Shown: in pieces, positions 1 through 64,000 of the stretch
Layout: every line of letters begins with the position of its first letter
Position numbering within the stretch: the stretch's first letter is position 1
DNA from: Chloroflexota bacterium
Lineage (GTDB): Bacteria; Chloroflexota; UBA6077; FW602-bin22; JAMCYS01
Assembly (NCBI GenBank): GCA_023473795.1
Contig: JAMCYS010000090.1
Location: 1 to 64,000, forward strand
DNA: 64,000 nucleotides
Reading direction: 5' to 3'
Made by a program: the position numbers and the translations under genes
The notes under the pieces: model-generated
What the model saw: the letters and a program-made list of their open reading frames with translations, nothing else
What the model was told of the DNA's origin: nothing
The model's database searches: none

Positions 1-184
1 ACTCAGGGAACTCGACCAGTGGGATCACTGTTCACCTCCGAAGCACGTAGCACGATGGCTCCGCTTCACTCCAGAAGTGTACACCCGCTTGGCCTGGCTA
101 CCCAAAGCTTGAGAGTTCAGTTGTTAACGTGCTGCAAAAGTCGAGTAGTATGTCCGCACACTAGACCAGTTGGGGGACGAAACA
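1..184. other. Upstream region of tyrA, no clear gene
   Basis: No convincing coding frame or RNA gene is visible here. A loose promoter-like pair, TTGTTA at 121-126 and TAGTAT at 146-151, has a 19-base spacer, which is longer than ideal. I looked for a T-box leader, which could fit an aromatic amino acid gene, and did not find its conserved core. Confidence 0.3.
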
Positions 185-1144
185 ATGGCGAAGATCACGA
201 TAATCGGCCTGGGCTTGATTGGCGGCTCGTTGGGTAAGGCCCTGCGTCAGGCCGGGGGCGGCTTTGAGGTCGTCGGCCACGACAAGGACGGTGAGACCGG
301 CGCCCGTGCCCGGAAGAAAGGTGCAATCGACCGCGCCGAGTGGAACCTGCCCAGGGCCGTGGAAGACGCCTCCCTGGTGATCGTCGCCACGCCCGCCGCT
401 GCTATCGAGCGAGTCTTCAACGACGTCGCTCCCTATGTACGACCGGGCTGCGTCGTCACCGACACGGCGAGCACGAAGGTGGACGTGCTCGACTGGGCCA
501 AGCGCATCCTACCCGAGGGGGTCGCGTTCGTCGGCGGCGACCCGATGGTCGGCAAGGCGCACAGCGGCATCGACGAAGCCGAGGCGGGGCTTTTCAAAGG
601 TGGGACCTACTGTGTCGTGCCGGCGCCGAACGCTCCAGACGAAGCGGTGTCTCTCGTCGTGGGACTGGTGAGCGCCGTGGGGGCACGGCCGCTCTTCATC
701 GACCCGGTGGAGCACGATAGCTATATGGCCGCCATCAGCCATCTCCCCTACCTGGCGGCGGCGGCGCTGGTGAAGGTAGCGGCAAACTCGCCCGCCTGGC
801 GAGACATCGCCAAAGTTGCCGCCTGGGGCTTCCGCGACACCACCCAGCTCGCCAGCGGCGACACCGCGACCCACAGAGATATCTGCCTCACCAACCGCAC
901 GCCGCTTACCCATTGGCTGGACGTCTACATCGAGCAGCTGGGCGAGTTGCGCGCCGCGGTGGCCGCCGGAGACAAGGAGAGCCTGGAGCAGGTTCTGGGG
1001 GCAGCCAAGCAGGCCCGTGACGATTGGGAGACGGGAAGAGACCCGGAGACGGCAAGTCCTCTGTCGCAAACCACGGGCACCAGCGATCAGCTGCGCCAGA
1101 TGCTGATCGGCGGCTGGGGAGGGCGCCAGGACAAGCGGCGCTAG
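185..1144 (+). CDS. tyrA: Prephenate/arogenate dehydrogenase family protein
   Basis: Probable NAD(P)-dependent prephenate or arogenate dehydrogenase of tyrosine synthesis, 319 residues, cytosolic. A Rossmann motif GLGLIG lies at residues 8-13, followed by the family segments DTASTK (93-98) and SHLP (His186), so the fold assignment is firm. I start at ATG 185, with a G-rich ribosome site at 171-176; a TTG at 170 is also open. Three usually conserved positions differ: the GGHPM motif reads GGDPM (Asp119), the TTR motif reads TTQ (Gln221), and the following Trp region reads TATH. His186 is kept. Substrate choice may therefore differ from classical TyrA. No other aromatic-pathway gene is adjacent. 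Confidence 0.8.
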   Translation: MAKITIIGLGLIGGSLGKALRQAGGGFEVVGHDKDGETGARARKKGAIDRAEWNLPRAVEDASLVIVATPAAAIERVFNDVAPYVRPGCVVTDTASTKVDVLDWAKRILPEGVAFVGGDPMVGKAHSGIDEAEAGLFKGGTYCVVPAPNAPDEAVSLVVGLVSAVGARPLFIDPVEHDSYMAAISHLPYLAAAALVKVAANSPAWRDIAKVAAWGFRDTTQLASGDTATHRDICLTNRTPLTHWLDVYIEQLGELRAAVAAGDKESLEQVLGAAKQARDDWETGRDPETASPLSQTTGTSDQLRQMLIGGWGGRQDKRR

Positions 1145-1168
1145 TGATGCCGCGGCTCTAGCGGGCGC

Positions 1169-1360
1169 CTACTCCCAAGAGATGATCCAAACGCAGCCGC
1201 CGGCCAAGAGCACGGTGGCGACCGTGAGCGCCGCCATGTGGCTGGCCTGCAGGCCAACGTCCTTGGCCGCGAAGAGAAGGATCGCTACCATAACCACGGC
1301 CAGGGCTAGCCAGGCGGCCAAATACGGGTGCCGGCTCACCACGGCGCGCAAGCCACTCAT
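1169..1360 (-). CDS. Small two-helix membrane protein
   Basis: Product of 63 residues with two hydrophobic stretches (about 12-30 and 42-61) separated by a short charged loop, so probably a double-pass inner-membrane protein. Its ATG overlaps the stop of the upstream gene by four bases (ATGA), which points to translational coupling. I do not recognise a family. The coupling and good membrane profile argue for a real gene rather than noise. Confidence 0.6.
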   Translation of the reverse strand: MSGLRAVVSRHPYLAAWLALAVVMVAILLFAAKDVGLQASHMAALTVATVLLAGGCVWIISWE

Positions 1361-1686
1361 TCCTCCACCTTCTCAATCTTGATGTGGACATCTCGCGGTA
1401 GGGCAAGCGCCGCGGCAACTTCCACAGCCTTGCTGATGCCGATGGGCACAGCGCAGGCTTGGTGCAAGGGGTGCCGAGCCACGGCGGCGAAGATGGCGTT
1501 GTCCTTGGCCTTGCCCCGCAAGAGCCCGTAGGGGTCGATCTTGGGGAAGTCGCGTGCCAGGCCACGGCAATTCTGGCAATCGCTTTCGATAGTCACGCCG
1601 ACCATCCCCTCCTCGTCCATCTCCGCCGCGATCCTAGTGACGAAGCCACAAATGCCGGCTTCTACCGTTACCAGCGCTTTAGCCAA
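1357..1686 (-). CDS. DUF6951-like conserved hypothetical protein
   Basis: A 109-residue soluble protein with an AGICGF segment near the start, a paired-cysteine motif SDCQNC at about 35-40 and another Cys near 77. This layout matches my memory of the DUF6951 family of small cysteine-containing proteins in Chloroflexota and anaerobes; function is unknown. The spaced cysteines could bind a metal, which is inference. It overlaps uppP upstream by eight bases and the small membrane gene downstream by four, so the three genes form one transcription unit. Confidence 0.7.
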   Translation of the reverse strand: MAKALVTVEAGICGFVTRIAAEMDEEGMVGVTIESDCQNCRGLARDFPKIDPYGLLRGKAKDNAIFAAVARHPLHQACAVPIGISKAVEVAAALALPRDVHIKIEKVEE

Positions 1687-2515
1687 GACCTTTCCCTCCC
1701 GTGACGAACCAGAGAACCACGGTCAGCACCCCGGCAAGCCCGCAGTAAGCCGCGAAGATGTACAGGCTGCCCCGCCGCAAGTAGGCCAGCAGAAAACTGA
1801 TGCACAAATAGCCGCTGACTGCCGCCGCCAGGAAACCAACCGCCAGGGTCGCGGCGCCAACGCCGGCTCCCCCACCGTGCCGCAGCAGACTAACCAGCTG
1901 AGAGAGGCCGGCGCCGGCAATGATAGGCATCCCCAGAAGAAAACTGAACCGCGCCGCCGCCGTCCGGCTTAGGCCGAAGGCCAGGCCGGTGGCAATAGTG
2001 GCGCCCGAGCGGGAGATGCCGGGCGTGATGGCCACCGCCTGGGCCACGCCAATAACGACGGCCGAGCCGGCCCCGAGTTTCTCAAGTCCCCAGAGACGGC
2101 TCCCGAAGCGCTCGCTGAGCACCAAGATGCAGCCCGTCAGCACCAGCGCGGCGCCGACGAAACCAGGCGACCCGAAGAGCACGGTGAACTGCTCTTCCAG
2201 CACCACGCCCGCAACGACGGCTGGGATCGTGGCCAGAATGATCAACCAACCCAACCGACCAGCAGGCGCCGACCAATTCCGGTGACGCCAGCCGGCCAAC
2301 CAGGCTCCAAGAATGCTCCAGATGTCCGACCAGAAGTAGACCAACAGCGCGAGCAGGGTGCCGAGATGGAGCGTGGCGTCGAAGGCCACGCTCGGTTCCG
2401 GCCAACCTAGAAGCCAGGGCAGCACTACCAGGTGGCCCGAGGAGCTAACGGGAATGAACTCGGTAAGACCCTGTACGATGCCCAGGGCGAGGGCCTGCAG
2501 CAGATCCAAGTGCAC
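1679..2515 (-). CDS. uppP: Undecaprenyl-diphosphatase UppP/BacA
   Basis: Integral-membrane phosphatase that converts undecaprenyl diphosphate to the monophosphate carrier used for peptidoglycan and surface glycans; family members can confer bacitracin tolerance. Length 278 residues is normal. Visible signatures are QGLTEFIPVSSSGHL at about 15-29 and PGISRSGAT in the second half, the two motifs that build the active site, plus about eight hydrophobic helices. It heads a three-gene unit with the DUF6951-like and small membrane genes. Its presence fits the many polyprenyl-phosphate-dependent glycosyltransferases in the window. Confidence 0.95.
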   Translation of the reverse strand: MHLDLLQALALGIVQGLTEFIPVSSSGHLVVLPWLLGWPEPSVAFDATLHLGTLLALLVYFWSDIWSILGAWLAGWRHRNWSAPAGRLGWLIILATIPAVVAGVVLEEQFTVLFGSPGFVGAALVLTGCILVLSERFGSRLWGLEKLGAGSAVVIGVAQAVAITPGISRSGATIATGLAFGLSRTAAARFSFLLGMPIIAGAGLSQLVSLLRHGGGAGVGAATLAVGFLAAAVSGYLCISFLLAYLRRGSLYIFAAYCGLAGVLTVVLWFVTGGKGLG

Positions 2516-2570
2516 ACTCCACGTAGGGTTAGCGTCGTCCGCCGGACCCGCTCAGTCTACGGCAAAAGGG

Positions 2571-2594
2571 ACGCGGGGGGCAAGCCCCCCGCGT
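2571..2594 (-). terminator. Intrinsic terminator after hppA
   Basis: Perfect ten-base stem (ACGCGGGGGG at 2571-2580, CCCCCCGCGT at 2585-2594) with a four-base loop. On the minus strand it is followed within three bases by TTTT. It sits about 40 bases past the hppA stop and separates hppA from uppP. Confidence 0.75.
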
Positions 2595-2635
2595 GTAGAT
2601 CGACGGCATTTCGCCCTTACGAGCGGAGCCAGACT

Positions 2636-4714
2636 CTAGATGAAGAACGGCGCCAGCACAAGCGTGATGGTCGAGAGCAGCTTGACCAGCACGTGTAGGG
2701 ACGGCCCGGCAGTGTCCTTGAAGGGGTCGCCAACCGTGTCGCCGACGACCGCCGCGGCGTGGGTCGGCGTGTGCTTGCCGATGATGTTGCCCTCGGCGTC
2801 CTTCATGTAGCCGGCCTCGATGAACTTCTTAGCGTTGTCCCAGGCACCACCGCCGTTGTTGAGCACGGTCGCCAGAATGATGCCGGCGATGGTGCCCACC
2901 ATCAGCAGACCAGCCGTGGCTTCGGCTTTGAGCACCAGGCCGACGATGGTCGGCAAGCCAACCGCGAGGAGACCCGGCGCCACCATCTCGCCCAAGGCGG
3001 CCTTGGTCGTGATGTCCACGCAGCGGGCGAAGTCTGGCTGGGAAGTGCCGGCCATGATGCCCGGATCCTCGCGGAACTGCCGCCGCACCTCTTCGATTAT
3101 GCTGCTGGCCGTACGACCCACGGCACGGATGGCCAGCGAGCTGAACAGGTAGACGAGCATGGCGCCCAGGGCCGCGCCGACGAAGACCTCGACTTTGGCC
3201 AGGTTGACGGAAGCCAACGGATGTCCCAGCTCGGCGAGCCGGTCAAGATAGGCCGAGAATAGCAGGAAGGCGGCCAGGGCGGCGGAGCCGATGGCGTAGC
3301 CCTTGGTTAGGGCCTTCGTCGTGTTGCCCACCGCGTCGAGAGCATCGGTGATGTGGCGGGCGCTCTCGGGGGCGCCGGACATTTCGGTGATACCACCAGC
3401 GTTGTCGGTGATCGGCCCGAAGGTATCCATAGCCAGGATGTAAGCCGCGCTCATCAGCATGCCCATCGTCGACACGGCCGTGCCATAGATGGCGCCGTGC
3501 GGCACGCCCGACTGCTCGCCGCACCAGAAGGAAGCGATCAGGGCCACGGAGATGACGACTATGGTGCTGGCGGTGCACTCAAAGCCCACGGCCATGCCGG
3601 CGATGATGTTGGTCGCCGGGCCGGTGCGCGAGGCTTGTGCGATCTCCTGTACCGGTCGCCAGCTGCCCGACGTATAGTAGATAGTTATGTAGACGAAAGC
3701 GATCGACGTGGCGATGCCCACCAGACCGGCGGCGACGAACCACCAGTTGTTTAGCATCTGCATTGTAACGAAGACGACAAAGACGGCGGCCAGAATGGCG
3801 GTCACCCAGTAGCCACGGTTGAGGGCGCTCATGGGGTCGCTGCCCTCGCGCGTGCCGCGCACGGTCATCAGGCCCACGCCGGAGGCGATCAGGCCAAAAG
3901 CGCGGATAACCAGCGGGAAGAGAATCCAAGCGGGGTTGTTGGTGACGCGATAGATGGCCACGCCCAGGATCATCGCGCCGATATTCTCGGCCGCTGTGGA
4001 CTCGAAGAGGTCGGCGCCACGACCGGCGCAGTCGCCCACGTTGTCGCCCACCAAGTCGGCGATGACGGCGGCGTTGCGCGGGTCGTCCTCGGGGATGCCG
4101 GCCTCGACCTTGCCGACCAGGTCGGCCCCCACGTCGGCAGCCTTGGTGTAGATGCCTCCGCCCAGCTGGGCGAAGAGGGCGACGAAACTGGCGCCGAAGC
4201 CGAAGCCCACGATGAGGAACGGCGCCCTATCAGGCGCCGTGGCCCCGCCGAAGGCGTAGAAGATGCCCGCCACGCCAAGGAGGCTGAGCGCCACGACCAG
4301 GAAGCCGGACACCGCGCCACCGCGCAGCGACACAGTGATGGCCTCGGCCAATGAGCGGCGGGCGGCACTGGCGGTGCGCACGTTAGAGCGCACGGCCACG
4401 TACATGCCGATAAATCCGGCGAGACCAGAGGCCGTGGCACCCACCAGGAAGGCAATGCCGGTCTCGATGCCTGTGTTGACGCTTTGGTCGATGTAGCCGA
4501 TAAGGGCGCTGATTAGGACACCCACGACCACCGCGAGCATAGCGATCGTCTGGTACTGCCGGCGGAGGAACGCCATCGCGCCCTGGTAAATCATGTCCGC
4601 GATAGCGACCATCTCGGAAGTGCCGGTGTCCCGCTTGAGAACGTCCCAGGCCAGGAAGGCGACGAAGAAGACCGTCGCCACTCCCACGATGGGAACGATG
4701 GGCACAAGCTCCAT
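2636..4714 (-). CDS. hppA: Membrane-bound proton-pumping pyrophosphatase, K+-independent type
   Basis: Pumps protons across the membrane using pyrophosphate hydrolysis; homodimer with about 16 helices per subunit. The 692-residue product has the substrate motif GGGIYTKAADVGADLVGK (186-203) and DNVGDCAGRGADLFE (224-238), plus a second Asp-rich site near 430-440. The marker GNTTKA puts Lys at 467 where K+-dependent enzymes have Ala, so it should be K+-independent. The start is ATG 4714, preceded by an AGGAGAGAAAGG ribosome site. A translin-like gene begins its reading just upstream on the same strand (gap 19 bases), so the two are probably co-transcribed. Confidence 0.95.
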   Translation of the reverse strand: MELVPIVPIVGVATVFFVAFLAWDVLKRDTGTSEMVAIADMIYQGAMAFLRRQYQTIAMLAVVVGVLISALIGYIDQSVNTGIETGIAFLVGATASGLAGFIGMYVAVRSNVRTASAARRSLAEAITVSLRGGAVSGFLVVALSLLGVAGIFYAFGGATAPDRAPFLIVGFGFGASFVALFAQLGGGIYTKAADVGADLVGKVEAGIPEDDPRNAAVIADLVGDNVGDCAGRGADLFESTAAENIGAMILGVAIYRVTNNPAWILFPLVIRAFGLIASGVGLMTVRGTREGSDPMSALNRGYWVTAILAAVFVVFVTMQMLNNWWFVAAGLVGIATSIAFVYITIYYTSGSWRPVQEIAQASRTGPATNIIAGMAVGFECTASTIVVISVALIASFWCGEQSGVPHGAIYGTAVSTMGMLMSAAYILAMDTFGPITDNAGGITEMSGAPESARHITDALDAVGNTTKALTKGYAIGSAALAAFLLFSAYLDRLAELGHPLASVNLAKVEVFVGAALGAMLVYLFSSLAIRAVGRTASSIIEEVRRQFREDPGIMAGTSQPDFARCVDITTKAALGEMVAPGLLAVGLPTIVGLVLKAEATAGLLMVGTIAGIILATVLNNGGGAWDNAKKFIEAGYMKDAEGNIIGKHTPTHAAAVVGDTVGDPFKDTAGPSLHVLVKLLSTITLVLAPFFI

Positions 4715-4733
4715 TCCTTTCTCTCCTAACTGT

Positions 4734-5432
4734 TCATTCCTGCTGGATCCGCCCGATGTCGTCCGGCTGTATCCCACCCGAACGGCGTTCCAGCTCGGCC
4801 AGGCGCTGGCTGAGCTCCTGCTGGCGCAAGGCCATGGTCAAATCGCCTCTCGTACGCTCGAGCACACCCCGCACCATGTCCGTAGTCCGCCGCAGGCCGC
4901 CGGTCATCGCGTCTGGGTAGTCGATTGTCACCAGGAGCTCGTAGATCTCGTTCATCGCCTGCAGCAGCTCTTCACCACGCGCCACCGTGCCCCGTCGCAG
5001 TTCGTCGAGTATGTAGCGGCGCAACTCCCCGGCCGCCTCCCCCAGCCCGTTCAAATAGGCCTGCCAGCTTACACCCAACTGCTCCGGGCCGACGAGCGGC
5101 TCGTCGCGCACAATCGCATAGGTAGCGGTGGCTTCGGCGTACTCTTTCTGGGCGTCCTGCACGTAGCCAGCGTAGAGCACGTCCGGCTGGTTGGCGAGAG
5201 CAGCAGTCGCACGCTGCAGTCCCTCGCTTGCCGCCGCCAACAACTCGCGCGCCCGCTCGAAATCAGCTCTGTGCACGGCACGAACGGCGTTGGCCGAGGA
5301 GCGCAGGGCCTCCCGCGAGAGCGCTAGCGATTCCTCACGCGCCGTGTTCTTGGACCGAAAGTGCTGATGGGCTTGATCGGCGATGGCGTCCAACTGCAGC
5401 AAGTGCCACTCCCCGCCCGCTCGCGCGGGCAC
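4734..5432 (-). CDS. Translin family protein
   Basis: An all-helical protein of 232 residues that resembles the translin/TRAX superfamily, best known in eukaryotes as octameric nucleic-acid-binding or RNase complexes, with homologues in archaea and some bacteria. The clearest match is the C-terminal half: LGEAAGELRRYILDELRRG, then an ELLVTIDYP segment and a long helix rich in Glu, Arg and Leu, as in translin. I cannot confirm the acidic catalytic residues of TRAX. The GTG start at 5432 lies within a GC-rich inverted repeat (arms 5414-5422 and 5438-5446). A TTG at 5402, preceded by GGGGAG at a good distance, is an alternative start that would shorten the protein by ten residues. It lies between an aminotransferase and hppA. 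Confidence 0.75.
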   Translation of the reverse strand: MPARAGGEWHLLQLDAIADQAHQHFRSKNTAREESLALSREALRSSANAVRAVHRADFERARELLAAASEGLQRATAALANQPDVLYAGYVQDAQKEYAEATATYAIVRDEPLVGPEQLGVSWQAYLNGLGEAAGELRRYILDELRRGTVARGEELLQAMNEIYELLVTIDYPDAMTGGLRRTTDMVRGVLERTRGDLTMALRQQELSQRLAELERRSGGIQPDDIGRIQQE

Positions 5433-5475
5433 CGAGAGAGCGGGCGAGGGATCTTTTTCACCGGCTCTCTCTGTC

Positions 5476-6639
5476 CTATAGTCTGGCCACGGCGGCCTTG
5501 ATCCGCTCCAGGGCTATCTGTAGGTTCTCCACGGAGTTCGCGTAGGACAGCCGCAAGTAGCCCTCGCCGTACTGCCCGAAGGAGCCCCCGGAGAGGGTTG
5601 CCACGCCCGCCTCGGTGAGAAGGTAATCGGCCAGCGCCGACGACGGCACGCCGACCCGGCTGACGTTCGGGAAGACGTAGAAGGCGCCCTGCGGCCGCAG
5701 GCAGCTGAATCCCCGTATCTGATTGAGACCGTCGACTATGACGTCGCGGCGGCGTTTGAACTCGGCCACGTAGCGCGCCGGTTCCTCCTGCGGGCCAGTG
5801 ATGGCCTCGACGCCAGCGCGCTGAATGAAACTGGCGGTGCAGGAGGCGCTGTTGGTCATCAAGCGGGTGATGTGCGCGGCCAGGTCCAGCGGCATTATGC
5901 CGTAGCCCAAGCGCCAGCCGGTCATCGCGTAGGTCTTCGAGAAGCCGTCCAGAATAATCGCTTTGTCCTGCATTCCAGGGAGAGAAGCTATCGAGAAGTG
6001 CTCGCCCGAGTAGATGATGCGACGGTAGACCTCGTCGGTCAGGACAGGGATATTCCGCTCGCTGGCGATTTCCGCCACCTGTTCCAGGTCTGAGCGAGTG
6101 AGCACGCCGCCGGTAGGGTTCTGGGGTGAGTTGAGGATAATGAGGCGCGTCTTGTCGCTGACCTTCTGCCGCAGTTCGCCGACGTCGAAGCGGAACTCGC
6201 GATCTTCGCGCAGCTGCACGGGCACCGGCACGCCGCCGACGAAGTTGATCACCGATTCGTAGATGGGGAACCCCGGATTGGGGTAGATGACTTCGTCGCC
6301 CTCGTCGACCAGAGACATTATGACGAAGAACATTATCGGCTTGGCGCCGGGTGTGACCACTACCTGGTCGGCGGTATGGGTTACCCCTCGCACCTGGCTG
6401 GATTCGCGGGCAATGGCCTCGCGTAGTTCCGGCAGGCCGGCGGAGGGACCGTAGTGCGTCCAGCCCTGCTTGAGCGCCGCCACGCCCGCCTCGACGATGT
6501 TGGCAGGCGTGTCGAAGTCCGGCTCACCGATCTCCAGGTGCACTACGTGCTTGCCTTTGGCCTCTAAAGCCCGGGCCCGCGCCAGCATCTCGAACGCCGT
6601 CTCGGTACCCAAGCGGTTCATCTTTGCGGCAACTCTCAT
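5476..6639 (-). CDS. Class I/II PLP-dependent aminotransferase (aspartate aminotransferase-like)
   Basis: Transfers an amino group between an amino acid and a 2-oxo acid using pyridoxal phosphate; cytosolic fold-type I enzyme of 387 residues. The PLP lysine is Lys235 in DGFSKTYAMTGWRLGYG. Other landmarks are NPQNPTGG-type SPQNPTGG near 171-178 and TDEVYRRI near 201-208. The overall pattern is that of the aspartate aminotransferase subgroup (AspC/PatA-like), but substrate cannot be fixed. A TyrA-like gene lies 5 kb away, so a role as aromatic aminotransferase is possible. A good promoter lies upstream at 6728-6756. Confidence 0.88.
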   Translation of the reverse strand: MRVAAKMNRLGTETAFEMLARARALEAKGKHVVHLEIGEPDFDTPANIVEAGVAALKQGWTHYGPSAGLPELREAIARESSQVRGVTHTADQVVVTPGAKPIMFFVIMSLVDEGDEVIYPNPGFPIYESVINFVGGVPVPVQLREDREFRFDVGELRQKVSDKTRLIILNSPQNPTGGVLTRSDLEQVAEIASERNIPVLTDEVYRRIIYSGEHFSIASLPGMQDKAIILDGFSKTYAMTGWRLGYGIMPLDLAAHITRLMTNSASCTASFIQRAGVEAITGPQEEPARYVAEFKRRRDVIVDGLNQIRGFSCLRPQGAFYVFPNVSRVGVPSSALADYLLTEAGVATLSGGSFGQYGEGYLRLSYANSVENLQIALERIKAAVARL

Positions 6640-6727
6640 CGCCTATCCTCCAGTGCTCAGCGTTCAGCGGGCCGCCTCCAGTCCGCGCCCCAGCCGTGCG
6701 CCAGCGATATCGTCTGCTAGCCGGCTA

Positions 6728-6756
6728 AATATAAACCATAGGCGGGCGAGAATCAA
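6728..6756 (-). promoter_or_regulatory. Sigma70-type promoter for the aminotransferase gene
   Basis: On the minus strand TTGATT (6751-6756) and TATATT (6728-6733) are separated by 17 bases, with the start codon about 90 bases downstream. Confidence 0.6.
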
Positions 6757-6768
6757 CGACCGCGTTCT

Positions 6769-7782
6769 CTAGTCGGCCGGGCCATCGGCCGGCAGAGAGG
6801 GTTGCAGTCGGGCCTGGCTCAGTCCACGCAAGGTCAAGTTCTCGCGCCAGAGATAGAAGAACCCAAGCAGAGTGATCGGCAGAAGCAACGCCAGATGCAG
6901 CACCGCCGTGTAGCCCAGTGCCAACTCGCGGCCGACGCCGAACAGGCCGAGGCTGAACACGGCCAGGGCGTCGAAGGTGCCGACGTAGCCCGGCGAGGAA
7001 GGGATCATCCCGCCCACGTTGGCCACCGATGTGGCGAGCAACGTGGCCCTAACGCTCACGTGGCTGAAGAAGCCCAGAGCGATAACGTAGTACATCGCCG
7101 TCTCACAGAGCCAGGCGGCGGCCGAAAGCGCTAGGGCGGCAAGCGCCATGCGAGCGCTGCGCAAAGCGCGCAGACCGGTCAGACCGGCCAGTGCCACGCC
7201 GGCAAGAGGCGCGCGGTAGCGCTCGGGCAGCGGCCGGAGGCAGAGTGATACCAACCCCTCCGCCCAGGATGGCCGAGCAGACATGGCCACGATTAGGACG
7301 AGCAATCCAAGGAACAAGAGGCCTGTGGCCCAGACGATTTGTCGCAGAGTGGGGTCGAAGGGCATGGTTAAGGCGACGACCAGCATGAGCCCCAGTAGAA
7401 CTAGCCCATCGAAGACGCGCTCGACGACGATGGTGGCCAAGGTCGCGCTCTTGCTGACCCCTTCCCTCTCGCCCAGCAAGTAGGCCCGCGCCAGCTCGCC
7501 GAGACGCGCCGGGAGGATGTCGTTGACCATATAGCCGATCACTACCACGGGAAAGAGGCGCCGGGAGGACACTGGCTTGAGCGGCAGAAGAAGGAACCGC
7601 CAGCGGACCGCCCGCAGCCAGACCCCTATGAAGTAGATCGCCAGGGCCGGCAACAGGTATACGTACTGGGCCCGCGCCAGCAGGTCAAGCACGCGATCGA
7701 AGTCCTGCACCTGACCGCCCAGCCAGAAGAGGAACACCAGACTGATGGCCAAGCCAAGCCAGAGCCGCCAGTTCCTTAACAA
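6769..7782 (-). CDS. UPF0104 family membrane protein (flippase-like)
   Basis: Multi-pass membrane protein of the UPF0104 / lysylphosphatidylglycerol-synthase transmembrane family, 337 residues with about eight helices and conserved segments GYMVNDILPARLGELARAYLL and VVERVFDGLVLL. Such proteins are often found with glycosyltransferases and are thought to move or handle lipids; the substrate here is unknown. I choose TTG 7782, which has AGAAGG six bases upstream and gives the normal family length; the frame stays open much further upstream but in low-complexity sequence overlapping the divergent gene's promoter. It is transcribed away from a broken PMT glycosyltransferase gene. Confidence 0.8.
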   Translation of the reverse strand: MLRNWRLWLGLAISLVFLFWLGGQVQDFDRVLDLLARAQYVYLLPALAIYFIGVWLRAVRWRFLLLPLKPVSSRRLFPVVVIGYMVNDILPARLGELARAYLLGEREGVSKSATLATIVVERVFDGLVLLGLMLVVALTMPFDPTLRQIVWATGLLFLGLLVLIVAMSARPSWAEGLVSLCLRPLPERYRAPLAGVALAGLTGLRALRSARMALAALALSAAAWLCETAMYYVIALGFFSHVSVRATLLATSVANVGGMIPSSPGYVGTFDALAVFSLGLFGVGRELALGYTAVLHLALLLPITLLGFFYLWRENLTLRGLSQARLQPSLPADGPAD

Positions 7783-7856
7783 CGTGGCCCTTCTAGCGCA
7801 GTCTGGCGGACCGCCCTTTCTCAGCACACGGAGCGTATCCGCCGCAAGCAAACCAG

Positions 7857-7886
7857 ATTGTACTGCAACGCCAGCAGACACCGCAA
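7857..7886 (-). promoter_or_regulatory. Promoter for the UPF0104 gene
   Basis: Minus-strand TTGCGG (7881-7886) and TACAAT (7857-7862) with an 18-base spacer, about 75 bases before the TTG start. The same pair of hexamers with the same spacer occurs ahead of the M20 hydrolase gene. Confidence 0.55.
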
Positions 7887-7928
7887 TGGCTGAGCAGCCG
7901 CTGAGTCTACGCCAGCGGGCCAAGGTTA

Positions 7929-7957
7929 TTGACAGCCGGCCAGTTGCTCGGTAGGAT
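7929..7957 (+). promoter_or_regulatory. Promoter for the broken PMT gene
   Basis: TTGACA (7929-7934) and TAGGAT (7952-7957) with a 17-base spacer. Transcription starting near 7964 rules out any start codon upstream of that point, including the TTG inside the -35 box. Confidence 0.6.
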
Positions 7958-8580
7958 TGGGAACGTGGCACAGATGCCCGGTCTCTTGCCCGAGCAGCAA
8001 ACGCGGAGCGAGCAACCCACCGCCAGTCCCACTGACGGCCGCGCTGCCCGTCCGCGCCCGTCGGCGGGCGCAGGGGCTCTCCTTCCCGGCGGGCTCGAGG
8101 CGCACGCCATGCGGCTGCTGGCGCTCGTCGGGGCGCTGGTGGCGGCGAGCAAGTTCGCGCTCGCCGGCAACGCCTGGCTGGGCCTTCTAGTCTATGCCCT
8201 TTCCGCCGCGGTTTTCTGGTATTCGGTGGCGCCCTGGGACCCTCCCACGGTTGCCTTCCCTGCCGCACCGCGAGTTCGCCTGCGCCGACTTGACTTTGCT
8301 TTGGCCTCGCTTGTCGCCGGCATAGCTTTTCTCTCCGCCACCCGGGGAGCGCCGCAGCTGCTGCTGGCAGGATTGTGGGTAGCGGCGATGCTTCTGGCCC
8401 TGGCTGCCGGCAGCCGGCAAGTCGAGAGCGGCCGCTCCGCGGTGACGGCAGCGCGCTTCCCGCGGCGCGAGCTGGCGCTGGTCTTGGCCATCGGCCTCCT
8501 TGCCCTGGCCCTACGTTCCTGGCGGCTCGACCTCTACCCCAACGGTTTCCATGGCGATGAGGGCATCTTCGGCAGGGAAG

Positions 8581-9490
8581 CCTGGGCCATCCTGCAAGGC
8601 AAGGGGGCGCCGCTGTTCGGCGTCGGAGAATGGAACCATCCGGGGGGCTATTTCCACCTCTACGCCGTCTGGCTGGCCATCCTGGGCTACGGGGAGGTGC
8701 CGCTGCGGGCCAGCGACGCCTGCAACGGCGCTGTTCTGGTCGTGTTGGTCTACTTCCTGGGACGAGCCCTGTTCGGCAAGCGGGTCGCTCTGCTCGCGGC
8801 CGTTCTGGTCTGCTGCAACGTCGGCTTCCTCGTCTTCAGCCGCCAGGCGCTAGGCCTGTCAGTGTTGCCGGTTCTCTGGACTGGGGCCTTCCTCGCCCTC
8901 TGGGCCGGTCTGCAGAGAGGATCAGGCAAGCTACTGGTCTTGGCCGGCATACTAGGCGGGCTAGGGATGTATACGACCTTCGCGGCGCTCAGCTGGCTGG
9001 CGACAGTCGCCATCTTCGCCGCGGCCGTGGCCCTACTGACCCGCCAGATCAGGGCCTACGTACGGCCGGCGCTACTGTTTGGGCTGGGCTTCGCCGCCGC
9101 CTTCGCCCCCCTGGCGCCAGCCTATCCGCTGGTTTGGGCGCACTCCTCAAGTCGCCTGCTGTCGTCAGACCCGCGACAAATGCTGGCCATCGCCGGCACA
9201 ACGGACTTGATTCCCGTCTATTGGGCGAACCTCATCAGGAACCTGCAGGGCCTCTTCGTGGCCAATCGCGAGGGCTTCTTCCTCCCGGGTTTGCCGCTTC
9301 TCGGCCCCGGCGAAGGCGCTCTCTTCGTGCTGGGGGGACTGTACGCATTAGTGCGACTGCGCGACCTGCGCTTCCTGCTTCTGCTCTGCTGGCTGGTGGT
9401 GATGTTTATCTGCAACGCGGAGATCAACAGCATAAGCCCGCAGGCGCATCGCCTCTGGTTTGGCACCGCGCCCATGCTGCTGCTGGCGGC
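8581..9490 (+). repeat. 910-bp perfect tandem duplication, copy 1
   Basis: Identical by eye to 9491-10400. It begins with CCTGGGCCAT and ends before the second CCTGGGCCAT. The flanking base differs (G at 8580, C at 9490), so the boundary shows only one base of shared sequence. It lies wholly within the PMT gene. Confidence 0.95.
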
Positions 9491-10400
9491 CCTGGGCCAT
9501 CCTGCAAGGCAAGGGGGCGCCGCTGTTCGGCGTCGGAGAATGGAACCATCCGGGGGGCTATTTCCACCTCTACGCCGTCTGGCTGGCCATCCTGGGCTAC
9601 GGGGAGGTGCCGCTGCGGGCCAGCGACGCCTGCAACGGCGCTGTTCTGGTCGTGTTGGTCTACTTCCTGGGACGAGCCCTGTTCGGCAAGCGGGTCGCTC
9701 TGCTCGCGGCCGTTCTGGTCTGCTGCAACGTCGGCTTCCTCGTCTTCAGCCGCCAGGCGCTAGGCCTGTCAGTGTTGCCGGTTCTCTGGACTGGGGCCTT
9801 CCTCGCCCTCTGGGCCGGTCTGCAGAGAGGATCAGGCAAGCTACTGGTCTTGGCCGGCATACTAGGCGGGCTAGGGATGTATACGACCTTCGCGGCGCTC
9901 AGCTGGCTGGCGACAGTCGCCATCTTCGCCGCGGCCGTGGCCCTACTGACCCGCCAGATCAGGGCCTACGTACGGCCGGCGCTACTGTTTGGGCTGGGCT
10001 TCGCCGCCGCCTTCGCCCCCCTGGCGCCAGCCTATCCGCTGGTTTGGGCGCACTCCTCAAGTCGCCTGCTGTCGTCAGACCCGCGACAAATGCTGGCCAT
10101 CGCCGGCACAACGGACTTGATTCCCGTCTATTGGGCGAACCTCATCAGGAACCTGCAGGGCCTCTTCGTGGCCAATCGCGAGGGCTTCTTCCTCCCGGGT
10201 TTGCCGCTTCTCGGCCCCGGCGAAGGCGCTCTCTTCGTGCTGGGGGGACTGTACGCATTAGTGCGACTGCGCGACCTGCGCTTCCTGCTTCTGCTCTGCT
10301 GGCTGGTGGTGATGTTTATCTGCAACGCGGAGATCAACAGCATAAGCCCGCAGGCGCATCGCCTCTGGTTTGGCACCGCGCCCATGCTGCTGCTGGCGGC
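9491..10400 (+). repeat. 910-bp perfect tandem duplication, copy 2
   Basis: Direct repeat of 8581-9490 with no differences that I can find. After position 10401 the sequence departs from copy 1's continuation (CG here, CC at 9491-9492). A length of 910 is not a multiple of three, which is what breaks the gene. Confidence 0.95.
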
Positions 10401-10959
10401 CGTCGCTATCGACCGGACGCTGCTGTTGGGGCAACCGGAGCTCGGAGACAGGGCGCGCAGGCTGGCACGGCGTTACGGCGGTGTGGCTCTAGCCACGGTG
10501 CTGGTGGGCGTGATCTGCGTCGGCGGGCTGCGGGCCTTCTTCACTCACGGAGAGAAGTTGATCATGTGGGAGACGGCCAGCTCGCAGGCGCGCTACATCG
10601 CCCAACTCGGGCCAAAGGTATCGATCGGTCTGCTGGGTGCGCCGAATATCTACTTCGATCACCCATCGCGGCAGTACTTGGCACCCCAGGCGATAGGCAT
10701 GAATATCACCCGCTGGCCGGACGACCTCGACGCCCTGCGAGCATTAGGCCGGCCTGCCGTCTTCATCGTCTACCCTCACCGCAACGCGGACCTCGAGCGT
10801 CTACGGGCAGCCTTCCCCGAAGGGCAGGAGAGGGCAATCGTGCTGCCGGTGCCCGAACCGCACACGGTGTTCACCGCCTTCGCCACGGAAGGCTTGCCGC
10901 CGCCGCTCCAACCACTGCCCCCCGACCCGCTCGGCCAGGCGCTCTTCCGCTGAAAGCGC

Positions 10960-13900
10960 CTACTTGGGCGTGGGATATACCACGACTCGATTGTTGCCAG
11001 AGTCGGCGACGTAAAGGTTCCCCTGCCCGTCCACGGCCAATCCTAGAGGCAGATAGAGAGGCATTTGGCCCTGGTTGGCACCCCAGACCGCCAGCAGCTC
11101 CCCGGTATTGGCGAACTTGAGCAGGCGCTGGCCCTCTGGGTCGCTGGCATACACGTTGCCGACGGCATCCACAGCTAGATAGGGTTTGTTGGCCACTCCC
11201 TCAGAGCTCCAGGAAGGCACGTCCCACTGGGCAAGGTAGTTGTAGTCCGGGCCGAATTTCTGGATCCGCTGGTTCCAGGTATCGGCGAGGTAGATGCTAC
11301 CCTGAGCATCCAGGGCGATGCCCACGGGCTCGTTAAGCTGGCCGTCGCCCGCGCCAAAGGTGCCGAACTGGCTGATGAAGGCCCCGTCGGGCGAGAACTT
11401 CTGCACCCGCTTGTTGCCGGTATCGACGACGAGCACGTTGCCCTCGCGGTCGACCGCCAGGCCGCGCGGACCGTAGAACAGGCCCGGGGAACTGCCCGGC
11501 TGGCCGCGAGCGTCGGCGAAGCTGCCCCATTGCAGCAGAAAGCGGCCGCTGGCGTCGAACTTCTGCACGCGGTAATTCCAGGTGTCAGACACATAGACGT
11601 TTCCCTGGCCATCCACCGCGATGCCCCACGGCTCGTCGAACTGTCCGGGCTCCTTTCCTCGACTGCCCCACTGCGCCAACACCTGGCCGTCGGCGGCGAG
11701 ACGCACCACCCGGTCGTTGCCGGAGTCCAGAACGTAGAGTCCTCCGTCGGGAGCCGGAGCGACGCCCTTGGGGTCGTTCAGCGTCCCTGCCCCGGGGAGG
11801 GCGGCGATTGTGCGGGAGGGCGCGATGTCCGTCGTCTTGTTGGCATACGGGTCCTGGCCGACGCCGGCCGCGGTCGCCGCCTGCGCCGGCATCCAGGCGC
11901 CGCCGACCAGGTCCTTACGCACGTAGAGGACGAAATCGGTAGATCCGAGTGGATCAAGCGGCTCGCGATAGAGGAAGTAGCGCCAGAGGCGCGTACGCGC
12001 GTCGCTCCGCAGACTGGCACGCAGAATATCCAGGAAACCGAAGCCCGAGGAATCGGCAGGCAGGGTGGCGCGCTGCGCCTCGGGCGTTATGGCCCGCAGC
12101 CACTCCGCCACGGTGCGGTAGTCCTCGGGGAACCACCAGCGCAGCCGATAGCGCTGGCTAACGTAGTTGCCCGCCAGCAGCGGCCGCACCTGGGCGTCGT
12201 GGTTGTTCTCCAAGCCGACGATCACTACGGCGGCGTCTGTCGGGGGGGAGCCTGTGCCGATGAAGACCCGGCCCGGCCAGTCGCGCAGGTACCATTCGAA
12301 CGGCCAGGAGACGTCGCTGTCGTAGGCGACTTTCAGGTTCTTGCCCTGGCCGGTGCGCACGGCGACACGCTCGATATCCTGCATTACGTTGACGACGTCC
12401 GGGGTCGTCTGGGTGTAGACGATCATCTCCGTGGCGATGTCGCCGTTGACGAAGGCAGCCTGGACGCCCGTATGCACCGTCAGGGGCACCAACACCACCA
12501 GCGAACCCACGGCCAGCGTGCCCAGCGAGCGTCGCAGGCCCAGACGCTCGGCGACGCGCAGGACCAGGTAGGCGAGGGCAGCCAGAAGCCCTACCATCAG
12601 CAGCCAGCGCAGCCAGAGATTCTGGCTCTGCAGGTCGCTGAGCCCCGCGGCGGTCGGCCGAGGCATGTTGGAGAGCGCTAGCCCGACCACGAGCAGCACC
12701 ACAGCCGCCCCCACCAATAGGGCTCGCGCTCGAGCTAGGTCGCGCCAGCGCTGGCTTTGCAGCACCGCCGCCAGGGCCATCGCCGCCAGTAGAGCGAGCG
12801 GTAGGCCAAGCTGCAGTATCAGCCAGGGCATCTTCTCACCCGCCCAACTGAAGAGCACCAGGGCGCCCGCGAACCAGAATACGAGGAAGGACGTGAACGG
12901 CCGGCGTTTGACCAGGAAGTAGGCTATGCCCGGCAAGGCGAAGGCCAACAACAAGTACTCGTAGAGCGGCAGGAGCAGGAGGTAGTAGTACCAGGGCTGG
13001 CCGCCCCGGCGCACCTCCTGCTGGGCCAGCCAGTAGACCAGACCGCCGACCGCCCCTGTGATGAAGCCGGCCGGATTGCTGAACATTGTCGTGAAGAAGA
13101 TAGTGAAGACGGCGAAAAAGACGCCTGCCGCCGTGAGCCACACTCGCGCCCGCCAGCGGGTGCCGATAAGCGCCGCCACTGCCAGAAGCAGCACGAAGAC
13201 GACGGCCAGGAAGCGGTACTCCTCTGGCGTCGGGTAGGCGTCAATAGGCCTGCCCTGCAACCGGCGATAGATGATCGCGAAGCCGCCCAACTGGGTCAAC
13301 GTTAGCGTTCCCAGGAGCAGCAGCACGTCGGCCGGTCCACCGAAATGCCTCTCGCGCTTGAACAGGGCCAGCAACTCGGGCCCCGTCCAGACGAAGAAGA
13401 ACAAACCCCACACCGCCATCACGAGGTAGGTGGTCTCTTTCGTATTGAAGGAAAGGGCCAACAGCCCGGAGAGAATGTAGAGATAGACGGGCCGGCGTTC
13501 GTCGAGATAGCGCCAGATACAGACGAACATGGCCAGCGTGAAGAAGGCTACGTGCGCATCCTCGCGGATGAAGCGCCCGAAATAGAGGAAGGACGGCGAA
13601 ATCAGCAGCAGTCCGCAGGCGAGTAGGGCCGCCAGTCGACCCATCTGCCGCCGAAGCAAGTACGGCAAACCGACCGTAAGCGTGCCCAGGAAAGCCGGGG
13701 CGTAGCGCGCCGAGGCATCGCTGGCCCCAAAGAGGAAATAGATCAGGGCGTTGAAATGGTAGATGAACGTGCCGTGCAATAGGGGATCGTGCACGTAGCC
13801 GCGGCCGGTATAGAGGTAATAGGAGTAGACCGCATGCAGGCTTTCGTCGTGATGCAGCGCCCGCGCCCCCAGGTCCCAGAAGCGGCTGATCGCGGCCAAG

Positions 13901-14019
13901 ACCATAATGCTCACGAACAGCGCCTTCTCCCAATCGAGCGACAGCGCGTTCAGAAGCGAGAGATCCAGCAGCGAACGCTGCCGGGCTTCACCCTCGTATG
14001 CCAGTTCCCCGCTTTGCAT
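10960..14019 (-). CDS. Agl23-type GT39 membrane protein with C-terminal NHL propeller
   Basis: About 1019 residues. The N-terminal two thirds is a multi-pass protein of the Agl23 family (flippase-activity-associated, TIGR03663-like), with the first-loop acidic pair in ALHHDESLHAVYSYY (Asp58, Glu59) and GRGYVHDPLLHGTF. After a soluble domain, residues from about 735 to the end hold six NHL repeats with recurring LxVDxxGNVYVxDTxNxRVQKF units, enough for one six-bladed propeller, presumably outside the cell. I start at ATG 14019, ten bases after the upstream stop; an upstream frame of 47 residues is open but looks non-coding. Last gene of a four-gene operon. Confidence 0.88.
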   Translation of the reverse strand: MQSGELAYEGEARQRSLLDLSLLNALSLDWEKALFVSIMVLAAISRFWDLGARALHHDESLHAVYSYYLYTGRGYVHDPLLHGTFIYHFNALIYFLFGASDASARYAPAFLGTLTVGLPYLLRRQMGRLAALLACGLLLISPSFLYFGRFIREDAHVAFFTLAMFVCIWRYLDERRPVYLYILSGLLALSFNTKETTYLVMAVWGLFFFVWTGPELLALFKRERHFGGPADVLLLLGTLTLTQLGGFAIIYRRLQGRPIDAYPTPEEYRFLAVVFVLLLAVAALIGTRWRARVWLTAAGVFFAVFTIFFTTMFSNPAGFITGAVGGLVYWLAQQEVRRGGQPWYYYLLLLPLYEYLLLAFALPGIAYFLVKRRPFTSFLVFWFAGALVLFSWAGEKMPWLILQLGLPLALLAAMALAAVLQSQRWRDLARARALLVGAAVVLLVVGLALSNMPRPTAAGLSDLQSQNLWLRWLLMVGLLAALAYLVLRVAERLGLRRSLGTLAVGSLVVLVPLTVHTGVQAAFVNGDIATEMIVYTQTTPDVVNVMQDIERVAVRTGQGKNLKVAYDSDVSWPFEWYLRDWPGRVFIGTGSPPTDAAVVIVGLENNHDAQVRPLLAGNYVSQRYRLRWWFPEDYRTVAEWLRAITPEAQRATLPADSSGFGFLDILRASLRSDARTRLWRYFLYREPLDPLGSTDFVLYVRKDLVGGAWMPAQAATAAGVGQDPYANKTTDIAPSRTIAALPGAGTLNDPKGVAPAPDGGLYVLDSGNDRVVRLAADGQVLAQWGSRGKEPGQFDEPWGIAVDGQGNVYVSDTWNYRVQKFDASGRFLLQWGSFADARGQPGSSPGLFYGPRGLAVDREGNVLVVDTGNKRVQKFSPDGAFISQFGTFGAGDGQLNEPVGIALDAQGSIYLADTWNQRIQKFGPDYNYLAQWDVPSWSSEGVANKPYLAVDAVGNVYASDPEGQRLLKFANTGELLAVWGANQGQMPLYLPLGLAVDGQGNLYVADSGNNRVVVYPTPK

Positions 14020-14029
14020 CCCCACTACC

Positions 14030-15805
14030 CTATCTGTTGGCGTTGCCCACGGCCACGTAGAGGCGCACCTCCTGCCGTGGCGCCACGACAGTGAATTCAC
14101 GGTACAGCAGCCAGCGCCACAGCTGGCCTGGGCCAGAGGCGGCAAACGCAGCCGCACCACCCAGCGTGTACTTCTGCCAGACGTAGTTGCCGGGCGGCGG
14201 TTCCACCTCCGCCGGCACCACTACCAGCGTCGAGCCCACGGTCGGCCCATCGTAGGTCACGCGTGTGTAGTCGCGCAAGTACCAGGCAAGGGGGTACTTG
14301 AGAGTGGCATCCACGGCCAGGCTCAGATCCCGGCTGCCAGGAGTGCTCAGCACCGCGGACTCGCGCTCGATTTCCTGATATAGGCTGCGCAGGTCAGCGC
14401 CGGTTGTCTGATGCGCCGGCAGGAAGCCCGGCCCCAACGGGTCCGTTTCGGCAACCGCGGCGCTGACGTGCAAGGCAAAGCCAAGCACAACCACCGCCGC
14501 CAGCAAAGCCGCGCCCCAGGCAGCAGGCGAAGGGCCGCGCCAGAAGGCCCAAAGCGCGGCCACGACCCACAACAGCGCCGGGGGCACCAGAACTACGCTG
14601 GGAGGCACCGTCGAGTTGGGAAGGGCCACGTAGCCGGCGGTAATGCCAAACAGCCACACCGCGGGCAGAGTCGAGCACAGAAAGAGAGCCGCCTCAGCAG
14701 GTGCCAGCCGACGCCTGCCCTGCCGCCAGAGCTCGGCCACGGCTGTCCCGCCTGCCAGTGCCCAAGGCAACACGATGTAGGACAGGCCGCTCGCTCCCGG
14801 GCCGGCGGCGAAGCCCGCGGCGAGCACGGCCACCGTGCCCCAGACCAAGGCGAAGCGCGCGCCCGCACCCAACCAGGGCAGCAGCACCAGCGCGGCCACG
14901 GCGCCCAGAACCACCGCCGGCTCGTACACGGCCAGCGTTGCCACGACGGCAGGCCAAACCCTCACCCCGCCGGCGAACGAACCCAGCCAGAGAGCCAGAG
15001 GGTCAATCACCCCCGTCTGCACCCCTTGCGGCTGGCTCAGCAGGCCCGTAGCCACGAGCAGCAGCCCCAGCGCACCCGGCAACGCCCACGGTCGCCAGCG
15101 GCCGAGCAGCTGACTAGAATCGGCGGGCAAACGCCCAGCCAGCGCCTGCGTGAGGCCGAAGGCGAGGCCCAGAGGGACAACCAGGGCAAAGGAAGAGGGA
15201 CCGCAGGCGAGAGTCAAGCCCGCCAGCAAGCCAGCCAAAGCGAAGGCAAGCCGGCCGCCGCCTTCCCGGGCCTGCGCGTAGGCCAACGCCGCTCCGCCGA
15301 GCAGCGCCAGGGCCGGCAGCTCGCCATCCAACTGGCGCGAGGCGCCCACAAGCGAGGGCGAGATCGCTAGAAGCAGCGTAGCGCCCAGAGCGGCCTCACG
15401 ACCGAACCAGCGCCGCCCCAGGTAGGGATAGAAGACCACCGCCAAGCCCGCCAGAGAGGGCAACAGGCGAGCGGTGAAGTCGGACGCGGAGAAAAGGAAG
15501 AAGAGGGCGGCGGTTCCGTACATGAGGACAGGGCCGGCGGCGAGCGAGGAGACATCGCCGCGAGTCAGTTGCAGCGCCGCCAGGGCCCGGCGACCTTCGT
15601 CGGCGCTGAGCAACGGCGTGCCCAGGTCCCACAGGCGCAGGCCCGCCGCCAGGAGCCAGAGCAGCAGATACGCACCTACCTCGAGTGTCAGCCTGTCGGC
15701 AGCAAGACGGGGCATTGCGTCCGCACCGGTCCCGGTATGTATTACCGTCGAGGCGGCGACGTCCGCGTCCTCGACCCCTACTGCTCGCGCTTCCTGCATC
15801 GTCAA
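14030..15805 (-). CDS. GT39/PMT-family membrane glycosyltransferase
   Basis: A 591-residue multi-pass protein with a short charged N-terminal tail, a first-loop acidic pair in TPLLSADEGRRALAA, about 12 hydrophobic helices, and a C-terminal soluble part resembling the matching region of the neighbouring Agl23 protein (an IERESAV...YPLAWYLRDY stretch). It probably belongs to the same GT39 lineage as its neighbour but lacks the propeller. The ATG overlaps the stop of the YYY gene by four bases, so the two are translationally coupled. The sugar and acceptor are unknown. Confidence 0.82.
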   Translation of the reverse strand: MTMQEARAVGVEDADVAASTVIHTGTGADAMPRLAADRLTLEVGAYLLLWLLAAGLRLWDLGTPLLSADEGRRALAALQLTRGDVSSLAAGPVLMYGTAALFFLFSASDFTARLLPSLAGLAVVFYPYLGRRWFGREAALGATLLLAISPSLVGASRQLDGELPALALLGGAALAYAQAREGGGRLAFALAGLLAGLTLACGPSSFALVVPLGLAFGLTQALAGRLPADSSQLLGRWRPWALPGALGLLLVATGLLSQPQGVQTGVIDPLALWLGSFAGGVRVWPAVVATLAVYEPAVVLGAVAALVLLPWLGAGARFALVWGTVAVLAAGFAAGPGASGLSYIVLPWALAGGTAVAELWRQGRRRLAPAEAALFLCSTLPAVWLFGITAGYVALPNSTVPPSVVLVPPALLWVVAALWAFWRGPSPAAWGAALLAAVVVLGFALHVSAAVAETDPLGPGFLPAHQTTGADLRSLYQEIERESAVLSTPGSRDLSLAVDATLKYPLAWYLRDYTRVTYDGPTVGSTLVVVPAEVEPPPGNYVWQKYTLGGAAAFAASGPGQLWRWLLYREFTVVAPRQEVRLYVAVGNANR

Positions 15806-18159
15806 CGTGGACCGGTCTGCGCCAGCACGGGTGCCTGGCGCAGACGGTAGATCGTTACTCCTTGGTTGCGAAAGGCCACGTCCATGAAGGACCCGAACTT
15901 GGCCAGCGCCCCGGGCGAGGTGCCGCCATAGGCCTGGCGTTCGCTGTCACCGACGTAAACGTAGGTTACGCCGTACTGCCGCAGCAGACGCTCCGCTAGC
16001 GCCAGGTCCTGGGTGCGGTAGATGGCGTCCACGTCCGCTTTGCGCACCGCGGGCACGGTTGTACTGCCGCGCCACTGGTACTCGTGCCCGACCCAGCCCA
16101 GCACCGAGGGCAAGCCGGTGAAGGCCGAGCCCTGGTTGCCGACGCCGTACTCGGCACCGCTGGCTTCCAGAATAACCGGCGTCCCCTCCACGCCTTGCAG
16201 CCAGGCAATGGCGGACCCTTCGTATGGGTTGGCCCCGTTCAGCCAGGCCAGTCCGTCTAACGTGGCAGGGCCGGCAAAGCCGGCGGTCTTGGAGAGCGGC
16301 GCCAACAGGGTGTAGACCATTCCGCCGGCCAAGGCGATGGCGGCCAGCGCCAGCCAGCCCCGATAGGCGATCAGCCTGACGCCACGCCAGGCGAGGACCC
16401 GACGCAGTGAACCGAGGCAGTATACCGTGTAGGCTCCGGCAACGGCAAGGAGGGCCCACGACTGGTAATAGAGCTTGAAAACGGTGTTCATGCGATTGCC
16501 AAAGCCATCACGCACGTAGATGACCTCGCAGGCAGCCAGGAGCAGCCCGGCCAACAGCACGAGGGCAAGGGCGAAGACATCCTCGGACCGCCCGGGGGAG
16601 TCCGAGGGGCCACCCCCCGGCAGGCGCCTCAGTAATGCCAGTCCGGCGAGACCGGCCAGAGCCAGCAAGACCGCTAGTGAAGTCAGACCGGCCAGGCCAA
16701 GCGCCAGCAGCGCGACCGCAGCCGCCAGCCAGGCCCACCAGTTCCTCCTTGCCCGGTCGAACCAATCGCCCGCCGCCAGCGGCAAGGCGAAAGCCAGCGC
16801 GAGAAGGGGTCCCCAGAAGATGGCCAGGTGCTGCCACTGGGTCCTCACGGTGACTAGGCCAATACCACCGACCTGGCTGTGCAGCCAGGCGAAGAACGGC
16901 CAGTAGGTGAGAAAACAGACAACGAGCGCCCCCGCGCCGAAGGCGGCAGCCCTCCCCAGGAAGTCAAGGAGCGGGCGTCCAGAGACCAAGGCACGCTGCA
17001 GGGCGTAGCAGAGCGCCAGCAACCCCAGGAACACAGGCAAGTCCCAGGTGTTGAGGAAACCCAGGGCGCCAAAGCAAAGCACGTAGAGTACGGCGCGGCC
17101 CTTCTCCGCCCCCAGCGCCGCGGCCGTCAGCTCGCGCGGCCAGCGCAGCACGGCCAGACAGAGACTCAGGGCGAAGACGACGAACGGCAAGGCCATCACG
17201 TGGGGGTGGAGGTCTCCCAGGAGAAAACTGAAGAATGGGAACTCGTTGATCGTGTAGTCACCGGAGACGCCCGTGGCCGGGTCGAAGGTCCCGACCACTC
17301 GGGTCGCCCGCCACCACCACCACGTGTCGGGTGGGTCGCTGGGATACCACTGTGGCCCGACCGGCGCGGTCGCCAAGTCGCGGATATTGAGCCAGCGGAC
17401 GAACTCGCTCGAGAGCCTGCCCGTCTGGCGCAGGACTTCGAACACGGCCTCCCAGTTGGCGAGAAAGAGAAGGAGCAGAGGGCCCAGCAGGGCGAAGGCG
17501 GCGGCGCCACCGTCGAAAGGTGTCGGCTCGCCCTCCACCGTAGACGCGGCTCGGCCGGCGACGAGGGAGTAGAGGAGCCCAAAGGAACCGGCGGCCGTGG
17601 CGCCGAAGAGGAAGGCCAGCGCCAGATTGAACCCTACCGCGGGCGCCACGCCCGCGAGCTTCACCAGCACGGCCATCAGATAGTAGCCGAAATAGTAATA
17701 GCTAATCCCGTAGCCGGCCAGCCACGGGTCCTGCGGCGGGGCGCTCTCCGCCCGCAACGCCGCGTTGAGGAAGGCGAAATCCATCGGCTTCTCCGTGCCG
17801 GAGATCGCCGGATTGTAGGCACGGAAGGCGGCGAGAAGTGCGAAGCCCGCCAGAAACACCAGCTCAGGGTACAACCAATGGCGAGGGTTGGCCCGCAGCC
17901 AGGCCCAGGCCTGTCGGCCCCAGCGCCCCCAGGAAGCAGCGGCCAAGACGGCCATGAGGACAAACAGGGTGGCCCGGCGGTTGGCCAGCAGACCAAAGGA
18001 ACTGCCAAGCCAGATGGCGTAGCCAACCAGCAGCAAGCCAAGCGGCTTGGCGAAGGCCAGTCCACGGCCGGGCAGCGCGGGCAGCAACCACCAGACCAGG
18101 GGCAGCGCCGCCAGGCCCAGAGCCTCAACCGCCAGCAGCCATAGCACTACGTCAGACAT
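15802..18159 (-). CDS. Chlor_Arch_YYY (DUF2298) membrane protein
   Basis: A 785-residue multi-pass membrane protein of the YYY family (TIGR03662 / DUF2298), found in Chloroflexota and methanogens and named for a conserved Tyr run. The signature is visible: GTEKPMDFAFLNA followed by PPQDPWLAGYGISYYYFGYY. A later NEFPFFSFLLGDLHPH segment and GNRMNTVFKLYYQ near the end are also shared with the neighbouring paralogue. The C-terminal soluble part ends with IYRTQDLALAERLLRQYGVTYVYVG, again shared with the paralogue. Function is unknown; context suggests membrane glycan assembly. Confidence 0.88.
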   Translation of the reverse strand: MSDVVLWLLAVEALGLAALPLVWWLLPALPGRGLAFAKPLGLLLVGYAIWLGSSFGLLANRRATLFVLMAVLAAASWGRWGRQAWAWLRANPRHWLYPELVFLAGFALLAAFRAYNPAISGTEKPMDFAFLNAALRAESAPPQDPWLAGYGISYYYFGYYLMAVLVKLAGVAPAVGFNLALAFLFGATAAGSFGLLYSLVAGRAASTVEGEPTPFDGGAAAFALLGPLLLLFLANWEAVFEVLRQTGRLSSEFVRWLNIRDLATAPVGPQWYPSDPPDTWWWWRATRVVGTFDPATGVSGDYTINEFPFFSFLLGDLHPHVMALPFVVFALSLCLAVLRWPRELTAAALGAEKGRAVLYVLCFGALGFLNTWDLPVFLGLLALCYALQRALVSGRPLLDFLGRAAAFGAGALVVCFLTYWPFFAWLHSQVGGIGLVTVRTQWQHLAIFWGPLLALAFALPLAAGDWFDRARRNWWAWLAAAVALLALGLAGLTSLAVLLALAGLAGLALLRRLPGGGPSDSPGRSEDVFALALVLLAGLLLAACEVIYVRDGFGNRMNTVFKLYYQSWALLAVAGAYTVYCLGSLRRVLAWRGVRLIAYRGWLALAAIALAGGMVYTLLAPLSKTAGFAGPATLDGLAWLNGANPYEGSAIAWLQGVEGTPVILEASGAEYGVGNQGSAFTGLPSVLGWVGHEYQWRGSTTVPAVRKADVDAIYRTQDLALAERLLRQYGVTYVYVGDSERQAYGGTSPGALAKFGSFMDVAFRNQGVTIYRLRQAPVLAQTGPR

Positions 18160-18165
18160 CAGCGA

Positions 18166-21100
18166 TCAGGCAGCTCCCCGCACGTGGTAAATCTTGACGC
18201 CCCGCGCATCGTAAACCAAGTCTAGCGTACTGCCTACCAGGGCGTCGAACTTCGCCAGCCCGGCCGCCGGATAGTAGGCCCGCTCCAGCTCGCCCACGTA
18301 GACGTAGCTGACGCCGTACTCGTGAATGACGGCCAGCGCTGTCGTGGGGTTTGTCGAACTGTAGGCATCGTTGACCTCGTTGACCCGGCGCTCGACTTCC
18401 TGCTGGTAGCCCCAACGTTGCTGGCGCTCGTGCCAATCCCAACCCAGCACCGCGGGCAGGCCGGTGTAAATGGCGACGCGCGCGCCCCAACGATAGTACG
18501 GAGCCCAGCCCTCCAGCACCACCGGCGAGCCACGTACGTTCTGCCACAGCCACTGGATCGCCGCGTAGTCATTGCCCAACACGAGGCGCCGGCCTTCGTC
18601 GTTGTATACTGCCGAGTTCAGGTAGGCCGCACCGTCCAGAGTGTGCGGGGCCGCCTGGGCGAAGCGATCGAGCAGCCGGGAACGGGTGGCGACAACTGGG
18701 TAGGCAAGTCCCGCCACGAGAACGAGCGCCAAACCCACCTGCCAGATCTGCGACCACCAGGCGCGCGATTTGGCTGCCAGGCTACAGAGAGCAACGAGCA
18801 CCACCGATCCGGCCACGCCCCAGACAATCCACATCTGCAGATAGAACTTGAAAACGGTGTTCATGCGGCCAACGTCGCCCTTGATGGCAAAGAGCTCGCA
18901 GAAGGCGCTCAGGCCGAAGCCCAACGCAATCATGCCCAGGAGAAACGTCTCCGCGGCCGAGCGGCGCGGCTGCAGCGCCAGCCAGGCGGAGACCGACAGC
19001 AGTACCAGAAGAACCCCCAGCGTCGTGTAGCCCAGGAGATGCAGCAGTAGCCCGCCGGCCACTACGCCGCCCAGTCCGTACAGGGCCAGCAACGCCGGCT
19101 CGTCGTCACGACGCACTAGCGCCCCATAGTGGCGACGGAACGCGTCCGCGCGCGGCCAGTGGCGCGCGCTCGCCGCCGCGCCTCGCCACCAACCGGCCCG
19201 CGAGTGGCGAGCCCACAGTTCGTAGGCAAGGAAGCTGACCAGACCGAAAATGAAGAGCCCGTTGATCACCAGGTACAAGTGCAGGGGCGAGCGCTCTGGC
19301 GCCGGGTCGACGCCGTTGTAGAACGACTGGAAGTTGGCGTGGAAGGGCAGGTAGAGCGCCCAGGCAGTGAGCGATAGCATGACGAGGTCGACAAGCAGGC
19401 GCAGCAGTCGGGCCAGGCTGCGCGCGCCTCTAAACCAGACCACGAAGAGCGCGAAGCCTGCCAGCGCCAGATAGGTGGGGAAATCCCAGGAGTTCGTCGG
19501 CCACAGCGCCCCCAGCACCAGGGCGAGAACAAACCAGCGCAGCAGCGCCTGCAGCCAAACGCGAGCCCGCACCCCCTCGACCGGCAGTAGCCCCTCGCCG
19601 CTCAGAGCCAGGCTCAGGCAGGCCGCCAGGCTGAGGAGCGTGTAGGGCATGGCAATCATGTGGGCGTGCAAATCGGCGAAGAGGAAGGTGAAGAAGGGGA
19701 ACTCGTTCACTGAGGCACCCGGATAGACTCGCGTCGTGGCCCAATACCAATCGGTCGACGAAGCCAGTGGCTGGCCCCGCAGCCAGGATGAGGCCAGTCC
19801 CGTCAGGGCGGCAAGCAGACCGTCGACGCCGGGTATGGCGCTGTGCAGGCCGTGGTAGCCATTGGCACCCAGGGCATCGAGTAGCTGGCCGGCTCCCCCG
19901 AGATTGCCCGCGAAGCAGACGATACCGACCGCGAGCAGCCCCGAGGCGAGGCGGCGTCGTTCCCGGCCGGGCAGCAGCTGGACCGCGAGGCTGTACGAGA
20001 CCGAGAAGACACCCGCCGCGGTGGCCGCGGCGAGAAACGGCACGGCCAAGTTGTAGGCGATTGTCGGCTCAATGGCCGTGAGCTTGATTAGCGTGGCGAC
20101 CAGCAGCTGGCCGAAGTAATAGTAGTTGAGGAAACCGCCGGCAAACCAGGGGTCATAGGGCGGGTAGGCCTCGCTCTTCAGCACGGCCATCAAGTAGGCA
20201 AAGTCCATCGGCTTTTCGCCCCCTCGGGCAGGATGCCAGAGGTCGGGGTTCAGCCAGCGCAGCGCCAGGAAGATCAGAAACACCCCCCAGAACACGGCCT
20301 CCCCCGTCAAGAGAGCCGCCCGGCGCTCGCGCCAAAGCGAGCGCAAAGCGGCACGCTGCCACCAGGCGACGCCCGCGGCAGCTGCCGTGAGAGCCGCGAG
20401 CAGCAGACGCAGCACGCCTGGCGTGGCCGGCAGCAGGCCCGCGCTCGTCACCTGCCACTGCAACCAGGTAAGCAACAGTAGAGCCAGCGGGCGGGCGAAA
20501 TGATAGCCCCGATCCGGCAACCATCCCAGAGCGGCAACGGCGAAGGGCAAGCCGACCAGCCCGAGCCCGAGAAGTGCCAGCACCCAGGCCACGAGCGGCA
20601 GGCGGTTCTGCCAGCCGTCGGCAGGGAAGAGCTCGGCGTAGGTACCCCCCAGCGCCTCCACCGCCGCCTGCACCGGGTCCATCAGCCGAACCGACGTGCT
20701 GGTGGGAGCAACGCCGCTCACGGGTCCCAGTAAGGAGCGCAGCTGGCTCTCGGAAAGCTGAGCCTCTTTGCGAAAGACCAGCACCTTGGGGTGGTCGTAG
20801 ACCGTGAAGCTCTCGTCGGCAGCGTCGTCCACTATCTGCCAACCATCCAGAGCCGGATAGTTGCTGAAGACCTTGTCCAACGCGAAACCCAGCTGGCCGC
20901 CGAACAGTAGCTGGTAGTAACGGGTGGTCACCGGGTAGCGGGCGGGGAGGCGCGGGATCGAAGCATAGAGTCGATTGCTGGAGAGGATCACGAAGTCGGC
21001 CCGCCGCAGGTCCGCGATCAGCTCCGCCACCTTGCTCTCGGTGTCGTCGTCGTAAAGGGGCATCTCGACGAGGGTGTACTCATCGAGGCTGCGCTGCCGG

Positions 21101-22515
21101 CCGTCGATTTGCATCGGCAAGGGCAGGGGGTCGTCCCAGTGCTCGGAAGTAATGACCGAGCCGGCGGTCACGTTCTCGTACAACCACTGCGAGGCGGCAA
21201 GGCGGGGGTGTTCCCCTGAGTAGACATTTATGAACGCCGCGCCGTAGAGCACGGCCCCCAAAAGAGCGGCTCCCCCAAGACCAACCGCCCCATACGGCGA
21301 AAGGAGGCGGGCACGCCATAGGTTAGTGCCGTCCGCCTGCCGCGCCGCCAGCCAGCGGTAGAGGTCGACCACGAGCACGGCCCCGGCCAACGAGAGGGCC
21401 GGCATAATCGGCAGCAGATAGCGCATGAACTTGGCGTAGAACGAGCCGGTGACCAGGAAGTACGGCACCACCCAGGCCAGAAGAAGCAGGTCGGTGGCTC
21501 GGGGTCGAACGAACTGGCGTACGGCTAGGTAGGTGATGCCAGCCAACGCCGTTAGGCCGAGCGCGGGCCCGTAGCCCCAGAGAACCAAGTTGCGGAGGAA
21601 GTAGAGGTAAGGCGTCGTGCCCGCGTATTGGCGCGTATATGGCAAGTCGGCCAGGCCCCGCACCATGGCGTTCTGTTCGCTGATGCTGCGGACGTAGGTG
21701 GCGAAGTCCAGGACAGCGTAGGGCTGGAGCACGACGCCCACGACCACGGCCGCGAGGCAGCAGAGGGCAACCAAGCCGATGGAGCGATTGACCTGCCGGC
21801 TCGCTGGCCGGCGCCAGCCCTGTTCGCCGGGGCGAGGCCAGTAGATGTACAGGCCGGCGGCGACGACCGGCAGCAGGAGCGCCGGCAGGGCGCTAAACTT
21901 GAACGCGAAAGCCAAGCCGATGGCGGCGCCGAGGCCCACCGCATCCCGGAGACGACCGCGGCGGCGCAGCTGTTCCGCGAACACTAGAGCCAAGACGAGC
22001 GCAAACGTCAGAAGGGTGTCGGCGGCGTAGAAGTGCGAGAGCTGGATATGGAAGGCGGTGAAAGTGACGAAGGCAGCCGCCAGCAAGCCGGCCGCGCGCC
22101 CGTACAAGCGAGAGCCCAGCAAGTACAGCAAACCGATGGTGCCCAAATCAAAGAGCGCCGAGATAACTCGCCCAATCGGGCTGAGGTATTCGTAGCTGCC
22201 CAGCCGAGGGTCGAAGAGAGCGGCAACCCAACTGGCGAGGCGCAGCAGGTAGATGGTGAACGAGCCGTAGGCAAAAAAATGCGGGTTGAGCGTGCTCGTC
22301 TTAGCATCCAGCAGGTTGGCCCAGTTCGGTGGGAGAGGTAGACTGAGCGGGGCAGCGAACATAGCGATTGCCCGCTCGTCCGGATGTAGTTGCCGGAAGA
22401 GGTCCCAGTTTATGTTGTAGAGGCGCAGCGCCGCTCCGCCGAGCAGCAAGCCCACCAGTAGCGCCGCCGCGCCCCAGGAGCTGTTCTGCCTGCCCCGGCG
22501 GTCGGCCGAGATCAT
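18166..22515 (-). CDS. GT39/PMT and YYY (DUF2298) fusion protein
   Basis: A giant 1449-residue membrane protein. Residues about 15-480 form a GT39/PMT module with the acidic pair in LFRQLHPDERAIAMF. Residues about 640-1449 form a complete YYY module: GGEKPMDFAYLMAVLKSE, PYDPWFAGGFLNYYYFGQL, NEFPFFTFLFADLHAH and GRMNTVFKFYLQMW. It is thus a paralogue of the next gene with an enzyme module attached. About 25 or more transmembrane helices are likely. First gene of the four-gene unit, six bases ahead of the next one, and transcribed from a promoter at 22554-22583. The fusion itself argues that GT39 and YYY proteins work together. Confidence 0.88.
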   Translation of the reverse strand: MISADRRGRQNSSWGAAALLVGLLLGGAALRLYNINWDLFRQLHPDERAIAMFAAPLSLPLPPNWANLLDAKTSTLNPHFFAYGSFTIYLLRLASWVAALFDPRLGSYEYLSPIGRVISALFDLGTIGLLYLLGSRLYGRAAGLLAAAFVTFTAFHIQLSHFYAADTLLTFALVLALVFAEQLRRRGRLRDAVGLGAAIGLAFAFKFSALPALLLPVVAAGLYIYWPRPGEQGWRRPASRQVNRSIGLVALCCLAAVVVGVVLQPYAVLDFATYVRSISEQNAMVRGLADLPYTRQYAGTTPYLYFLRNLVLWGYGPALGLTALAGITYLAVRQFVRPRATDLLLLAWVVPYFLVTGSFYAKFMRYLLPIMPALSLAGAVLVVDLYRWLAARQADGTNLWRARLLSPYGAVGLGGAALLGAVLYGAAFINVYSGEHPRLAASQWLYENVTAGSVITSEHWDDPLPLPMQIDGRQRSLDEYTLVEMPLYDDDTESKVAELIADLRRADFVILSSNRLYASIPRLPARYPVTTRYYQLLFGGQLGFALDKVFSNYPALDGWQIVDDAADESFTVYDHPKVLVFRKEAQLSESQLRSLLGPVSGVAPTSTSVRLMDPVQAAVEALGGTYAELFPADGWQNRLPLVAWVLALLGLGLVGLPFAVAALGWLPDRGYHFARPLALLLLTWLQWQVTSAGLLPATPGVLRLLLAALTAAAAGVAWWQRAALRSLWRERRAALLTGEAVFWGVFLIFLALRWLNPDLWHPARGGEKPMDFAYLMAVLKSEAYPPYDPWFAGGFLNYYYFGQLLVATLIKLTAIEPTIAYNLAVPFLAAATAAGVFSVSYSLAVQLLPGRERRRLASGLLAVGIVCFAGNLGGAGQLLDALGANGYHGLHSAIPGVDGLLAALTGLASSWLRGQPLASSTDWYWATTRVYPGASVNEFPFFTFLFADLHAHMIAMPYTLLSLAACLSLALSGEGLLPVEGVRARVWLQALLRWFVLALVLGALWPTNSWDFPTYLALAGFALFVVWFRGARSLARLLRLLVDLVMLSLTAWALYLPFHANFQSFYNGVDPAPERSPLHLYLVINGLFIFGLVSFLAYELWARHSRAGWWRGAAASARHWPRADAFRRHYGALVRRDDEPALLALYGLGGVVAGGLLLHLLGYTTLGVLLVLLSVSAWLALQPRRSAAETFLLGMIALGFGLSAFCELFAIKGDVGRMNTVFKFYLQMWIVWGVAGSVVLVALCSLAAKSRAWWSQIWQVGLALVLVAGLAYPVVATRSRLLDRFAQAAPHTLDGAAYLNSAVYNDEGRRLVLGNDYAAIQWLWQNVRGSPVVLEGWAPYYRWGARVAIYTGLPAVLGWDWHERQQRWGYQQEVERRVNEVNDAYSSTNPTTALAVIHEYGVSYVYVGELERAYYPAAGLAKFDALVGSTLDLVYDARGVKIYHVRGAA

Positions 22516-22553
22516 CGCGCCTGGTCACCCTCGCATACAGAGGTTTGCGCGCC

Positions 22554-22583
22554 ATTCTAGCACGCCGTCGTACGCCCGGGCAA
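22554..22583 (-). promoter_or_regulatory. Promoter of the YYY/Agl23 operon
   Basis: Minus-strand TTGCCC (22578-22583) and TAGAAT (22554-22559) with an 18-base spacer, about 40 bases before the fusion gene's start. Confidence 0.6.
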
Positions 22584-22641
22584 CAAAGCCTCGCAGGGCC
22601 AGAATGAGTTCGGGAGCCCGCGGGACGGACGTAGCGCTTGC

Positions 22642-22671
22642 TTGACACACGTTTTGGCGGGCGTTTACAAT
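22642..22671 (+). promoter_or_regulatory. Promoter for the small acidic-tail gene
   Basis: TTGACA (22642-22647) and TACAAT (22666-22671) with an 18-base spacer. The -35 hexamer is a perfect consensus. Confidence 0.65.
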
Positions 22672-22916
22672 CTGCCTAGAGACGTCGTTGGGAGACTGCC
22701 AAGGAAGGCGCCCGCGGATAGGGCGAGCGAAGGTGTTCGTCTTCCGCTCAATCCGCTGCCGTCAACCCAGATATGCCCAAGCGGTAGGGATAGAGGCGAC
22801 CAACCTGGAGTCAGCGACTGCGGTATACTTAGAGGCGAAGGCCGCGTGCCCGCGGCCGCCCCTCACGCCCAAGATGGCGCCGTGGGGCAGCCGCCAGTTT
22901 GGTAAGGAGTGAGGCG

Positions 22917-23261
22917 ATGCCTGAGGTCACTTTCGAGCGTCAGTACCGTACACCCTACTCGGAAGGTTTCCTGCTACTGGAGGGCGAGGACCGGGTCGGG
23001 CGGGCCGAGCTGCACTACACGCCGAGTGTCGTTTACTGCACGCTCGTCGTCGAACGCGAGATGGAGGAAGAGGACCTGCTCGACCTCATTCAGCAGATCG
23101 ACGACGACATCGTCGTCTCGGCCAGCGTGCCACGCGAGGACTTCGTCGTTACTGCCTACCACGGCCGAGATCTGGGCGTGTATGAGGACGAGTTCCTGGA
23201 CGAAGAGGATCTGGAAGAGGACGAGGACGAAGACGACGAGGACGAAGACCTCAAGCACTAG
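22917..23261 (+). CDS. Small protein with a highly acidic C-terminal tail
   Basis: A 114-residue soluble protein that I do not recognise. The N-terminal 85 or so residues look folded (mixed beta and alpha, with a charged LLDLIQQIDDD helix). The last 30 residues are almost entirely Asp and Glu ending in LKH. ATG 22917 is set by AAGGAG eight bases upstream. It has its own strong promoter and a long leader, and no co-transcribed partner is obvious; the VTT gene follows after 139 bases. Acidic tails of this kind occur on nucleic-acid mimics and on ribosome or RNA polymerase partners, but nothing here shows which, if either, applies. Confidence 0.7.
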   Translation: MPEVTFERQYRTPYSEGFLLLEGEDRVGRAELHYTPSVVYCTLVVEREMEEEDLLDLIQQIDDDIVVSASVPREDFVVTAYHGRDLGVYEDEFLDEEDLEEDEDEDDEDEDLKH

Positions 23262-23400
23262 CGCGCCCTAAGTTGGATCCCTGGCGCTCTTTACAGGCCG
23301 CACTTGTCCGGTGATTGCTGCGTCGCGTTCTATGGGCACGCCCTCCGGCCGTGCCCGTCGGCATTTCCCCACTCTTTGCCGTCCGGCCATGCTATAATCG

Positions 23401-24000
23401 TTGGCGCAGTTCACCTTGGAGGCCCAGGAGATCGAGAAGTCGGACGCTAGCACGCCTCCCGTCTCGAGCCGCTGGCTGCAGTTCTTGCTGGCGGCGCTGC
23501 CTCTAGTGTTGGTCACTGCCGTGGTGGCCATATTGCGCCCGGACCTACGCGCACTCGCCGCCTATGGCTATGCTGGCGTGTTCGGCATAATGCTGGTTGG
23601 CAACGCCACCGTGCTCCTGCCGTTGCCGGGGCTGGCCACTGTTGCCGCCGCCGGCGCTCTCTGGAACCCACTGCTGGTTGGCTTGGCGGGCGGTCTGGGC
23701 GGAGCAGCGGGCGAGGTCACGGGCTACTTGGCCGGCCGGGGTGCACACCAGTTAGTGGATGTCAGCCGGGCGCAGTGGCTGAGTCGCTTTGAGGGGTGGG
23801 TACGCCGGTACGGCTTCTGGGCCATCCTGGTGTTCGCCACCGTACCTAATCCGTTCTTCGACGTGGTCGGCATCGCCGCCGGCTCGTTTGCCTACCCCCC
23901 CTGGCGCTTCTTCGCCGCCGTCTGGCTGGGCAATACGATCAAGTGCACTGCCGTAGCCCTGGCCGCTGGCACCGTCACCGGTTTCTTCTTCGGTGGCTGA
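23401..24000 (+). CDS. VTT-domain (DedA/TVP38-like) membrane protein
   Basis: A 199-residue membrane protein with the VTT (formerly SNARE-associated) fold. The family segments are visible: an acidic residue and glycine run in GAAGEVTGYLAGRGAHQL and the re-entrant loop VPNPFFDVVGIAAGSF. DedA-superfamily proteins act in phospholipid and undecaprenyl-phosphate handling, so a lipid-carrier role fits the neighbourhood but is inference. The start is unclear: TTG 23401 directly follows a TATAAT box at 23393-23398, and TTG 23416 is an alternative; neither has a good ribosome site. Confidence 0.8.
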   Translation: MAQFTLEAQEIEKSDASTPPVSSRWLQFLLAALPLVLVTAVVAILRPDLRALAAYGYAGVFGIMLVGNATVLLPLPGLATVAAAGALWNPLLVGLAGGLGGAAGEVTGYLAGRGAHQLVDVSRAQWLSRFEGWVRRYGFWAILVFATVPNPFFDVVGIAAGSFAYPPWRFFAAVWLGNTIKCTAVALAAGTVTGFFFGG

Positions 24001-24130
24001 GGAATCCCACCCTCGGGATTGGCCCATCGGCGCGCAACCAGGCGGCTGCCGCTACGTTATCTTGATGGCGGCGAGAGCGACTGCGCGGCCGGGCGAAAGC
24101 CGGTGCCCTCGCCTGAGCGGATGCTCCTGC

Positions 24131-24159
24131 TTGACAAGGCAGGGAGGCGCCGCTAACAT
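24131..24159 (+). promoter_or_regulatory. Promoter for dxs
   Basis: TTGACA (24131-24136) and TAACAT (24154-24159) with a 17-base spacer, about 40 bases ahead of the dxs start codon. Confidence 0.6.
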
Positions 24160-24197
24160 TGAGGTTACGCGCGCGAAGGAGACGCCAGCAGGCAAGC

Positions 24198-26087
24198 ATG
24201 TCTCGCTTCATCGATAGCATCAACCAGCCAGACGACCTGAAACGCCTCAACCCCCACGAACTCGAGCAACTAGCAGCGGAAATCCGCGCCGAGCTTCTCC
24301 ATACCGTCCTCCAAACCGGTGGCCACTTAGCCTCCAACCTGGGCGTAGTCGAGCTGACTTTGGCTCTGCACACTGTCTTCGCCAGCCCAGCCGACAAGAT
24401 AGTTTGGGATGTCGGCCACCAGTGCTACGTTCACAAACTACTTACCGGGCGCCGAGACCGTTTCGCCACTATTCGGCAATATGGTGGTCTCAGCGGCTTT
24501 CCCGCGCGCGAGGAGAGCGAGCACGATGCCTTCGGGGCCGGTCACGCCAGCACCTCGGTATCGGCCGCTCTAGGCATGGCCACGGCCCGCGACCTCGCGG
24601 GCGGCAAACATCACGTGGTCGCCGTGATCGGTGACGGGGCCATGTCGGGCGGTCTCGCCTTCGAAGGTGTGAACAACGCAGGCCATTTGGCCACTCGTTT
24701 CATCCTGGTACTCAACGACAACGGTATGTCGATCTCACGCAACGTCGGCGCCCTCGCCAAGCACCTGAGCCGACTGCGCACGGAGCCGCTGTACACCCAG
24801 GCCAAAGCCGGCGTAGAGTATCTTCTAGTCAAGCTGCCGTTAGGCCGGCGCGTGCTGCAGTTTCTCAAGCGTTTCAAACAGAGCTTCAAGGGTCTGGTAA
24901 TGCCCACGATGCTGTGGGAGGAGCTTGGCTTCACCTACCTGGGGCCGATTGACGGGCACGACATCTCGGCCCTCCGCGAAGCCTTCGAGCGCGCCAAACT
25001 AGTGCAGCGCCCGGTGCTGGTCCACGTCTACACCACCAAGGGCAAGGGCTACGATCCCGCCGAGGAAGACGCGGTTTCGTTCCACGGAGTGGCCCCTAAC
25101 GGCCACAAGAAGTCAACCGCGCCTAGCTACAGCACAGTCTTCGGTGACACGCTAGTAAAGGTCGCCGAGCGGGACCCGCGCCTCGTCGCTATATCCGCCG
25201 CGATGCCCGATGGCACGGGCCTCAACCGCTTCGCGCGGCAGTTTCCCCGTCGCTTCTTCGACGTGGGCATCGCCGAGGAACACGCCGTCACCTTCGCCGC
25301 TGGCCTGGCCACGCAGGGCTTCCGCCCCGTGGTGGCGCTTTACAGCACCTTCCTCCAACGGGCCTACGACCAAGTAGTGCACGACGTCTGTTTGCAGAAC
25401 CTGCCGGTCATTTTCGCCATTGACCGCGCGGGCTTGGTTGGCGACGACGGGCGCACCCATCACGGCGTCTTCGACATATCTTTCCTGCGTCACGTGCCGG
25501 GTCTGGTGCTGATGTCTCCCAAGGACGAAAACGAGCTCCAGCATATGCTCTGGACCGCGGTGCAGCTAGGTAGGCCGGTCGCGCTGCGCTACCCGCGGGG
25601 CAGTGGCGCCGGTGTGCCGCTGGACGATGAACTGATTGAACTGCCCTTGGGTCAGGCCGAGGTGCTGCGCCAGGGCGAGGACCTGGCTATTGTGGCCTAC
25701 GGCCCGCTCGTACAAACGGCGCTGGCGGCGGCGGCGACACTGGCGGAAGCCGGCGTGCAGGCGACGGTCGTCAACGCCCGCTTCGCCAAGCCCCTGGACG
25801 AACCGCTCATCGCCAGGTTGGCGCGGCGGTTGCCACTGCTGGTGACTTTGGAAGAGAACGCGCTACAGGGTGGCGTTGGCAGCGCCTTGCTCGAGGTGTT
25901 GGAGGAACACCGGCCGCTGGCAGCACGGGTGCGACGAATCGGCTTGCCCGACGTCTTCGTCGAGCACGGCAGCCCCGAAATCCTGCGCCGCAAGTGCGAC
26001 CTAGCGGTGCAGGGCGTGCTGGAGACGATCGCGCGCGAAATACCACGCCTGCAGAGAGTCCCCGCCGTGAGCGAGGTCCGGCGCTAG
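24198..26087 (+). CDS. dxs: 1-deoxy-D-xylulose-5-phosphate synthase
   Basis: Joins pyruvate and glyceraldehyde 3-phosphate with thiamine diphosphate, the first step of the MEP isoprenoid pathway. The 629-residue length is normal. Motifs include GGHLASNLGVVELTLALH near 40-57, the thiamine diphosphate site GDGAMSGG with GVNNAG, the IDGHD loop, and the transketolase-type FDVGIAEEHAVTFAAGLA. ATG 24198 matches the usual N-terminus. A polyprenyl synthase gene follows after one base, so the pair forms an isoprenoid operon feeding the lipid carriers that the many GT39 enzymes here need. Confidence 0.97.
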   Translation: MSRFIDSINQPDDLKRLNPHELEQLAAEIRAELLHTVLQTGGHLASNLGVVELTLALHTVFASPADKIVWDVGHQCYVHKLLTGRRDRFATIRQYGGLSGFPAREESEHDAFGAGHASTSVSAALGMATARDLAGGKHHVVAVIGDGAMSGGLAFEGVNNAGHLATRFILVLNDNGMSISRNVGALAKHLSRLRTEPLYTQAKAGVEYLLVKLPLGRRVLQFLKRFKQSFKGLVMPTMLWEELGFTYLGPIDGHDISALREAFERAKLVQRPVLVHVYTTKGKGYDPAEEDAVSFHGVAPNGHKKSTAPSYSTVFGDTLVKVAERDPRLVAISAAMPDGTGLNRFARQFPRRFFDVGIAEEHAVTFAAGLATQGFRPVVALYSTFLQRAYDQVVHDVCLQNLPVIFAIDRAGLVGDDGRTHHGVFDISFLRHVPGLVLMSPKDENELQHMLWTAVQLGRPVALRYPRGSGAGVPLDDELIELPLGQAEVLRQGEDLAIVAYGPLVQTALAAAATLAEAGVQATVVNARFAKPLDEPLIARLARRLPLLVTLEENALQGGVGSALLEVLEEHRPLAARVRRIGLPDVFVEHGSPEILRRKCDLAVQGVLETIAREIPRLQRVPAVSEVRR

Positions 26088-26088
26088 A

Positions 26089-27114
26089 GTGGCCGGACTC
26101 GGCGACCGCTTTCGCCCCGAGCTGGAAGCGGAAATGGCAGCCTGCTTTCCTTCGGCTGGCCCCGCGGCGGGCCTTTTCGCTGCCCTCCGGTATCATCTGG
26201 GCTGGGCCGAGGCAGACGGCAGCCCCGCGCGCGCCGGCGGCGGCAAGCGGCTGCGTCCAGTTCTCTGCCTCGTCACCTGCGAGGGCTATGGCGGCGATTA
26301 TCGCCAGGCGTTGCCCGCCGCCGCGGCGATCGAGTTGCTGCACAACTTCACCCTTATCCACGACGACATCGAAGACCGCAGCGACGAGCGCCACCACCGA
26401 CCGACCGTCTGGAAAGTGTGGGGAGAGGCGCAAGCCATCAACGCCGGCGACGCGCTGTTCACCATCAGCCAGCTGGCTGCCTTGAGGTTGGCGGGACGGG
26501 GCGTCCCGGCCGACAGGGTCTTGGCCGGGGTGCAGACGATCAATGCCGCCTGCCTGCGGGTCTGCGAGGGCCAATTCCTCGACATCGACTTTGAGCAGCA
26601 GGCGCTGGTCGACGAGACGTCGTACCTGGCGATGATCAGGGGCAAGACGGCCGCGTTGCTGGGCTGCGCGCTGGAAATGGGGGCACTAGTTGCCGGCGCC
26701 GCGCCGGCCGAGCTAGCCGCGTTGCGCGAAGCGGGGGAGTCGCTGGGGCTAGCTTACCAGGTTCAGGACGACATCCTGGGCATTTGGGGCGACCCGGCGG
26801 TAACGGGCAAGCCCACCGCCGACGACATTCGCAGCCGTAAGAAGACGCTGCCAATCGTCCACGCGCAGTCGGCTGCCCGCCTGGGGCACGCTGGTCGCCT
26901 GAGCCAATTGCTCGCCAAACCGCGGCTGACGGAGCCAGATGTCGTCGAGGTAGTGGGCATACTGGAGACAGCCGGGTCCTTGCGCTATGCGGAAGGTCTG
27001 GCGCAGGGCTTCTACAACCAGTGCCTGGCAGCGCTGGAGAGGACCAGTCTCAGCGAGGCGAGCCGGGCCGAACTCAATTCTCTTGTGCGGTCTCTTCTGG
27101 GACGGCCGGTCTAG
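26089..27114 (+). CDS. Polyprenyl diphosphate synthase (trans-type)
   Basis: Condenses isopentenyl diphosphate onto an allylic diphosphate to make a C15-C45 chain. The 341-residue product has the first Asp-rich motif HDDIEDRS and a second motif QVQDDILGIWGD, plus KTAALLGCA and GGGKRLRP. The second motif ends in Gly rather than Asp, as in several geranylgeranyl-type enzymes; chain length cannot be predicted by eye. GTG 26089 lies one base after the dxs stop, which fits translational coupling. The 3' end overlaps the convergent SprT-like gene by about 40 bases. Confidence 0.9.
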   Translation: MAGLGDRFRPELEAEMAACFPSAGPAAGLFAALRYHLGWAEADGSPARAGGGKRLRPVLCLVTCEGYGGDYRQALPAAAAIELLHNFTLIHDDIEDRSDERHHRPTVWKVWGEAQAINAGDALFTISQLAALRLAGRGVPADRVLAGVQTINAACLRVCEGQFLDIDFEQQALVDETSYLAMIRGKTAALLGCALEMGALVAGAAPAELAALREAGESLGLAYQVQDDILGIWGDPAVTGKPTADDIRSRKKTLPIVHAQSAARLGHAGRLSQLLAKPRLTEPDVVEVVGILETAGSLRYAEGLAQGFYNQCLAALERTSLSEASRAELNSLVRSLLGRPV

Positions 27115-27658
27115 GCTGCCGCAGGGTAGCAGCCGCCTCCCGCCAATCGTCGGCCACACCGACGAATGTCGCGCCGCTCTGTCGGGGCAGCCAGAGCCGG
27201 CGCGGCGCCCGCGCGTTGGCCTGGTAGAAAGCGTCCCACTCACCATCAATCCAGTCCAAGTAGCGGTCATACTCCGTGCCCAGCCCCCGGGAGAGCAGCT
27301 CTTTCTCGATGATGTTGCCGTGGTGGGGATGCTTGTGGCGACACGGCAGAGGCGAGCCGAAGCCGCGAGCGTAGTGCACCATCTCGTGGGCTATTGTAAC
27401 GGTATTGATGCATTCCGGCACGACTGGAAGGCTCAGCAGGCCATTCAGGCGGATGATCGTCTTGTCGGCCGGCTCGCAGAGCGTGATCAGCCCCAGTCTG
27501 GCCTTCCAGCGTTTGGAAAAGCCGATATCTACGTGATTCGCGCGCGGCGTATCGGCGAAATAGCGATCCCAGACATAGTCTAGGTGCGCAGCCAGCCAGT
27601 CGTCGTCACGCATAAGTAGCGCGAATGGGGTCACCTTACCCCGCACTCCCTCCTCCAT
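27074..27658 (-). CDS. SprT-like zinc metalloprotease
   Basis: A 194-residue protein with a zinc site HEMVHYARGFG (HExxH) and a downstream HKHPHHGNIIEKEL segment that would supply a third ligand, as in SprT-domain proteases. Members act on DNA-protein crosslinks or are uncharacterised; the substrate here is unknown. ATG 27658 is chosen because GGGAGG lies seven bases upstream; the GTG at 27664 is too close to it. Its stop lies inside the convergent polyprenyl synthase gene. Confidence 0.7.
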   Translation of the reverse strand: MEEGVRGKVTPFALLMRDDDWLAAHLDYVWDRYFADTPRANHVDIGFSKRWKARLGLITLCEPADKTIIRLNGLLSLPVVPECINTVTIAHEMVHYARGFGSPLPCRHKHPHHGNIIEKELLSRGLGTEYDRYLDWIDGEWDAFYQANARAPRRLWLPRQSGATFVGVADDWREAAATLRQPRPAVPEETAQEN

Positions 27659-27903
27659 CACCACACCTCCCAGTACCGTCGCCGTCAGCGCGCCGGCCGC
27701 GGGCGCAAAGATCCCTTCTCTCCAGCCAGACGACTGGAGGACTACCTACACTTGCTCTGTGGACAGTGACTGGTCCAAGCGCTTCCCGACCGCAACCTAC
27801 GTGTGAACTGAACCGCCTGACACCATCCCCAGCCTGGCGGCCCATGCGGCCGCGCTGCCAGTGGCTAGCGCCACCGACGCGAGTATAGCAACGTCGTCAA
27901 CAA

Positions 27904-29076
27904 TCAGGCGACCTGCAACTCCGGCAACAGCCGCACTAGGACCTCGTGCAGAAGCAGGCGGCCGCGCTCGGTAACCACCAGCCGTGCCGCCGGCCACACA
28001 ACCAGCCCCAAGCCGGAGAGAGCAAGCAGGTCACTGGCGCAGTCCGCCGCGAGATCGACGCCGAAACGCAACCTGAACTCGGCAGGGTCCACGCCTTCGT
28101 TGAGCCGCAATCCCAGCATCAAGGCGTCCCGCGCTGCCTGAATTGGCGAGGTTTCTTCCTCCGCCAGCACCGCCTCCCGACCGGCAGAGATTCGCGCCAC
28201 GTACTCGCGCGGCGCGGCGACGTTCGCGTAGCGCCTGCCGGCGAAGTAAGAGTGCGCCCCCGCCCCGAAGCCCAGGTACTCCTCGTAGCGCCAATACACT
28301 AGATTATGGCGGCAGGATAACAGATCGCCTTCTTGCCCCCCGCGGGCCCAGTTCGAAACCTCGTACCGCTCATAGCCGGACGCAGAAAGCGCCTCGGCCG
28401 CCGCCTGCCAGAGGTCAACCGCGCTGTCAGCCGAGAGTGGCTCGACCCGCCCGGCGGCGACATCGGCGGCCAGCGGCGTCCCCGCCTCAATTTGCAAGGC
28501 GTAGAGGGAGAGGTGCTCCGGCGCCAATGCCTTCACTTGCGCCAGGTCCGCCAGCAGCTCGGCCACCGTTTGGCCGGGGGTGGCGTAGATAAGGTCGAGA
28601 CTGAGGTTGCCGAAACCGGCTCGGCGCGCGGCCTCGCAGGCCGCCACCGCCTCGGCGGCGTTGTGAATGCGTCCCAAAGAGCGCAGGCGCGTGTCGTCGA
28701 AGCTCTGCACGCCCAGGCTGAGCCGATTCACGCCCGCCCGCGCGATGTCACGCAAGTACCGCTCGTCCACCGTACCCGGGTTGGCCTCCAGCGTCACCTC
28801 CGCCGACTCCGGCAGAGCAAACAGGCGACGAACGAGCGCTATCATTGCCGAAATCTGGTCCGCCGCCAGCAGGGAGGGCGTGCCACCGCCCACGTAGAGC
28901 GTGCGCGCCCTGCCCCGCGCCACTTGGCTGGCCACGGCCTCCATTTCGGCCGCCAACGCCGCTAGGTAGTCCGGTATTAACCCCCCCAGGCCGGCGTAGG
29001 AGTTGAAATCGCAGTAGCGGCACTTGGCCACGCAGAACGGCATGTGCAGGTAAACCCCGAAGTCAGCGCCATCCAT
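27904..29076 (-). CDS. hemW: HemW-like radical SAM protein
   Basis: A 390-residue radical SAM protein of the HemW family (once annotated as oxygen-independent coproporphyrinogen oxidase, now viewed as a heme chaperone). The iron-sulfur motif CVAKCRYCDF (CxxxCxxC) lies at about 15-24, followed by GGGTPSLL. The HemW C-terminal domain is also present. The family lacks the residues of true HemN. Upstream it diverges from the M20 hydrolase gene. Confidence 0.88.
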   Translation of the reverse strand: MDGADFGVYLHMPFCVAKCRYCDFNSYAGLGGLIPDYLAALAAEMEAVASQVARGRARTLYVGGGTPSLLAADQISAMIALVRRLFALPESAEVTLEANPGTVDERYLRDIARAGVNRLSLGVQSFDDTRLRSLGRIHNAAEAVAACEAARRAGFGNLSLDLIYATPGQTVAELLADLAQVKALAPEHLSLYALQIEAGTPLAADVAAGRVEPLSADSAVDLWQAAAEALSASGYERYEVSNWARGGQEGDLLSCRHNLVYWRYEEYLGFGAGAHSYFAGRRYANVAAPREYVARISAGREAVLAEEETSPIQAARDALMLGLRLNEGVDPAEFRLRFGVDLAADCASDLLALSGLGLVVWPAARLVVTERGRLLLHEVLVRLLPELQVA

Positions 29077-29148
29077 AACGCGGCAACTCTACCACATCGT
29101 CCGCGCCAGCCGCATGCGGACACCCGCCCTGGCGCGACCATCACCGGC

Positions 29149-29178
29149 TTGCGGCCGCCGAGGACCGGCGGCTACAAT
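29149..29178 (+). promoter_or_regulatory. Promoter for the M20 hydrolase gene
   Basis: TTGCGG (29149-29154) and TACAAT (29173-29178) with an 18-base spacer, about 50 bases before the start. Confidence 0.55.
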
Positions 29179-29228
29179 GCAGGCGAGGCCGGCGCTGGCC
29201 GGCAGCCCCGCCAAGGAGGAGGAAGCGA

Positions 29229-30404
29229 ATGAGCGACTCCAAGCCCGATCTCTACAGCCCTGTCGGTCTGACCCAGGCCCTGGTGCGTATACCCAGCCAG
29301 AACCCGTTGCAGAGCGAAGCGGCCTGCGCGGCGTTCGTGGCTGATTGGTTCCGCGGGCTGGGCGTGGAGCCTCTCGTGGAGGATGCCGTTCCCGGGCGAC
29401 CCAACGTCGTCGTTCGCCTGCCGGGCAGTAGCCGCGGCGCGCCCGCTCTCGCCTACCTGGCGCACATGGACACCGTGCCCGCGGGCGACGGGTGGACGGT
29501 CGATCCTTTTGGCGGAGAGGTCGACGGCGGCAGGCTCTACGGCCGCGGCGCCGCCGATATGAAGAGCGGCCTCGCCGCCACGATGCTGGCGCTGAAACGG
29601 GTGCTGGACAACGGAATCCGGCCGCGGCGTGACTTCCTGGTTTGCGCCACCGTGGACGAGGAAGGTGCGCAGATGTACGGCGCCGTCCGCCTCGTGGAGC
29701 AAGGCCTGCTGAGCAAGGACACGCTGTTGGTGGCATCAGAGCCCACCGGGCTGGACCTAGTGGTGGCTCAGAAGGGCGTAATGTGGTACAGAGTCGACAC
29801 CTACGGCAAAATGGCCCACGCGGGCACGCCGGAGGTGGGCGCCGACGCTATGCACGGCCTGGCCGAGGTGGTCGTCGCTCTGAAACAGGCCTTTGCCGAA
29901 CTGCCCTACGACCACCCGATCCTCGGACGAGCCTCGGTGACGATTGGCCAGGCGGCGGCCGGCCGGAAGACCAACGTCGTTCCCGACCACGCCTGGGCGG
30001 AGATCGACACCCGGCTGGTGCCACCCCTCGCCACCGCGGAGGCCACGGCGCTGGTGCGCGCCGTTGTTCAGGAAGCCGCGGCGCGAGTGCCCGGCGTGAA
30101 GGGCACCGTCGAAGTCGTCACCATAAACCGCCCGCCGGTTGAGCTGCACGCCGATTCGCCTCTATCCCAGGCCTTCGACGAAGTCTGCCGGGCCGTCGTG
30201 GGCCGACCCGTGCGCCGCTCCGGCTTCCCCGCCTACACGGACGCGGCCATCGCCGCCGCGATGACCGGCAATCCCAACTGCGCCCTCTTCGGCCCCGGCC
30301 ACCTGCGGCAGGCGCACACGACTGACGAATACGTACCGGTGGCGGAGATAGCGCTCGCCGTGGAGGTGCTCAGCCGGGTGGCAGAGCTGCTGCTGACCTC
30401 GTGA
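29229..30404 (+). CDS. M20 family metallohydrolase (ArgE/DapE-like)
   Basis: A 391-residue dinuclear zinc amidohydrolase of the M20 family, which includes ArgE, DapE and carboxypeptidases. Zinc and catalytic residues are visible in HMDTVPAGDG, GRGAADMKSG, DEEGAQM and ASEPTG, with a dimerisation domain in the middle beginning near KGVMWYRV. ATG 29229 follows AGGAGGAAGCGA. The substrate cannot be read from sequence; it stands alone upstream of aspS with its own promoter. Confidence 0.85.
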   Translation: MSDSKPDLYSPVGLTQALVRIPSQNPLQSEAACAAFVADWFRGLGVEPLVEDAVPGRPNVVVRLPGSSRGAPALAYLAHMDTVPAGDGWTVDPFGGEVDGGRLYGRGAADMKSGLAATMLALKRVLDNGIRPRRDFLVCATVDEEGAQMYGAVRLVEQGLLSKDTLLVASEPTGLDLVVAQKGVMWYRVDTYGKMAHAGTPEVGADAMHGLAEVVVALKQAFAELPYDHPILGRASVTIGQAAAGRKTNVVPDHAWAEIDTRLVPPLATAEATALVRAVVQEAAARVPGVKGTVEVVTINRPPVELHADSPLSQAFDEVCRAVVGRPVRRSGFPAYTDAAIAAAMTGNPNCALFGPGHLRQAHTTDEYVPVAEIALAVEVLSRVAELLLTS

Positions 30405-30430
30405 CAACGGCGCCGGCGAAGTTGTATAAT
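30401..30430 (+). promoter_or_regulatory. Promoter for aspS
   Basis: GTGACA (30401-30406) and a perfect TATAAT (30425-30430) with an 18-base spacer. The -35 overlaps the stop region of the M20 gene, about 110 bases before aspS. Confidence 0.65.
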
Positions 30431-30540
30431 TCGCCTACTTGTCCGCCACACGCTGCCGTGTGGCGGATTGTCAGGTAAGCGACCAGAAACGGCAGGGCAG
30501 CGGCCAAGGCCAGCGTTCCGGCCGGGAGGATGAGAGGGAT

Positions 30541-32337
30541 ATGGAGCGAACACACACCTGCGGTCAGTTGCGGGCCGCGGACGCGGGGCGCGAGGCCACG
30601 CTGATGGGTTGGGTCAACCGCCGCCGCAGCCTGGGCGGGTTGATCTTCATCGATCTCCGCGACCGCGAGGGCATCACGCAGGTGGTCTTCAATCCCTCCA
30701 TCTCAGCCGCCGCTCACTCTCTAGCCGAAGAGATGCGACCCGAGTATGTCGTGGCCGTGCACGGCGTCGTCCGCCTGCGACCCGAGGGCGCGAGCAACGC
30801 CAATCTGGCCACGGGCGAGGTCGAGCTCGAGGCAACCCAGGCCGAGGTGCTCAACCCAGCCAAGACCCCTCCGTTCTACATCAACGAGGACGCGGAGATC
30901 GACGAGCCCCTGCGTCTGCGCTATCGCTACCTCGACTTGCGCCGGGCAAAGGTGAAGAACAACATCCTGTTCCGCCACCGGGTAGTGAAGTACATCCGCG
31001 ATTGGCTGGACAAGCGCGGCTTCGTGGAGATCGAGACGCCGATCTTGGTCAAAGAGACCCCCGGCGGGGCGCGTGAGTTCCTGGTACCGAGCCGCATTCA
31101 GCAGGGCAGCTTCTACGCCCTACCGCAGTCGCCTCAGCAGTTCAAGCAGATACTGATGGTGGCAGGGTTCGACAAGTACTTCCAGATTGCCCGTTGCTTC
31201 CGCGACGAGGACCTGCGGGCCGACCGCCAGCCGGAGTTCACCCAGCTGGATATGGAGATGTCTTTCGTCGACCAGGAGAACGTGCTGCAGATCACAGAGT
31301 CGCTCTTGACCGATCTGGTGGAAAGCCTGGGCACGCATCGTCTGCTGGCCAAGCCGTTCCCCCGCCTCACCTACGACGAGGCCATGGCCAAGTACGGCAG
31401 CGACAAGCCCGACCTGCGATTCGGGCTCGAGATCGTGGACATCTCGGACCTCGCCGGGGCGAGCGAGTTCAAGGTCTTCCAGGCGGCTCTCGCCACCGGC
31501 GGCCAGGTAAAGGCGCTACGGGCACCGGGACTCGGGCACTACAGCCGGCGCGAGCTCGACGAGCTGGTCCAGTTTGCCCAGAACCGGGGCGCCAAGGGCC
31601 TGATGACGGTGGAGTTGGCCGAGGGCGGCCCCAAATCGCCGCTAACGAAGTTCATGACCGCCGGGCAGATGGATAGGCTGGCGCAGTTGCTGAACGCTCA
31701 GCGGGGAGACCTAATTCTGATCGTCGCCGACCGGCCCGATGTCGTGGCCGAGGCACTGGGGCAGCTGCGTTTGGAGGTCGGTCGCCGCCTGAACTTCATG
31801 GACCCCAACCTGCTGGCCTTCGCCTGGGTGCTGCAGATGCCGCTGCTGGAGTGGAATGACCAGGAGGGGCATTGGCAGTCCAAGCACCACCAGTTCACTA
31901 TGCCGATGGACGAGGACTTGCACTTGCTGGACACGGCCCCCCAGCGCGTGCGGGCCAAGCAGTACGACGTGGTCTGCAACGGCACGGAGGTTGGCGGCGG
32001 CAGCATCAGAATCCACCGGCGGGAGCTGCAGGAGAAGATCTTCCGCCTGATAGGCATGTCCGACGAAGAGGCGCGGGGGATGTTCGGCCACATGCTGGAG
32101 GCGTTCGAGTACGGCACGCCCCCGCATGGCGGCATTGCCCCGGGCATCGACCGCTTGGTGATGCTCCTCTCCGGGGCCGAGAACATCCGTGAGGTCATCC
32201 CCTTCCCTAAGACCCAGAGCGGCGTCGATCTGCTGACCGGCGCACCGTCGCCCGTGACCAGGCGGCGGCTGGCCGACCTCGGCCTGACGCTGCTACCGGA
32301 GGCGGCAAGGACAGCCTGGCAGTCGGACAACCCTTGA
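30541..32337 (+). CDS. aspS: Aspartate-tRNA ligase
   Basis: Class II aminoacyl-tRNA synthetase of the long bacterial type, 598 residues, with an N-terminal OB-fold (VNRRRSLGGLIFIDLRDREG), the class II core with ETPILVKETPGGAREFLVPSR, a GAD insert, and the C-terminal GIDRLVML motif 3. ATG 30541 follows GGGAGGATGAGAGG. Whether it is discriminating for tRNA-Asn cannot be told by eye. ileS follows, with its own promoter and hairpin between. Confidence 0.97.
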   Translation: MERTHTCGQLRAADAGREATLMGWVNRRRSLGGLIFIDLRDREGITQVVFNPSISAAAHSLAEEMRPEYVVAVHGVVRLRPEGASNANLATGEVELEATQAEVLNPAKTPPFYINEDAEIDEPLRLRYRYLDLRRAKVKNNILFRHRVVKYIRDWLDKRGFVEIETPILVKETPGGAREFLVPSRIQQGSFYALPQSPQQFKQILMVAGFDKYFQIARCFRDEDLRADRQPEFTQLDMEMSFVDQENVLQITESLLTDLVESLGTHRLLAKPFPRLTYDEAMAKYGSDKPDLRFGLEIVDISDLAGASEFKVFQAALATGGQVKALRAPGLGHYSRRELDELVQFAQNRGAKGLMTVELAEGGPKSPLTKFMTAGQMDRLAQLLNAQRGDLILIVADRPDVVAEALGQLRLEVGRRLNFMDPNLLAFAWVLQMPLLEWNDQEGHWQSKHHQFTMPMDEDLHLLDTAPQRVRAKQYDVVCNGTEVGGGSIRIHRRELQEKIFRLIGMSDEEARGMFGHMLEAFEYGTPPHGGIAPGIDRLVMLLSGAENIREVIPFPKTQSGVDLLTGAPSPVTRRRLADLGLTLLPEAARTAWQSDNP

Positions 32338-32363
32338 CGGTCATTGGCCGGGACTGCTATCAT
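32334..32363 (+). promoter_or_regulatory. Promoter for ileS
   Basis: TTGACG (32334-32339) and TATCAT (32358-32363) with an 18-base spacer. The -35 box overlaps the aspS stop codon, so ileS can be transcribed separately. Confidence 0.6.
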
Positions 32364-32412
32364 TGCCAGCAAGGCCCACGAGCGGCCGCTGTCGGATCGA
32401 GATGTCGCCGCA

Positions 32413-32451
32413 AAGTGAAGTCTCGTCCCTTGTTGGGATGAGGCTTCATTT
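32413..32451 (+). promoter_or_regulatory. Strong hairpin in the ileS leader (attenuator-like)
   Basis: A 17-base-pair stem (32413-32429 with 32435-32451, three G-U pairs) and a TTGTT loop, ending in ATTTCTT. It lies about 35 bases upstream of ileS and downstream of the ileS promoter, so it belongs to the ileS leader rather than being just an aspS terminator. A 26-codon open frame (32402-32482) runs through it but has no isoleucine codons. No T-box core is present. Confidence 0.5.
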
Positions 32452-32486
32452 CTTGCGCGATTCTGCGCATCCTGGAACGTGAGGTG

Positions 32487-35400
32487 ATGGTGACGGTGTT
32501 CAAGGAGGTCTCCAGCAAGGCCAACTTCCCCGCCCGGGAAGAGCAAGTGCTGCACTTCTGGCAGGAGAACGACGTTTTCCAGCGCAGCGTGGCCCAGCGC
32601 GAAGCGGGACCGCGCTACGTCTTCTACGAGGGTCCGCCCACAGCCAATGGCAAGCCCCATATCGGCCACGTGCTGACGCGCGTCTTCAAGGACCTCTTCC
32701 CGCGCTACAAGACGATGCGTGGCTACTACTGCACCCGCAAGGCCGGTTGGGACACCCATGGTCTGCCCGTGGAGATCGAGGTCGAGCGCGAGCTTGGCTT
32801 CGAAGGCAAGCAGGCCATCGAAGCCTACGGCGTGGCCGCTTTCAACGAGAAATGCAAGGAGAGCGTCTTCCGCTACGTTACCGAGTGGAACCGCCTCACG
32901 GAGCGCATCGGCTTCTGGCTGGACACCGTCAACCCCTACGTCACCTTGCAGAACGGCTACGTCGAGTCGGTCTGGTGGATCCTGCGGCAGATGTGGGACA
33001 AGGGCCTGCTCTACCAGGACTACAAGGTCGTGCCTTACTGCCCGCGCTGCGGTACCTCGCTGAGCTCGCACGAGGTCTCCCTGGGCTATGCCGACGTCGA
33101 AGACACGTCCATTTACGTCAAGTTCGAGCTGGCGGAGCCGCTGGACCTTCCGAACCTACCGGCCGGTGGGCCAACGTACTTCCTAGCCTGGACCACCACC
33201 CCCTGGACGCTGCCCGGCAACGTAGCCCTGGCCGTGCATCCTTCTCTGAAGTACGTGCTGGTGGAGACGCCGGCCATCGGCGAGGGCGGGCAGCCACAGC
33301 GCTTGATCCTCGCCAAAGACCTGCTAGAGAAGGCACTCAGCCAGGAGTACAAGGTCCTGGCCGAGCTCAAGGCCGAGGACCTGGTCGGTAGGCACTATCA
33401 GCCACTGTTCACGTTTGCTCAGCCGCGGAAGGACGCCTACTACGTGATCCCGGCCGAGTTCGTCACCGCCGAGGAAGGCACCGGCATCGTCCATATGGCG
33501 CCCGCCTACGGCGAAGACGACATGTTGATGAGCCGCAAGTACGGCCTGCCGGTGCTAGAGATGGTGGACCTGCGGGGCCGCTTCGTCCCGGACGTCGAAC
33601 CCTGGCAGGGGCAGTTCGTGAAAGAGGCCGACCCCAAGATCATCGCCAACCTCTCCGAGCGGGGCCTGCTCTACAGGGCCGCCCGCATCGTGCACACCTA
33701 TCCGTTGTGCTGGCGCTGCGATACGCCGCTGCTCTACTACGCCAAAACCAGCTGGTTCATGAAGCGCACGGCGGTGCGCGAGGAGCTGATCAAGAACAAC
33801 GAGAAGATCAACTGGTACCCCGAACACATCAAGTGGGGTCGCTTCGGCGACTTCCTGGAGGGCATAATCGACTGGGCCCTCTCCCGCGAACGCTACTGGG
33901 GCACCCCCCTACCCATCTGGGAGTGCGAGGACTGTCACCAGCGGACCTGCGTTGGCTCGGTGGCCGAACTGCGCGAGCGGGCCGCCAACGAGGTGCCGGC
34001 TGACCTGGACCTGCACCGGCCGTACGTCGACAAGGTGCTTCTGAAGTGCGAGAAGTGCGGCGGCACCATGCGCCGTCTGCCCGAGGTGATCGACGCCTGG
34101 TTCGATTCGGGCTCGATGCCCGTGGCCCAGTGGCACTTCCCCTTCGAGAACCAGGAGATGTTCAAGGAGCAGTTCCCGGCCGACTTCATCTGCGAGGCGA
34201 TCGACCAGACGCGTGGTTGGTTCCTCAGCCTGCACGTCATCGCCAGCGCCCTCTTCGATGAGGTCGCCTACAAGAACGTCATCTGCCTGGAGCACGTGCT
34301 CGACGCCAAGGGCGAGAAGATGAGCAAGCACAAGGGCAACGTGACCGACCCCTGGACCGTACTGGATGTCCAGGGCGCGGACGCCTTGCGCTGGTACTTG
34401 CTGACCTCTAACCCCCCGGGCACGCCCCGCCGCTTCTCGCCGGAACTAGTCGATGAGGCGCTGCGCAAGTTCATCCTAACGCTCTGGAACACCTACTCCT
34501 TCTTCACCACCTACGCCAACATCGACAAGTGGCAGCCGCCTGCCGAGGGCAGCGCGGTGGCTCCCCTTCGCGACAGGCTGTCGGAGTTGGACCGCTGGAT
34601 TCTGTCGGAGCTGAACGTGCTCATTCGCGAGGTTACCCAGGACCTCGACAACTACGACCCGACGGGAGCGGGCCGCGCCATCGAGGCGTTCGTGGACTCG
34701 CTCTCCAACTGGTACGTGCGGCGCAGCCGCCGGCGCTTCTGGAAAAGCGAAAACGACGCCGACAAGGCCGCGGCCTACGCCACGCTCTACGATTGTCTGG
34801 TAACGGTCGCGCAGCTGCTGGCTCCCTTCACGCCCTTCCTGGCGGAGGAGATGTACCAGAACCTGGTGCGCGGCCAGCGACCGGCGGCGCCGCTGAGCGT
34901 CCATCTGACGGATTTCCCCGAAGAAGACCCCTCGTTGGTGGACGAGAATCTGGTGGAGAGCATGCGCCTGCTCATGCGTCTGGTGAGCATGGGGCGGGCG
35001 GCGCGCAGCAAAGCCCAGATCAAGGTGCGCCAACCCCTGGGCGAGGTCCTCTTCAAGGTGGGCAACCCGGCGCAGCAGGCCGCGCTGCAGCCGTTGCTGG
35101 CCCAGGTGGCGGAGGAGATCAACGTCAAGCGCGTGGCCTTCCTGGCCGACGCGGGCGAGGCCGTGACCTACAGCCTGCGGCCGAGATTCAACTTGCTCGG
35201 GCCCCGCTTTGGTAAGGAAATGCGTGACGTGGCAGCCGCGATCCAGAATCGGAATCCGGCCGACGTCTTGCGGGCCCAGCGCACGGGCACGCCGCTGCAG
35301 CTCGAGGGCTGGACGGTGCTGCCGGAAGAGGTCGAGGTCGTCCGCAACGAGAGGCCGGGCCTCTCCGTAGTGGAAGAGGGGGAGTACCTCGCCGCCCTCA

Positions 35401-35705
35401 ACACTGAGCTCACGCAGGCGCTGCTCGACGAGGGACTGGCGCGCGAGCTCGTGCGTCTCATCCAGTCGATGCGCAAGTCCGCCGGCTTCAATATCGAGGA
35501 CCGCATCGTCACATCGTATCAGGGCGATGAGACGATCCGGCGGGTGATGCCCGAATTCGGCGCCTACGTACGGCAGGAGACTCTCTCCAGCGAACTGCGG
35601 GCGGAGGCTCCGGCCGCGGGGGCCTACAGCGAACAGCACAAGGTCGAGGGTCACCAACTGACCCTCGGAGTCTCGCGCATCGCCGTGGCGGAGGGAGCGG
35701 GGTAG
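32487..35705 (+). CDS. ileS: Isoleucine-tRNA ligase, type 2
   Basis: Class I synthetase of 1073 residues with the HIGH motif at 58-61 (KPHIGHV) and KMSKH about residue 612 (GEKMSKHKGNV). The CP1 editing domain is present (TTPWTLPGN). Features such as CPRCGTSLSSHEVSLGY and the long C-terminus resemble the Thermus and eukaryote-like type 2 enzymes, a group that tends to be mupirocin-insensitive. ATG 32487 is my choice; GTG 32484 and GTG 32490 are near alternatives. Gene size is normal for the type. Confidence 0.96.
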   Translation: MVTVFKEVSSKANFPAREEQVLHFWQENDVFQRSVAQREAGPRYVFYEGPPTANGKPHIGHVLTRVFKDLFPRYKTMRGYYCTRKAGWDTHGLPVEIEVERELGFEGKQAIEAYGVAAFNEKCKESVFRYVTEWNRLTERIGFWLDTVNPYVTLQNGYVESVWWILRQMWDKGLLYQDYKVVPYCPRCGTSLSSHEVSLGYADVEDTSIYVKFELAEPLDLPNLPAGGPTYFLAWTTTPWTLPGNVALAVHPSLKYVLVETPAIGEGGQPQRLILAKDLLEKALSQEYKVLAELKAEDLVGRHYQPLFTFAQPRKDAYYVIPAEFVTAEEGTGIVHMAPAYGEDDMLMSRKYGLPVLEMVDLRGRFVPDVEPWQGQFVKEADPKIIANLSERGLLYRAARIVHTYPLCWRCDTPLLYYAKTSWFMKRTAVREELIKNNEKINWYPEHIKWGRFGDFLEGIIDWALSRERYWGTPLPIWECEDCHQRTCVGSVAELRERAANEVPADLDLHRPYVDKVLLKCEKCGGTMRRLPEVIDAWFDSGSMPVAQWHFPFENQEMFKEQFPADFICEAIDQTRGWFLSLHVIASALFDEVAYKNVICLEHVLDAKGEKMSKHKGNVTDPWTVLDVQGADALRWYLLTSNPPGTPRRFSPELVDEALRKFILTLWNTYSFFTTYANIDKWQPPAEGSAVAPLRDRLSELDRWILSELNVLIREVTQDLDNYDPTGAGRAIEAFVDSLSNWYVRRSRRRFWKSENDADKAAAYATLYDCLVTVAQLLAPFTPFLAEEMYQNLVRGQRPAAPLSVHLTDFPEEDPSLVDENLVESMRLLMRLVSMGRAARSKAQIKVRQPLGEVLFKVGNPAQQAALQPLLAQVAEEINVKRVAFLADAGEAVTYSLRPRFNLLGPRFGKEMRDVAAAIQNRNPADVLRAQRTGTPLQLEGWTVLPEEVEVVRNERPGLSVVEEGEYLAALNTELTQALLDEGLARELVRLIQSMRKSAGFNIEDRIVTSYQGDETIRRVMPEFGAYVRQETLSSELRAEAPAAGAYSEQHKVEGHQLTLGVSRIAVAEGAG

Positions 35706-36053
35706 TCACGGCAATCCGCCCAGACCGCGACCGATCCCTCTGCGTTCACCGTTGATGCGTGCTGGGCGGTGCAAGGCTTCCGTGCCGTAGGGGCGGCGCT
35801 CTCCTTCATTACGCTCAGGACATGGTGTACCCGCCCGCCTAGGCCCCGCAGGGCTCACGACCCGGCTTGGGGGTGGATCCCTTGCGGTTGCGGCTGCGTG
35901 CGGGCGAGGCATCCGACGCTTCGCTCTGGACAAGCGTGCCTCGCCCCTGCGGATTCTGACAGATCACGTATGTGACTTGCGTCACCGTCTTTCAGACAGC
36001 GTGGGGCATTTCTGCCGGCGGGGCGGAAGAGCAAGACCTACAGGAGGTGCCAG
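35706..36053. other. Intergenic region with an interrupted palindrome and a CRP/FNR-like site
   Basis: No coding frame is convincing. A large hairpin has outer arms GGGCGAGGC (35902-35910) and GCCTCGCCC (35938-35946) and inner arms ACGCTT and AAGCGT (35916-35921, 35932-35937) with a ten-base loop. Downstream, TGTGA (35971-35975), six bases, then TCACC (35982-35986) resembles a CRP/FNR-family operator about 68 bases before the next start. No clear -35/-10 pair is seen. Confidence 0.4.
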
Positions 36054-37079
36054 TTGGATAGCCGCGAACGCGTGGTACGCGCCATCGAGATGACCGGGCC
36101 GGACCGCCTGCCCATCTTCCACTCTGCCCTCCACGGCTTCACCGCTCGCTACCCGCGCGAGTGGCGGACGCTGCGGGACCGCTACGCCGACGACTTCGCC
36201 GCGACGGGGTTCAAAGAACCCGAGGAGTTCGGCGCCGCCATCGGCGTCGAGCAAGACGACGGCTGGGGCGCCATCTGGGTCCGCACGAGCGATGAGCACA
36301 AGGGCTTGATCGTGAAGCATCCTCTGTCCGATTGGTCGGCGCTGGATACTTACCAGTTCCCCGACCCCCTGGTGATCGACAATTGGAGCGCCGTGCCGGA
36401 GACCCTGGCGCAGGACAAACACCAGAAATACGTGATGGTGGACGGCGACACGCTGTTCCAGCGGATGTTCTACCTGCGGGGGATGGAGAACCTGCTGCTC
36501 GATTTCGGCGAAGGGCGCCAGGAACTGTACTATCTGCGCGACCGTATCGTCGCCTTCATGCTGCGCAAGATCGAGAAATGGCTAGAGTACGACATCGACG
36601 GCGTCCGCTTCCGCGATGACTGGGGCACGCAGCTGGCGCTGCTCATCTCGCCGCGCCAGTGGCGCGAGTTCTTCAAACTAGCCTACGAGAAGCTGTTCGC
36701 AGCCGTGCACGCGGGCGGCAAGCACGTCTGGTTTCACAGCGATGGCGTCATCTCCAGCATCATTCCCGACCTGGTCGAGCTGGGGGCGAACGTGCTCAAT
36801 CCCCAGTTCAATTGCATCGGCATCCCCCAACTGGCCGCGCTGGCCGCCGGCAAAGTCTGCCTGCTGGGCGACGTCGACCGCCAGTATGTGCTTCCCTTCG
36901 GCTCGCCGGCAGAGGTCGCCGCCAGCGTGGGCGAGGCAGTGGAGACATTCGCCTCCCACCGAGGCGGATACGTCGCCCGGGGCGAGCTGGCGGGGGACGT
37001 GCCCCTGGCCAACGCGGAGGCAATGTACGCCGCTTTCGCCTCGTACCGGTACGAAGACGGCAGGCTATGCCGGGGCTGA
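36054..37079 (+). CDS. Uroporphyrinogen decarboxylase (URO-D)-like protein
   Basis: A 341-residue TIM-barrel protein resembling the URO-D superfamily, which includes HemE but also many corrinoid or thiol methyltransferases (MtaA/MtbA type). The start (SRERVVRAIEMTGPDRLPI) is typical of the group. The His and Cys metal-binding motif of methyltransferases is not something I can assign with confidence, so HemE and methyltransferase roles both stay open. TTG 36054 is set by AGGAGG seven bases upstream. No other heme gene is adjacent. Confidence 0.65.
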   Translation: MDSRERVVRAIEMTGPDRLPIFHSALHGFTARYPREWRTLRDRYADDFAATGFKEPEEFGAAIGVEQDDGWGAIWVRTSDEHKGLIVKHPLSDWSALDTYQFPDPLVIDNWSAVPETLAQDKHQKYVMVDGDTLFQRMFYLRGMENLLLDFGEGRQELYYLRDRIVAFMLRKIEKWLEYDIDGVRFRDDWGTQLALLISPRQWREFFKLAYEKLFAAVHAGGKHVWFHSDGVISSIIPDLVELGANVLNPQFNCIGIPQLAALAAGKVCLLGDVDRQYVLPFGSPAEVAASVGEAVETFASHRGGYVARGELAGDVPLANAEAMYAAFASYRYEDGRLCRG

Positions 37080-37134
37080 ACTAGCTCGGAACACCATACC
37101 GGATTGCCAGAGGGCTCCAATTACGCGGAGGGCC

Positions 37135-37602
37135 CTATGCGGGGCGAGAGCCGGTGCCGAGCAACCTTACTGCGTCCTTGAGGGCTTTGACCCGCTTCTC
37201 TAAGTCCGCCACCGCCATGTCTTGCTGAACCATGTGTTGCTCTAGCCGCTTCTCCGCTTCCCTCACCTTCGCGCCGATGCCGCCGATTATCGTCGCCATG
37301 CCCGCCAGCTGGAACGGCGAGAGCTGCTCATGGAAGAGCAGGACCGAACCCAGCGTGACGGCCAGGAAGACGGTGGCGGAAAAGACCGGTTGCGCGACGG
37401 ACAGTCTGAGCCGCGCCAGTCCCCGCGCGAAGAGGAGTCCACCGGCAGTGAAGAGGATCATCGCCAGCCCTACCTCGAGGAAGAACCACGAGCGGCTGGC
37501 GCTCTCCGCCTGGCCGGGGAGCGTGGCGTATTTCACCAGCACTGAGCCCAGAGCCTGGATTAGCCCCGAGCCTATCAGAACCAGCAGGGAGTCGAGTTCC
37601 AT
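37135..37602 (-). CDS. Four-helix EamA/SMR-like membrane protein with a coiled-coil tail
   Basis: A 155-residue protein with four hydrophobic helices in an EamA-like or SMR-like half-transporter arrangement, then a roughly 45-residue charged tail (EAEKRLEQHMVQQDMAVADLEKRV) that looks like a coiled coil. It may dimerise. Start ATG 37602 has CGGAGG upstream, better than the ATG at 37617. The cargo is unknown. Convergent with the URO-D-like gene. Confidence 0.65.
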   Translation of the reverse strand: MELDSLLVLIGSGLIQALGSVLVKYATLPGQAESASRSWFFLEVGLAMILFTAGGLLFARGLARLRLSVAQPVFSATVFLAVTLGSVLLFHEQLSPFQLAGMATIIGGIGAKVREAEKRLEQHMVQQDMAVADLEKRVKALKDAVRLLGTGSRPA

Positions 37603-37952
37603 GGGAGCCTCCGGCATATCTGCCTAGTCACGGCAGAGTTGACGATCTTCATGCTAGCACAGAATAGCCTGGCGGGCAGCAACGCGGGCGGAGGCGGTTC
37701 CACCAACTATCAGGGGGACAGCTTACCATGCGACCTAGCACAGACGGCGCCCGCCGATCAGAAACGGCCGATGTGTTGGGCATCTCCGCACTCCGAGGAG
37801 GCTCGGACTGGGGAGGGCGGTTGCCTGCCCGGCGACCTGTCCCTCCGATTATTGGTGGAACCCTCCTTCCGGGCGGAATTGACAAGGCCAGTCTCTGCCC
37901 CCTATGATCGCAAACCAGGCAACTTGGCGCCGATCGCCGACGAGGTAAAGGA
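37603..37952. other. Promoter region for the enolase-superfamily gene
   Basis: A 350-base gap without a convincing gene. The only clear signal is TTGACA (37879-37884) and TATGAT (37903-37908) with an 18-base spacer, 45 bases before the start codon at 37953. The rest is GC-rich with no recognised repeat. Confidence 0.5.
37879..37908 (+). promoter_or_regulatory. Promoter for the enolase-superfamily gene
   Basis: Perfect -35 TTGACA and -10 TATGAT (five of six), spacer 18 bases. Confidence 0.65.
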
Positions 37953-39053
37953 ATGAAGATAACTGGCTTGCGCGTGCTCATCTTCGAGCGCCGCCCCGAC
38001 CCTCACAACGAGACCCCCGAGTACATAGTCCACCAAACGCGACAGAACGGGCTCGCCATCATCGACACCGACGCCGGCCTGCAGGGACTGATCTCCGCCG
38101 AGGCGACTTACTTACGCCAGCTGGCCCGCGGTTGGGCGGGGGCGCGGGAACACATCGAGGGCCGGGACCCCTTCGACCGGGCCAAGATCGAGGACTTGCT
38201 GCGCCGCCGCTTTCACTGGCACCAGCAGATTGTGGGCCTGCTCGACTACGGCCTCTGGGACCTCGCCGGCAAGGCGTTGGGCCAGCCGGTCTACAAGTTG
38301 CTGGGCGCAGCCCGGGAGAAGGTCCTGGCCTACGCCTCCACCGTCCACCACAACAGCGACGAGCGCTTCCTCGAGTCGGTGCTGCGCGCCCAGGACAGGG
38401 GCTACCAGGCGATCAAACTCCATCCCTACTGCAACTGCGACGACGACCTGCGCCTTGTCTACAAGGTCCGCCGGGCGGTGGGCGATGCGATGATCCTGAT
38501 GATCGACACCATCGCCTACCCCGGGCCCTACAATCGCTACGATGCCTTCCGCCTGGGACGGGCCCTGGACGAGCTGAATTACTACTGGTTTGAGGACCCG
38601 CTGATCAAGACCGACCTGGAAGGTCTGGCGGCGCTGGCGCGGGAGTGCAAGGTGGTACAGATTCGCGCCGCCGACTCCGCCGAGAGCCTGGCCGAGTGCG
38701 CGAACCTGATTAGGTACGGCGGCGTGGACATCGTCGCGGCGCCCGGCATGTGGGGCATCACCGAATCGATGAAGGTGGCGGCGCTGGCGGAAGCCAACAA
38801 CGTCAAGATGGAGCCGCACGACTTCTACTTCTACGGCGGCGTGGCCAGCCTGCACGTAGCTCTGGCGGTGACCGATGCCTTCTACGAGCTGGCGGTGCCG
38901 GAGGGCTGTTTCGATACCCTGCTCTATCCGGGCGTGTACCTGACCCCGCCCGAAATCGACCCCCAGGGCTACATCCACGCCCCTGCCTTGCCGGGGCTCG
39001 GCTTCGCCGTGGATATGAAAGAGGCAGAGAGGGCAACCGTGGAGCGCCTGTAG
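37953..39053 (+). CDS. Enolase superfamily protein (mandelate racemase/muconate lactonising enzyme type)
   Basis: A 366-residue TIM-barrel enzyme. Metal ligands of the superfamily are recognisable in MIDTIAYP and YWFEDPL, and an acid-base lysine region in AIKLHPY. A C-terminal EPHDF may supply the catalytic His. The third metal ligand is harder to place (near RAADSAES). Such enzymes usually dehydrate sugar acids or racemise acids; the substrate here cannot be named. It has its own promoter. Confidence 0.8.
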   Translation: MKITGLRVLIFERRPDPHNETPEYIVHQTRQNGLAIIDTDAGLQGLISAEATYLRQLARGWAGAREHIEGRDPFDRAKIEDLLRRRFHWHQQIVGLLDYGLWDLAGKALGQPVYKLLGAAREKVLAYASTVHHNSDERFLESVLRAQDRGYQAIKLHPYCNCDDDLRLVYKVRRAVGDAMILMIDTIAYPGPYNRYDAFRLGRALDELNYYWFEDPLIKTDLEGLAALARECKVVQIRAADSAESLAECANLIRYGGVDIVAAPGMWGITESMKVAALAEANNVKMEPHDFYFYGGVASLHVALAVTDAFYELAVPEGCFDTLLYPGVYLTPPEIDPQGYIHAPALPGLGFAVDMKEAERATVERL

Positions 39054-39075
39054 CCTCTCCCTCTTCCCGCGAAAT

Positions 39076-39121
39076 TGCCCGAGAAGGGACAGGGTGACGA
39101 GCTGTTGCCGTTTCTCGGGCA
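39076..39121. repeat. Inverted repeat overlapping the ferredoxin promoter
   Basis: Perfect ten-base arms TGCCCGAGAA (39076-39085) and TTCTCGGGCA (39112-39121), 26 bases apart. They flank and cover the -35 region of the promoter at 39105-39133. This could be an operator or a terminator of the upstream gene. Confidence 0.5.
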
Positions 39122-39133
39122 GTGCGCTATAAT
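39105..39133 (+). promoter_or_regulatory. Promoter for the small ferredoxin gene
   Basis: TTGCCG (39105-39110) and a perfect TATAAT (39128-39133), 17-base spacer. Confidence 0.65.
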
Positions 39134-39175
39134 GCGCATACCCCCCAGGGGTATACCGCAAGAGGAGACTGCCGA

Positions 39176-39358
39176 ATGTCGTTGGTTGTCGACAAGCGCA
39201 TTTGCCCCCAGAACCATCCCTGCCCCATTCTGCGCGTTTGCCCAACCGAGGCCATGACCCAACGCGGCTACGCCGCTCCGGAGATCGACGCGGCCAAGTG
39301 CCGGGAGTGCGGCAAGTGCCTGCGGTACTGCCCCACCGGCGCCGTGCGCCAGCTCTAG
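39176..39358 (+). CDS. Small 4Fe-4S ferredoxin-like protein
   Basis: A 60-residue protein with two cysteine clusters. The second, CRECGKCLRYCP (Cys42, 45, 48, 52), is a standard 4Fe-4S motif. The first, CPQNHPCPILRVCP (Cys10, 16, 22), has only three Cys with wide spacing and a His at 14. Seven cysteines rather than eight suggest one ordinary cluster plus an altered one, or a site with a non-Cys ligand. ATG 39176 follows AGAGGAGACTGCCGA. Followed after 85 bases by an FMN reductase gene, a plausible redox partner. Confidence 0.85.
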   Translation: MSLVVDKRICPQNHPCPILRVCPTEAMTQRGYAAPEIDAAKCRECGKCLRYCPTGAVRQL

Positions 39359-39442
39359 GCCCGGCCGACGCCGCGGCTCGCCCTCTGACCGTTCGGCTGT
39401 ATACTTGAAATAGTACCAACGGACGGCAAGAGGAGGGCAACG

Positions 39443-40120
39443 GTGAGCACACCGCCTGTCGACGTCTCTCCAGGCATGGAGCGCGTGCCGGTCAGCTTCT
39501 TGGTTTTCCCCGCCTCGCTGCGGACGGGTTCGCTGAACGCCCGCCTGGCCGCGCTGGTAGGCCGGCTCATCGCGGAGCACGGCGGCACCGTGGACTCGGC
39601 GTCGCTGTGGGATTTCGACTGTCCCTCCTACGACCAGGACCTGGAGAACGCCGACGGCTTCCCCGCCGGCGCGGCGGAGTTCCGCCGCCGCCTGGAGGCG
39701 AACGACGCCTTCGTCATCGTCTCCCCGGAGTACAACGCCTCGCTGCCCGGCGTGCTCAAGAACGCCATTGATTGGGTCTCGCGCTACCGGCCGCAGCCCT
39801 TCAACGCCAGGCACAGCCTGTTGCTCTCGGCCTCGCCCTCGATGGCCGGCGGCAACCGGGGACTGTGGGCGTTGCGCGTGCCGTTGGAGCACCTTGGGAC
39901 GCGCGTCTTCCCGGATATGTTCTCGCTGGCGCAGGCTCAGCAGTCCTTCACCCCGGACGGCGGGTTGCTCAACAAGACGCTGGCGGACCGGTTGGAGAGC
40001 ACCGTGGTAGCCTTCATGGACCTGGTGGAGGCGGCGAAGCACTACCCCTGCGCCAAGAAGGCCTGGTTCGAGTTCCTGGGCGAGCGGCTCACCCCGGCCA
40101 CCGCGCGGGCGGACGAGTAG
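39443..40120 (+). CDS. NADPH-dependent FMN reductase family protein
   Basis: A 225-residue flavodoxin-fold protein. It has the FMN phosphate loop FPASLRTGSLNARLA near 22-36 and the conserved SPEYNASLPGVLKNAIDW segment near 94-111. It likely reduces FMN, quinones or nitro compounds with NAD(P)H. GTG 39443 is set by GAGGAGGG upstream; the ATG at 39476 is an alternative. The 3' end meets a large hairpin facing the histidine kinase gene. Confidence 0.85.
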   Translation: MSTPPVDVSPGMERVPVSFLVFPASLRTGSLNARLAALVGRLIAEHGGTVDSASLWDFDCPSYDQDLENADGFPAGAAEFRRRLEANDAFVIVSPEYNASLPGVLKNAIDWVSRYRPQPFNARHSLLLSASPSMAGGNRGLWALRVPLEHLGTRVFPDMFSLAQAQQSFTPDGGLLNKTLADRLESTVVAFMDLVEAAKHYPCAKKAWFEFLGERLTPATARADE

Positions 40121-40135
40121 CCTCGGGCTAGGCGT

Positions 40136-40195
40136 GCCAAGCCTCCTGCGGAGGCTAAGAACGTCCCCAGGCCCAGCCTCCGCGGAAGGCTTGGC
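40136..40195. terminator. Large hairpin between convergent genes
   Basis: Arms of 21 bases (40136-40156 and 40175-40195) with about two mismatched positions and an 18-base loop. It lacks a T run, but its place between convergent genes suggests a bidirectional terminator. Confidence 0.55.
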
Positions 40196-40230
40196 AACTG
40201 AGAGCGCTGCTTCGGCGGCGCGGGGGTTGC

Positions 40231-42387
40231 CTAGCGCTCTTCCCGGCTGGGGGTTATGGCGGGCAGAGCGAAGGAGAAGGTGCTGCCCCGATCAACCTCG
40301 CTCTCGCACCAGATCCTGCCGCCGTGCGCCTCCACGATGAGGCGCGCGATATACAGGCCCAGGCCCAGCCCCTCGGGCCGGCGGGCCGCATCCGCCCGGA
40401 AGTAGCGCTGAAAAAGGAAAGTAATTTGCTCGGCGGCGATGCCGATTCCCTTGTCCTGGACGGAGACGACAACTTGTTCCGCTTCCACCCGCAACCCCAC
40501 GACCACGTGTGAATCTGGTGGCGAGTAGGACAAGGCGTTGGCGACCAAGTTGACCAGAACGCGCTCCAGCCGCTCGGCATCAACCGGGACCAGGGGCAAC
40601 TCGTCCGGCAGGTCTGAGACTACCCGACGCCTGTCGTCAACCGGCAGCGAGCGCTCGATTATCTCGCCAATTAGCTCCTTCAAATCGACGGGCCTCTTGC
40701 GCAGCTGCACCTGGCCGGATCCCAGACGCACCGACTCCAGCAAGTCGGCGATCATGCGCGCCATGCGCCGGGAGTTGGCGTTGATCGCCGCCAGGCCGCG
40801 GGCCACGCGCGGGTCCTCGTCGGCCTTGCCGCGCAGGTGTTGTTGCAGCATTTGGGCATTGCCCCCGATCACGGTCAAGGGCTGGCGCAGGTCGTGAGAG
40901 ATGGCGCGAACGAAGTCCTCCCGCGCCTCCTGCAGCAGCTGCAGCTCGGTCACATCCCACATCACCACCAGCGCGCCGTAGGCACCCTTCCAGGCCACTC
41001 GCCGGCAGTGGAACGAGAAGTAGCGCGCGCTGCCGTCGGCTCGCTGGCAAGCCAGGCGCTCGACATCGGCTGACTCACCGCCGGCGAGCGCCTGGCGCAA
41101 GCAACCCTCGACCTGGCGAGTGGCATCCAGCCCCCAGACCTCAGCGTAGGTGCGGCCCACCGGGTCGACGGCCAGATTTAGAATGAGGGCCCGATAGCCT
41201 GGATTGACGAAGTCGATCAGTGAATCCGGTCCCGCCAGCACCGCGAGCCCGGCAGGGTCCGCCTCGAAGACCGTGGCGAGCAAGCACCGCTGCGCCTCGT
41301 TCTCGGCCAGCAGGCGCGCCTGCTCAGCAGCCGCCCTCTGCTCGGCCAGCAGCGTGGCTTCCTTCTCCGCCACCTCGCGGATCAGGCGTTCGCGCTCGCT
41401 CGCCTCTTGCCGACGCTCGGTCACGTCCAAGAAAGTGGCCACTACCCCACTCACCCGCCCGTCCTCGTCGCGCAGGGGCGCGTCGTTGACCAGCACCCAG
41501 CGCGGCGGCGTCTCGGGCCGGCGAAGCTGCAGGCTGACCGCCCGCATCTTGATTCCCTCACGCAGGGCGACCAGCGGAGGGTACGTCGCCGCGGTCAAGG
41601 GACGGCCATCCTCGTCGCACACGAAACGGAATACCTCCTCAGGCCTCAGCTGCTGCAGACGCTCCAGAGACACGCCGAGGGTCTCCTGAGCCTGCTCGTT
41701 GGCATCCACGATTCGCCCGTCGGCCCCGAATACCACGACGCCGGCGGTCAGCGACTGGTAAAGGACCCGATACCTCTCCTCACTGCGCCGTAGCGCCTCT
41801 TCCACGTCGAAGCGATAGATGGCCTCGCCGATAATCCCGGAGAGGCTCTCCAAGGCGCCGACCACGCTGGGAGGAAACAGGCCCGGTCTCTCGTCGGCAA
41901 GATGCAGAGCGCCCAGGGTCGCGCCTAGGCGGCGCAGGGGAACTACGGCCAGGGAGCCAAACCCGGCGCGAATGCACTCGCCCCGAAACCTGCTCGCGTC
42001 CGCGGGCCTGAGCTCCCGGCCGAACCCTTGCAGGTCGTTGACGCAGAAGGCCCCGCTCGGGGTGACAAACCGGGCGTCTTGGGGCTCGGTGGTGCCGGCG
42101 ATGACGCGCGTGCAGACGCAGCAGTCTCGGCCAACGGCGATGAGGTTCTCCGCTTCCCAGAACCGTCGGCTAAAGCCGACGAAGGCCTCGTAGGGAATGA
42201 AACCGCCCGGCGCCAGCACCCTGGCCCCCACGCAGTGGCAGCCGGCCCAATCGCGCAACAGGGCGACTACGGCCTCGAGATACTCCTTGCGCGAGGTGGA
42301 GCGCACGCCGAGTCGCAATAGCTCGTTCACTACTCGGCCGTGCGGACTCGCATCCGCCAGCAGGCTCTCTCCGTTCAATTCTTCCAC
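40231..42387 (-). CDS. Sensor histidine kinase with GAF and PAS domains
   Basis: A soluble 718-residue kinase with no obvious membrane helix: GAF domain (about 15-195), PAS (about 205-330), a coiled-coil linker, a second PAS (about 375-480), a HisKA domain with phospho-acceptor His in AISHDLRQPL, and an HATPase_c domain with NLVANALSYSP, DKGIGIA and GLGLGLYIAR. The GAF has a cysteine-rich GRDCCVCTRVIAG that could bind an Fe-S cluster or sense redox state (inference). No response regulator gene is adjacent, so this is an orphan kinase. GTG 42387 follows GAGGAGACGAGG. Confidence 0.88.
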   Translation of the reverse strand: MEELNGESLLADASPHGRVVNELLRLGVRSTSRKEYLEAVVALLRDWAGCHCVGARVLAPGGFIPYEAFVGFSRRFWEAENLIAVGRDCCVCTRVIAGTTEPQDARFVTPSGAFCVNDLQGFGRELRPADASRFRGECIRAGFGSLAVVPLRRLGATLGALHLADERPGLFPPSVVGALESLSGIIGEAIYRFDVEEALRRSEERYRVLYQSLTAGVVVFGADGRIVDANEQAQETLGVSLERLQQLRPEEVFRFVCDEDGRPLTAATYPPLVALREGIKMRAVSLQLRRPETPPRWVLVNDAPLRDEDGRVSGVVATFLDVTERRQEASERERLIREVAEKEATLLAEQRAAAEQARLLAENEAQRCLLATVFEADPAGLAVLAGPDSLIDFVNPGYRALILNLAVDPVGRTYAEVWGLDATRQVEGCLRQALAGGESADVERLACQRADGSARYFSFHCRRVAWKGAYGALVVMWDVTELQLLQEAREDFVRAISHDLRQPLTVIGGNAQMLQQHLRGKADEDPRVARGLAAINANSRRMARMIADLLESVRLGSGQVQLRKRPVDLKELIGEIIERSLPVDDRRRVVSDLPDELPLVPVDAERLERVLVNLVANALSYSPPDSHVVVGLRVEAEQVVVSVQDKGIGIAAEQITFLFQRYFRADAARRPEGLGLGLYIARLIVEAHGGRIWCESEVDRGSTFSFALPAITPSREER

Positions 42388-42634
42388 CGCCCGACCTCGT
42401 CTCCTCGAGCCAAGCCAAGTAGCCCACTACTGACGCCGCTGCCCATTCCCGCCCCGCAACCCTGGTTGACGGCGCCAGCGGCTGCACCACCACTATGGTC
42501 TATCGGGCGTCGCACAAGCCCGCACACGGGTCATCTGATGACAACAGCCCCGCCCATTTTACCCCCGCCGCGGCAAAGCGACAACTCTGGCGAGCGTTAT
42601 CCAGCACTGCTGTATCCGCGGCCGCGCCCGCCGC

Positions 42635-43573
42635 CTAGCGCCGGCGGCGGGAGTTGGCGAGGGTAACGCCGGCCAGGACGAAGACGGCGCCCACGGCCTG
42701 AGCCAGGGTCAGCTGTTCGCCTAACAGTAGAGCCGCCACCGCCACCGCTACTACGGGCATCAAGTAAGAGTGCACTAGCGCCGCACTCGGGCCCAGGGTG
42801 CGCACGGCCTTGGTCCACAAAGAGTGGGCCACCGACGCCCCCACGGCGATGGCGTAGATCAACCCCAACCAGGCCCCCGCGCTGACCCCGGCGACATCCA
42901 GACTCCGCACGCCGAGAGGAATGAAAAGGAGCAGGCAGGCCGAGCCGATGAGCATGGCCCAGGCGGTCACTTTCATCGGCGAGTAGACCCTGAGCAGCGG
43001 CACTGCCAGCACGTTGTAGCAGGCCCAGGTGAAAGAGCAGCCGACCAGCAACAGGTCGCCCAGGAGGGTCTCGCCGCCCAGCTTCAGGCCATCGACCTGG
43101 ATGACCAGCACCACGCCAAGCAGGGCAAGCGCCATTCCCGCCACCCGCCGCCGGACCAGCCGCTCGTAACCAAAGGCCACCGCCAGGACGAGCGCCCACA
43201 CGGGCGAGGCACTGCTGATGAGAGCGGCGTTCGTGGCCGTGCTCTTGGCCAGGCCAAGCTGCCAGAAGACGGTGTTAAGCCCCATGCCGACGAAGCCGAC
43301 GGCCAGCATGCGCGGCCAGTGGCGGGTCCGCAGGCCGAGCGATTGCTCCGTGCGGCCTACTACAACCAGCAAGGCCAGGCCGGCCAGAAAGGCCCGGGCC
43401 ATCCCCACCAGGTAGGGGTCGAGCTCGCTGACGGCCAGCTTCATGGCGGAGACCTGGAAGCCCCAGATTATTTGGGCAGCCAGGGCCGGCATACTGACTT
43501 GGGCGGCAAGGGTGAGCAGAGACCCTAACCGCGTGCTGGCCGCGTCCAGCTCACCGGCGACAGCTGGCTTCAA
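42635..43573 (-). CDS. EamA-family transporter (drug/metabolite transporter)
   Basis: A 312-residue ten-helix transporter with two EamA repeats, each ending in a short basic segment, with the first repeat at about 30-165 and the second at about 170-305. Efflux of metabolites is typical; cargo unknown. TTG 43573 is supported by GGGAG upstream; an ATG at 43492 would cut 27 residues. Confidence 0.85.
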   Translation of the reverse strand: MKPAVAGELDAASTRLGSLLTLAAQVSMPALAAQIIWGFQVSAMKLAVSELDPYLVGMARAFLAGLALLVVVGRTEQSLGLRTRHWPRMLAVGFVGMGLNTVFWQLGLAKSTATNAALISSASPVWALVLAVAFGYERLVRRRVAGMALALLGVVLVIQVDGLKLGGETLLGDLLLVGCSFTWACYNVLAVPLLRVYSPMKVTAWAMLIGSACLLLFIPLGVRSLDVAGVSAGAWLGLIYAIAVGASVAHSLWTKAVRTLGPSAALVHSYLMPVVAVAVAALLLGEQLTLAQAVGAVFVLAGVTLANSRRRR

Positions 43574-43731
43574 ATCCGGCTCCCGACGAGTGCCGAGTGG
43601 CGATGTCTTGCCTTGGCGGTGGCCGGCCGCCCTTGGCGATGATACCGCCCGCTGCCGGCAGGGTCAAGCCAGCGGCGGGCCTGGGCCCGGCAGGGCCGGG
43701 TGTGCCCGGGGGCTCGCCGCACAGCCGCTCC

Positions 43732-43761
43732 TTGACGAAGCCTGGTCAGGGGCGGCACAAT
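43732..43761 (+). promoter_or_regulatory. Candidate promoter for the cupin gene
   Basis: TTGACG (43732-43737) and CACAAT (43756-43761), spacer 18. The -10 is weak. Confidence 0.4.
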
Positions 43762-43863
43762 GAATAGTGGTGGGTGGGCAATGCCAGGGGCGCCCACCCA
43801 ACGGGCTAGTACGCCGGAGCCACCGGTGGGTCGGGGCCCGGCGAGAAGAGAAAGGTGGCAGTT

Positions 43864-44244
43864 ATGTCCGGTTACAGCGCGAACATCGAAAACAAGACCC
43901 AGGAAAACAACTTCTTCCGGCAGGTGCTTTACACGGCGCCCCACAGCCAGCTGGTGGTGATGACGCTCCAGCCAGGGGAAGAGATCGGCATGGAAACCCA
44001 CAAGAATGGCGACCAGTTCATCCGCGTCGAGTCGGGCGAGGGCGAGGCCATTCTGGACGGCGAGCACCACCCGCTGAGCGACGGCGTGGCCGTGGTCATC
44101 CCGGCGGGCACGGCGCACGACATCGTCAACACATCGCGAAGCGCCCCCATGCGGCTCTACACCGTCTACTCGCCGCCCGAGCACGCCCCCGGCACGGTCC
44201 ACAAGACCAAAGCGGAGGCCGAGGCGCACGAGCACCACGGCTAG
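43864..44244 (+). CDS. Cupin-domain protein
   Basis: A 126-residue single-domain cupin. Metal-binding residues are visible in the first motif (GMETHKNGDQFIRVESGEGE) and PAGTAHDIVN in the second, and the C-terminal tail is His-rich (EAEAHEHHG). It resembles small cupins that bind a metal and handle sugars or aromatic metabolites, but no substrate is evident. ATG 43864 has AAAGGTGG upstream. A GTG at 43855 is also open. Confidence 0.85.
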   Translation: MSGYSANIENKTQENNFFRQVLYTAPHSQLVVMTLQPGEEIGMETHKNGDQFIRVESGEGEAILDGEHHPLSDGVAVVIPAGTAHDIVNTSRSAPMRLYTVYSPPEHAPGTVHKTKAEAEAHEHHG

Positions 44245-44257
44245 GGGCGCCGCCTCT

Positions 44258-44315
44258 CCGGCAACGGGCCACGGCCGAGCCGCGTTATGCGACGCCCGAC
44301 CGCTGCCGTTGCCGG
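44258..44315. terminator. Hairpin between convergent genes
   Basis: Perfect ten-base arms CCGGCAACGG (44258-44267) and CCGTTGCCGG (44306-44315), 38 bases apart, between the cupin gene and the convergent zinc-ribbon gene. Confidence 0.4.
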
Positions 44316-44342
44316 GTTGCGACGCCAGATTATGGCAGCGGG

Positions 44343-46664
44343 CTAGGTCACAGCTTTGCCGCAGCCGTGGCAGAAGCGAGCTCCTTCGGGCAACGCCTGG
44401 CCGCAGTAGACGCAGAACCCGCCGGGGGCCTGGGGCGAGGCGCCGGCAACTCCCACAGGCCTCGCGACAACGGCCGTCGGTGGGGCCGGCGGACGCGCCA
44501 AGGGGGCCACGGGCCGGGGCTCGCCTCGAGCGGCGGGGTCGGTGCTGGTGGCCATAGGTAACGGCGCGGGCCTCTTGCCAGGTTTTCGCGCCCGCTTCAC
44601 CAGCACGATAGCCACCCCGCCGACGACGAAGCCCCCCGCCACCAGCAACCAATCGGGGTCATCACTGCCTCCCGGGGCGATGGCGCCCAGCTCGCCGACG
44701 GTTGGCGCCAGCGAGCCGCCGCTGGGCGACTTCATCGCCCCGGGCACCTGGCCGGGCTTGACGTCGAGCGCGTACTTATCACCCGGGCTGACGGCCTGGG
44801 CGTACTGGGCCCAGCGCCCGGCGTCCTGCTCCACCGCCGTGAAGCTCAGCTCGCCCTTGCCCACAGCCTCAAAGCTCAGTTTGTAGGGTCTGGGGTCGAC
44901 GTCGACCCAGGCCATGCCCCAGCTGCCATCGACCTCTTGATATGGCAAGGCGACGATCGGGTAGAAACCGTAGGTGGTCCCGGTGCGCTGATCAAGCGTC
45001 ATCTTGTAGCCGTTGCCTTCCCAGGTGACGTTAACCGGGCAATCGACCTTCTTGGCCCCCAGGGACTTCAGCGCCTCGGGGTTGCTCAGGCTTACCTCTT
45101 TGTCCCAGTCCTGGATGTACTGGGCGGGCACCGGCGCAGGAGGCGGGGGAGTCGGCTTGAGGCCACTCTTGTAGAGGGCCTTGGCGATCTGGCCGCCCCA
45201 GACGTTGAAGCAATATTTCTCGGGGTCGGGCTTCTGGTTGCCGCCGACCGCCGATTCGCGCACGATCTGCTCGTAGGTGTTGGCCAGCTCCGAGAGGAGA
45301 CTGGTGTCGGTGCCGGGCAGGTCCCAACCCTTCCAGTTTAAGAAGGCCTCGGCGACAGGCTGCGTCAGAGCGTTGTCCGACATCCAGAAGAGAGGGTTCC
45401 AGTTGGCCTGATTCTGGGCCTCGAAGTAGGCGGTGCCGAAGAGATGATAGTAGGGACCGCCGTTCTCGCCCTGGCGCAGCGGCTGCAGGTAAGTGTCGAC
45501 GAACGCCGGGTCCCGATCCAGGCCGGTGTAGGCCTCGTCGCCCGCCCGCGCCAGCGAGCGTAAGGTGTTATGGGCGAGGAGCATCGCCTCCTTGGCCTCG
45601 CCCTGCCTCTGCTGCAGCGCCAGGTAGAAGACATCGCCGGGGGAAAGGCCCTTGCGTTGCGCCGGGTCGGTGATGCCGGCGTTGGCCTTTTCGTAGTAGT
45701 CGATTATCGACTGCCGCAGCGCCGGCTCCGTGCCTGCCGGCCAGACGGACTGGGGTGAATTGCCCCGCTGGCGCTCCAAGTTCTCTCGCTGGATCGCCTT
45801 GCGCACGTTGTCGGCCTGCCCTTCGGGAAGGGCCACGAGATTCTGGGCCGAGCCGGTGCCACCGTAGGCTGCCAGCCACTCGATGGCCTGCTTCTGCTGC
45901 AGCAACCCCACGTAGGTCAGGCCGAAACGGGGCGGGTTGTTTGCCGCCGTCGGGTCTTGCCGGTAGCGCTCAACCGCCCGCTCAAAGTCCTTCCGCAGAT
46001 CGGCACCATCCAGCAAGATACCCGAACTACCGGGGTCGCCGAAGAACCCTATCGCCTCCGCGCAGAGGCTCTTGGTGGCCTGGCCCACCGTCTTCTCCAG
46101 TTCGGTGCTCTGTTTGCTCTTGTCGCTGGTAACCACAAGTTTGATTCCGTGGGGCTTGCCATCGGGCACCTTCCAGGTCCACTTAGCCTCGCCGGTGGCC
46201 TGGGCATTGCCATCGACGTACCACTTGCGCTGCAGCTGCCCGCCGGCCGGATCGGTCGTCTTGTCCACGAAGGTCACGCTGTCGCCGGGCTTCATCACCA
46301 CGGGCGCGTAGTCGAAGTCAACCCGCGGTCGGGCCGCCGGAGTGGTGGCGGTCGGCGCTGGCGTGGGGGCAGCTTTCGGTTTATTGGCGTTGTCGATGCA
46401 GGCCTGCAGCTGGGCGTCGGTCGGTTCGGGGCCGCCGATGCCGGCGCAGATGTTCCAGCAGGGAATCGTCTTGATCGTCTTCTTGCGCATTTCGGCCACG
46501 GTCAGGCCCGCGCAAGCGTTGCTTTGTTGGGCGATTACCTGGGGGGGCGCGGCGGGTCCCTGGGCACCGCCTTCGGCAAACGCCGAGCCGGCATAGATGG
46601 CCAGGCCGGCCAGAAACACGAAGGTCACTGTGCACGCTACAAATAGGCGTCGGTGCCGCCGCAT
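44343..46664 (-). CDS. Secreted, membrane-anchored protein with PKD-like domain and cytosolic zinc ribbon
   Basis: A 773-residue protein that I do not assign to a named family. An N-terminal signal peptide (LFVACTVTFVFLAGLAIYAG) is followed by a short Cys-containing region and a PKD-like segment (near 110-200). A large extracellular region of unknown fold follows, then one membrane helix (near 690) and a C-terminal zinc ribbon with two CxxC pairs, FCVYCGQALPEGARFCHGCG. The ribbon would face the cytosol. ATG 46664 is preceded by GGGGAGG. It is the last of three genes read in the same direction. Confidence 0.7.
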   Translation of the reverse strand: MRRHRRLFVACTVTFVFLAGLAIYAGSAFAEGGAQGPAAPPQVIAQQSNACAGLTVAEMRKKTIKTIPCWNICAGIGGPEPTDAQLQACIDNANKPKAAPTPAPTATTPAARPRVDFDYAPVVMKPGDSVTFVDKTTDPAGGQLQRKWYVDGNAQATGEAKWTWKVPDGKPHGIKLVVTSDKSKQSTELEKTVGQATKSLCAEAIGFFGDPGSSGILLDGADLRKDFERAVERYRQDPTAANNPPRFGLTYVGLLQQKQAIEWLAAYGGTGSAQNLVALPEGQADNVRKAIQRENLERQRGNSPQSVWPAGTEPALRQSIIDYYEKANAGITDPAQRKGLSPGDVFYLALQQRQGEAKEAMLLAHNTLRSLARAGDEAYTGLDRDPAFVDTYLQPLRQGENGGPYYHLFGTAYFEAQNQANWNPLFWMSDNALTQPVAEAFLNWKGWDLPGTDTSLLSELANTYEQIVRESAVGGNQKPDPEKYCFNVWGGQIAKALYKSGLKPTPPPPAPVPAQYIQDWDKEVSLSNPEALKSLGAKKVDCPVNVTWEGNGYKMTLDQRTGTTYGFYPIVALPYQEVDGSWGMAWVDVDPRPYKLSFEAVGKGELSFTAVEQDAGRWAQYAQAVSPGDKYALDVKPGQVPGAMKSPSGGSLAPTVGELGAIAPGGSDDPDWLLVAGGFVVGGVAIVLVKRARKPGKRPAPLPMATSTDPAARGEPRPVAPLARPPAPPTAVVARPVGVAGASPQAPGGFCVYCGQALPEGARFCHGCGKAVT

Positions 46665-46764
46665 CCCTCACATCCTCCCCTTAACGCTGGGCCTACGATG
46701 AACTTTGAGTGCATTTTCCCGCACTGCGCCTGAGCGTCGGCCGAGAAGCGTCTCAACGTGCAGC

Positions 46765-47406
46765 TCAGGCGGCGGAGCGCGCTTTGCGGCCGAGATGCGA
46801 ACGCATGACCACCGGACAATACCACCAGCCGTTTTCGATGGCCGTGCGGAGCAAAGGCCCCTTGACTCGCCAAGGGTCGAAGTCGTAGCCGTAGAGCCGG
46901 CCGACCTCGAGCGGAGCCACCTCCTTGAGGCCGTAGGCGAGCTCGCGCGAGCGCTCGAAGAGGATCACGCCCCGGAAGAAGCTGCCCTCCCAGGCGAGGG
47001 TGGGCGAGGGACCGTTCGCCCCCACTACCCACCGGACGCTGGCCGACTCATCAACAATGCGCAGTTCGTGCTTGGCTTCGTCCAGCGCCACGATGGCCCT
47101 ATAGGTTTTTCGCAAGCGGTTGCGGCTGAAGACGCCCCACCAGCGGGCGTCGGTCAGCTTCCACTCGGCGACGAAGTCCGCCCGCTGGTCGTCCGGAGTC
47201 GGCGTGTATGACCAAGGCAACCTCTCGTCGTTGAGGGCGAGTATCGCTCGCGCCAGCTCCTCCCCGCCGACCGGCACGACCCCTGCTTGCGGCTTGACCG
47301 CCAGGAAGCGATTGAAGAGCCCCAGCGGCATGCCCACTATCACCGCTACGGCGATCCCCGCCCCGAGGAGGCCGGCGAGAAGGCCGACGAGCATCTCCGG
47401 CTCCAC
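46765..47406 (-). CDS. Hypothetical protein with one N-terminal membrane helix
   Basis: A 213-residue protein with a hydrophobic helix at about 6-30 and a soluble mostly beta remainder. Family not recognised. GTG 47406 has GAGG upstream; an ATG at 47394 is an alternative. It follows the upstream gene by six bases and precedes the zinc-ribbon gene by about 100 bases, so the three appear to be one functional set. Confidence 0.6.
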   Translation of the reverse strand: MEPEMLVGLLAGLLGAGIAVAVIVGMPLGLFNRFLAVKPQAGVVPVGGEELARAILALNDERLPWSYTPTPDDQRADFVAEWKLTDARWWGVFSRNRLRKTYRAIVALDEAKHELRIVDESASVRWVVGANGPSPTLAWEGSFFRGVILFERSRELAYGLKEVAPLEVGRLYGYDFDPWRVKGPLLRTAIENGWWYCPVVMRSHLGRKARSAA

Positions 47407-47412
47407 GCTACC

Positions 47413-48543
47413 TCACCTACCTTGCGCCAGGGGTCGCCTAGCCCCGACATGGCGCCGGGCGCCGAGCGCAGCCCAGGTCGCGGCGAGCAGCGAAGAGATG
47501 AAGGGTACTACTAGGATGGCCCAGAAGATGACTCCCAGGATGTAGAAGTAGCCTTGCTGTTCGGTAAAGTCCTCCCCGGCCGAGGCCAGAGGGCCAACGC
47601 TGGTAACCAGCATGTCAGCCGACAGACCGACGACCATTGTCGCCAGGAACGCCGACCCGCCGCCGAGGAAGAAAGCGCGCCAGGGACGCCGCAGGCGCGA
47701 GCAGAGCGCGCCCGCAAGTGCGGCGACGAGCAACCCGACCACCACCGGCACGATGTATTGCACCGGCGCGAGCCACTTATCCCAGGGATTCGGCACGTGC
47801 ATCGTGGTGAACCGCATGATCTGAGCGGGCAGGCCCTCGAATCTGCCGGCGTAGCGGGCTATGCCGCCGCCGTCTTCTACCTTCTCCAAGGCAGGGGATG
47901 ACGCCAGAATGTAGCGGTCGGGCAGGGTGGCAGTGACCTCGAGGCCGCCGAAGCCGGCCCAGTTCTCGGCCGGTCCCAGCACGTAGACGAGGTGCCGCAG
48001 TATGTACTCCGCCCGGGAGCGGTCGTAGCCCAGGCGAGCCTCGTAGCGAACGTTGAGGGCTGCCTTGGCCTGCGGCGCCAAGCGAATGCTGAATGACCAG
48101 GCGCTATTCCGCGCCATGGTGGCCAGGCTGCCCAGAGCGTACTCCTCGCCCGTGCGCGGGTCCAGACCCGTATCTGGAGCCAGCCAGGCCTTTGGCAGCT
48201 GGACGCTCTCCGCCGGCTTGACCTGCAGGGGAGCCCCGGCGAATGCGGCCTGCACGTCAGCTCCGCCGGGGGCCACGAAGACCAGGTCGAGCGCCACCTC
48301 GCGCCCCGAACCGTTCGCCAGCTCGTAAGTCGCCTGCACGGTGGCCGAGTCTGGGCTTTGCGTCAGATCGAACGATAACCGCTCACGGTCAATACGCACG
48401 TCGCGGGTGGCGACCGGCACCACCAGTCCGATGCTGCCCGGCTGCGTCTGCGTGGGAGTAGCGTTCGCCTGCGCCACGCTGGGCAGCAGGGCCAACCACA
48501 GCGCCACCAGCAACAGCACTGCCCGCTGCACCTTGGACTTCAC
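47413..48543 (-). CDS. Exported membrane protein, function unknown
   Basis: A 376-residue protein with a signal peptide (VLLLVALWLALLPSVAQANA), a long extracellular beta-rich region, and three or so helices in the last 130 residues. Family not recognised. GTG 48543 fits an AGGAGG nine bases upstream; the TTG at 48552 touches that site and is unlikely. It appears to lead the three-gene unit. Confidence 0.6.
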   Translation of the reverse strand: MKSKVQRAVLLLVALWLALLPSVAQANATPTQTQPGSIGLVVPVATRDVRIDRERLSFDLTQSPDSATVQATYELANGSGREVALDLVFVAPGGADVQAAFAGAPLQVKPAESVQLPKAWLAPDTGLDPRTGEEYALGSLATMARNSAWSFSIRLAPQAKAALNVRYEARLGYDRSRAEYILRHLVYVLGPAENWAGFGGLEVTATLPDRYILASSPALEKVEDGGGIARYAGRFEGLPAQIMRFTTMHVPNPWDKWLAPVQYIVPVVVGLLVAALAGALCSRLRRPWRAFFLGGGSAFLATMVVGLSADMLVTSVGPLASAGEDFTEQQGYFYILGVIFWAILVVPFISSLLAATWAALGARRHVGARRPLAQGR

Positions 48544-48837
48544 TAAAGGCAACCTCCTGGCGCCCGCCCAGACCTTCGCCGGGAGGCGCTTCGTCTAGCC
48601 ATTCCTGCGGCCTGCCGCCAGCAGCGGGCCAGCGGCCCCGTCAGGCCGAGCGGCAACCACCCGCCTCTTCCGATGAACCGGTTCGGGCCAGGCCAGTCGC
48701 ACGACGCGCCAGCCAGCCGGCAGCCTCGGGGCCAGGGCGACTTTCGGCGACGAGCCTTCGCTGCCAAGAGCACCCTTCTACCAACTGTCGCTCCCCAAGT
48801 CAACGGCTTGGCAGCCTAATTCACTGACCCCTCACCG

Positions 48838-49212
48838 TTATTGGTACAGCTGTCTGTGCTCTGGACCCTCCTTTGACGCCGCTACACCGGGGCAATGACC
48901 AGCCAGCAATCCATCGCCAGAGGGGCCGAACAAGCTCCCCGTGGCAATAGGGGGGAGATGCGCTTGATCTCCTTGTTCAACCGCCCCAAGCGCGCCCGCC
49001 CGGGTATCCCAACTGTGCTCGCGGTAGCCGTTTCGCGGGCCCTTGCGCTCGGAAGTACGTTCGTAGCGCTCGGCGCCCATGTGCTGGCCGACCTCCATCT
49101 CCATCAGCGCCTGGGCCAGCACTTGGGCTCCTTGCCGCAGGAAGTCAGCATTCCGATCCAGCCGCGCCTTGCACAGAAGGTCGGTTAGTGCCGTTATTCG
49201 GTCCTCAGCCAC
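48838..49212 (-). pseudogene. IS256-family transposase remnant
   Basis: The 124-residue frame begins as an IS256-like transposase N-terminus (ALMEMEVGQHMGAERYERT, then RNGYREHSWDTR) but becomes unlike the family after about 75 residues. In a neighbouring frame near 48961-48996 the stretch LGRLNKEIKRIS resembles the family's C-terminal RLNKEIKRRT segment. This suggests a large internal deletion with a frame change. The DDE catalytic core is absent, and terminal inverted repeats could not be set. An old, inactive insertion. Confidence 0.65.
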
Positions 49213-49391
49213 GGTGGCGGTCCTCCTTTGGTGATCTTGGCAATCCTATTGAGGACCACACCGTGGCTGTCTTGCCAATCAGCCAACCTACTACACACTT
49301 CTGGGGATTCTACTCTACCGCACTAGACAAGTACCCCTTACATAATCTTGGCAGACCCGCCGCCACCAGCCTGGCATTCGTGCATAATCCC

Positions 49392-49526
49392 GTAGGGGCG
49401 GGCGTCTCTGCCCGCCCGCCAGCCATGTCCCCGAAGCGTAGCGAAGGGGGCGGCCGCCGTAGCGGCGTAGTTGCCAGCTCGGCGTGGGGATTAGACGGGC
49501 GGGCGGGTACGGAGCCCCGCCCCTAC
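49392..49526. repeat. GTAGGGGCG-type palindromic repeat, copy A
   Basis: Arms of 11 bases 113 bases apart, with internal GGGCG and CCCGCC runs. A related perfect palindrome lies at 60858-60908. Confidence 0.6.
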
Positions 49527-49567
49527 CGCCATACCTGCCAGTTATGCACGGATGTCAAACCGGCCAC

Positions 49568-49595
49568 TTGACACCCGGCCGCCGTCGGCTATAAT
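49568..49595 (+). promoter_or_regulatory. Strong sigma70-type promoter for the Rad52-like gene
   Basis: Perfect TTGACA (49568-49573) and perfect TATAAT (49590-49595), spacer 16 bases. Confidence 0.75.
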
Positions 49596-49735
49596 TGCCT
49601 TGTAGAACATACGTTCGCAGGAGCGATGGCGGGTGGCGCCCCCCGCGCGACCCCTGGGGACGACTAGAAAGGCGCCCTGGCGATCGAGTGCCCCAATGGA
49701 GCGCTCACAAACCTAAACGCCAGGGAACAAAGGCA

Positions 49736-50350
49736 ATGAAGAAGGAATTTATCGTCGAGCGCAGCGGCAGGTCTTTTGCCCTCTACGCGGGACTCCTGGA
49801 GGAGGCCCACAGCCAGGGCTTGAAGTCGATCAGTACCACTCTGTTGCAGATTCCCAGCGACGACAATGGCCGCGTCGCCATCTGCCAGGCAACGGTGCAA
49901 ACCGAGAAAGGCACTTTCAGCGGCCTGGGCGATGCCGCGCCGGAGAACGTAGCGCGACCGATGGCGACCTGTCTCATCAGAATGGCCGAGACCCGGGCCA
50001 AGGCGCGAGCGCTGCGCGACGCCGTCAACGTTGGCGTGGTGGCGCTGGAGGAGCTGGCGGGCGAGGGCGACGAGGCCGAAGAGGGCCCGCGCCCGCACCT
50101 GGCCCCCGTGCCCCGACCAGCGGCGGTGGCGCCCGTGGCCCCGGTGATGGGCGGCAACGGCGACGGTAGTACGGCGACGGCGGCGCAGGTACGCGCCATC
50201 TACGCCATCGCCCGCAACCAGCACGGCCTGAGCGAGGGGCAGACCGACGAGCGCTGCCACGAGCTCTTCGGCGCCGCGCCCAACGAGCTGGGCAAACGCC
50301 AGGCAAGCGAGTTCATCACGACGCTGCAGGCGGGAGAGGCCGCCCGTTAG
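49736..50350 (+). CDS. Rad52/DdrA-like single-strand annealing protein
   Basis: A 204-residue protein resembling the Rad52/DdrA group of DNA-annealing proteins found in Deinococcus and in phages. The visible core is an ATVQTEKGTFSGLGDA segment followed by LIRMAETRAKARALRDAVNVG. After a Pro/Ala-rich linker comes a small C-terminal domain (AAQVRAIYAIARNQHGLS...QASEFITTLQ) often found on phage annealing proteins. ATG 49736 follows AAAGG. It has a near-perfect promoter, unusual here, and ends at a hairpin. No phage genes are nearby. Confidence 0.75.
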   Translation: MKKEFIVERSGRSFALYAGLLEEAHSQGLKSISTTLLQIPSDDNGRVAICQATVQTEKGTFSGLGDAAPENVARPMATCLIRMAETRAKARALRDAVNVGVVALEELAGEGDEAEEGPRPHLAPVPRPAAVAPVAPVMGGNGDGSTATAAQVRAIYAIARNQHGLSEGQTDERCHELFGAAPNELGKRQASEFITTLQAGEAAR

Positions 50351-50368
50351 ACCCGGCGGCCGGCCGCG

Positions 50369-50407
50369 GGCAAGGAGTCGGGGCGGCACAAGCGCCGACT
50401 CCTTGCC
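50369..50407 (+). terminator. Hairpin after the Rad52-like gene
   Basis: Thirteen-base arms GGCAAGGAGTCGG (50369-50381) and CCGACTCCTTGCC (50395-50407), 13-base loop, no T run. Confidence 0.5.
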
Positions 50408-50581
50408 GCCCTCGCTCCGTCGGTTCCCCGTCCTTTATGGGAAGAACGAGACTGGTAGCCGCCGACGTCTCTCCTCCGCTCCGCTCTGGACCCTGTGTCG
50501 GCGGTGATACGGCGCTGGCGTCCCTGCCCGCGCCTACCAGTACGTCCCCGTCAAGGACGGAGACCTGCTCCGTCCTCCACC

Positions 50582-50610
50582 TTGACCGCCAGCCACTGGG
50601 CCCATAGTAT
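50582..50610 (+). promoter_or_regulatory. Promoter for the M50-like gene
   Basis: TTGACC (50582-50587) and TAGTAT (50605-50610), spacer 17. The predicted start site is within ten bases of ATG 50625. Confidence 0.55.
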
Positions 50611-50624
50611 GTGGGCGTACTCAG

Positions 50625-51319
50625 ATGAAGGGGACTGTCGTTATCGCCGAGGACATGCGGCAGGAACGGGCATCGACGCGGCGAGCCATCCTCGCCAGAA
50701 TCATCGTCGTGGGCGTCAGTGCCCTCTGCGCGATCATCCTCTATGCTTTTCTACACGAGAGCGGCCACGCCTTAGCCGGCTTGCTGTTCGGCGGCAGCAT
50801 CACCAGCTTCAGCATCGACTTCTGGGACCTGAGCGCGCACGTGGGCGTCGAGGGCACGTTCAGCCCTGCCCAGCGCGGCTTGATCGGCGTTGCCGGGGCC
50901 GGCTGCCCGCTGCTCATCTGGGCCGCCTACTCTCGTCTGGTGCGAGGATCGACCAACGCCGTCGTCTTCTGGTTCACCACTGTCTCCTCCCTGGCCGTCA
51001 TCAACAGCCTGCTCCCCTGGATTTTTTTGCCGCTGCCGTACCCGGCGGGGCAGCGGCCCGGCGATGACGTCATCAACTTCCTGAACAACACGGCTGTTTC
51101 GTCCTGCAGGACATCGCTTCGGGGCCGGCGGAGATCACTCTGGTGGGGCCCGGCGGCTACCGCTCCGTCTTCCTCAAGTTGCCCGAGGCGGCCAAGATAG
51201 GAAGAGCCACTGTGCACCCGCAAGGATTGCCGCTGGCGGCAGGGGAATACGAGATTCGCTTCACCTTCCCGCCGACCCCGGGGCGGGTGTCCATCTTTGT
51301 CCAAACGGCGGCGCCCTGA
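50625..51319 (+). pseudogene. M50-like membrane metalloprotease, frameshifted
   Basis: The first frame encodes a membrane protein with the zinc motif LHESGHALAGLLFGG (HExxH), as in M50 site-2-type proteases. Near 51098-51108 the coding sense switches to another frame, which runs to a TGA at 51317-51319 and reads sensibly (DIASGPAEITLVGPGGYRSV, then VHPQGLPLAAGEYEIRF). One extra T in the GCTGTTTCG stretch would restore a single frame, so this is a one-base deletion or sequencing error. The second half looks like a soluble beta domain. ATG 50625 has no ribosome site; ATG 50655 (GAGG two bases upstream) is an alternative. Confidence 0.7.
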
Positions 51320-51393
51320 GGCATGCAGCGCGCTTCCGCGCGGCGGCCAGCAGAACGGGAGCAGGATGTAAACCCGCCCCCGTTTCTTGCGTC

Positions 51394-52155
51394 CTAGTAG
51401 TGAATCACCAATGGCGTGCCGAGTGTCGCGAAGGCCCAGAAGAAGTAGGAGTCAGAGTAGTTCATGCCGATGCAGCCGTGGCTGGTCGGCATGCCAAACG
51501 GCGTGTCCCATTTCCAGTAGTTGTAGTGCAGAGCGTCGCCGCTATCGGTGAAGTACTGGGTATAGAACACATCCTCCACTCGGTACTGCTGCGCGTCGGC
51601 CCGCAGCTTCGCGGTGTCGGCCGCGTTGAGATTGGAGCTATCCATCACGGTTACTATCTTGCGGCGCTGAATGGTGAGCGTGCCGGTGGGGGTCTCCCAG
51701 CCCGGCCGGCCGCTGGACATCACCGCCCAGTAGACGGGTGTATCGCCAGAGTAAGCCGTGATCACCTGCTGGCTGAGGTTGACGTCGATCCAGCGGCCCT
51801 TCAGCTTCTTGCCGGGGGCCGGAGGCTGGTCGGGCTTTGGCTTCACCAGCCCGTTGGAGTAAACGAAGCGCCCGTCAGCGATCTTGGCCCACGTGTCGTT
51901 GCTGCCGACGACAATCTCTCCCTGCTGCCAGGCGAGAACGTCCAGCTTCGTGCTCGCTTTCAACTCGCCGACGATCGGATACTGGGTGCTCGGACCCGAG
52001 CGCACGTTCATGGTGCGCACTGTCTGCCACCCTGTCGACGTTGCCATCTGCGGTGCGGCCGTGGTAGCCGTCGGCTGGCTCTGGGCGTCGGCCACCGGCA
52101 ATGGCACCAGGCCCAACATGAGGACGGCCAAGACGGCCGTAAGGATCGCACGCAA
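51394..52155 (-). CDS. L,D-transpeptidase (YkuD) with SH3-like domain
   Basis: Exported cell-wall cross-linking enzyme, 253 residues. It has a signal peptide (MRAILTAVLAVLMLGLV start), a bacterial SH3-like segment (MNVRSGPSTQYPIVGEL), and a YkuD domain with the catalytic motif PTSHGCIGM (His and Cys). TTG 52155 has GGGGAGG seven bases upstream. Family members form 3-3 or protein-peptidoglycan links; the substrate here is not known. Convergent with the M50-like gene. Confidence 0.9.
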   Translation of the reverse strand: MRAILTAVLAVLMLGLVPLPVADAQSQPTATTAAPQMATSTGWQTVRTMNVRSGPSTQYPIVGELKASTKLDVLAWQQGEIVVGSNDTWAKIADGRFVYSNGLVKPKPDQPPAPGKKLKGRWIDVNLSQQVITAYSGDTPVYWAVMSSGRPGWETPTGTLTIQRRKIVTVMDSSNLNAADTAKLRADAQQYRVEDVFYTQYFTDSGDALHYNYWKWDTPFGMPTSHGCIGMNYSDSYFFWAFATLGTPLVIHY

Positions 52156-52302
52156 GAGTTACACCTCCCCTAATCCGGCGTTGCCAACTAAGATGGCTGC
52201 CCGCCGGTAGGCCCTCCGGGCGGCACGGGAATATCCCGGTTGCCGTTCCGCAGCCCAGCACGCATACCGCGTGCCAGAGGGAAACGCCTCAAGAGAAGAG
52301 GC

Positions 52303-53562
52303 CTAGGTCAGCCAGTACCAGTTGACGAACAGGGCCAGGAATAGGCCGAACAGGGGCAGGCTGACAGCGGTGAGGACCCTCTCCAGCCAGGGCCAGCGCT
52401 CGCTCCAGCGGGCCAGGCTGATGATCACGGGGAAAACCACCGCCATAAAGCGGGCGCCGCTTTCGATGGGTCGTCCCGCCACGGGCATGGTCGTGGCCAG
52501 GAGGATGCTAGCAAAGACGTACAGCGTGTAGACGAACGGCCAGCGGCCCACGCTGAGCAAGGCAACCGCCAGGTAGACAAACACGACCACGATGTTAACC
52601 GCGCTCCAGGGGTAGTCCGCATTCTGATAGCCGGCCACGACGAAGTTAACAGCCGTGCCCAGAGTGGCTAGAGGCGAAGCGAAAGACCGATCCCAGGCCT
52701 TCTGCACGTGGACGAAGGCCAGAGGGTCGCCGAAGTGCTGGTAGAGAAACAGCATGAACAGGCTGATGCCGACGAACGACAGCGCCAGCGCCGGCAGCTG
52801 CCGCCAAGGCAGCCGGCGCTGGCGCCAGGCCAGCCGCGCAACCTCCCAGAAGATGGGCAGCGCCAGAATGACACCCTGCACGCGCGCGGCCGAGCCGACG
52901 CCGGCCCAGAGAGCGGCCCACCAGAACTCACCCCGGCGCAGATGATACAACGAGGCCGCTGCGGTGAGCAGCAGCAACGACTCCGGATAGGCCACGTGAA
53001 AGAAGAAGGCCGTGGGCATTATCGCCGCCAGCCAGACAGCCCGTCGCGCCACTGCCCGCCCGGCCTCCATGTCCACAAGCTTGTACAGGTAGAACAACCC
53101 CAAGAGGAGTGCCGTGTTGCTCACGAGCACCCCGGCCACGACGAAGTGGTCAGGGTAGAACAGCGGCTCCAGCCAGGCCCCCAGCCAGGTGACGAGCAGC
53201 GGGAAGAGCGGGAAGAAGGCAACGTTGGCGAAACCGTTCTTCATGTAGTAGCCGAACGTTATGATGCTCATGTACCACTCGCCATCCCAGTGCCAGCTCG
53301 CGTCCAGCAGCCGGTCCGCGTTGGTCGTGAAGATGGGATGGGAAGCGGGGTTCTTGGCCATCATCCAGGTGGCCAGGTCCACCACGAGGTAGAATACGAC
53401 GAGCGCGGAGACATACACCGGCAGCACGTCGCTCACCATCGTGCGTTGAGCGGCCAGGGTCCTGCCCAGAGCCGCAAGCGGCCGCAGTACGTGTAGACTA
53501 GGCCAGCCCGGGACATCGCCAAAGGGCTTCGCCCACGGCCTAGAGACTCGGTCGTTCGCCAA
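52303..53562 (-). CDS. PIG-V-like mannosyltransferase family membrane protein
   Basis: A 419-residue multi-pass protein resembling PIG-V-type mannosyltransferases: an early-loop WHWDGEWYMSI motif with Asp, then ANVAFFPLFPLLV and HVAYPESLLLL. It probably uses a polyprenyl-phosphate sugar. TTG 53562 is set by GAGGAGG six bases upstream and lies inside the end of the upstream gene (23-base overlap), so the two are co-translated. Acceptor unknown. Confidence 0.82.
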   Translation of the reverse strand: MANDRVSRPWAKPFGDVPGWPSLHVLRPLAALGRTLAAQRTMVSDVLPVYVSALVVFYLVVDLATWMMAKNPASHPIFTTNADRLLDASWHWDGEWYMSIITFGYYMKNGFANVAFFPLFPLLVTWLGAWLEPLFYPDHFVVAGVLVSNTALLLGLFYLYKLVDMEAGRAVARRAVWLAAIMPTAFFFHVAYPESLLLLTAAASLYHLRRGEFWWAALWAGVGSAARVQGVILALPIFWEVARLAWRQRRLPWRQLPALALSFVGISLFMLFLYQHFGDPLAFVHVQKAWDRSFASPLATLGTAVNFVVAGYQNADYPWSAVNIVVVFVYLAVALLSVGRWPFVYTLYVFASILLATTMPVAGRPIESGARFMAVVFPVIISLARWSERWPWLERVLTAVSLPLFGLFLALFVNWYWLT

Positions 53563-55423
53563 TCGGAACCTCCTCGAAACCGGAGCGGTGAGCCGCGGTA
53601 GAGAAGGGCATGCGCACCTCAGCCAACCGCTGAATCAAGTTGCCCCGCACCACGTCCACCGTGAACCAGAGCGGCCGTGAGCCTTCGTCCACAGCGGATG
53701 GTGTGATCACGAACCGCGCCGCGCTCCCCGGCAGGACGCTGAAAGGCCAAATTAGATCGTAGTCACTGCGTCTGCCCGCGGCGTCCTCTACCCAGGACTG
53801 CAGGGCCAGATTGCCCACGGCGCCTCCATTGCTTTGCACCACAACTGCCACGCGCCGCGCGCCATCGGCCCCTCGCGGCAGCTCCCGCACCGAGGCAACC
53901 GTGACGGACCCCTGGCCGTCTGAGAGAGCGCTGGCAGCCAGGGTGGTGCCTGGCAGGGGCACCGGCCAGGCCAGGGTTAAGGCCAGCAGCAGCGGCAGGA
54001 AGGAGGCTAGACGCAACCAGCCTGGCGCCCTGAAGCGCGGCCGAGCAAGCGACGCTATGCTCAGAGCCAGCGCCAGAGTCAACAGCAACGGCAGCAGAGA
54101 GGCCGCGCCCAGCCAGCCGAAGCGTTGGGTGCCCAAATTGAGAGCCATTTCGCCGTTGGCCAGGGCCGGCAGCCAGCTCTGCACTAGCGGCCAGGGCGGG
54201 TCGGCCTCCAGCAGCGGCACGGTGGCCGTAGCCAGGAACATATTCATGGTCGAGTAGGCCGCCAGGGGCACCCCCAGGCGCCAGGCCCAGGTCCAGCTGC
54301 CAAAGGCGACCCCGACGGCGACGGCGGCGAAGGGCAACATCGGCGTCAAGAAGCGCGGGCCCGGCGTCCAACCGCCAAACGGCAGGAAGTAGGCGGAGTT
54401 GTAGAGTGGGAAAAGGACCAGAATGCCCGCCAGCAGCCGAGCCTCCGGCCGCCATGGCCCCGCCTTCCACAGCGCCCAGAGCCCGGCTGGCACCAGCGCC
54501 AGCACGGGGGAGAGGGTCAGCAATCCCTTGCCGGAGAAGAGCAACGCCAGCAACACGGTCCCATCGGAGTTGGTCAGGCCAAAGAAACCCTGGTGCATCT
54601 GGGCGAACTGCTGCAGGTAGACGTTCTCGTAGGACAGCCGCAGGGGATCGCCGAAACTCACGTAGTTGTACAACAGCAGCGCCCCCGCGGCGGGCAATCC
54701 GCCCAGCACGTAGGCCGCGATGCCCCGCCGACCGGGGAACCTTGCCAGAACGTATAGGCCGAGCAATGCGGCGACGATCGCCAGCGGGTACTCGGTCAGC
54801 ACTGCCAATCCCGCGCTCAGGCCGCCAAGGAAGGCCCAGAGCACCGGGCGCGCGCGCTCCCTGCCGAAGAAGAGCGCGGCGAAGGCGGCAAAGCCGAAGA
54901 AGGCCGAGGTCTGGTGGCCAAAGTAAAGTGTGGCGAAGGGCAGCGCCAGCGTGCCCGTGCCATAGGCCACGGCCGCCAGCAAGCTGGCGCCCGGGCCAAC
55001 GCCCAGTCGGCGCAGAACGTGGCGGAGCAGCACCGCCAGAAGCGCCGTTGGCAGGGCCGCGACGAAGAAGTTAAGGAGATAGACGACGTACTGCTCGTCT
55101 AGAGGCCAGGAGTCGGCGGCGCCGAGAACGGCCCTCAGCCCGACGTACACGGGCAGTGAGACCAGCACGACCCCCGGGGGCTTGTCGCTGTAGTAGTGCC
55201 CGGCGAAGAGGCCCTTGTCCTGCGCGTTGGCCTGGTAGGCGTCAATAGCAGTTGTGTGCTGGTTGGCCAGAGACAGGACGGCGTCGTAGCGGCTGAGGGC
55301 ATTCGACCCAGGCGGCTGGATGAAGTAGCTGTAGACCACTAGAAGAGCCGCGAATAGCAGTGCATCCAGCGCCAGTGATGAACCGACCGAAAGCCCCGCC
55401 TTCCCGGGCAACGTCTGCCTCAA
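53540..55423 (-). CDS. GT39/PMT-family glycosyltransferase
   Basis: A 627-residue multi-pass protein with about 12 helices, a first-loop FAGHYYSDKPPGVVLVSLP segment typical of one GT39 branch, and a C-terminal soluble domain of about 120 residues. It likely uses a polyprenyl-phosphate sugar donor outside the membrane. It is upstream of, and overlaps, the PIG-V-like gene, so both should act in one pathway. Confidence 0.82.
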   Translation of the reverse strand: MRQTLPGKAGLSVGSSLALDALLFAALLVVYSYFIQPPGSNALSRYDAVLSLANQHTTAIDAYQANAQDKGLFAGHYYSDKPPGVVLVSLPVYVGLRAVLGAADSWPLDEQYVVYLLNFFVAALPTALLAVLLRHVLRRLGVGPGASLLAAVAYGTGTLALPFATLYFGHQTSAFFGFAAFAALFFGRERARPVLWAFLGGLSAGLAVLTEYPLAIVAALLGLYVLARFPGRRGIAAYVLGGLPAAGALLLYNYVSFGDPLRLSYENVYLQQFAQMHQGFFGLTNSDGTVLLALLFSGKGLLTLSPVLALVPAGLWALWKAGPWRPEARLLAGILVLFPLYNSAYFLPFGGWTPGPRFLTPMLPFAAVAVGVAFGSWTWAWRLGVPLAAYSTMNMFLATATVPLLEADPPWPLVQSWLPALANGEMALNLGTQRFGWLGAASLLPLLLTLALALSIASLARPRFRAPGWLRLASFLPLLLALTLAWPVPLPGTTLAASALSDGQGSVTVASVRELPRGADGARRVAVVVQSNGGAVGNLALQSWVEDAAGRRSDYDLIWPFSVLPGSAARFVITPSAVDEGSRPLWFTVDVVRGNLIQRLAEVRMPFSTAAHRSGFEEVPIGERPSL

Positions 55424-55856
55424 GACTATCCCCCCAGCTTGCTGGGCGCGGCTACTGTCGCGCCCGCGGCGCAGGCAACACGCACTTCGCGTGCCACGAA
55501 CAAGCCCTGGGAGAAACGACTGTTGCCGGCCGATGGAGCAGCCAACCCGGCGCCGAGTCGGCGCCGCGCAGGACGGCGTTCGCGGAGCGATGGGGAGGGA
55601 TCGGCAGGCCTGCCGCGGGCGAGAAGACTGGACCGCGACTGGCGGCCGCGACCCGTCAGTCGGGCCGCGGCGCTGGTGGGGAACTACAATGAGGCCATTT
55701 GCCGCCGGCAGGCACCGGCGACGCCGGACAGCTCCTGCAGCACCGCCGCGCGATGCTGGCCGCCGTCATTTTGGTCGATAACGTAGTGACGTCGCCCGGC
55801 CGAAGCAATCCGGACTGCGGCAGGTTACGCCGGGTGATCGCCCGGCGACGCCTGGC
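55424..55856. other. Intergenic region, 433 bases
   Basis: I see no gene. A seven-base stem (CGCCGGG 55828-55834, CCCGGCG 55841-55847) lies just past the hydroxyacid dehydrogenase stop and may help end its transcript. No promoter for the PMT gene is obvious. Confidence 0.4.
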
Positions 55857-56828
55857 TTAGTAGCCTCTCGCTTTGTCCACGACGCCCAGCAGCTGTTTGC
55901 CGGCGCGATAGCGACGGGAGTTTTCCAGAAAGAGGGCCACGGCGCGCTCCTGCCAGCCGGCCACGTTGTCCACGGTGTGGGCGGAGATGAGCAAGTTCGG
56001 CGCCGACCAGAGCGGGCTTTCGAGGGGCAGAGGCTCATGGGCGAAGACGTCGAGCGCGGCACCGGCCAGATGGCCGCTCTCCAGAAGCGAGAGTAGGGTT
56101 TGTTCGTCGACTATGCCGCCCCGGGCGATGTCGATGAGCACGGCGCCTGCCTTGAGTGACCGCAGCTCGGCTGGCCCGAACAGTGCCCGCGTCGAGGGAG
56201 TCAAAGGCAGCGTCACCACGACGTAGTCACAGCGGCCCAGCATCTCGCACAGAGCCGGCGCCGGCCAGACCTCGTCCACGCCAGCGGGGGGCGCACCGCG
56301 CGACCGCCGTAGACCGACGACGCGCATACCCAGCGAGCGTCCGCGCCGGGCGACTGCCAGACCGACGTCGCCCAGACCGATTACGCCCAGCGTGGCCCCG
56401 CGCAGGTCGACCGGCGCCAACCGGCGCCACTCATGCAGGCGCTGCGCCTCCTTCATCTCCGGTAGCCGTTTGGCGAAATAGAGCATGGCCGCGAGAGCGT
56501 ACTCAGCCAGCGAGTCGGCATAAACTCCCACGGAGCGGGTGAGGACCACGTTGCTTTCCACCAAGGCAGGGAAGAGGAGACCGTTTACCCCGGCCAGGGC
56601 GCTGTGCAGCCAGCGCAAGCGCCGGGCCCGCGACCAGTAGGGGGCGAGGTCGGGCGCATCCACCCAGGAGAAAACGACCTCCGCCTCGGCCAGCGGCCCC
56701 TCTACCGCCTGGGGGTCTACCCCGATAGTAAGGTCCGTCCAATCCACCATCTCCGCCAGACCGGCCCAGAACGGCTCGCTGGGTGGTCCCAGCACCAGCA
56801 CCTTGGTGCGTTCTCTTGCTGCCAACAC
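55857..56828 (-). CDS. D-2-hydroxyacid dehydrogenase (NAD-dependent)
   Basis: A 323-residue enzyme with the NAD motif GVIGLGDVGLAVARRG and the catalytic Arg in IDIARGGIVDEQTL, a Glu further on, and His in ISAHTVDN. It reduces or oxidises a 2-hydroxy acid; the natural substrate is not given by the sequence. Start GTG 56828 lies next to GGGGAGG, and TTG 56825 is equally possible. A promoter lies just upstream. Confidence 0.88.
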   Translation of the reverse strand: MLAARERTKVLVLGPPSEPFWAGLAEMVDWTDLTIGVDPQAVEGPLAEAEVVFSWVDAPDLAPYWSRARRLRWLHSALAGVNGLLFPALVESNVVLTRSVGVYADSLAEYALAAMLYFAKRLPEMKEAQRLHEWRRLAPVDLRGATLGVIGLGDVGLAVARRGRSLGMRVVGLRRSRGAPPAGVDEVWPAPALCEMLGRCDYVVVTLPLTPSTRALFGPAELRSLKAGAVLIDIARGGIVDEQTLLSLLESGHLAGAALDVFAHEPLPLESPLWSAPNLLISAHTVDNVAGWQERAVALFLENSRRYRAGKQLLGVVDKARGY

Positions 56829-56852
56829 TCACCTCCCCTCGTATTCGAGGTC

Positions 56853-56880
56853 ATTCTAGACAACTCCGCCGGGAATGCAA
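56853..56880 (-). promoter_or_regulatory. Promoter for the hydroxyacid dehydrogenase gene
   Basis: Minus-strand TTGCAT (56875-56880) and TAGAAT (56853-56858), spacer 16. Confidence 0.55.
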
Positions 56881-57028
56881 GACCGAACGCGGCCCCAGAC
56901 CGCGACGGCAGTGGCCGCAGCCGCGAGGAGGCTCTGGGGCATGCCCGAACGCTGCCGGCAGGGGGAGCCCCGGCGCGAGGGCAGGGCCTGGGTTCCGGGC
57001 AGCAGCCCTGTTCTTCCGTTTAGCCAGG

Positions 57029-57058
57029 TTGTAGCCGGCAAGGCGCCTATGCTAGAAT
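57029..57058 (+). promoter_or_regulatory. Promoter for the GT4 operon
   Basis: TTGTAG (57029-57034) and TAGAAT (57053-57058), spacer 18. Confidence 0.45.
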
Positions 57059-57130
57059 GGCCGCGGCTTGAGCCCCCTCCCTCCCGGAAAGGGGCCTGTA
57101 ATGCCCTGGGCTGGAGGACCCGCCTAAGAC

Positions 57131-58252
57131 GTGAAGGTCGCCTTAGTCCACGATTGGCTGAACCAATACGGCGGCGCCGAGCGCGTGCTAGAGGTGCTGC
57201 ACGACCTCTTTCCCCAGGCGCCCGTCTACACCTCTATCTACGATCCGGCAGCCCTCCCGGCGACCTACCGCCAGTGGGACATTCGCACCAGCTTCATGCA
57301 GTCGCTGCCCCTGGTCAAACGCCGCCACCAGCCTTTTATGCCGCTCTATCCCCTGGCCTTCGAGCAGTTCGACCTCACGGCCTACGATCTGGTGATCAGC
57401 AACTCCAGCGCCTTCTGCCACGGCGTGCTCACCCCTGCCCAGACGGTGCACGTCTGCTACTGTCTCACGCCCACCCGCTTCGTCTGGAACTTCCACGACT
57501 ACGTGCGCGAGGAGAGACTGGGCGGCCTGGCCAGGCTGGCGCTGCCGCCCGTTCTGGCCCAGTTGCGGCTGTGGGACCGGCTGGCGGCCGACCGCGTGGA
57601 CCACTTCGCCGCCATCTCCCGGGCCGTGGCGGGGCGCATCGCCAAGTTCTACCGGCGGGATTCGGACGTCATTCACCCGCCCGTCGACTGCTCGTCCTTC
57701 CAGCCCGCGGGCGAGCCGGACGACTACTTCCTGGTGGTTTCGCGCCTCATCCCCTATAAGCGAGTCGAGCTGGCGGTGCGCGCCTGTGGCGACCTGGGGC
57801 TGCCGCTGCTGGTGGCCGGAGACGGCCGCTACCGGGCCGCCCTGGAACGGATCGCCAAACCCAACGTGCGCTTCCTGGGTTGGGTGGACGAGACGCGCCT
57901 GCGCGACCTCTATGCCCACTGCCGGGCACTCATCTTCCCCGGTGAGGAGGACTTCGGCCTGACGCCGCTCGAGGCGCAGGCCTCCGGCCGCCCGGTAATT
58001 GCCTATGCCGGCGGCGGGGCGCTGGACACGGTGGTGCCCGGAGTGACGGGCGAGTTCTTCGCCGAGCGCAGCTGGGAGGCGCTGGCCGAGCTACTGCTGC
58101 GCTTTCGCGCCGAAGACTACGACCCTGCCGCGGCGCGCCACAACGCCCTGCGCTTCGAAGTGACCACCTTCAAGGAGTGCTTCCGCCACTTCGTCGAACA
58201 GAGGCTGGCCGGCGTGGGGCCAGCCGTGGCCCCGGCCGGCACCACGGAATGA
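57131..58252 (+). CDS. GT4-family glycosyltransferase
   Basis: A 373-residue GT-B fold enzyme, cytosolic or membrane-associated. It has an N-terminal LVHDWLNQYGGAERVLEVL start and the C-terminal donor site with PYKRVELAV and the E-x7-E motif in GEEDFGLTPLEAQASG, as in WbaZ-like mannosyltransferases. Transfers a sugar from a nucleotide donor to a growing glycan. GTG 57131; no ideal ribosome site (GGAGG 14 bases away). First of four tightly linked genes. Confidence 0.88.
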   Translation: MKVALVHDWLNQYGGAERVLEVLHDLFPQAPVYTSIYDPAALPATYRQWDIRTSFMQSLPLVKRRHQPFMPLYPLAFEQFDLTAYDLVISNSSAFCHGVLTPAQTVHVCYCLTPTRFVWNFHDYVREERLGGLARLALPPVLAQLRLWDRLAADRVDHFAAISRAVAGRIAKFYRRDSDVIHPPVDCSSFQPAGEPDDYFLVVSRLIPYKRVELAVRACGDLGLPLLVAGDGRYRAALERIAKPNVRFLGWVDETRLRDLYAHCRALIFPGEEDFGLTPLEAQASGRPVIAYAGGGALDTVVPGVTGEFFAERSWEALAELLLRFRAEDYDPAAARHNALRFEVTTFKECFRHFVEQRLAGVGPAVAPAGTTE

Positions 58253-59058
58253 TCGCCACCAGCGAGACGGCCGAACGCGACTTCTACGAGGGCAAGTGGG
58301 CCCAGCCCGACCTCTCCGCCGGGTCGCTGCGCAACTTTCTCGTCAAGAAGGAGCGCTTCTTCGTGCGTCAGCTGCAGGGGCGACAGGGACGCGTTCTTGA
58401 CCTGGGTTGCGGCGGCGGCTGGCGCCTTTTCACCACCGTCGGGCCCGTGCTGGGCGTGGACCTCTCCCGCTCGTCCCTGCGGGCGGCGCTCGCGCTGTAC
58501 GCGGGCGGCGCGCAGGCGGACTTGGCCGCCCTACCCTTTGCCGATGGGGCCTTCGATTTCGTGGTCAGCTCTGACGTGCTGGGCCACGTTCCGCTGGAGC
58601 GCAAGGACGCCGTTCTGGCCGAGATCAGGCGCGTGCTGCGGCCGGGCGGGCGCACGCTGCACTACGTCGAGGCGGAAGGACAGGACCCTCTAATGGCCTG
58701 GGCGCGGCGCGACCCCGCTCTCTACGAGCGGCATGTGGTGGCGCCGGAGGGCCATGTCGGTATGGAGCCCGCCTCGCACACTTTCGCTCGCTTTCGCCGC
58801 GCGGGCTTCCGCCCCCTGGCGGAGGTGGCGGCCTACCGAGGATTGATTTACGTGGGACGGGTGGCCCAACTGTTCGACAACGAGTACGCCGCTCGCTCGC
58901 GCTGCCTGCGGGCCCTGGTCGGCCTCTGCAAGGCGTTGAGCGCCCTGGCGCCGCTGGCGCTGGCGGCGAACCTCGTGGTCAGCGCCGCCCTGGAGGTCGG
59001 CGACCGCCTGCTGCCGCTCGACTGGGCGGGCGGAGTGATGGTATGCTATGAGCGCTAG
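58249..59058 (+). CDS. Class I SAM-dependent methyltransferase
   Basis: A 269-residue methyltransferase with SAM motif VLDLGCGGGWRLF and a later VVSSDVLGHVP plus VLRPGG. Its ATG overlaps the GT4 stop by four bases, so it is coupled. It probably methylates a glycan or a lipid-linked intermediate (inference from position). The C-terminal 60 residues are hydrophobic and may contact the membrane. Confidence 0.87.
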   Translation: MIATSETAERDFYEGKWAQPDLSAGSLRNFLVKKERFFVRQLQGRQGRVLDLGCGGGWRLFTTVGPVLGVDLSRSSLRAALALYAGGAQADLAALPFADGAFDFVVSSDVLGHVPLERKDAVLAEIRRVLRPGGRTLHYVEAEGQDPLMAWARRDPALYERHVVAPEGHVGMEPASHTFARFRRAGFRPLAEVAAYRGLIYVGRVAQLFDNEYAARSRCLRALVGLCKALSALAPLALAANLVVSAALEVGDRLLPLDWAGGVMVCYER

Positions 59059-59070
59059 GGGGTGGGGGCG

Positions 59071-59796
59071 ATGGAACTGCGAACCTACTGGTCGGTAATC
59101 TGGCGGTGGCGCTGGCTGGCGCTGGCGGTGGGCCTGGCGGTCTTCGTGCTGGCGCTGTTCGTGCAGCCGCGTGAGCCTACCCTCTACCGCGCCGTCTTCC
59201 AGGTTGCCGTCGTGCCCAACCTCACCCAAGGAGAGACTCAGACCAACATCGCCCGCGAGCAGTACTACGAGTTCACCACGGCGGAGCTGCTGGTGGACGA
59301 CGGCATGTACACCCTCAAGACCGCCCAGTTCCAAGCCCAGGCAGCGCAGAAGGCCAGTGCCGCCCTCGGCCGCGGCGTGAGCGGCAGCATCGACGCCAAG
59401 AAGTCGCACAAAGTAATGGAAGTCACGGTGATGGCCGATGACCCCGAGCAGGCGCAGGCGCTGGCCCAGGCCGTGCGCGACCTGGTGCTGGACCCGAGCA
59501 GCAAGCTGTTCAGCACAGTCGTGGACTTCCAGCCCAAGCTGGCCCTGGCCGCGGACGTCGCCGTGGCGCCGGCCGGCGGACCCAGCCGCGCCGCGCTCTA
59601 CATGTTCCTTAGGGTCGTGCTGGGGCTCTTCGCCGGGGTCGGTCTGGCCTTCCTGCTGGAGTACCTGGACGACAGCCTGCGCACGGCCCGCGACGTCGAG
59701 GGCGCGACCGGACTCGCCGTCCTGGCCGAAATCCCGGGCGGGCGGGCCGCCGGCGGCTCGGCGGCGACGCGGGGCAACCGGATGCAGCCGGCCTGA
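59071..59796 (+). CDS. Wzz-like polysaccharide chain-length determinant
   Basis: A 241-residue protein with an N-terminal helix (LALAVGLAVFVLALFV, about 16-31), a large extracellular loop, and a second helix near 180-205. This is the shape of Wzz/Wzc-like co-polymerases without a kinase domain. It would set chain length of a surface polysaccharide. I choose ATG 59071, with G-rich sequence upstream. Downstream HAD gene starts at its stop. Confidence 0.78.
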   Translation: MELRTYWSVIWRWRWLALAVGLAVFVLALFVQPREPTLYRAVFQVAVVPNLTQGETQTNIAREQYYEFTTAELLVDDGMYTLKTAQFQAQAAQKASAALGRGVSGSIDAKKSHKVMEVTVMADDPEQAQALAQAVRDLVLDPSSKLFSTVVDFQPKLALAADVAVAPAGGPSRAALYMFLRVVLGLFAGVGLAFLLEYLDDSLRTARDVEGATGLAVLAEIPGGRAAGGSAATRGNRMQPA

Positions 59797-60530
59797 TGCG
59801 GCCGCCCCTCACCTGCCTGCTCTTCGACCTCGATGGCACGCTCGTCGACTCGATGAGCCTGATCTATGCCTCCTTCCGCCACACCATGCGAGAGGTTCTA
59901 GAGCTGGCGCCCAGCGACGAGGCTTTACTGGGCATCTTCGGCCAGCCCCTGGTGAAGGGTCTGGCGACCCTCGGCGGGCTGCCTCTCGACCTGCCGGCTA
60001 GCCTCGCCGCCAACTCTCACCTGCCGCCGGTCTACGACCCAGGGGAGCCGCCCGAGCAGCGCCTGATGAGGCGGCTGCTCTACGTGTACCGTACCCACAA
60101 CCTCTCCCACCACGACGACTACATCAAGTGCTTCCCGGGGGCCAACGAGACCCTGAACGAGCTCAAGCGGCGGGGCTACGCTCTGGGGGTCGTGACCTCG
60201 AAAGGTCAGCTGACGGCAGTGCGCAGCACCGCTCGCTGCGGGTTGGACGTGCACATGGACACGATGGTGGTGCTCGAGGACACGGGCAAGCACAAGCCCG
60301 ACCCGACGCCGCTGCTGCTGGCCCTGCGGAGACCGGGACGCCGGCCGGAGGAGTCGCTTTACCTGGGCGACGCGGCGGTGGACGTGCTGGCGGCGCGAGC
60401 GGCCGGCACGGTGGCCGCGGCGGCGCTTTGGGGCCCGCTGCCGCGCGAGCAGGTCCTGGCTCTGGCGCCGGACTACGCCCTGGAGTCTATCGGCGAGCTG
60501 CTGCAGCTCTGCCCACGGCTGGCGGTTTAG
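59796..60530 (+). CDS. HAD-family hydrolase (PpaX/Gph-like)
   Basis: A 244-residue phosphatase with DLDGTLVDS as the nucleophile motif and a cap domain in between, then a Lys (KHKPDPTP) and GDAAVDVLAARAAG. It may act on sugar phosphates or pyrophosphate, substrate unknown. The ATG overlaps the previous stop by one base (TGATG), so this is the last gene of the GT4 unit. Confidence 0.88.
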   Translation: MRPPLTCLLFDLDGTLVDSMSLIYASFRHTMREVLELAPSDEALLGIFGQPLVKGLATLGGLPLDLPASLAANSHLPPVYDPGEPPEQRLMRRLLYVYRTHNLSHHDDYIKCFPGANETLNELKRRGYALGVVTSKGQLTAVRSTARCGLDVHMDTMVVLEDTGKHKPDPTPLLLALRRPGRRPEESLYLGDAAVDVLAARAAGTVAAAALWGPLPREQVLALAPDYALESIGELLQLCPRLAV

Positions 60531-60781
60531 ATCTACAAGAATGCCCGTCCACACTGCCACCAGCAAGGTCAGACGTTGTCATGCTGAACGCAGTGAAGTA
60601 TCTCCTGGCCCCGCCGCTCATTTATCGCCGCCGCGACGGGGGAGATTCCTATGAAGATGGGCACTTGCTGAGCGACCGCGGGGGCAACGTGGAGTGCGGC
60701 GGCAAGCCGCCGCCTTCCAGGGCACGGGCAAGCCCGCGCGGTCCAGGGCCCGGCGCCACCGACCGGCTCTACGAGGAATGC

Positions 60782-60966
60782 CCATTTTCATTCTCGGTGG
60801 TGGCCCGCCAGGGCAATGGACGATTCTTATGAAAATGGCGGCACCCCGTTGGCATCTGTAGGGGCGACCGGGCCTAAAGGACTTCCTACGGTCGCCGGTC
60901 GCCCCTACGTGACGCCGTCATTTTCATTCCCAGTAGTAGCCCGCGGGGCTATGGATGATTCTTCAA
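60782..60966 (+). repeat. Two diverged direct repeats flanking a palindrome
   Basis: Unit 1 at 60782-60838 and unit 2 at 60917-60966 agree at most positions over their shared length. They flank the GTAGGGGCG palindrome. Confidence 0.6.
60858..60908. repeat. GTAGGGGCG-type palindrome, copy B
   Basis: Perfect 14-base arms GTAGGGGCGACCGG (60858-60871) and CCGGTCGCCCCTAC (60895-60908), 23-base loop. Same arm start as copy A. Confidence 0.7.
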
Positions 60967-61038
60967 GCCGCGGCGCGGCCTCTCACAACGACACTCCCCC
61001 CACTCGGCCCGTGGCAGGCTGACCGTCAGTAAGACCAA

Positions 61039-61068
61039 TTGACCCCTCTCCGAGGGCGACTGTATAAT
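61039..61068 (+). promoter_or_regulatory. Promoter for the GT39 gene at 61129
   Basis: TTGACC (61039-61044) and a perfect TATAAT (61063-61068), spacer 18. Confidence 0.7.
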
Positions 61069-61128
61069 GGCCCGACCTGCCGAGCGGCCGGGGCTCAGCC
61101 GGCGGCCGGCAATTCCGGGGAGGTGGCC

Positions 61129-63252
61129 GTGGCAGCAGCCAGTCCAGCGCAGCCAAGCGGCGCCGAGCGCGCGCGCGGGGTGCGGCAGGCCAAGTTGCTC
61201 AGCCTGCTGGCCCTCGGTGCCATCGTGATCCTCGCCTTCGGCTTGCGCTGGCAACACCTGGAGTTCACCGAGTACACCCGCGACCAGGCCTGGGTGCTGA
61301 ACCGGGCCTACGATTGGCTGGTGAAGGGCGACTTCCCCCTGGTAGGCATCCAGTCCTCAGTAGGCACCGCTCAGGGGGCCATCGAGATCTACTTGCTGGC
61401 CATCCCGGTGGCGCTGAGCAAAGACCCGCGCCTGGCCGCCGCCTTCGTCGGCTTGCTGCAGGTGCTGGCCATCGTCGGCACCTACCTCCTGTGCAGCGCC
61501 TACTTCGGCCGCAAGGTCGGTCTGGTGGCGGCGCTTCTTTACGCCGTTAACCCCTGGGCACTGCAGTACGCGCGCAAGGTCTGGACGCCCAACATGGCGC
61601 CCCTCTTCACGGTGCTCTTCTTCTCCTCGGTCTTTGCCGCGGTGGTGCAGCGACGCCGCTACTGGCTCGGCCTGGCCTGCTTGTGGGCGGTAGTTCTCTT
61701 CCTCATCCACCCCTCTGCCGTATACTGTGCGGGCGTGCTGGGCATCGTCGTGCTCCTCTTCTGGCGACGCCTCGGTCCGCGGCCGCTCCTTCTCGGTGGC
61801 GCCCTGGGCCTGATGGTGGCGGCGCCGTATCTCTGGTACGAGTACCTTGAGGGCTTCCGCAGCCTACGGCTGCTCTTCGGGTTGACGGGCGGGCAGTCGC
61901 GCTTGGACCTGGACGCGGTGAAGAACATCGTGACCATGGCCTCGGCCTACGCCTACCCCACGATGATGGGCTATGGCTTCACCGGCGACTGGGTGCTCCC
62001 CGACCAGACGGTACAGAACTGGCTGGCCAACGCGCTTCTCTACCTGGGGATCGCCTGGTGCCTCTGGGAGCTCGTCGCGCCCCTCGCCCGTCGCCCGCGA
62101 GCCGCCGGCCAGTGGGAGAAGCACCTGCTGCTGCTGCTCTGGCTGGTCCTTCCCATCCTCGTGGCCCTGCGCCACCCGCTGGACTTCTACCCTCACTACT
62201 TCATCAACGTCCTGCCCATCCAGTACATCCTGATGGCCGTCGGTCTGACCCGGACCGCCGGCCTGGCGGGAGACCTCCTGCACCGCCCCGGGCTGAGCAG
62301 GGCGGGCCTGGTCGCCGCCACGGCGCTGGCGCTCTACATCGCCGGCTCGCAGGTCATCTACTTCCAACGCTACCTCGGCTACATCCAGGAGCAGGAGCCG
62401 CTGGGCCACTACGGCGTGCCCTATCTCTACACCGAAAGGATGGTGGACACCGCCCGCCAGTTGCGCCAGGAATTGGGCGTGAGCTCGTTCTACATGTACT
62501 CCTCCGCCCAGTGGGACGCCATTCGCTACCTCGGCCGGCCGGACATCGAGATCAGGGAGGTAGACACGCGAGAGGGGTTAGCTCTGCCGCGCGATGCCAA
62601 CCAGGGGGCCATCTTCGTCACGACCGACGACAGCATCGTCGTCACCGACGTCAAACCCTTCGTCCCCAGGGGAGACGGGCTCACGGTGGAGCGCCTGCGC
62701 GGGCTGGGTTACGTCGAGTTGCCGGAGCGCGCCGTCCGCGGGCCGCTGGGGTACGTCTACTACCGCTTCTATTACCTGGCGCCGCAGGCCGGCCAGGGCA
62801 CACGCCAGGCACTGGACGCCGGCCCGCAACTGGCGCTGGCCAACGGCATGCGGCTCTTGGGGACACTCCCGCCGCGGAGCTTCACGCCGGGGCAGAAGGC
62901 GGACCTGGCCGTCCTCTGGGACGTGCCCGAGGGGACCGGCCAGAATCCGTCGCCGGAGTGCAACCTGGTGCTCAGCCTCCTTGACCAGTCCGGCCGGACG
63001 GTGAAGGAGTTCGACTGGCCGGTGGCCCAGTATCAGGATCGTCACGGCCGCGACTATCTGCCTCCCTGGCGAGCGGAGGACCTGCCTGTAGCCTACTACG
63101 ACCTGAAGGTCCCCGCCGACCTGGCCCCCGGCACCTACCGGCTGGCTTTGAGCGCCTATCAGCGCGACAACCACGCCGCGGTCGGCTGGCTGGATGCCAG
63201 CGGTAGGGACGCTGGCGAAAGCCTCAGCCTCGGCTCGGTCAGCGTCCACTAG
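61129..63252 (+). CDS. GT39-like membrane glycosyltransferase with C-terminal soluble domain
   Basis: A 707-residue multi-pass protein of the ArnT/PMT clan. The early loop has YTRDQAWVLNRAYDW; the first Asp is kept but the usual Glu is Gln here. About 11 helices follow, then a soluble C-terminal region of about 200 residues ending in an immunoglobulin-like segment (APGTYRLALSAYQ). I start at GTG 61129, placed five bases after GGGGAGG and downstream of the promoter; earlier starts would lie in or before the promoter. Confidence 0.82.
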   Translation: MAAASPAQPSGAERARGVRQAKLLSLLALGAIVILAFGLRWQHLEFTEYTRDQAWVLNRAYDWLVKGDFPLVGIQSSVGTAQGAIEIYLLAIPVALSKDPRLAAAFVGLLQVLAIVGTYLLCSAYFGRKVGLVAALLYAVNPWALQYARKVWTPNMAPLFTVLFFSSVFAAVVQRRRYWLGLACLWAVVLFLIHPSAVYCAGVLGIVVLLFWRRLGPRPLLLGGALGLMVAAPYLWYEYLEGFRSLRLLFGLTGGQSRLDLDAVKNIVTMASAYAYPTMMGYGFTGDWVLPDQTVQNWLANALLYLGIAWCLWELVAPLARRPRAAGQWEKHLLLLLWLVLPILVALRHPLDFYPHYFINVLPIQYILMAVGLTRTAGLAGDLLHRPGLSRAGLVAATALALYIAGSQVIYFQRYLGYIQEQEPLGHYGVPYLYTERMVDTARQLRQELGVSSFYMYSSAQWDAIRYLGRPDIEIREVDTREGLALPRDANQGAIFVTTDDSIVVTDVKPFVPRGDGLTVERLRGLGYVELPERAVRGPLGYVYYRFYYLAPQAGQGTRQALDAGPQLALANGMRLLGTLPPRSFTPGQKADLAVLWDVPEGTGQNPSPECNLVLSLLDQSGRTVKEFDWPVAQYQDRHGRDYLPPWRAEDLPVAYYDLKVPADLAPGTYRLALSAYQRDNHAAVGWLDASGRDAGESLSLGSVSVH

Positions 63253-63383
63253 CCGGCAGACAAGCGCGAACCCAGGGGATGCGGTATACTTGCCGCTAGC
63301 CCAAGTCACTTGCTTCCCCTTGATAGCCGCTGCCACCGTTCTACAACGGAACGTGCGGGCGCATTGGCGCTTGCCCCGGAACG

Positions 63384-63429
63384 CACGACGAAGCCCCCGG
63401 CCGCTACGTTGGCCGGGGGCTTCGTCGTG
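63384..63429. terminator. Large perfect hairpin between convergent genes
   Basis: Perfect 19-base arms (63384-63402 and 63411-63429) with an 8-base loop. It lies between the GT39 gene and the convergent DinB gene. No T run follows on either strand. Probable bidirectional terminator. Confidence 0.6.
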
Positions 63430-63449
63430 GCTTACGGCGCGGCGGCCGT

Positions 63450-63860
63450 CTAGCCCAGCGCCTTCTCGATGCTGACCAGCATGTTCCTCTGCGAGGTCAG
63501 CAGATGCTCCAGCACCTGGTTGGCCGACCACTCGCCCTCGGCCTGCGGCTGCGCCAGCTGCTCCTCGCTGAGACCAACCAGCTCCCCCAGGATCGCCGCC
63601 TGGGTAACGAAGTACTGATTGAGGATCATCTGTGCCTCGCTCTGGGCGACGCCGATGCCCTGTCGCACCTTGTGCAACTGGTTCAGGTGGTCCAGGCAGT
63701 GGCCGGCGAGGCGATGGAGCAGGAAGCGCACCGTGAAGTCGGTGTTGTGCCAGGGAGCCGGCTTCTTGAGGTCCTCCTCCGATAGCCTCTGCAAACGCTC
63801 GGCAATCTGTCGGCTCGTCGCGACGAGTTCTAGTTGCAGCTCTTGAGAGGTCTTGGCCAT
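63450..63860 (-). CDS. DinB-family protein
   Basis: A 136-residue four-helix-bundle protein of the DinB/YfiT-like superfamily, with His residues spaced along the bundle (PWHNTDFTVR, HRLAGHCLDHLNQ, EHLLTSQ) that could bind a metal. Members are often thiol-transferases or damage-induced proteins of unknown role. ATG 63860. It is followed upstream by an alcohol dehydrogenase that ends at 63888. Confidence 0.8.
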   Translation of the reverse strand: MAKTSQELQLELVATSRQIAERLQRLSEEDLKKPAPWHNTDFTVRFLLHRLAGHCLDHLNQLHKVRQGIGVAQSEAQMILNQYFVTQAAILGELVGLSEEQLAQPQAEGEWSANQVLEHLLTSQRNMLVSIEKALG

Positions 63861-63887
63861 TGCTCTACTCCTTCTGGGGCGCGGCTC

Positions 63888-64000
63888 TTAGCCGAGCGCC
63901 CGCTGGAAGATTTCGGCGACGTCCTGGCGGCTGGCGCGACGCGGGTTGAGGGGCACGTTGCCGCTCTTCATAGAGTCGTCGGCCAGCACCGGCACCATCT
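63888..64000 (-). CDS. Iron-type alcohol dehydrogenase, C-terminal end (partial)
   Basis: The last 36 or so residues (MVPVLADDSMKSGNVPLNPR, then RASRQDVAEIFQRALG) resemble the C-terminus of iron-containing alcohol dehydrogenases, where ADDSM and NPR segments recur. The rest lies outside the window, so metal ligands cannot be checked. The stop is TAA at 63888-63890. Confidence 0.7.
   Translation of the reverse strand, partial: MVPVLADDSMKSGNVPLNPRRASRQDVAEIFQRALG

Follow-up and report, generated by a model that had tools for sequence, protein, structure and literature searches.

A gene in the 64,000-nucleotide stretch of DNA analysed here (the window) encodes a Trax-type member of the translin superfamily that carries acidic residues at all four positions of the Trax nuclease site. 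Related genes are widespread in three bacterial groups, and trax is repeatedly found, as in the window, next to hppA, the gene for a membrane proton pyrophosphatase. TRAX is the catalytic subunit of C3PO, which in eukaryotes is known from studies of RNA interference and of tRNA. The superfamily already had bacterial members, reportedly described by Gupta in 2012 (J Mol Evol), to which the trax gene of the window adds one. A literature search covering one library found no paper that studies a bacterial or Chloroflexota Trax protein. The first-pass annotation of the window, made from the letters alone, had proposed a translin homologue adjoining hppA in a probable Chloroflexota; the homologue is more exactly of Trax type, the neighbour is indeed hppA, and the relatives bear out the source.

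The trax open frame lies on the minus strand and ends at 4734, where the first-pass annotation had placed it (Table 1); the plus-strand frame of 4734-5432 is broken by an internal stop. A GGGGAG sequence stands just upstream of the TTG at 5402, and alignments with relatives as a rule do not begin before residues 10-14; the probable length of the protein is therefore 222 aa, near the family median of 216-218 aa. The in-frame extension further upstream is probably untranslated, since it holds the ribosome-binding-like site of the TTG start. The ATG of hppA (PF03030) is located at 4714, 19 bp past the trax stop and on the same strand, with AGGAG in the gap. To judge from gene order and strand, the arrangement aminotransferase-trax-hppA resembles an operon. 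Neither tRNA genes nor Rfam families above gathering score were found within the 64-kb window, and thus no RNA substrate is visible beside trax.

Table 1. Coordinates of trax, its flanking genes and the putative catalytic residues in the window
Feature	Position	Strand	Remarks
trax gene, likely extent	4734..5402	minus	TTG start 5402, 222 aa
trax, longer frame from GTG 5432	4734..5432	minus	232 aa
In-frame extension to GTG 5432	5403..5432	minus	contains GGGGAG ribosome-binding-like site of TTG 5402
hppA, membrane proton pyrophosphatase (PF03030), motif GNTTKA	2636..4714	minus	next gene after trax
Class I/II aminotransferase (PF00155)	5476..6639	minus	precedes trax
E97 and E100 (EYAE), first half of putative catalytic site	5133..5144	minus	codon count, 232-aa frame
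E132 and E136 (EAAGE), second half of putative catalytic site	5025..5039	minus	codon count, 232-aa frame

Other features of the window were noted in passing. Downstream of hppA, positions 1357-1686 (minus) encode a small DUF6951 protein (E 3.2e-29), and uppP/bacA (1679-2515, minus) lies close by. An exact 910-bp tandem duplication spans 8581-10401, with identical copies at 8581-9491 and 9491-10401; it sits within a long membrane-protein-like ORF, disrupts its frame and may be an assembly artefact. Positions 10960-14160 (minus) hold a 1066-aa ORF whose N-terminal part is membrane-rich and whose C-terminal repeats (DGQGNLYVADSGNNRVVVY is one) have the look of NHL repeats.

The assignment to Trax rests on several sequence comparisons. 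In a single-sequence search of solved structures the best match was AfTrax from Archaeoglobus (E 2.2e-22 over residues 23-201), and NEQ131 from Nanoarchaeum equitans matched at E 2e-9; the AfTrax matches amount to whole-domain similarity to a proven Trax. A profile search of the same structures returned AfTrax at E 4.9e-38 followed by the Drosophila and human TRAX chains (E 2.7e-5 to 6.5e-5), while translin proper was absent from the 9 matches up to E 1, which places the protein with Trax and not closer to translin. The window protein and 21 aligned relatives share 52-61% identity.

Profile libraries recognize this branch poorly. The Pfam Translin family (PF01997) scores the window protein at 17.0 bits (E 0.0059), under its 25.9-bit cut-off, which is a detection threshold and not a biological trait. 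The first-pass annotation had named a Pfam translin search as the way to check the homology: at the level of the family the search succeeds, as 17 of the 22 aligned members match PF01997 at E <= 0.01 (best 2.6e-8), but for the window protein itself it fails, with a sub-threshold score and a better E-value from another family. To reject the homology for want of a translin profile match, as had also been suggested, would have misled, since PF01997 yields only 17 bits on a Trax-type protein. A PF01997 search of the genome to which the window belongs found nothing (0/1), and because this profile is too weak for the bacterial Trax branch, the window protein itself was taken as the query. The Pfam family with the better E-value is BMFP (0.00089 against 0.0059), yet it matches 4 of the 22 members against 17 for Translin and was set aside as a helical look-alike; matches to DUF2000 and PTS EIIA-Lac in Pfam and NCBIfam were dismissed likewise.

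Six NCBIfam models of PRK14562 (NF011156-NF011161), which cover bacterial translin superfamily members, match the window protein, the best being NF011160 (E 8.1e-87). Its score of 290.1 bits falls 0.9 bits short of the cut-off of 291, so that the window protein would miss the automatic NCBIfam name; at that similarity it plainly belongs to the NF011160 family. All six models carry the product name 'haloacid dehalogenase superfamily protein', apparently a mistake that is passed on with them.

A single-chain AF2 model built from 22 sequences (pLDDT 91.0, pTM 0.83) consists of ten helices and no strand, as in the all-helical translin fold. In a Foldseek search the chains of AfC3PO and NeC3PO, the Archaeoglobus and Nanoarchaeum complexes, fill ranks 1-13 and human C3PO comes after them. 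A second structure aligner gave Z 24.5 for AfC3PO (rmsd 1.4 over 190 residues; TMt 0.92), 20.6 for NeC3PO, 19.7 for human TRAX and 16.9 for Drosophila Trax. Most translins score Z 15.2-16.9, two short Drosophila translin entries score 11.6, and unrelated helical entries start at 11.9. Fold alone cannot separate Trax from translin, as Drosophila Trax ties with translins at 16.9. PTS EIIA and PhoU-like proteins (Z 10-12 over 84-90 residues) were taken to share a helical arrangement.

Among characterized systems the closest is AfTrax/AfC3PO of Archaeoglobus fulgidus (PDB 3zc1, 3zc0), the subject of structural work reportedly by Parizotto in 2013, which is 31-32% identical to the window protein and has the four acidic positions in common with it. 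AfTrax differs in having Asp as the third acid where the window protein has Glu, and the trax of the window, unlike AfTrax, adjoins hppA and an aminotransferase gene. NEQ131/NeC3PO (PDB 5jr9, 5jrc, 5jre), whose entries by title include ssRNA and ssDNA, shares the fold at 21% identity and likewise has Asp at the third acidic position. Human and Drosophila TRAX (PDB 3pja, 3riu) keep the fold and the four acidic positions at 14-17% identity and form a hetero-oligomer with translin.

At each of the four Trax nuclease positions the window protein has an acidic residue: E97, E100, E132 and E136. By way of the AfTrax motifs and the human sequence, we take these to be the equivalents of E126, E129, D193 and E197 of human TRAX, so that human Asp193 stands where the window protein has Glu132. 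PMC9753400 names those four human residues as nuclease residues. The conserved acidic RNase residues that the first-pass annotation had proposed to look for are thus present, and they are acidic throughout the family: among 135 distinct relatives (repeated sequences and the window's own locus left out), E97, E100 and E136 are Glu in all, and two have Asp at position 132, the other 133 Glu. Forty loci from the two other phylum samples, which partly overlap with the 135, comprise 39 of EEEE type and one EEDE.

The position matching E132 is Asp in AfTrax, NEQ131 and human TRAX. The AfTrax chains themselves differ there, with Asp in 3zc1 and Ala in 3zc0, an entry titled as a duplex RNA complex, and the Ala is read as a deliberate inactivating change. 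One methylene more or less is able to alter or destroy a metal site. Since the site is acidic in all relatives, Asp and Glu seem exchangeable at position 132, at least by this comparison, and the Asp-bearing relatives L097, L151 and L218 lie apart from one another in the tree, as expected if the two residues are interchangeable.

The first-pass annotation had called such a protein uncommon in bacteria, which the genome counts contradict. In the window's phylum a trax match occurs in 222 of 400 evenly drawn genomes, and in 169 of the 284 of good quality. Two further phyla, named here after MAG titles that can be wrong, gave 84 of 198 genomes (phylum of a 'Ca. Solincola' MAG) and 128 of 151 (phylum of an 'Armatimonadota' MAG), tallies that include at least one very short contig-end match in the former (G418) and likewise in the latter (G624). 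NCBI places the 'Ca. Solincola' MAG in Actinomycetota, Geothermincolia. A scan of the collection confirmed at least 555 relatives, and the titles of the best 80 of these are mostly Chloroflexota, Dehalococcoidia and Anaerolineae, with some Actinomycetota and Armatimonadota and one Proteobacteria title. Searches of 50,697 phage and 72,556 plasmid records turned up no relative, so trax is not a known mobile gene in those records. One Armatimonadota-phylum genome has a second, distant trax-like match (E 1.4e-9; G667:C125:7330-7854), which lies in a 541-aa open frame and is maybe a fused or diverged paralogue.

In a tree of 98 rows the three bacterial groups are mostly apart, with 7 label changes, where 3 is the minimum and shuffling gives 37.7 on average. 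On these numbers the simplest reading would be that the family is old in bacteria and has been transferred a few times. Only two archaeal sequences are in the tree, both on very long branches that meet each other.

The pairing with hppA was followed in one genome from each of 54 further trax-bearing Chloroflexota families, 55 with the window. hppA lies within the fetched stretch in 13 of the 55, a lower bound because some stretches stop at a contig end close to trax; in 12 it starts no more than 400 bp downstream on the same strand, and in one (L138) it is about 3.2 kb away. It is found near trax in at least 37 of the best 80 named loci, and in 7 of 20 Solincola-phylum loci with the window HppA as probe, or 8 of 20 with another probe. 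An aminotransferase like that of the window is present in 11 of those 20 loci, 7 of which have both genes, and 20 Armatimonadota loci had neither hppA (0/20) nor a window-type aminotransferase (0/20) near trax. Within Chloroflexota, the trax-hppA link appears in no fewer than three separate parts of the tree. The motifs GNT(T/S)KA and GNTTAA separate potassium-independent from potassium-dependent pumps, and trax-linked hppA genes are of both types (7/20 and 13/20, respectively); the pairing therefore does not descend with one inherited hppA gene, and the link was formed or renewed with different ones. Of the 400 genomes sampled from the window's phylum, 385 have hppA itself and 222 have trax, so that presence does not co-vary usefully and a co-occurrence test was dropped. 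Trax does not need hppA, as 6 of the 7 trax-bearing genomes of one family (f34) are without an hppA match. The link is real, but many relatives are without it.

Further neighbours recur. A ThiE-type gene lies near trax in at least 40 of the best 80 named loci (one tested case is a ThiD2-ThiE fusion, PF17792 and PF02581), and a cluster that is presumably RNase HII in at least 24; these counts are lower bounds, as a simple ORF filter lost some genes. Upstream of trax in the 55 Chloroflexota families are ssb in 5 and DUF3467 in 4. The order ssb - DUF3467 - trax is repeated in four of them (L133, L157, L160, L161), and in L160 a Cas4-like nuclease follows.

Some neighbours hint at tRNA. A CCA-adding-type nucleotidyltransferase stands just 3' of trax in 5 of 20 Armatimonadota loci (one of the five was tested in Pfam and has PF01743 and PF12627), and an AlaX-like editing protein is found downstream in 3 of the 55 Chloroflexota families. 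In the window locus itself trax is flanked by the aminotransferase and hppA and has no tRNA-related neighbour. An ancestral archaeal operon inferred in PMC5424206, and repeated in PMC8762117, has TRAX next to SepRS, and according to PMC3834833 C3PO-type complexes of Neurospora remove 5' pre-tRNA fragments. A tRNA-fragment role suggested by the bacterial neighbours is a thin lead.

Taken with the fold and the acidic site, bacterial Trax is probably a homo-oligomeric, metal-dependent endoribonuclease that clears small structured RNAs. The subunits would assemble as a homo-oligomer, by analogy with Archaeoglobus C3PO an eight-subunit hollow barrel, which would take in short RNAs and cut them by metal ions bound at E97, E100, E132 and E136; we infer the oligomer and the substrate, as well as the need for metal and the ability to cut RNA with Glu as residue 132. 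The routine task of the enzyme would most likely be to remove small RNAs that are structured or duplex, the best guess being fragments from tRNA processing. The NCBIfam name would instead make the protein a haloacid dehalogenase, and the six PRK14562 models so named do match it, NF011160 at 8.1e-87. Haloacid dehalogenase enzymes have an alpha/beta Rossmann-like core, whereas the AF2 model is all helix without a strand, and no HAD family is among the Pfam matches; this reading can practically be dismissed. A more serious rival, which we nevertheless consider unlikely, is a translin-like nucleic-acid-binding ring without nuclease activity, acting as an RNA or ssDNA chaperone, with Glu132 as the mark of lost cutting. 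Such a ring would suit position 132, where 133 of 135 relatives lack the Asp of archaeal and human Trax, it has precedent in the non-cutting translins of the same fold (most at Z 15-17), and ssb upstream in 5 of 55 families would agree with it. What argues against it is that the four positions are acidic in 135 of 135 relatives and three never vary, that the Asp-bearing sequences are scattered in the tree, which fits interchangeable Asp and Glu, and that TRAX outranks translin by sequence.

The neighbourhood allows still another explanation, namely that the protein belongs to pyrophosphate metabolism or to energy metabolism at the membrane and serves HppA, for instance through control of the hppA mRNA or of HppA activity, the nuclease fold having been exapted. 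The closeness of the two genes on one strand in 12 of 55 Chloroflexota families, the presence of hppA in at least 37 of the best 80 named loci and in 7 of 20 Solincola-phylum loci, and the two sequence types of linked hppA, which speak against one inherited gene, would all be in keeping with such a service. But 43 of the 55 families are without close pairing, as are all 20 Armatimonadota loci; most f34 genomes with trax have no hppA (6 of 7), and hppA is far more widespread than trax (385 against 222 of 400), and we regard this explanation as very doubtful. The best account of the pairing with hppA is that two genes linked to growth are transcribed together, and not that their products form a shared machine.

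To our knowledge, the bacteria that carry a single-gene Trax are without RNA interference of the eukaryotic kind. The occurrence of an acidic-site Trax in over half of a phylum's sampled genomes raises the question of the original job of the protein, and bacterial single-gene Trax is a simple system for asking it. Retained across most of the bacterial branch, the swap of Asp to Glu serves as a natural test of the nuclease site. In annotation, the Trax family is hidden by an incorrect product name together with the strict cut-off of Pfam. Of specialist interest are its spread over three bacterial groups, the misnaming, the retained Glu and the repeated pairing with hppA. In a wider and tentative reading, more doubtful than probable, a Glu-variant homo-oligomeric C3PO-type RNase would be a standard part of RNA metabolism in Chloroflexota, Armatimonadota and Geothermincolia-type Actinomycetota; it would have been overlooked through the haloacid dehalogenase name in public models and would be tied genetically to the membrane pyrophosphatase, and eukaryotic C3PO would be one branch, and a late one, of an ancient prokaryotic machinery for clearing RNA.

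Follow-up and report, generated by a model that had tools for sequence, protein, structure and literature searches.

A conserved Chloroflexota operon encoding Agl23-family proteins, a GT39-like module, and YYY (DUF2298) proteins of predicted GT-C fold

Four adjoining genes for large membrane proteins

In the window analyzed here, a 64,000-nucleotide stretch of a Chloroflexota bacterium (contig JAMCYS010000090.1), four long open reading frames, all on the minus strand, occupy positions 10960-22515 and encode large membrane proteins. In order of transcription they specify a PMT_2-YYY fusion, a standalone YYY protein, an Agl23 paralogue, and an Agl23 protein with a C-terminal NHL domain; a 6-base gap separates genes 1 and 2, genes 2 and 3 overlap by 4 bases, and a 10-base gap separates genes 3 and 4. 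The tight, co-oriented run described in the first-pass annotation was thereby confirmed, as were, from the profile matches given below, its joining of a GT39-type module to YYY in one chain and its NHL propeller at the end of one gene. Both YYY matches of this genome and its sole above-cut-off Agl23 fall within the operon. The flanking UppP, DXS, and polyprenyl-synthase genes were considered as a conserved part and rejected, as this neighbourhood is not kept in related loci.

Gene 1 (18166..22515, minus strand; 1449 aa) fuses a PMT_2 (GT39-like) module to YYY/DUF2298, as identified by Pfam and NCBIfam matches and by 29 homologous fusions. The N-terminal module scored 39.9 bits against PMT_2 (Pfam cut-off 26.1) and carries the DE motif, and its assignment to GT39 or GT83 was left at "GT39-like"; the HPDE motif at residues 44 to 47 (22375..22386, minus strand), a putative EL1 catalytic acid pair, is kept in 28 to 29 of 30 fusions. 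The YYY module (approximately residues 635 to 1449; 18169..20613, minus strand) matched DUF2298 with 382 bits and TIGR03662 with 579.8 bits at residues 640 to 1446 (cut-off 300.25). A two-module model, covering only residues 1 to 1200 of the 1449, reached a pTM of 0.73 and gave 27 structural matches at E ≤ 1e-3, all to GT-C proteins (OST, ArnT, ALG12, ALG9, Pmt4, Emb, and AftA); a sequence search of the PDB with the fusion returned no credible match.

Gene 3 (14030..15805, minus strand; 591 aa from a TTG start) had been counted as a separate GT39, which we corrected to an Agl23-family paralogue. It matched PMT_2 weakly (31.1 bits) and TIGR03663 with 75 bits, below the cut-off of 126.25, and neither this score nor the DE motif in its family identifies it as a TIGR03663 Agl23. 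Among its homologues the EL1 Asp is kept in just 6 of 37 and the Glu in 35 of 37; in the Agl23 branch to which gene 3 belongs, the catalytic Asp is thus mostly gone. Gene 4 (10960..14019, minus strand; 1019 aa from an ATG start) combines an Agl23 membrane part, matching TIGR03663 with 291 bits (same cut-off), with a C-terminal six-repeat NHL domain. It has the residues expected of Agl23, namely R53, D58 E59, H82 G83 (with T in place of P84), and R105, and the motifs HHDES, HDPxxHG, and EKMPW recur across 13 gene 4 homologues. The NHL repeats (approximate limits 10969..11817, minus strand) matched PF01436 with 145.7 bits in five stretches, and six NHL-like repeats are readable in the last ~285 residues.

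Predicted fold and candidate active site of YYY

Gene 2 (15802..18159, minus strand; 785 aa) encodes the standalone YYY protein, which scored 381 bits against DUF2298 and 535 bits against TIGR03662 (cut-off 300.25). We found no paper assigning a function to DUF2298/YYY. An AF2 model built from 103 sequences had a pLDDT of 93 and a pTM of 0.95, and comparison with the PDB by Foldseek yielded nine matches at E ≤ 1e-3, all to GT-C enzymes: DPY19 was best (1e-7), and the others included AglB, AftA, yeast and canine STT3, and PglB. The TM-scores to known GT-Cs were modest (0.31-0.40 by query length). What is new here is this confident model, whose PDB matches at E ≤ 0.001 are all GT-C glycosyltransferases; it predicts that YYY is a member of the GT-C superfamily and not close kin of known GT-Cs. 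At the sequence level, a PDB search with the 103-sequence profile found no credible solved relative, hhalign gave no alignment of YYY with Agl23, and the alignment with the GT39 module covered only a short helical stretch just past the EL2 motif, too weak to count alone.

From the model helices and the positive charges we deduced a topology of 3+13 membrane helices with a C-terminal extracytoplasmic domain, in which the invariant polar residues are placed on the extracytoplasmic side. The general GT-C scheme comprises an acid in EL1, an Arg and D-x-D in EL2 (D-x-H in AglB), an Asn in EL3, and an Arg in EL6 (PMC6801728). E123 (17791..17793, minus strand), invariant in the 103 sequences and also present in Halarchaeum and Pseudobutyrivibrio, follows the first core helix, in the extracytoplasmic loop EL1, and is proposed as the catalytic base, the role of Glu71 in CeDPY19 (PMC10154233). 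D316-x-H318-x-H320 (17200..17214, minus strand), at the end of EL2, is likewise invariant, and so is R556 (16492..16494, minus strand), which sits among the C-terminal helices, in an extracytoplasmic loop where a GT-C is expected to carry an Arg or Lys, at the position of the EL6 Arg of PglB/STT3 (PMC6801728) and may be a lipid-phosphate ligand. These motifs persist in one haloarchaeal (Halarchaeum) and one Firmicutes (Pseudobutyrivibrio) YYY. The likely catalytic centre would thus consist of Glu123 (EL1), Arg287 with the D-x-H-x-H motif (EL2), Asn370 (EL3), and Arg556 (EL6), an assignment proposed solely from conservation. Arg287 sits 29 residues from Asp316, versus about 7 in PglB, and EL5, which in OSTs is long and bears the metal-binding Glu, measures about 3 residues in YYY.

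Conservation of the families and alternative readings

According to TIGRFAM text, TIGR03662 and TIGR03663 reportedly travel together, and some YYY proteins are said to have an extra N-terminal region; the link between the YYY and Agl23 families was probably already noted by the TIGRFAM curators. Given that link, to speak of an undescribed system, as the first-pass annotation did, is too strong. Agl23 has, in addition, been studied biochemically: the Haloarcula hispanica protein suppresses rft1-delta in yeast and, in vitro, translocates Man5GlcNAc2-PP-Dol (PMC11182771).

The proposed coupling of the families was borne out. Of the phylum's 201 genomes examined, 196 were concordant for YYY and Agl23 (127 with both, 69 with neither) and 5 had only one; an Agl23-family gene comes after YYY in 59 of 72 related loci, and the fusion gene comes before YYY in 29 of 61. 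The arrangement is not due to chance, because other genomes keep the same order, and the fusion is phylum-wide, with this genome one carrier among others; the YYY modules of the fusions form one clade (SH-aLRT 98) with one loss. It follows from the neighbour, fusion, and co-occurrence counts that YYY genes do not occur mostly without GT39 or Agl23 neighbours, the pattern that had been named as speaking against the coupling. About two thirds of the sampled Chloroflexota genomes carry DUF2298/YYY, as do some archaea and Firmicutes; the archaeal context was drawn from control genomes and one plasmid, and Haloferax volcanii matches both the YYY and the Agl23 family. Hundreds of kilobases separate YYY from Agl23 in Chloroflexales-like genomes, and the YYY gene of Pseudobutyrivibrio lies inside a polysaccharide locus. 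Many Chloroflexota gave STT3 matches of 20 to 38 bits, which we counted as generic GT-C cross-matches and not as STT3.

With 34 PMT_2 matches above the cut-off in this genome, the adjacency might be incidental, one product of many GT39-like genes, and the fusion an accident without joint function; the recurrence of the specific neighbours (59/72 and 29/61 loci), the single conserved fusion clade, and the concordance across genomes (196/201) largely refute this, and we regard it as highly improbable. YYY could instead be a non-enzymatic accessory of GT-C fold, such as a flippase, scaffold, or regulator of the Agl23 and GT39 enzymes. Its strict partner Agl23 is GT-C-like in sequence (PMT_2) yet acts as a lipid-linked-sugar translocator (PMC11182771), and gene 3 offers a precedent for a degenerate GT-C paralogue within the operon. 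However, the acidic, His, and Arg residues that YYY has in its GT-C catalytic loops are invariant, in a haloarchaeon as well as in bacteria, whereas the gene 3 family has mostly lost its Asp, and an accessory role appears unlikely.

A further possibility is that YYY is an OST-type en bloc ligase for protein glycosylation, substituting for the STT3/AglB missing from most Chloroflexota. AglB, STT3, and PglB are among its top fold matches, its EL2 D-x-H is as in AglB (PMC6801728), it has a C-terminal external domain, and a clear STT3 was found in just 4 of the 201 genomes, this one not among them. Yet YYY does not have the EL5 glutamate loop, and the DPY19 and AftA fold matches are equally good. 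Haloferax volcanii and Methanosarcina acetivorans match both the STT3 and YYY profiles, and YYY is therefore no substitute there; we consider the ligase reading quite unlikely.

Proposed role of the operon and comparison with known systems

We think it likely that the operon encodes a GT-C-superfamily set that builds or attaches a surface glycan extracytoplasmically from polyprenyl-phosphate sugars, YYY being a GT-C glycosyltransferase family. Its polytopic proteins would make or attach the glycan at the extracytoplasmic face of the cytoplasmic membrane, with sugar donors carried on polyprenyl phosphates. The earlier placement of this work on lipid-linked glycans at the outer membrane face holds for the extracytoplasmic GT-C chemistry, to which fold and topology point, but the site would be the outer face of the cytoplasmic membrane. 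In YYY, three additional N-terminal helices would precede a 13-TM core laid out like STT3/DPY19, and its soluble C-terminal domain, over the catalytic centre, may bind the acceptor. Because the GT39-like module, its HPDE motif intact, precedes the YYY module, gene 1 would hold two GT-C active sites in one chain, acting on successive sugars or handing over substrate, an unusual channelling route for lipid-linked sugars; the two modules may also form one physical unit, in line with the first-pass annotation. Agl23 (gene 4) would supply or translocate the lipid-linked sugar, its NHL propeller could be an external docking platform, and gene 3, as a degenerate Agl23 paralogue, is probably a partner subunit, perhaps in a physical complex.

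The GT-C placement and the named candidate active site make YYY function directly testable by mutagenesis and donor assays, and the placement suggests a way in which Chloroflexota that lack STT3 could glycosylate their surface. Speculatively, and with considerable doubt, YYY could be a new extracytoplasmic glycosyltransferase family with a D-x-H-x-H catalytic centre, fused to a GT39-like enzyme for two successive glycosidic bonds from one polypeptide and fed by Agl23; archaea and Chloroflexota would share this surface-glycosylation machine, which would replace STT3-type transfer in most Chloroflexota.

Among known systems, the STT3/AglB/PglB OSTs (GT66) share with YYY the 13-TM GT-C core and the external C-terminal domain, and in the loops an acid (EL1), an Arg with D-x-H/D-x-D (EL2), an Asn (EL3), and an Arg (EL6), with Foldseek E-values as low as 3e-6, but YYY has three extra N-terminal helices and D-x-H-x-H and is without the EL5 Glu loop; no STT3 (PF02516/GT66) sequence match was found in Pfam scans of YYY proteins or of this genome. 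The tryptophan C-mannosyltransferase DPY19, the best fold match, likewise has 13 TM helices and a Glu as EL1 catalytic residue (PMC10154233), but it is metal-independent, without obvious metal ligands, whereas YYY has an Asp/His cluster, and the two are 11% identical. Gene 4 scores above the cut-off of TIGR03663, the family of Haloarcula hispanica Agl23, from which it differs in bearing an NHL domain; any function that the bacterial protein has in common with it is putative. PMT and ArnT (GT39/GT83) resemble the gene 1 GT39-like module in its DE motif and are represented among the structural matches by Pmt4 and ArnT; the gene 1 module differs in being joined to a second GT-C module. Finally, GtrABC-type three-component transmembrane glycosylation proceeds from a polyprenyl-P-sugar through translocation to extracytoplasmic GT-C transfer. 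The same logic is proposed for the operon, which differs in having no GtrA and in having several GT-Cs fused or clustered.

The four-gene operon and its coupling across Chloroflexota

The first-pass annotation had described a four-gene operon with a natural fusion, and the open reading frames, their coordinates and the Pfam and NCBIfam matches bear this out. All four genes are on the minus strand: the fusion (22515-18166; PMT_2 plus DUF2298/TIGR03662), the standalone YYY gene (18159-15802; DUF2298/TIGR03662), an Agl23 paralogue (gene 3, 15805-14030; TIGR03663 sub-threshold, PMT_2 weak), and Agl23-NHL (14019-10960; TIGR03663 plus NHL, with six readable repeats). In this order, 6 bases separate the first two genes, the second and third overlap by 4 bases, and 10 bases lie between the third and the fourth. 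The operon accounts for both of the YYY matches in the organism's own genome and for the sole Agl23 over the cut-off among the matches listed; PMT_2 is very frequent in that genome (34 matches above cut-off).

Across the phylum, TIGR03662 and TIGR03663 each exceeded the cut-off in 129 of 201 genomes. With the best E-value as the measure, 127 genomes had a strong match to YYY as well as to Agl23, 69 had neither, and 5 had one alone (Fisher p ~1e-47, which is descriptive only since the genomes are related). Of the 14 control genomes, Haloferax volcanii and Methanosarcina acetivorans alone had both families above the cut-off. Gene order was compared across 80 loci of named Chloroflexota genomes, a sample biased to similar contexts because the loci were the best matches to the window YYY: an Agl23-family gene directly followed YYY in 59 of 72 loci with room, and the fusion directly preceded it in 29 of 61. 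Intergenic gaps in related loci were often -1 to +25 bases, and about nine loci had the full order of fusion, YYY, Agl23 paralogue, and Agl23-NHL. In a less biased genome sample with short contigs, a fusion-size frame was found in at least 53 of 99 YYY genomes, and YYY and Agl23 lay within 10 kb in at least 48 of the 90 genomes with both families, both counts being lower bounds among the matches listed. The two are unlinked in certain lineages, and one 2354-aa relative has the domain order PMT_2, DUF2298, DUF2298.

The TIGRFAM text already states that TIGR03663 members almost always co-occur with TIGR03662, frequently in its vicinity, and that an additional N-terminal region is present in some YYY proteins. 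To this we add the coupling numbers, the identification of that region in long YYY proteins as GT39-like, the degenerate Agl23 paralogue, and the fusion's single origin.

Origin of the fusion and its partner proteins

All 29 fusion-borne modules fell into one group (SH-aLRT 98) of a tree built from 105 YYY modules. The group includes one standalone gene, from the related locus L051, best read as having lost the GT39-like part once. In the window, the fusion and standalone modules each pair with counterparts from one other genome (L032), as would be expected from co-inheritance.

At L051:5167-12490, a natural fusion loss, the fusion-type YYY stands alone and adjoins a different GT39-like ORF. 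A haloarchaeal YYY gene, absent from the listed annotation, spans the start of plasmid pCBA1220-01 (L112:1-1838 and L114:1-606); in the tree it lies beside the fusion clade, on a long branch.

The GT39-like module of the fusion retains the HPDE, IQxxH, and RY motifs. The fusion was modelled as residues 1-1200 and scored by pLDDT (82.6) and pTM (0.73) alone; the model, with structural matches to oligosaccharyltransferases (OST), ArnT, ALG12, ALG9, and Pmt4, is compatible with packed modules, short of demonstrating packing. Agl23-NHL retains HHDES, HDPxxHG, and EKMPW. In the gene 3 family, the catalytic Asp is kept in 6 of 37 members and the Glu in 35 of 37, and the frequent loss of the Asp suggests a partner more than an enzyme; the window copy, however, still reads D-E.

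A candidate glycan-transfer system and its surroundings

Agl23 of Haloarcula hispanica suppresses yeast rft1-delta, and in liposomes it supports translocation of Man5GlcNAc2-PP-Dol (PMC11182771). The scheme we propose is inference as regards catalysis, donor, and acceptor: polyprenyl-P-sugars would be produced inside and brought to the outer leaflet, with Agl23 as the candidate for transfer across; outside, the GT39-like and YYY active sites would pass sugars to an acceptor, either lipid-linked or a protein, and the NHL propeller might serve as a docking surface. An STT3-type OST was clear in only 4 of 201 Chloroflexota genomes; if the remaining ones glycosylate proteins en bloc, another enzyme is required. 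The LPG_synthase_TM (flippase-like) gene of the window (6769-8268), with relatives near YYY-Agl23 pairs again in 18 loci, is a candidate further component. A glycan role for YYY beyond Chloroflexota is supported by a Pseudobutyrivibrio plasmid, where the YYY gene (L113:6459-8714) sits among polysaccharide genes (GT2, a glucosyltransferase-domain protein, and an O-antigen ligase family member).

The operon is flanked by genes for UppP/BacA (1679-2515), a VTT/DedA-domain protein (23401-24000), DXS (24159-26087), and a polyprenyl synthase (26089-27114), a polyprenol-carrier neighbourhood whose conservation was not found in related loci. A GT39-like gene (7929-10953, plus strand) contains a perfect 911-bp tandem duplication (8581-9491 = 9491-10401) that shifts the frame; the repeat (8581-10401) reflects either an error of assembly or a duplication that arose very recently.

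Predicted fold and candidate active site of YYY

The literature searched gives no function for DUF2298, which may already sit in Pfam's GT-C clan; what is added here is the predicted fold, a 13-TM mapping, and a candidate active site. Sequence searches found no related solved structure. The YYY model (785 aa, 103 sequences) was confident over its whole length (pLDDT 93, pTM 0.95), and in a Foldseek search of the PDB every one of the nine matches at E<=1e-3 was a GT-C glycosyltransferase, among them DPY19 (1.1e-7), AglB, AftA, and STT3, with PglB next at 1.4e-3. Because the global TM-scores, by query length, are modest (0.31-0.40), the model places YYY in GT-C at the level of the superfamily.

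The model helices give 16 membrane spans, the last 13 of which match STT3/DPY19 in number and loop order. With the K/R-rich loops set inside, the invariant polar residues come out extracytoplasmic: E123 and D144 in loop EL1; R287, E306, D316, H318, and H320 in EL2; N370/D373 in EL3; R556 in EL6; and E665, H692, R706, and E740 in the C-terminal domain. The GT-C scheme has an acid in EL1, an Arg and an acidic pair in EL2 (D-x-H in AglB), an Asn in EL3, and an Arg in EL6 (PMC6801728), and the base of CeDPY19 is Glu71 (PMC10154233). The Halarchaeum and Pseudobutyrivibrio proteins carry the same YYY motifs, except that Halarchaeum has NTWS in place of the NTWD found in most. Compared with OST, YYY has a wider Arg-Asp spacing in EL2 and an EL5 that is very short and lacks the metal-binding Glu.
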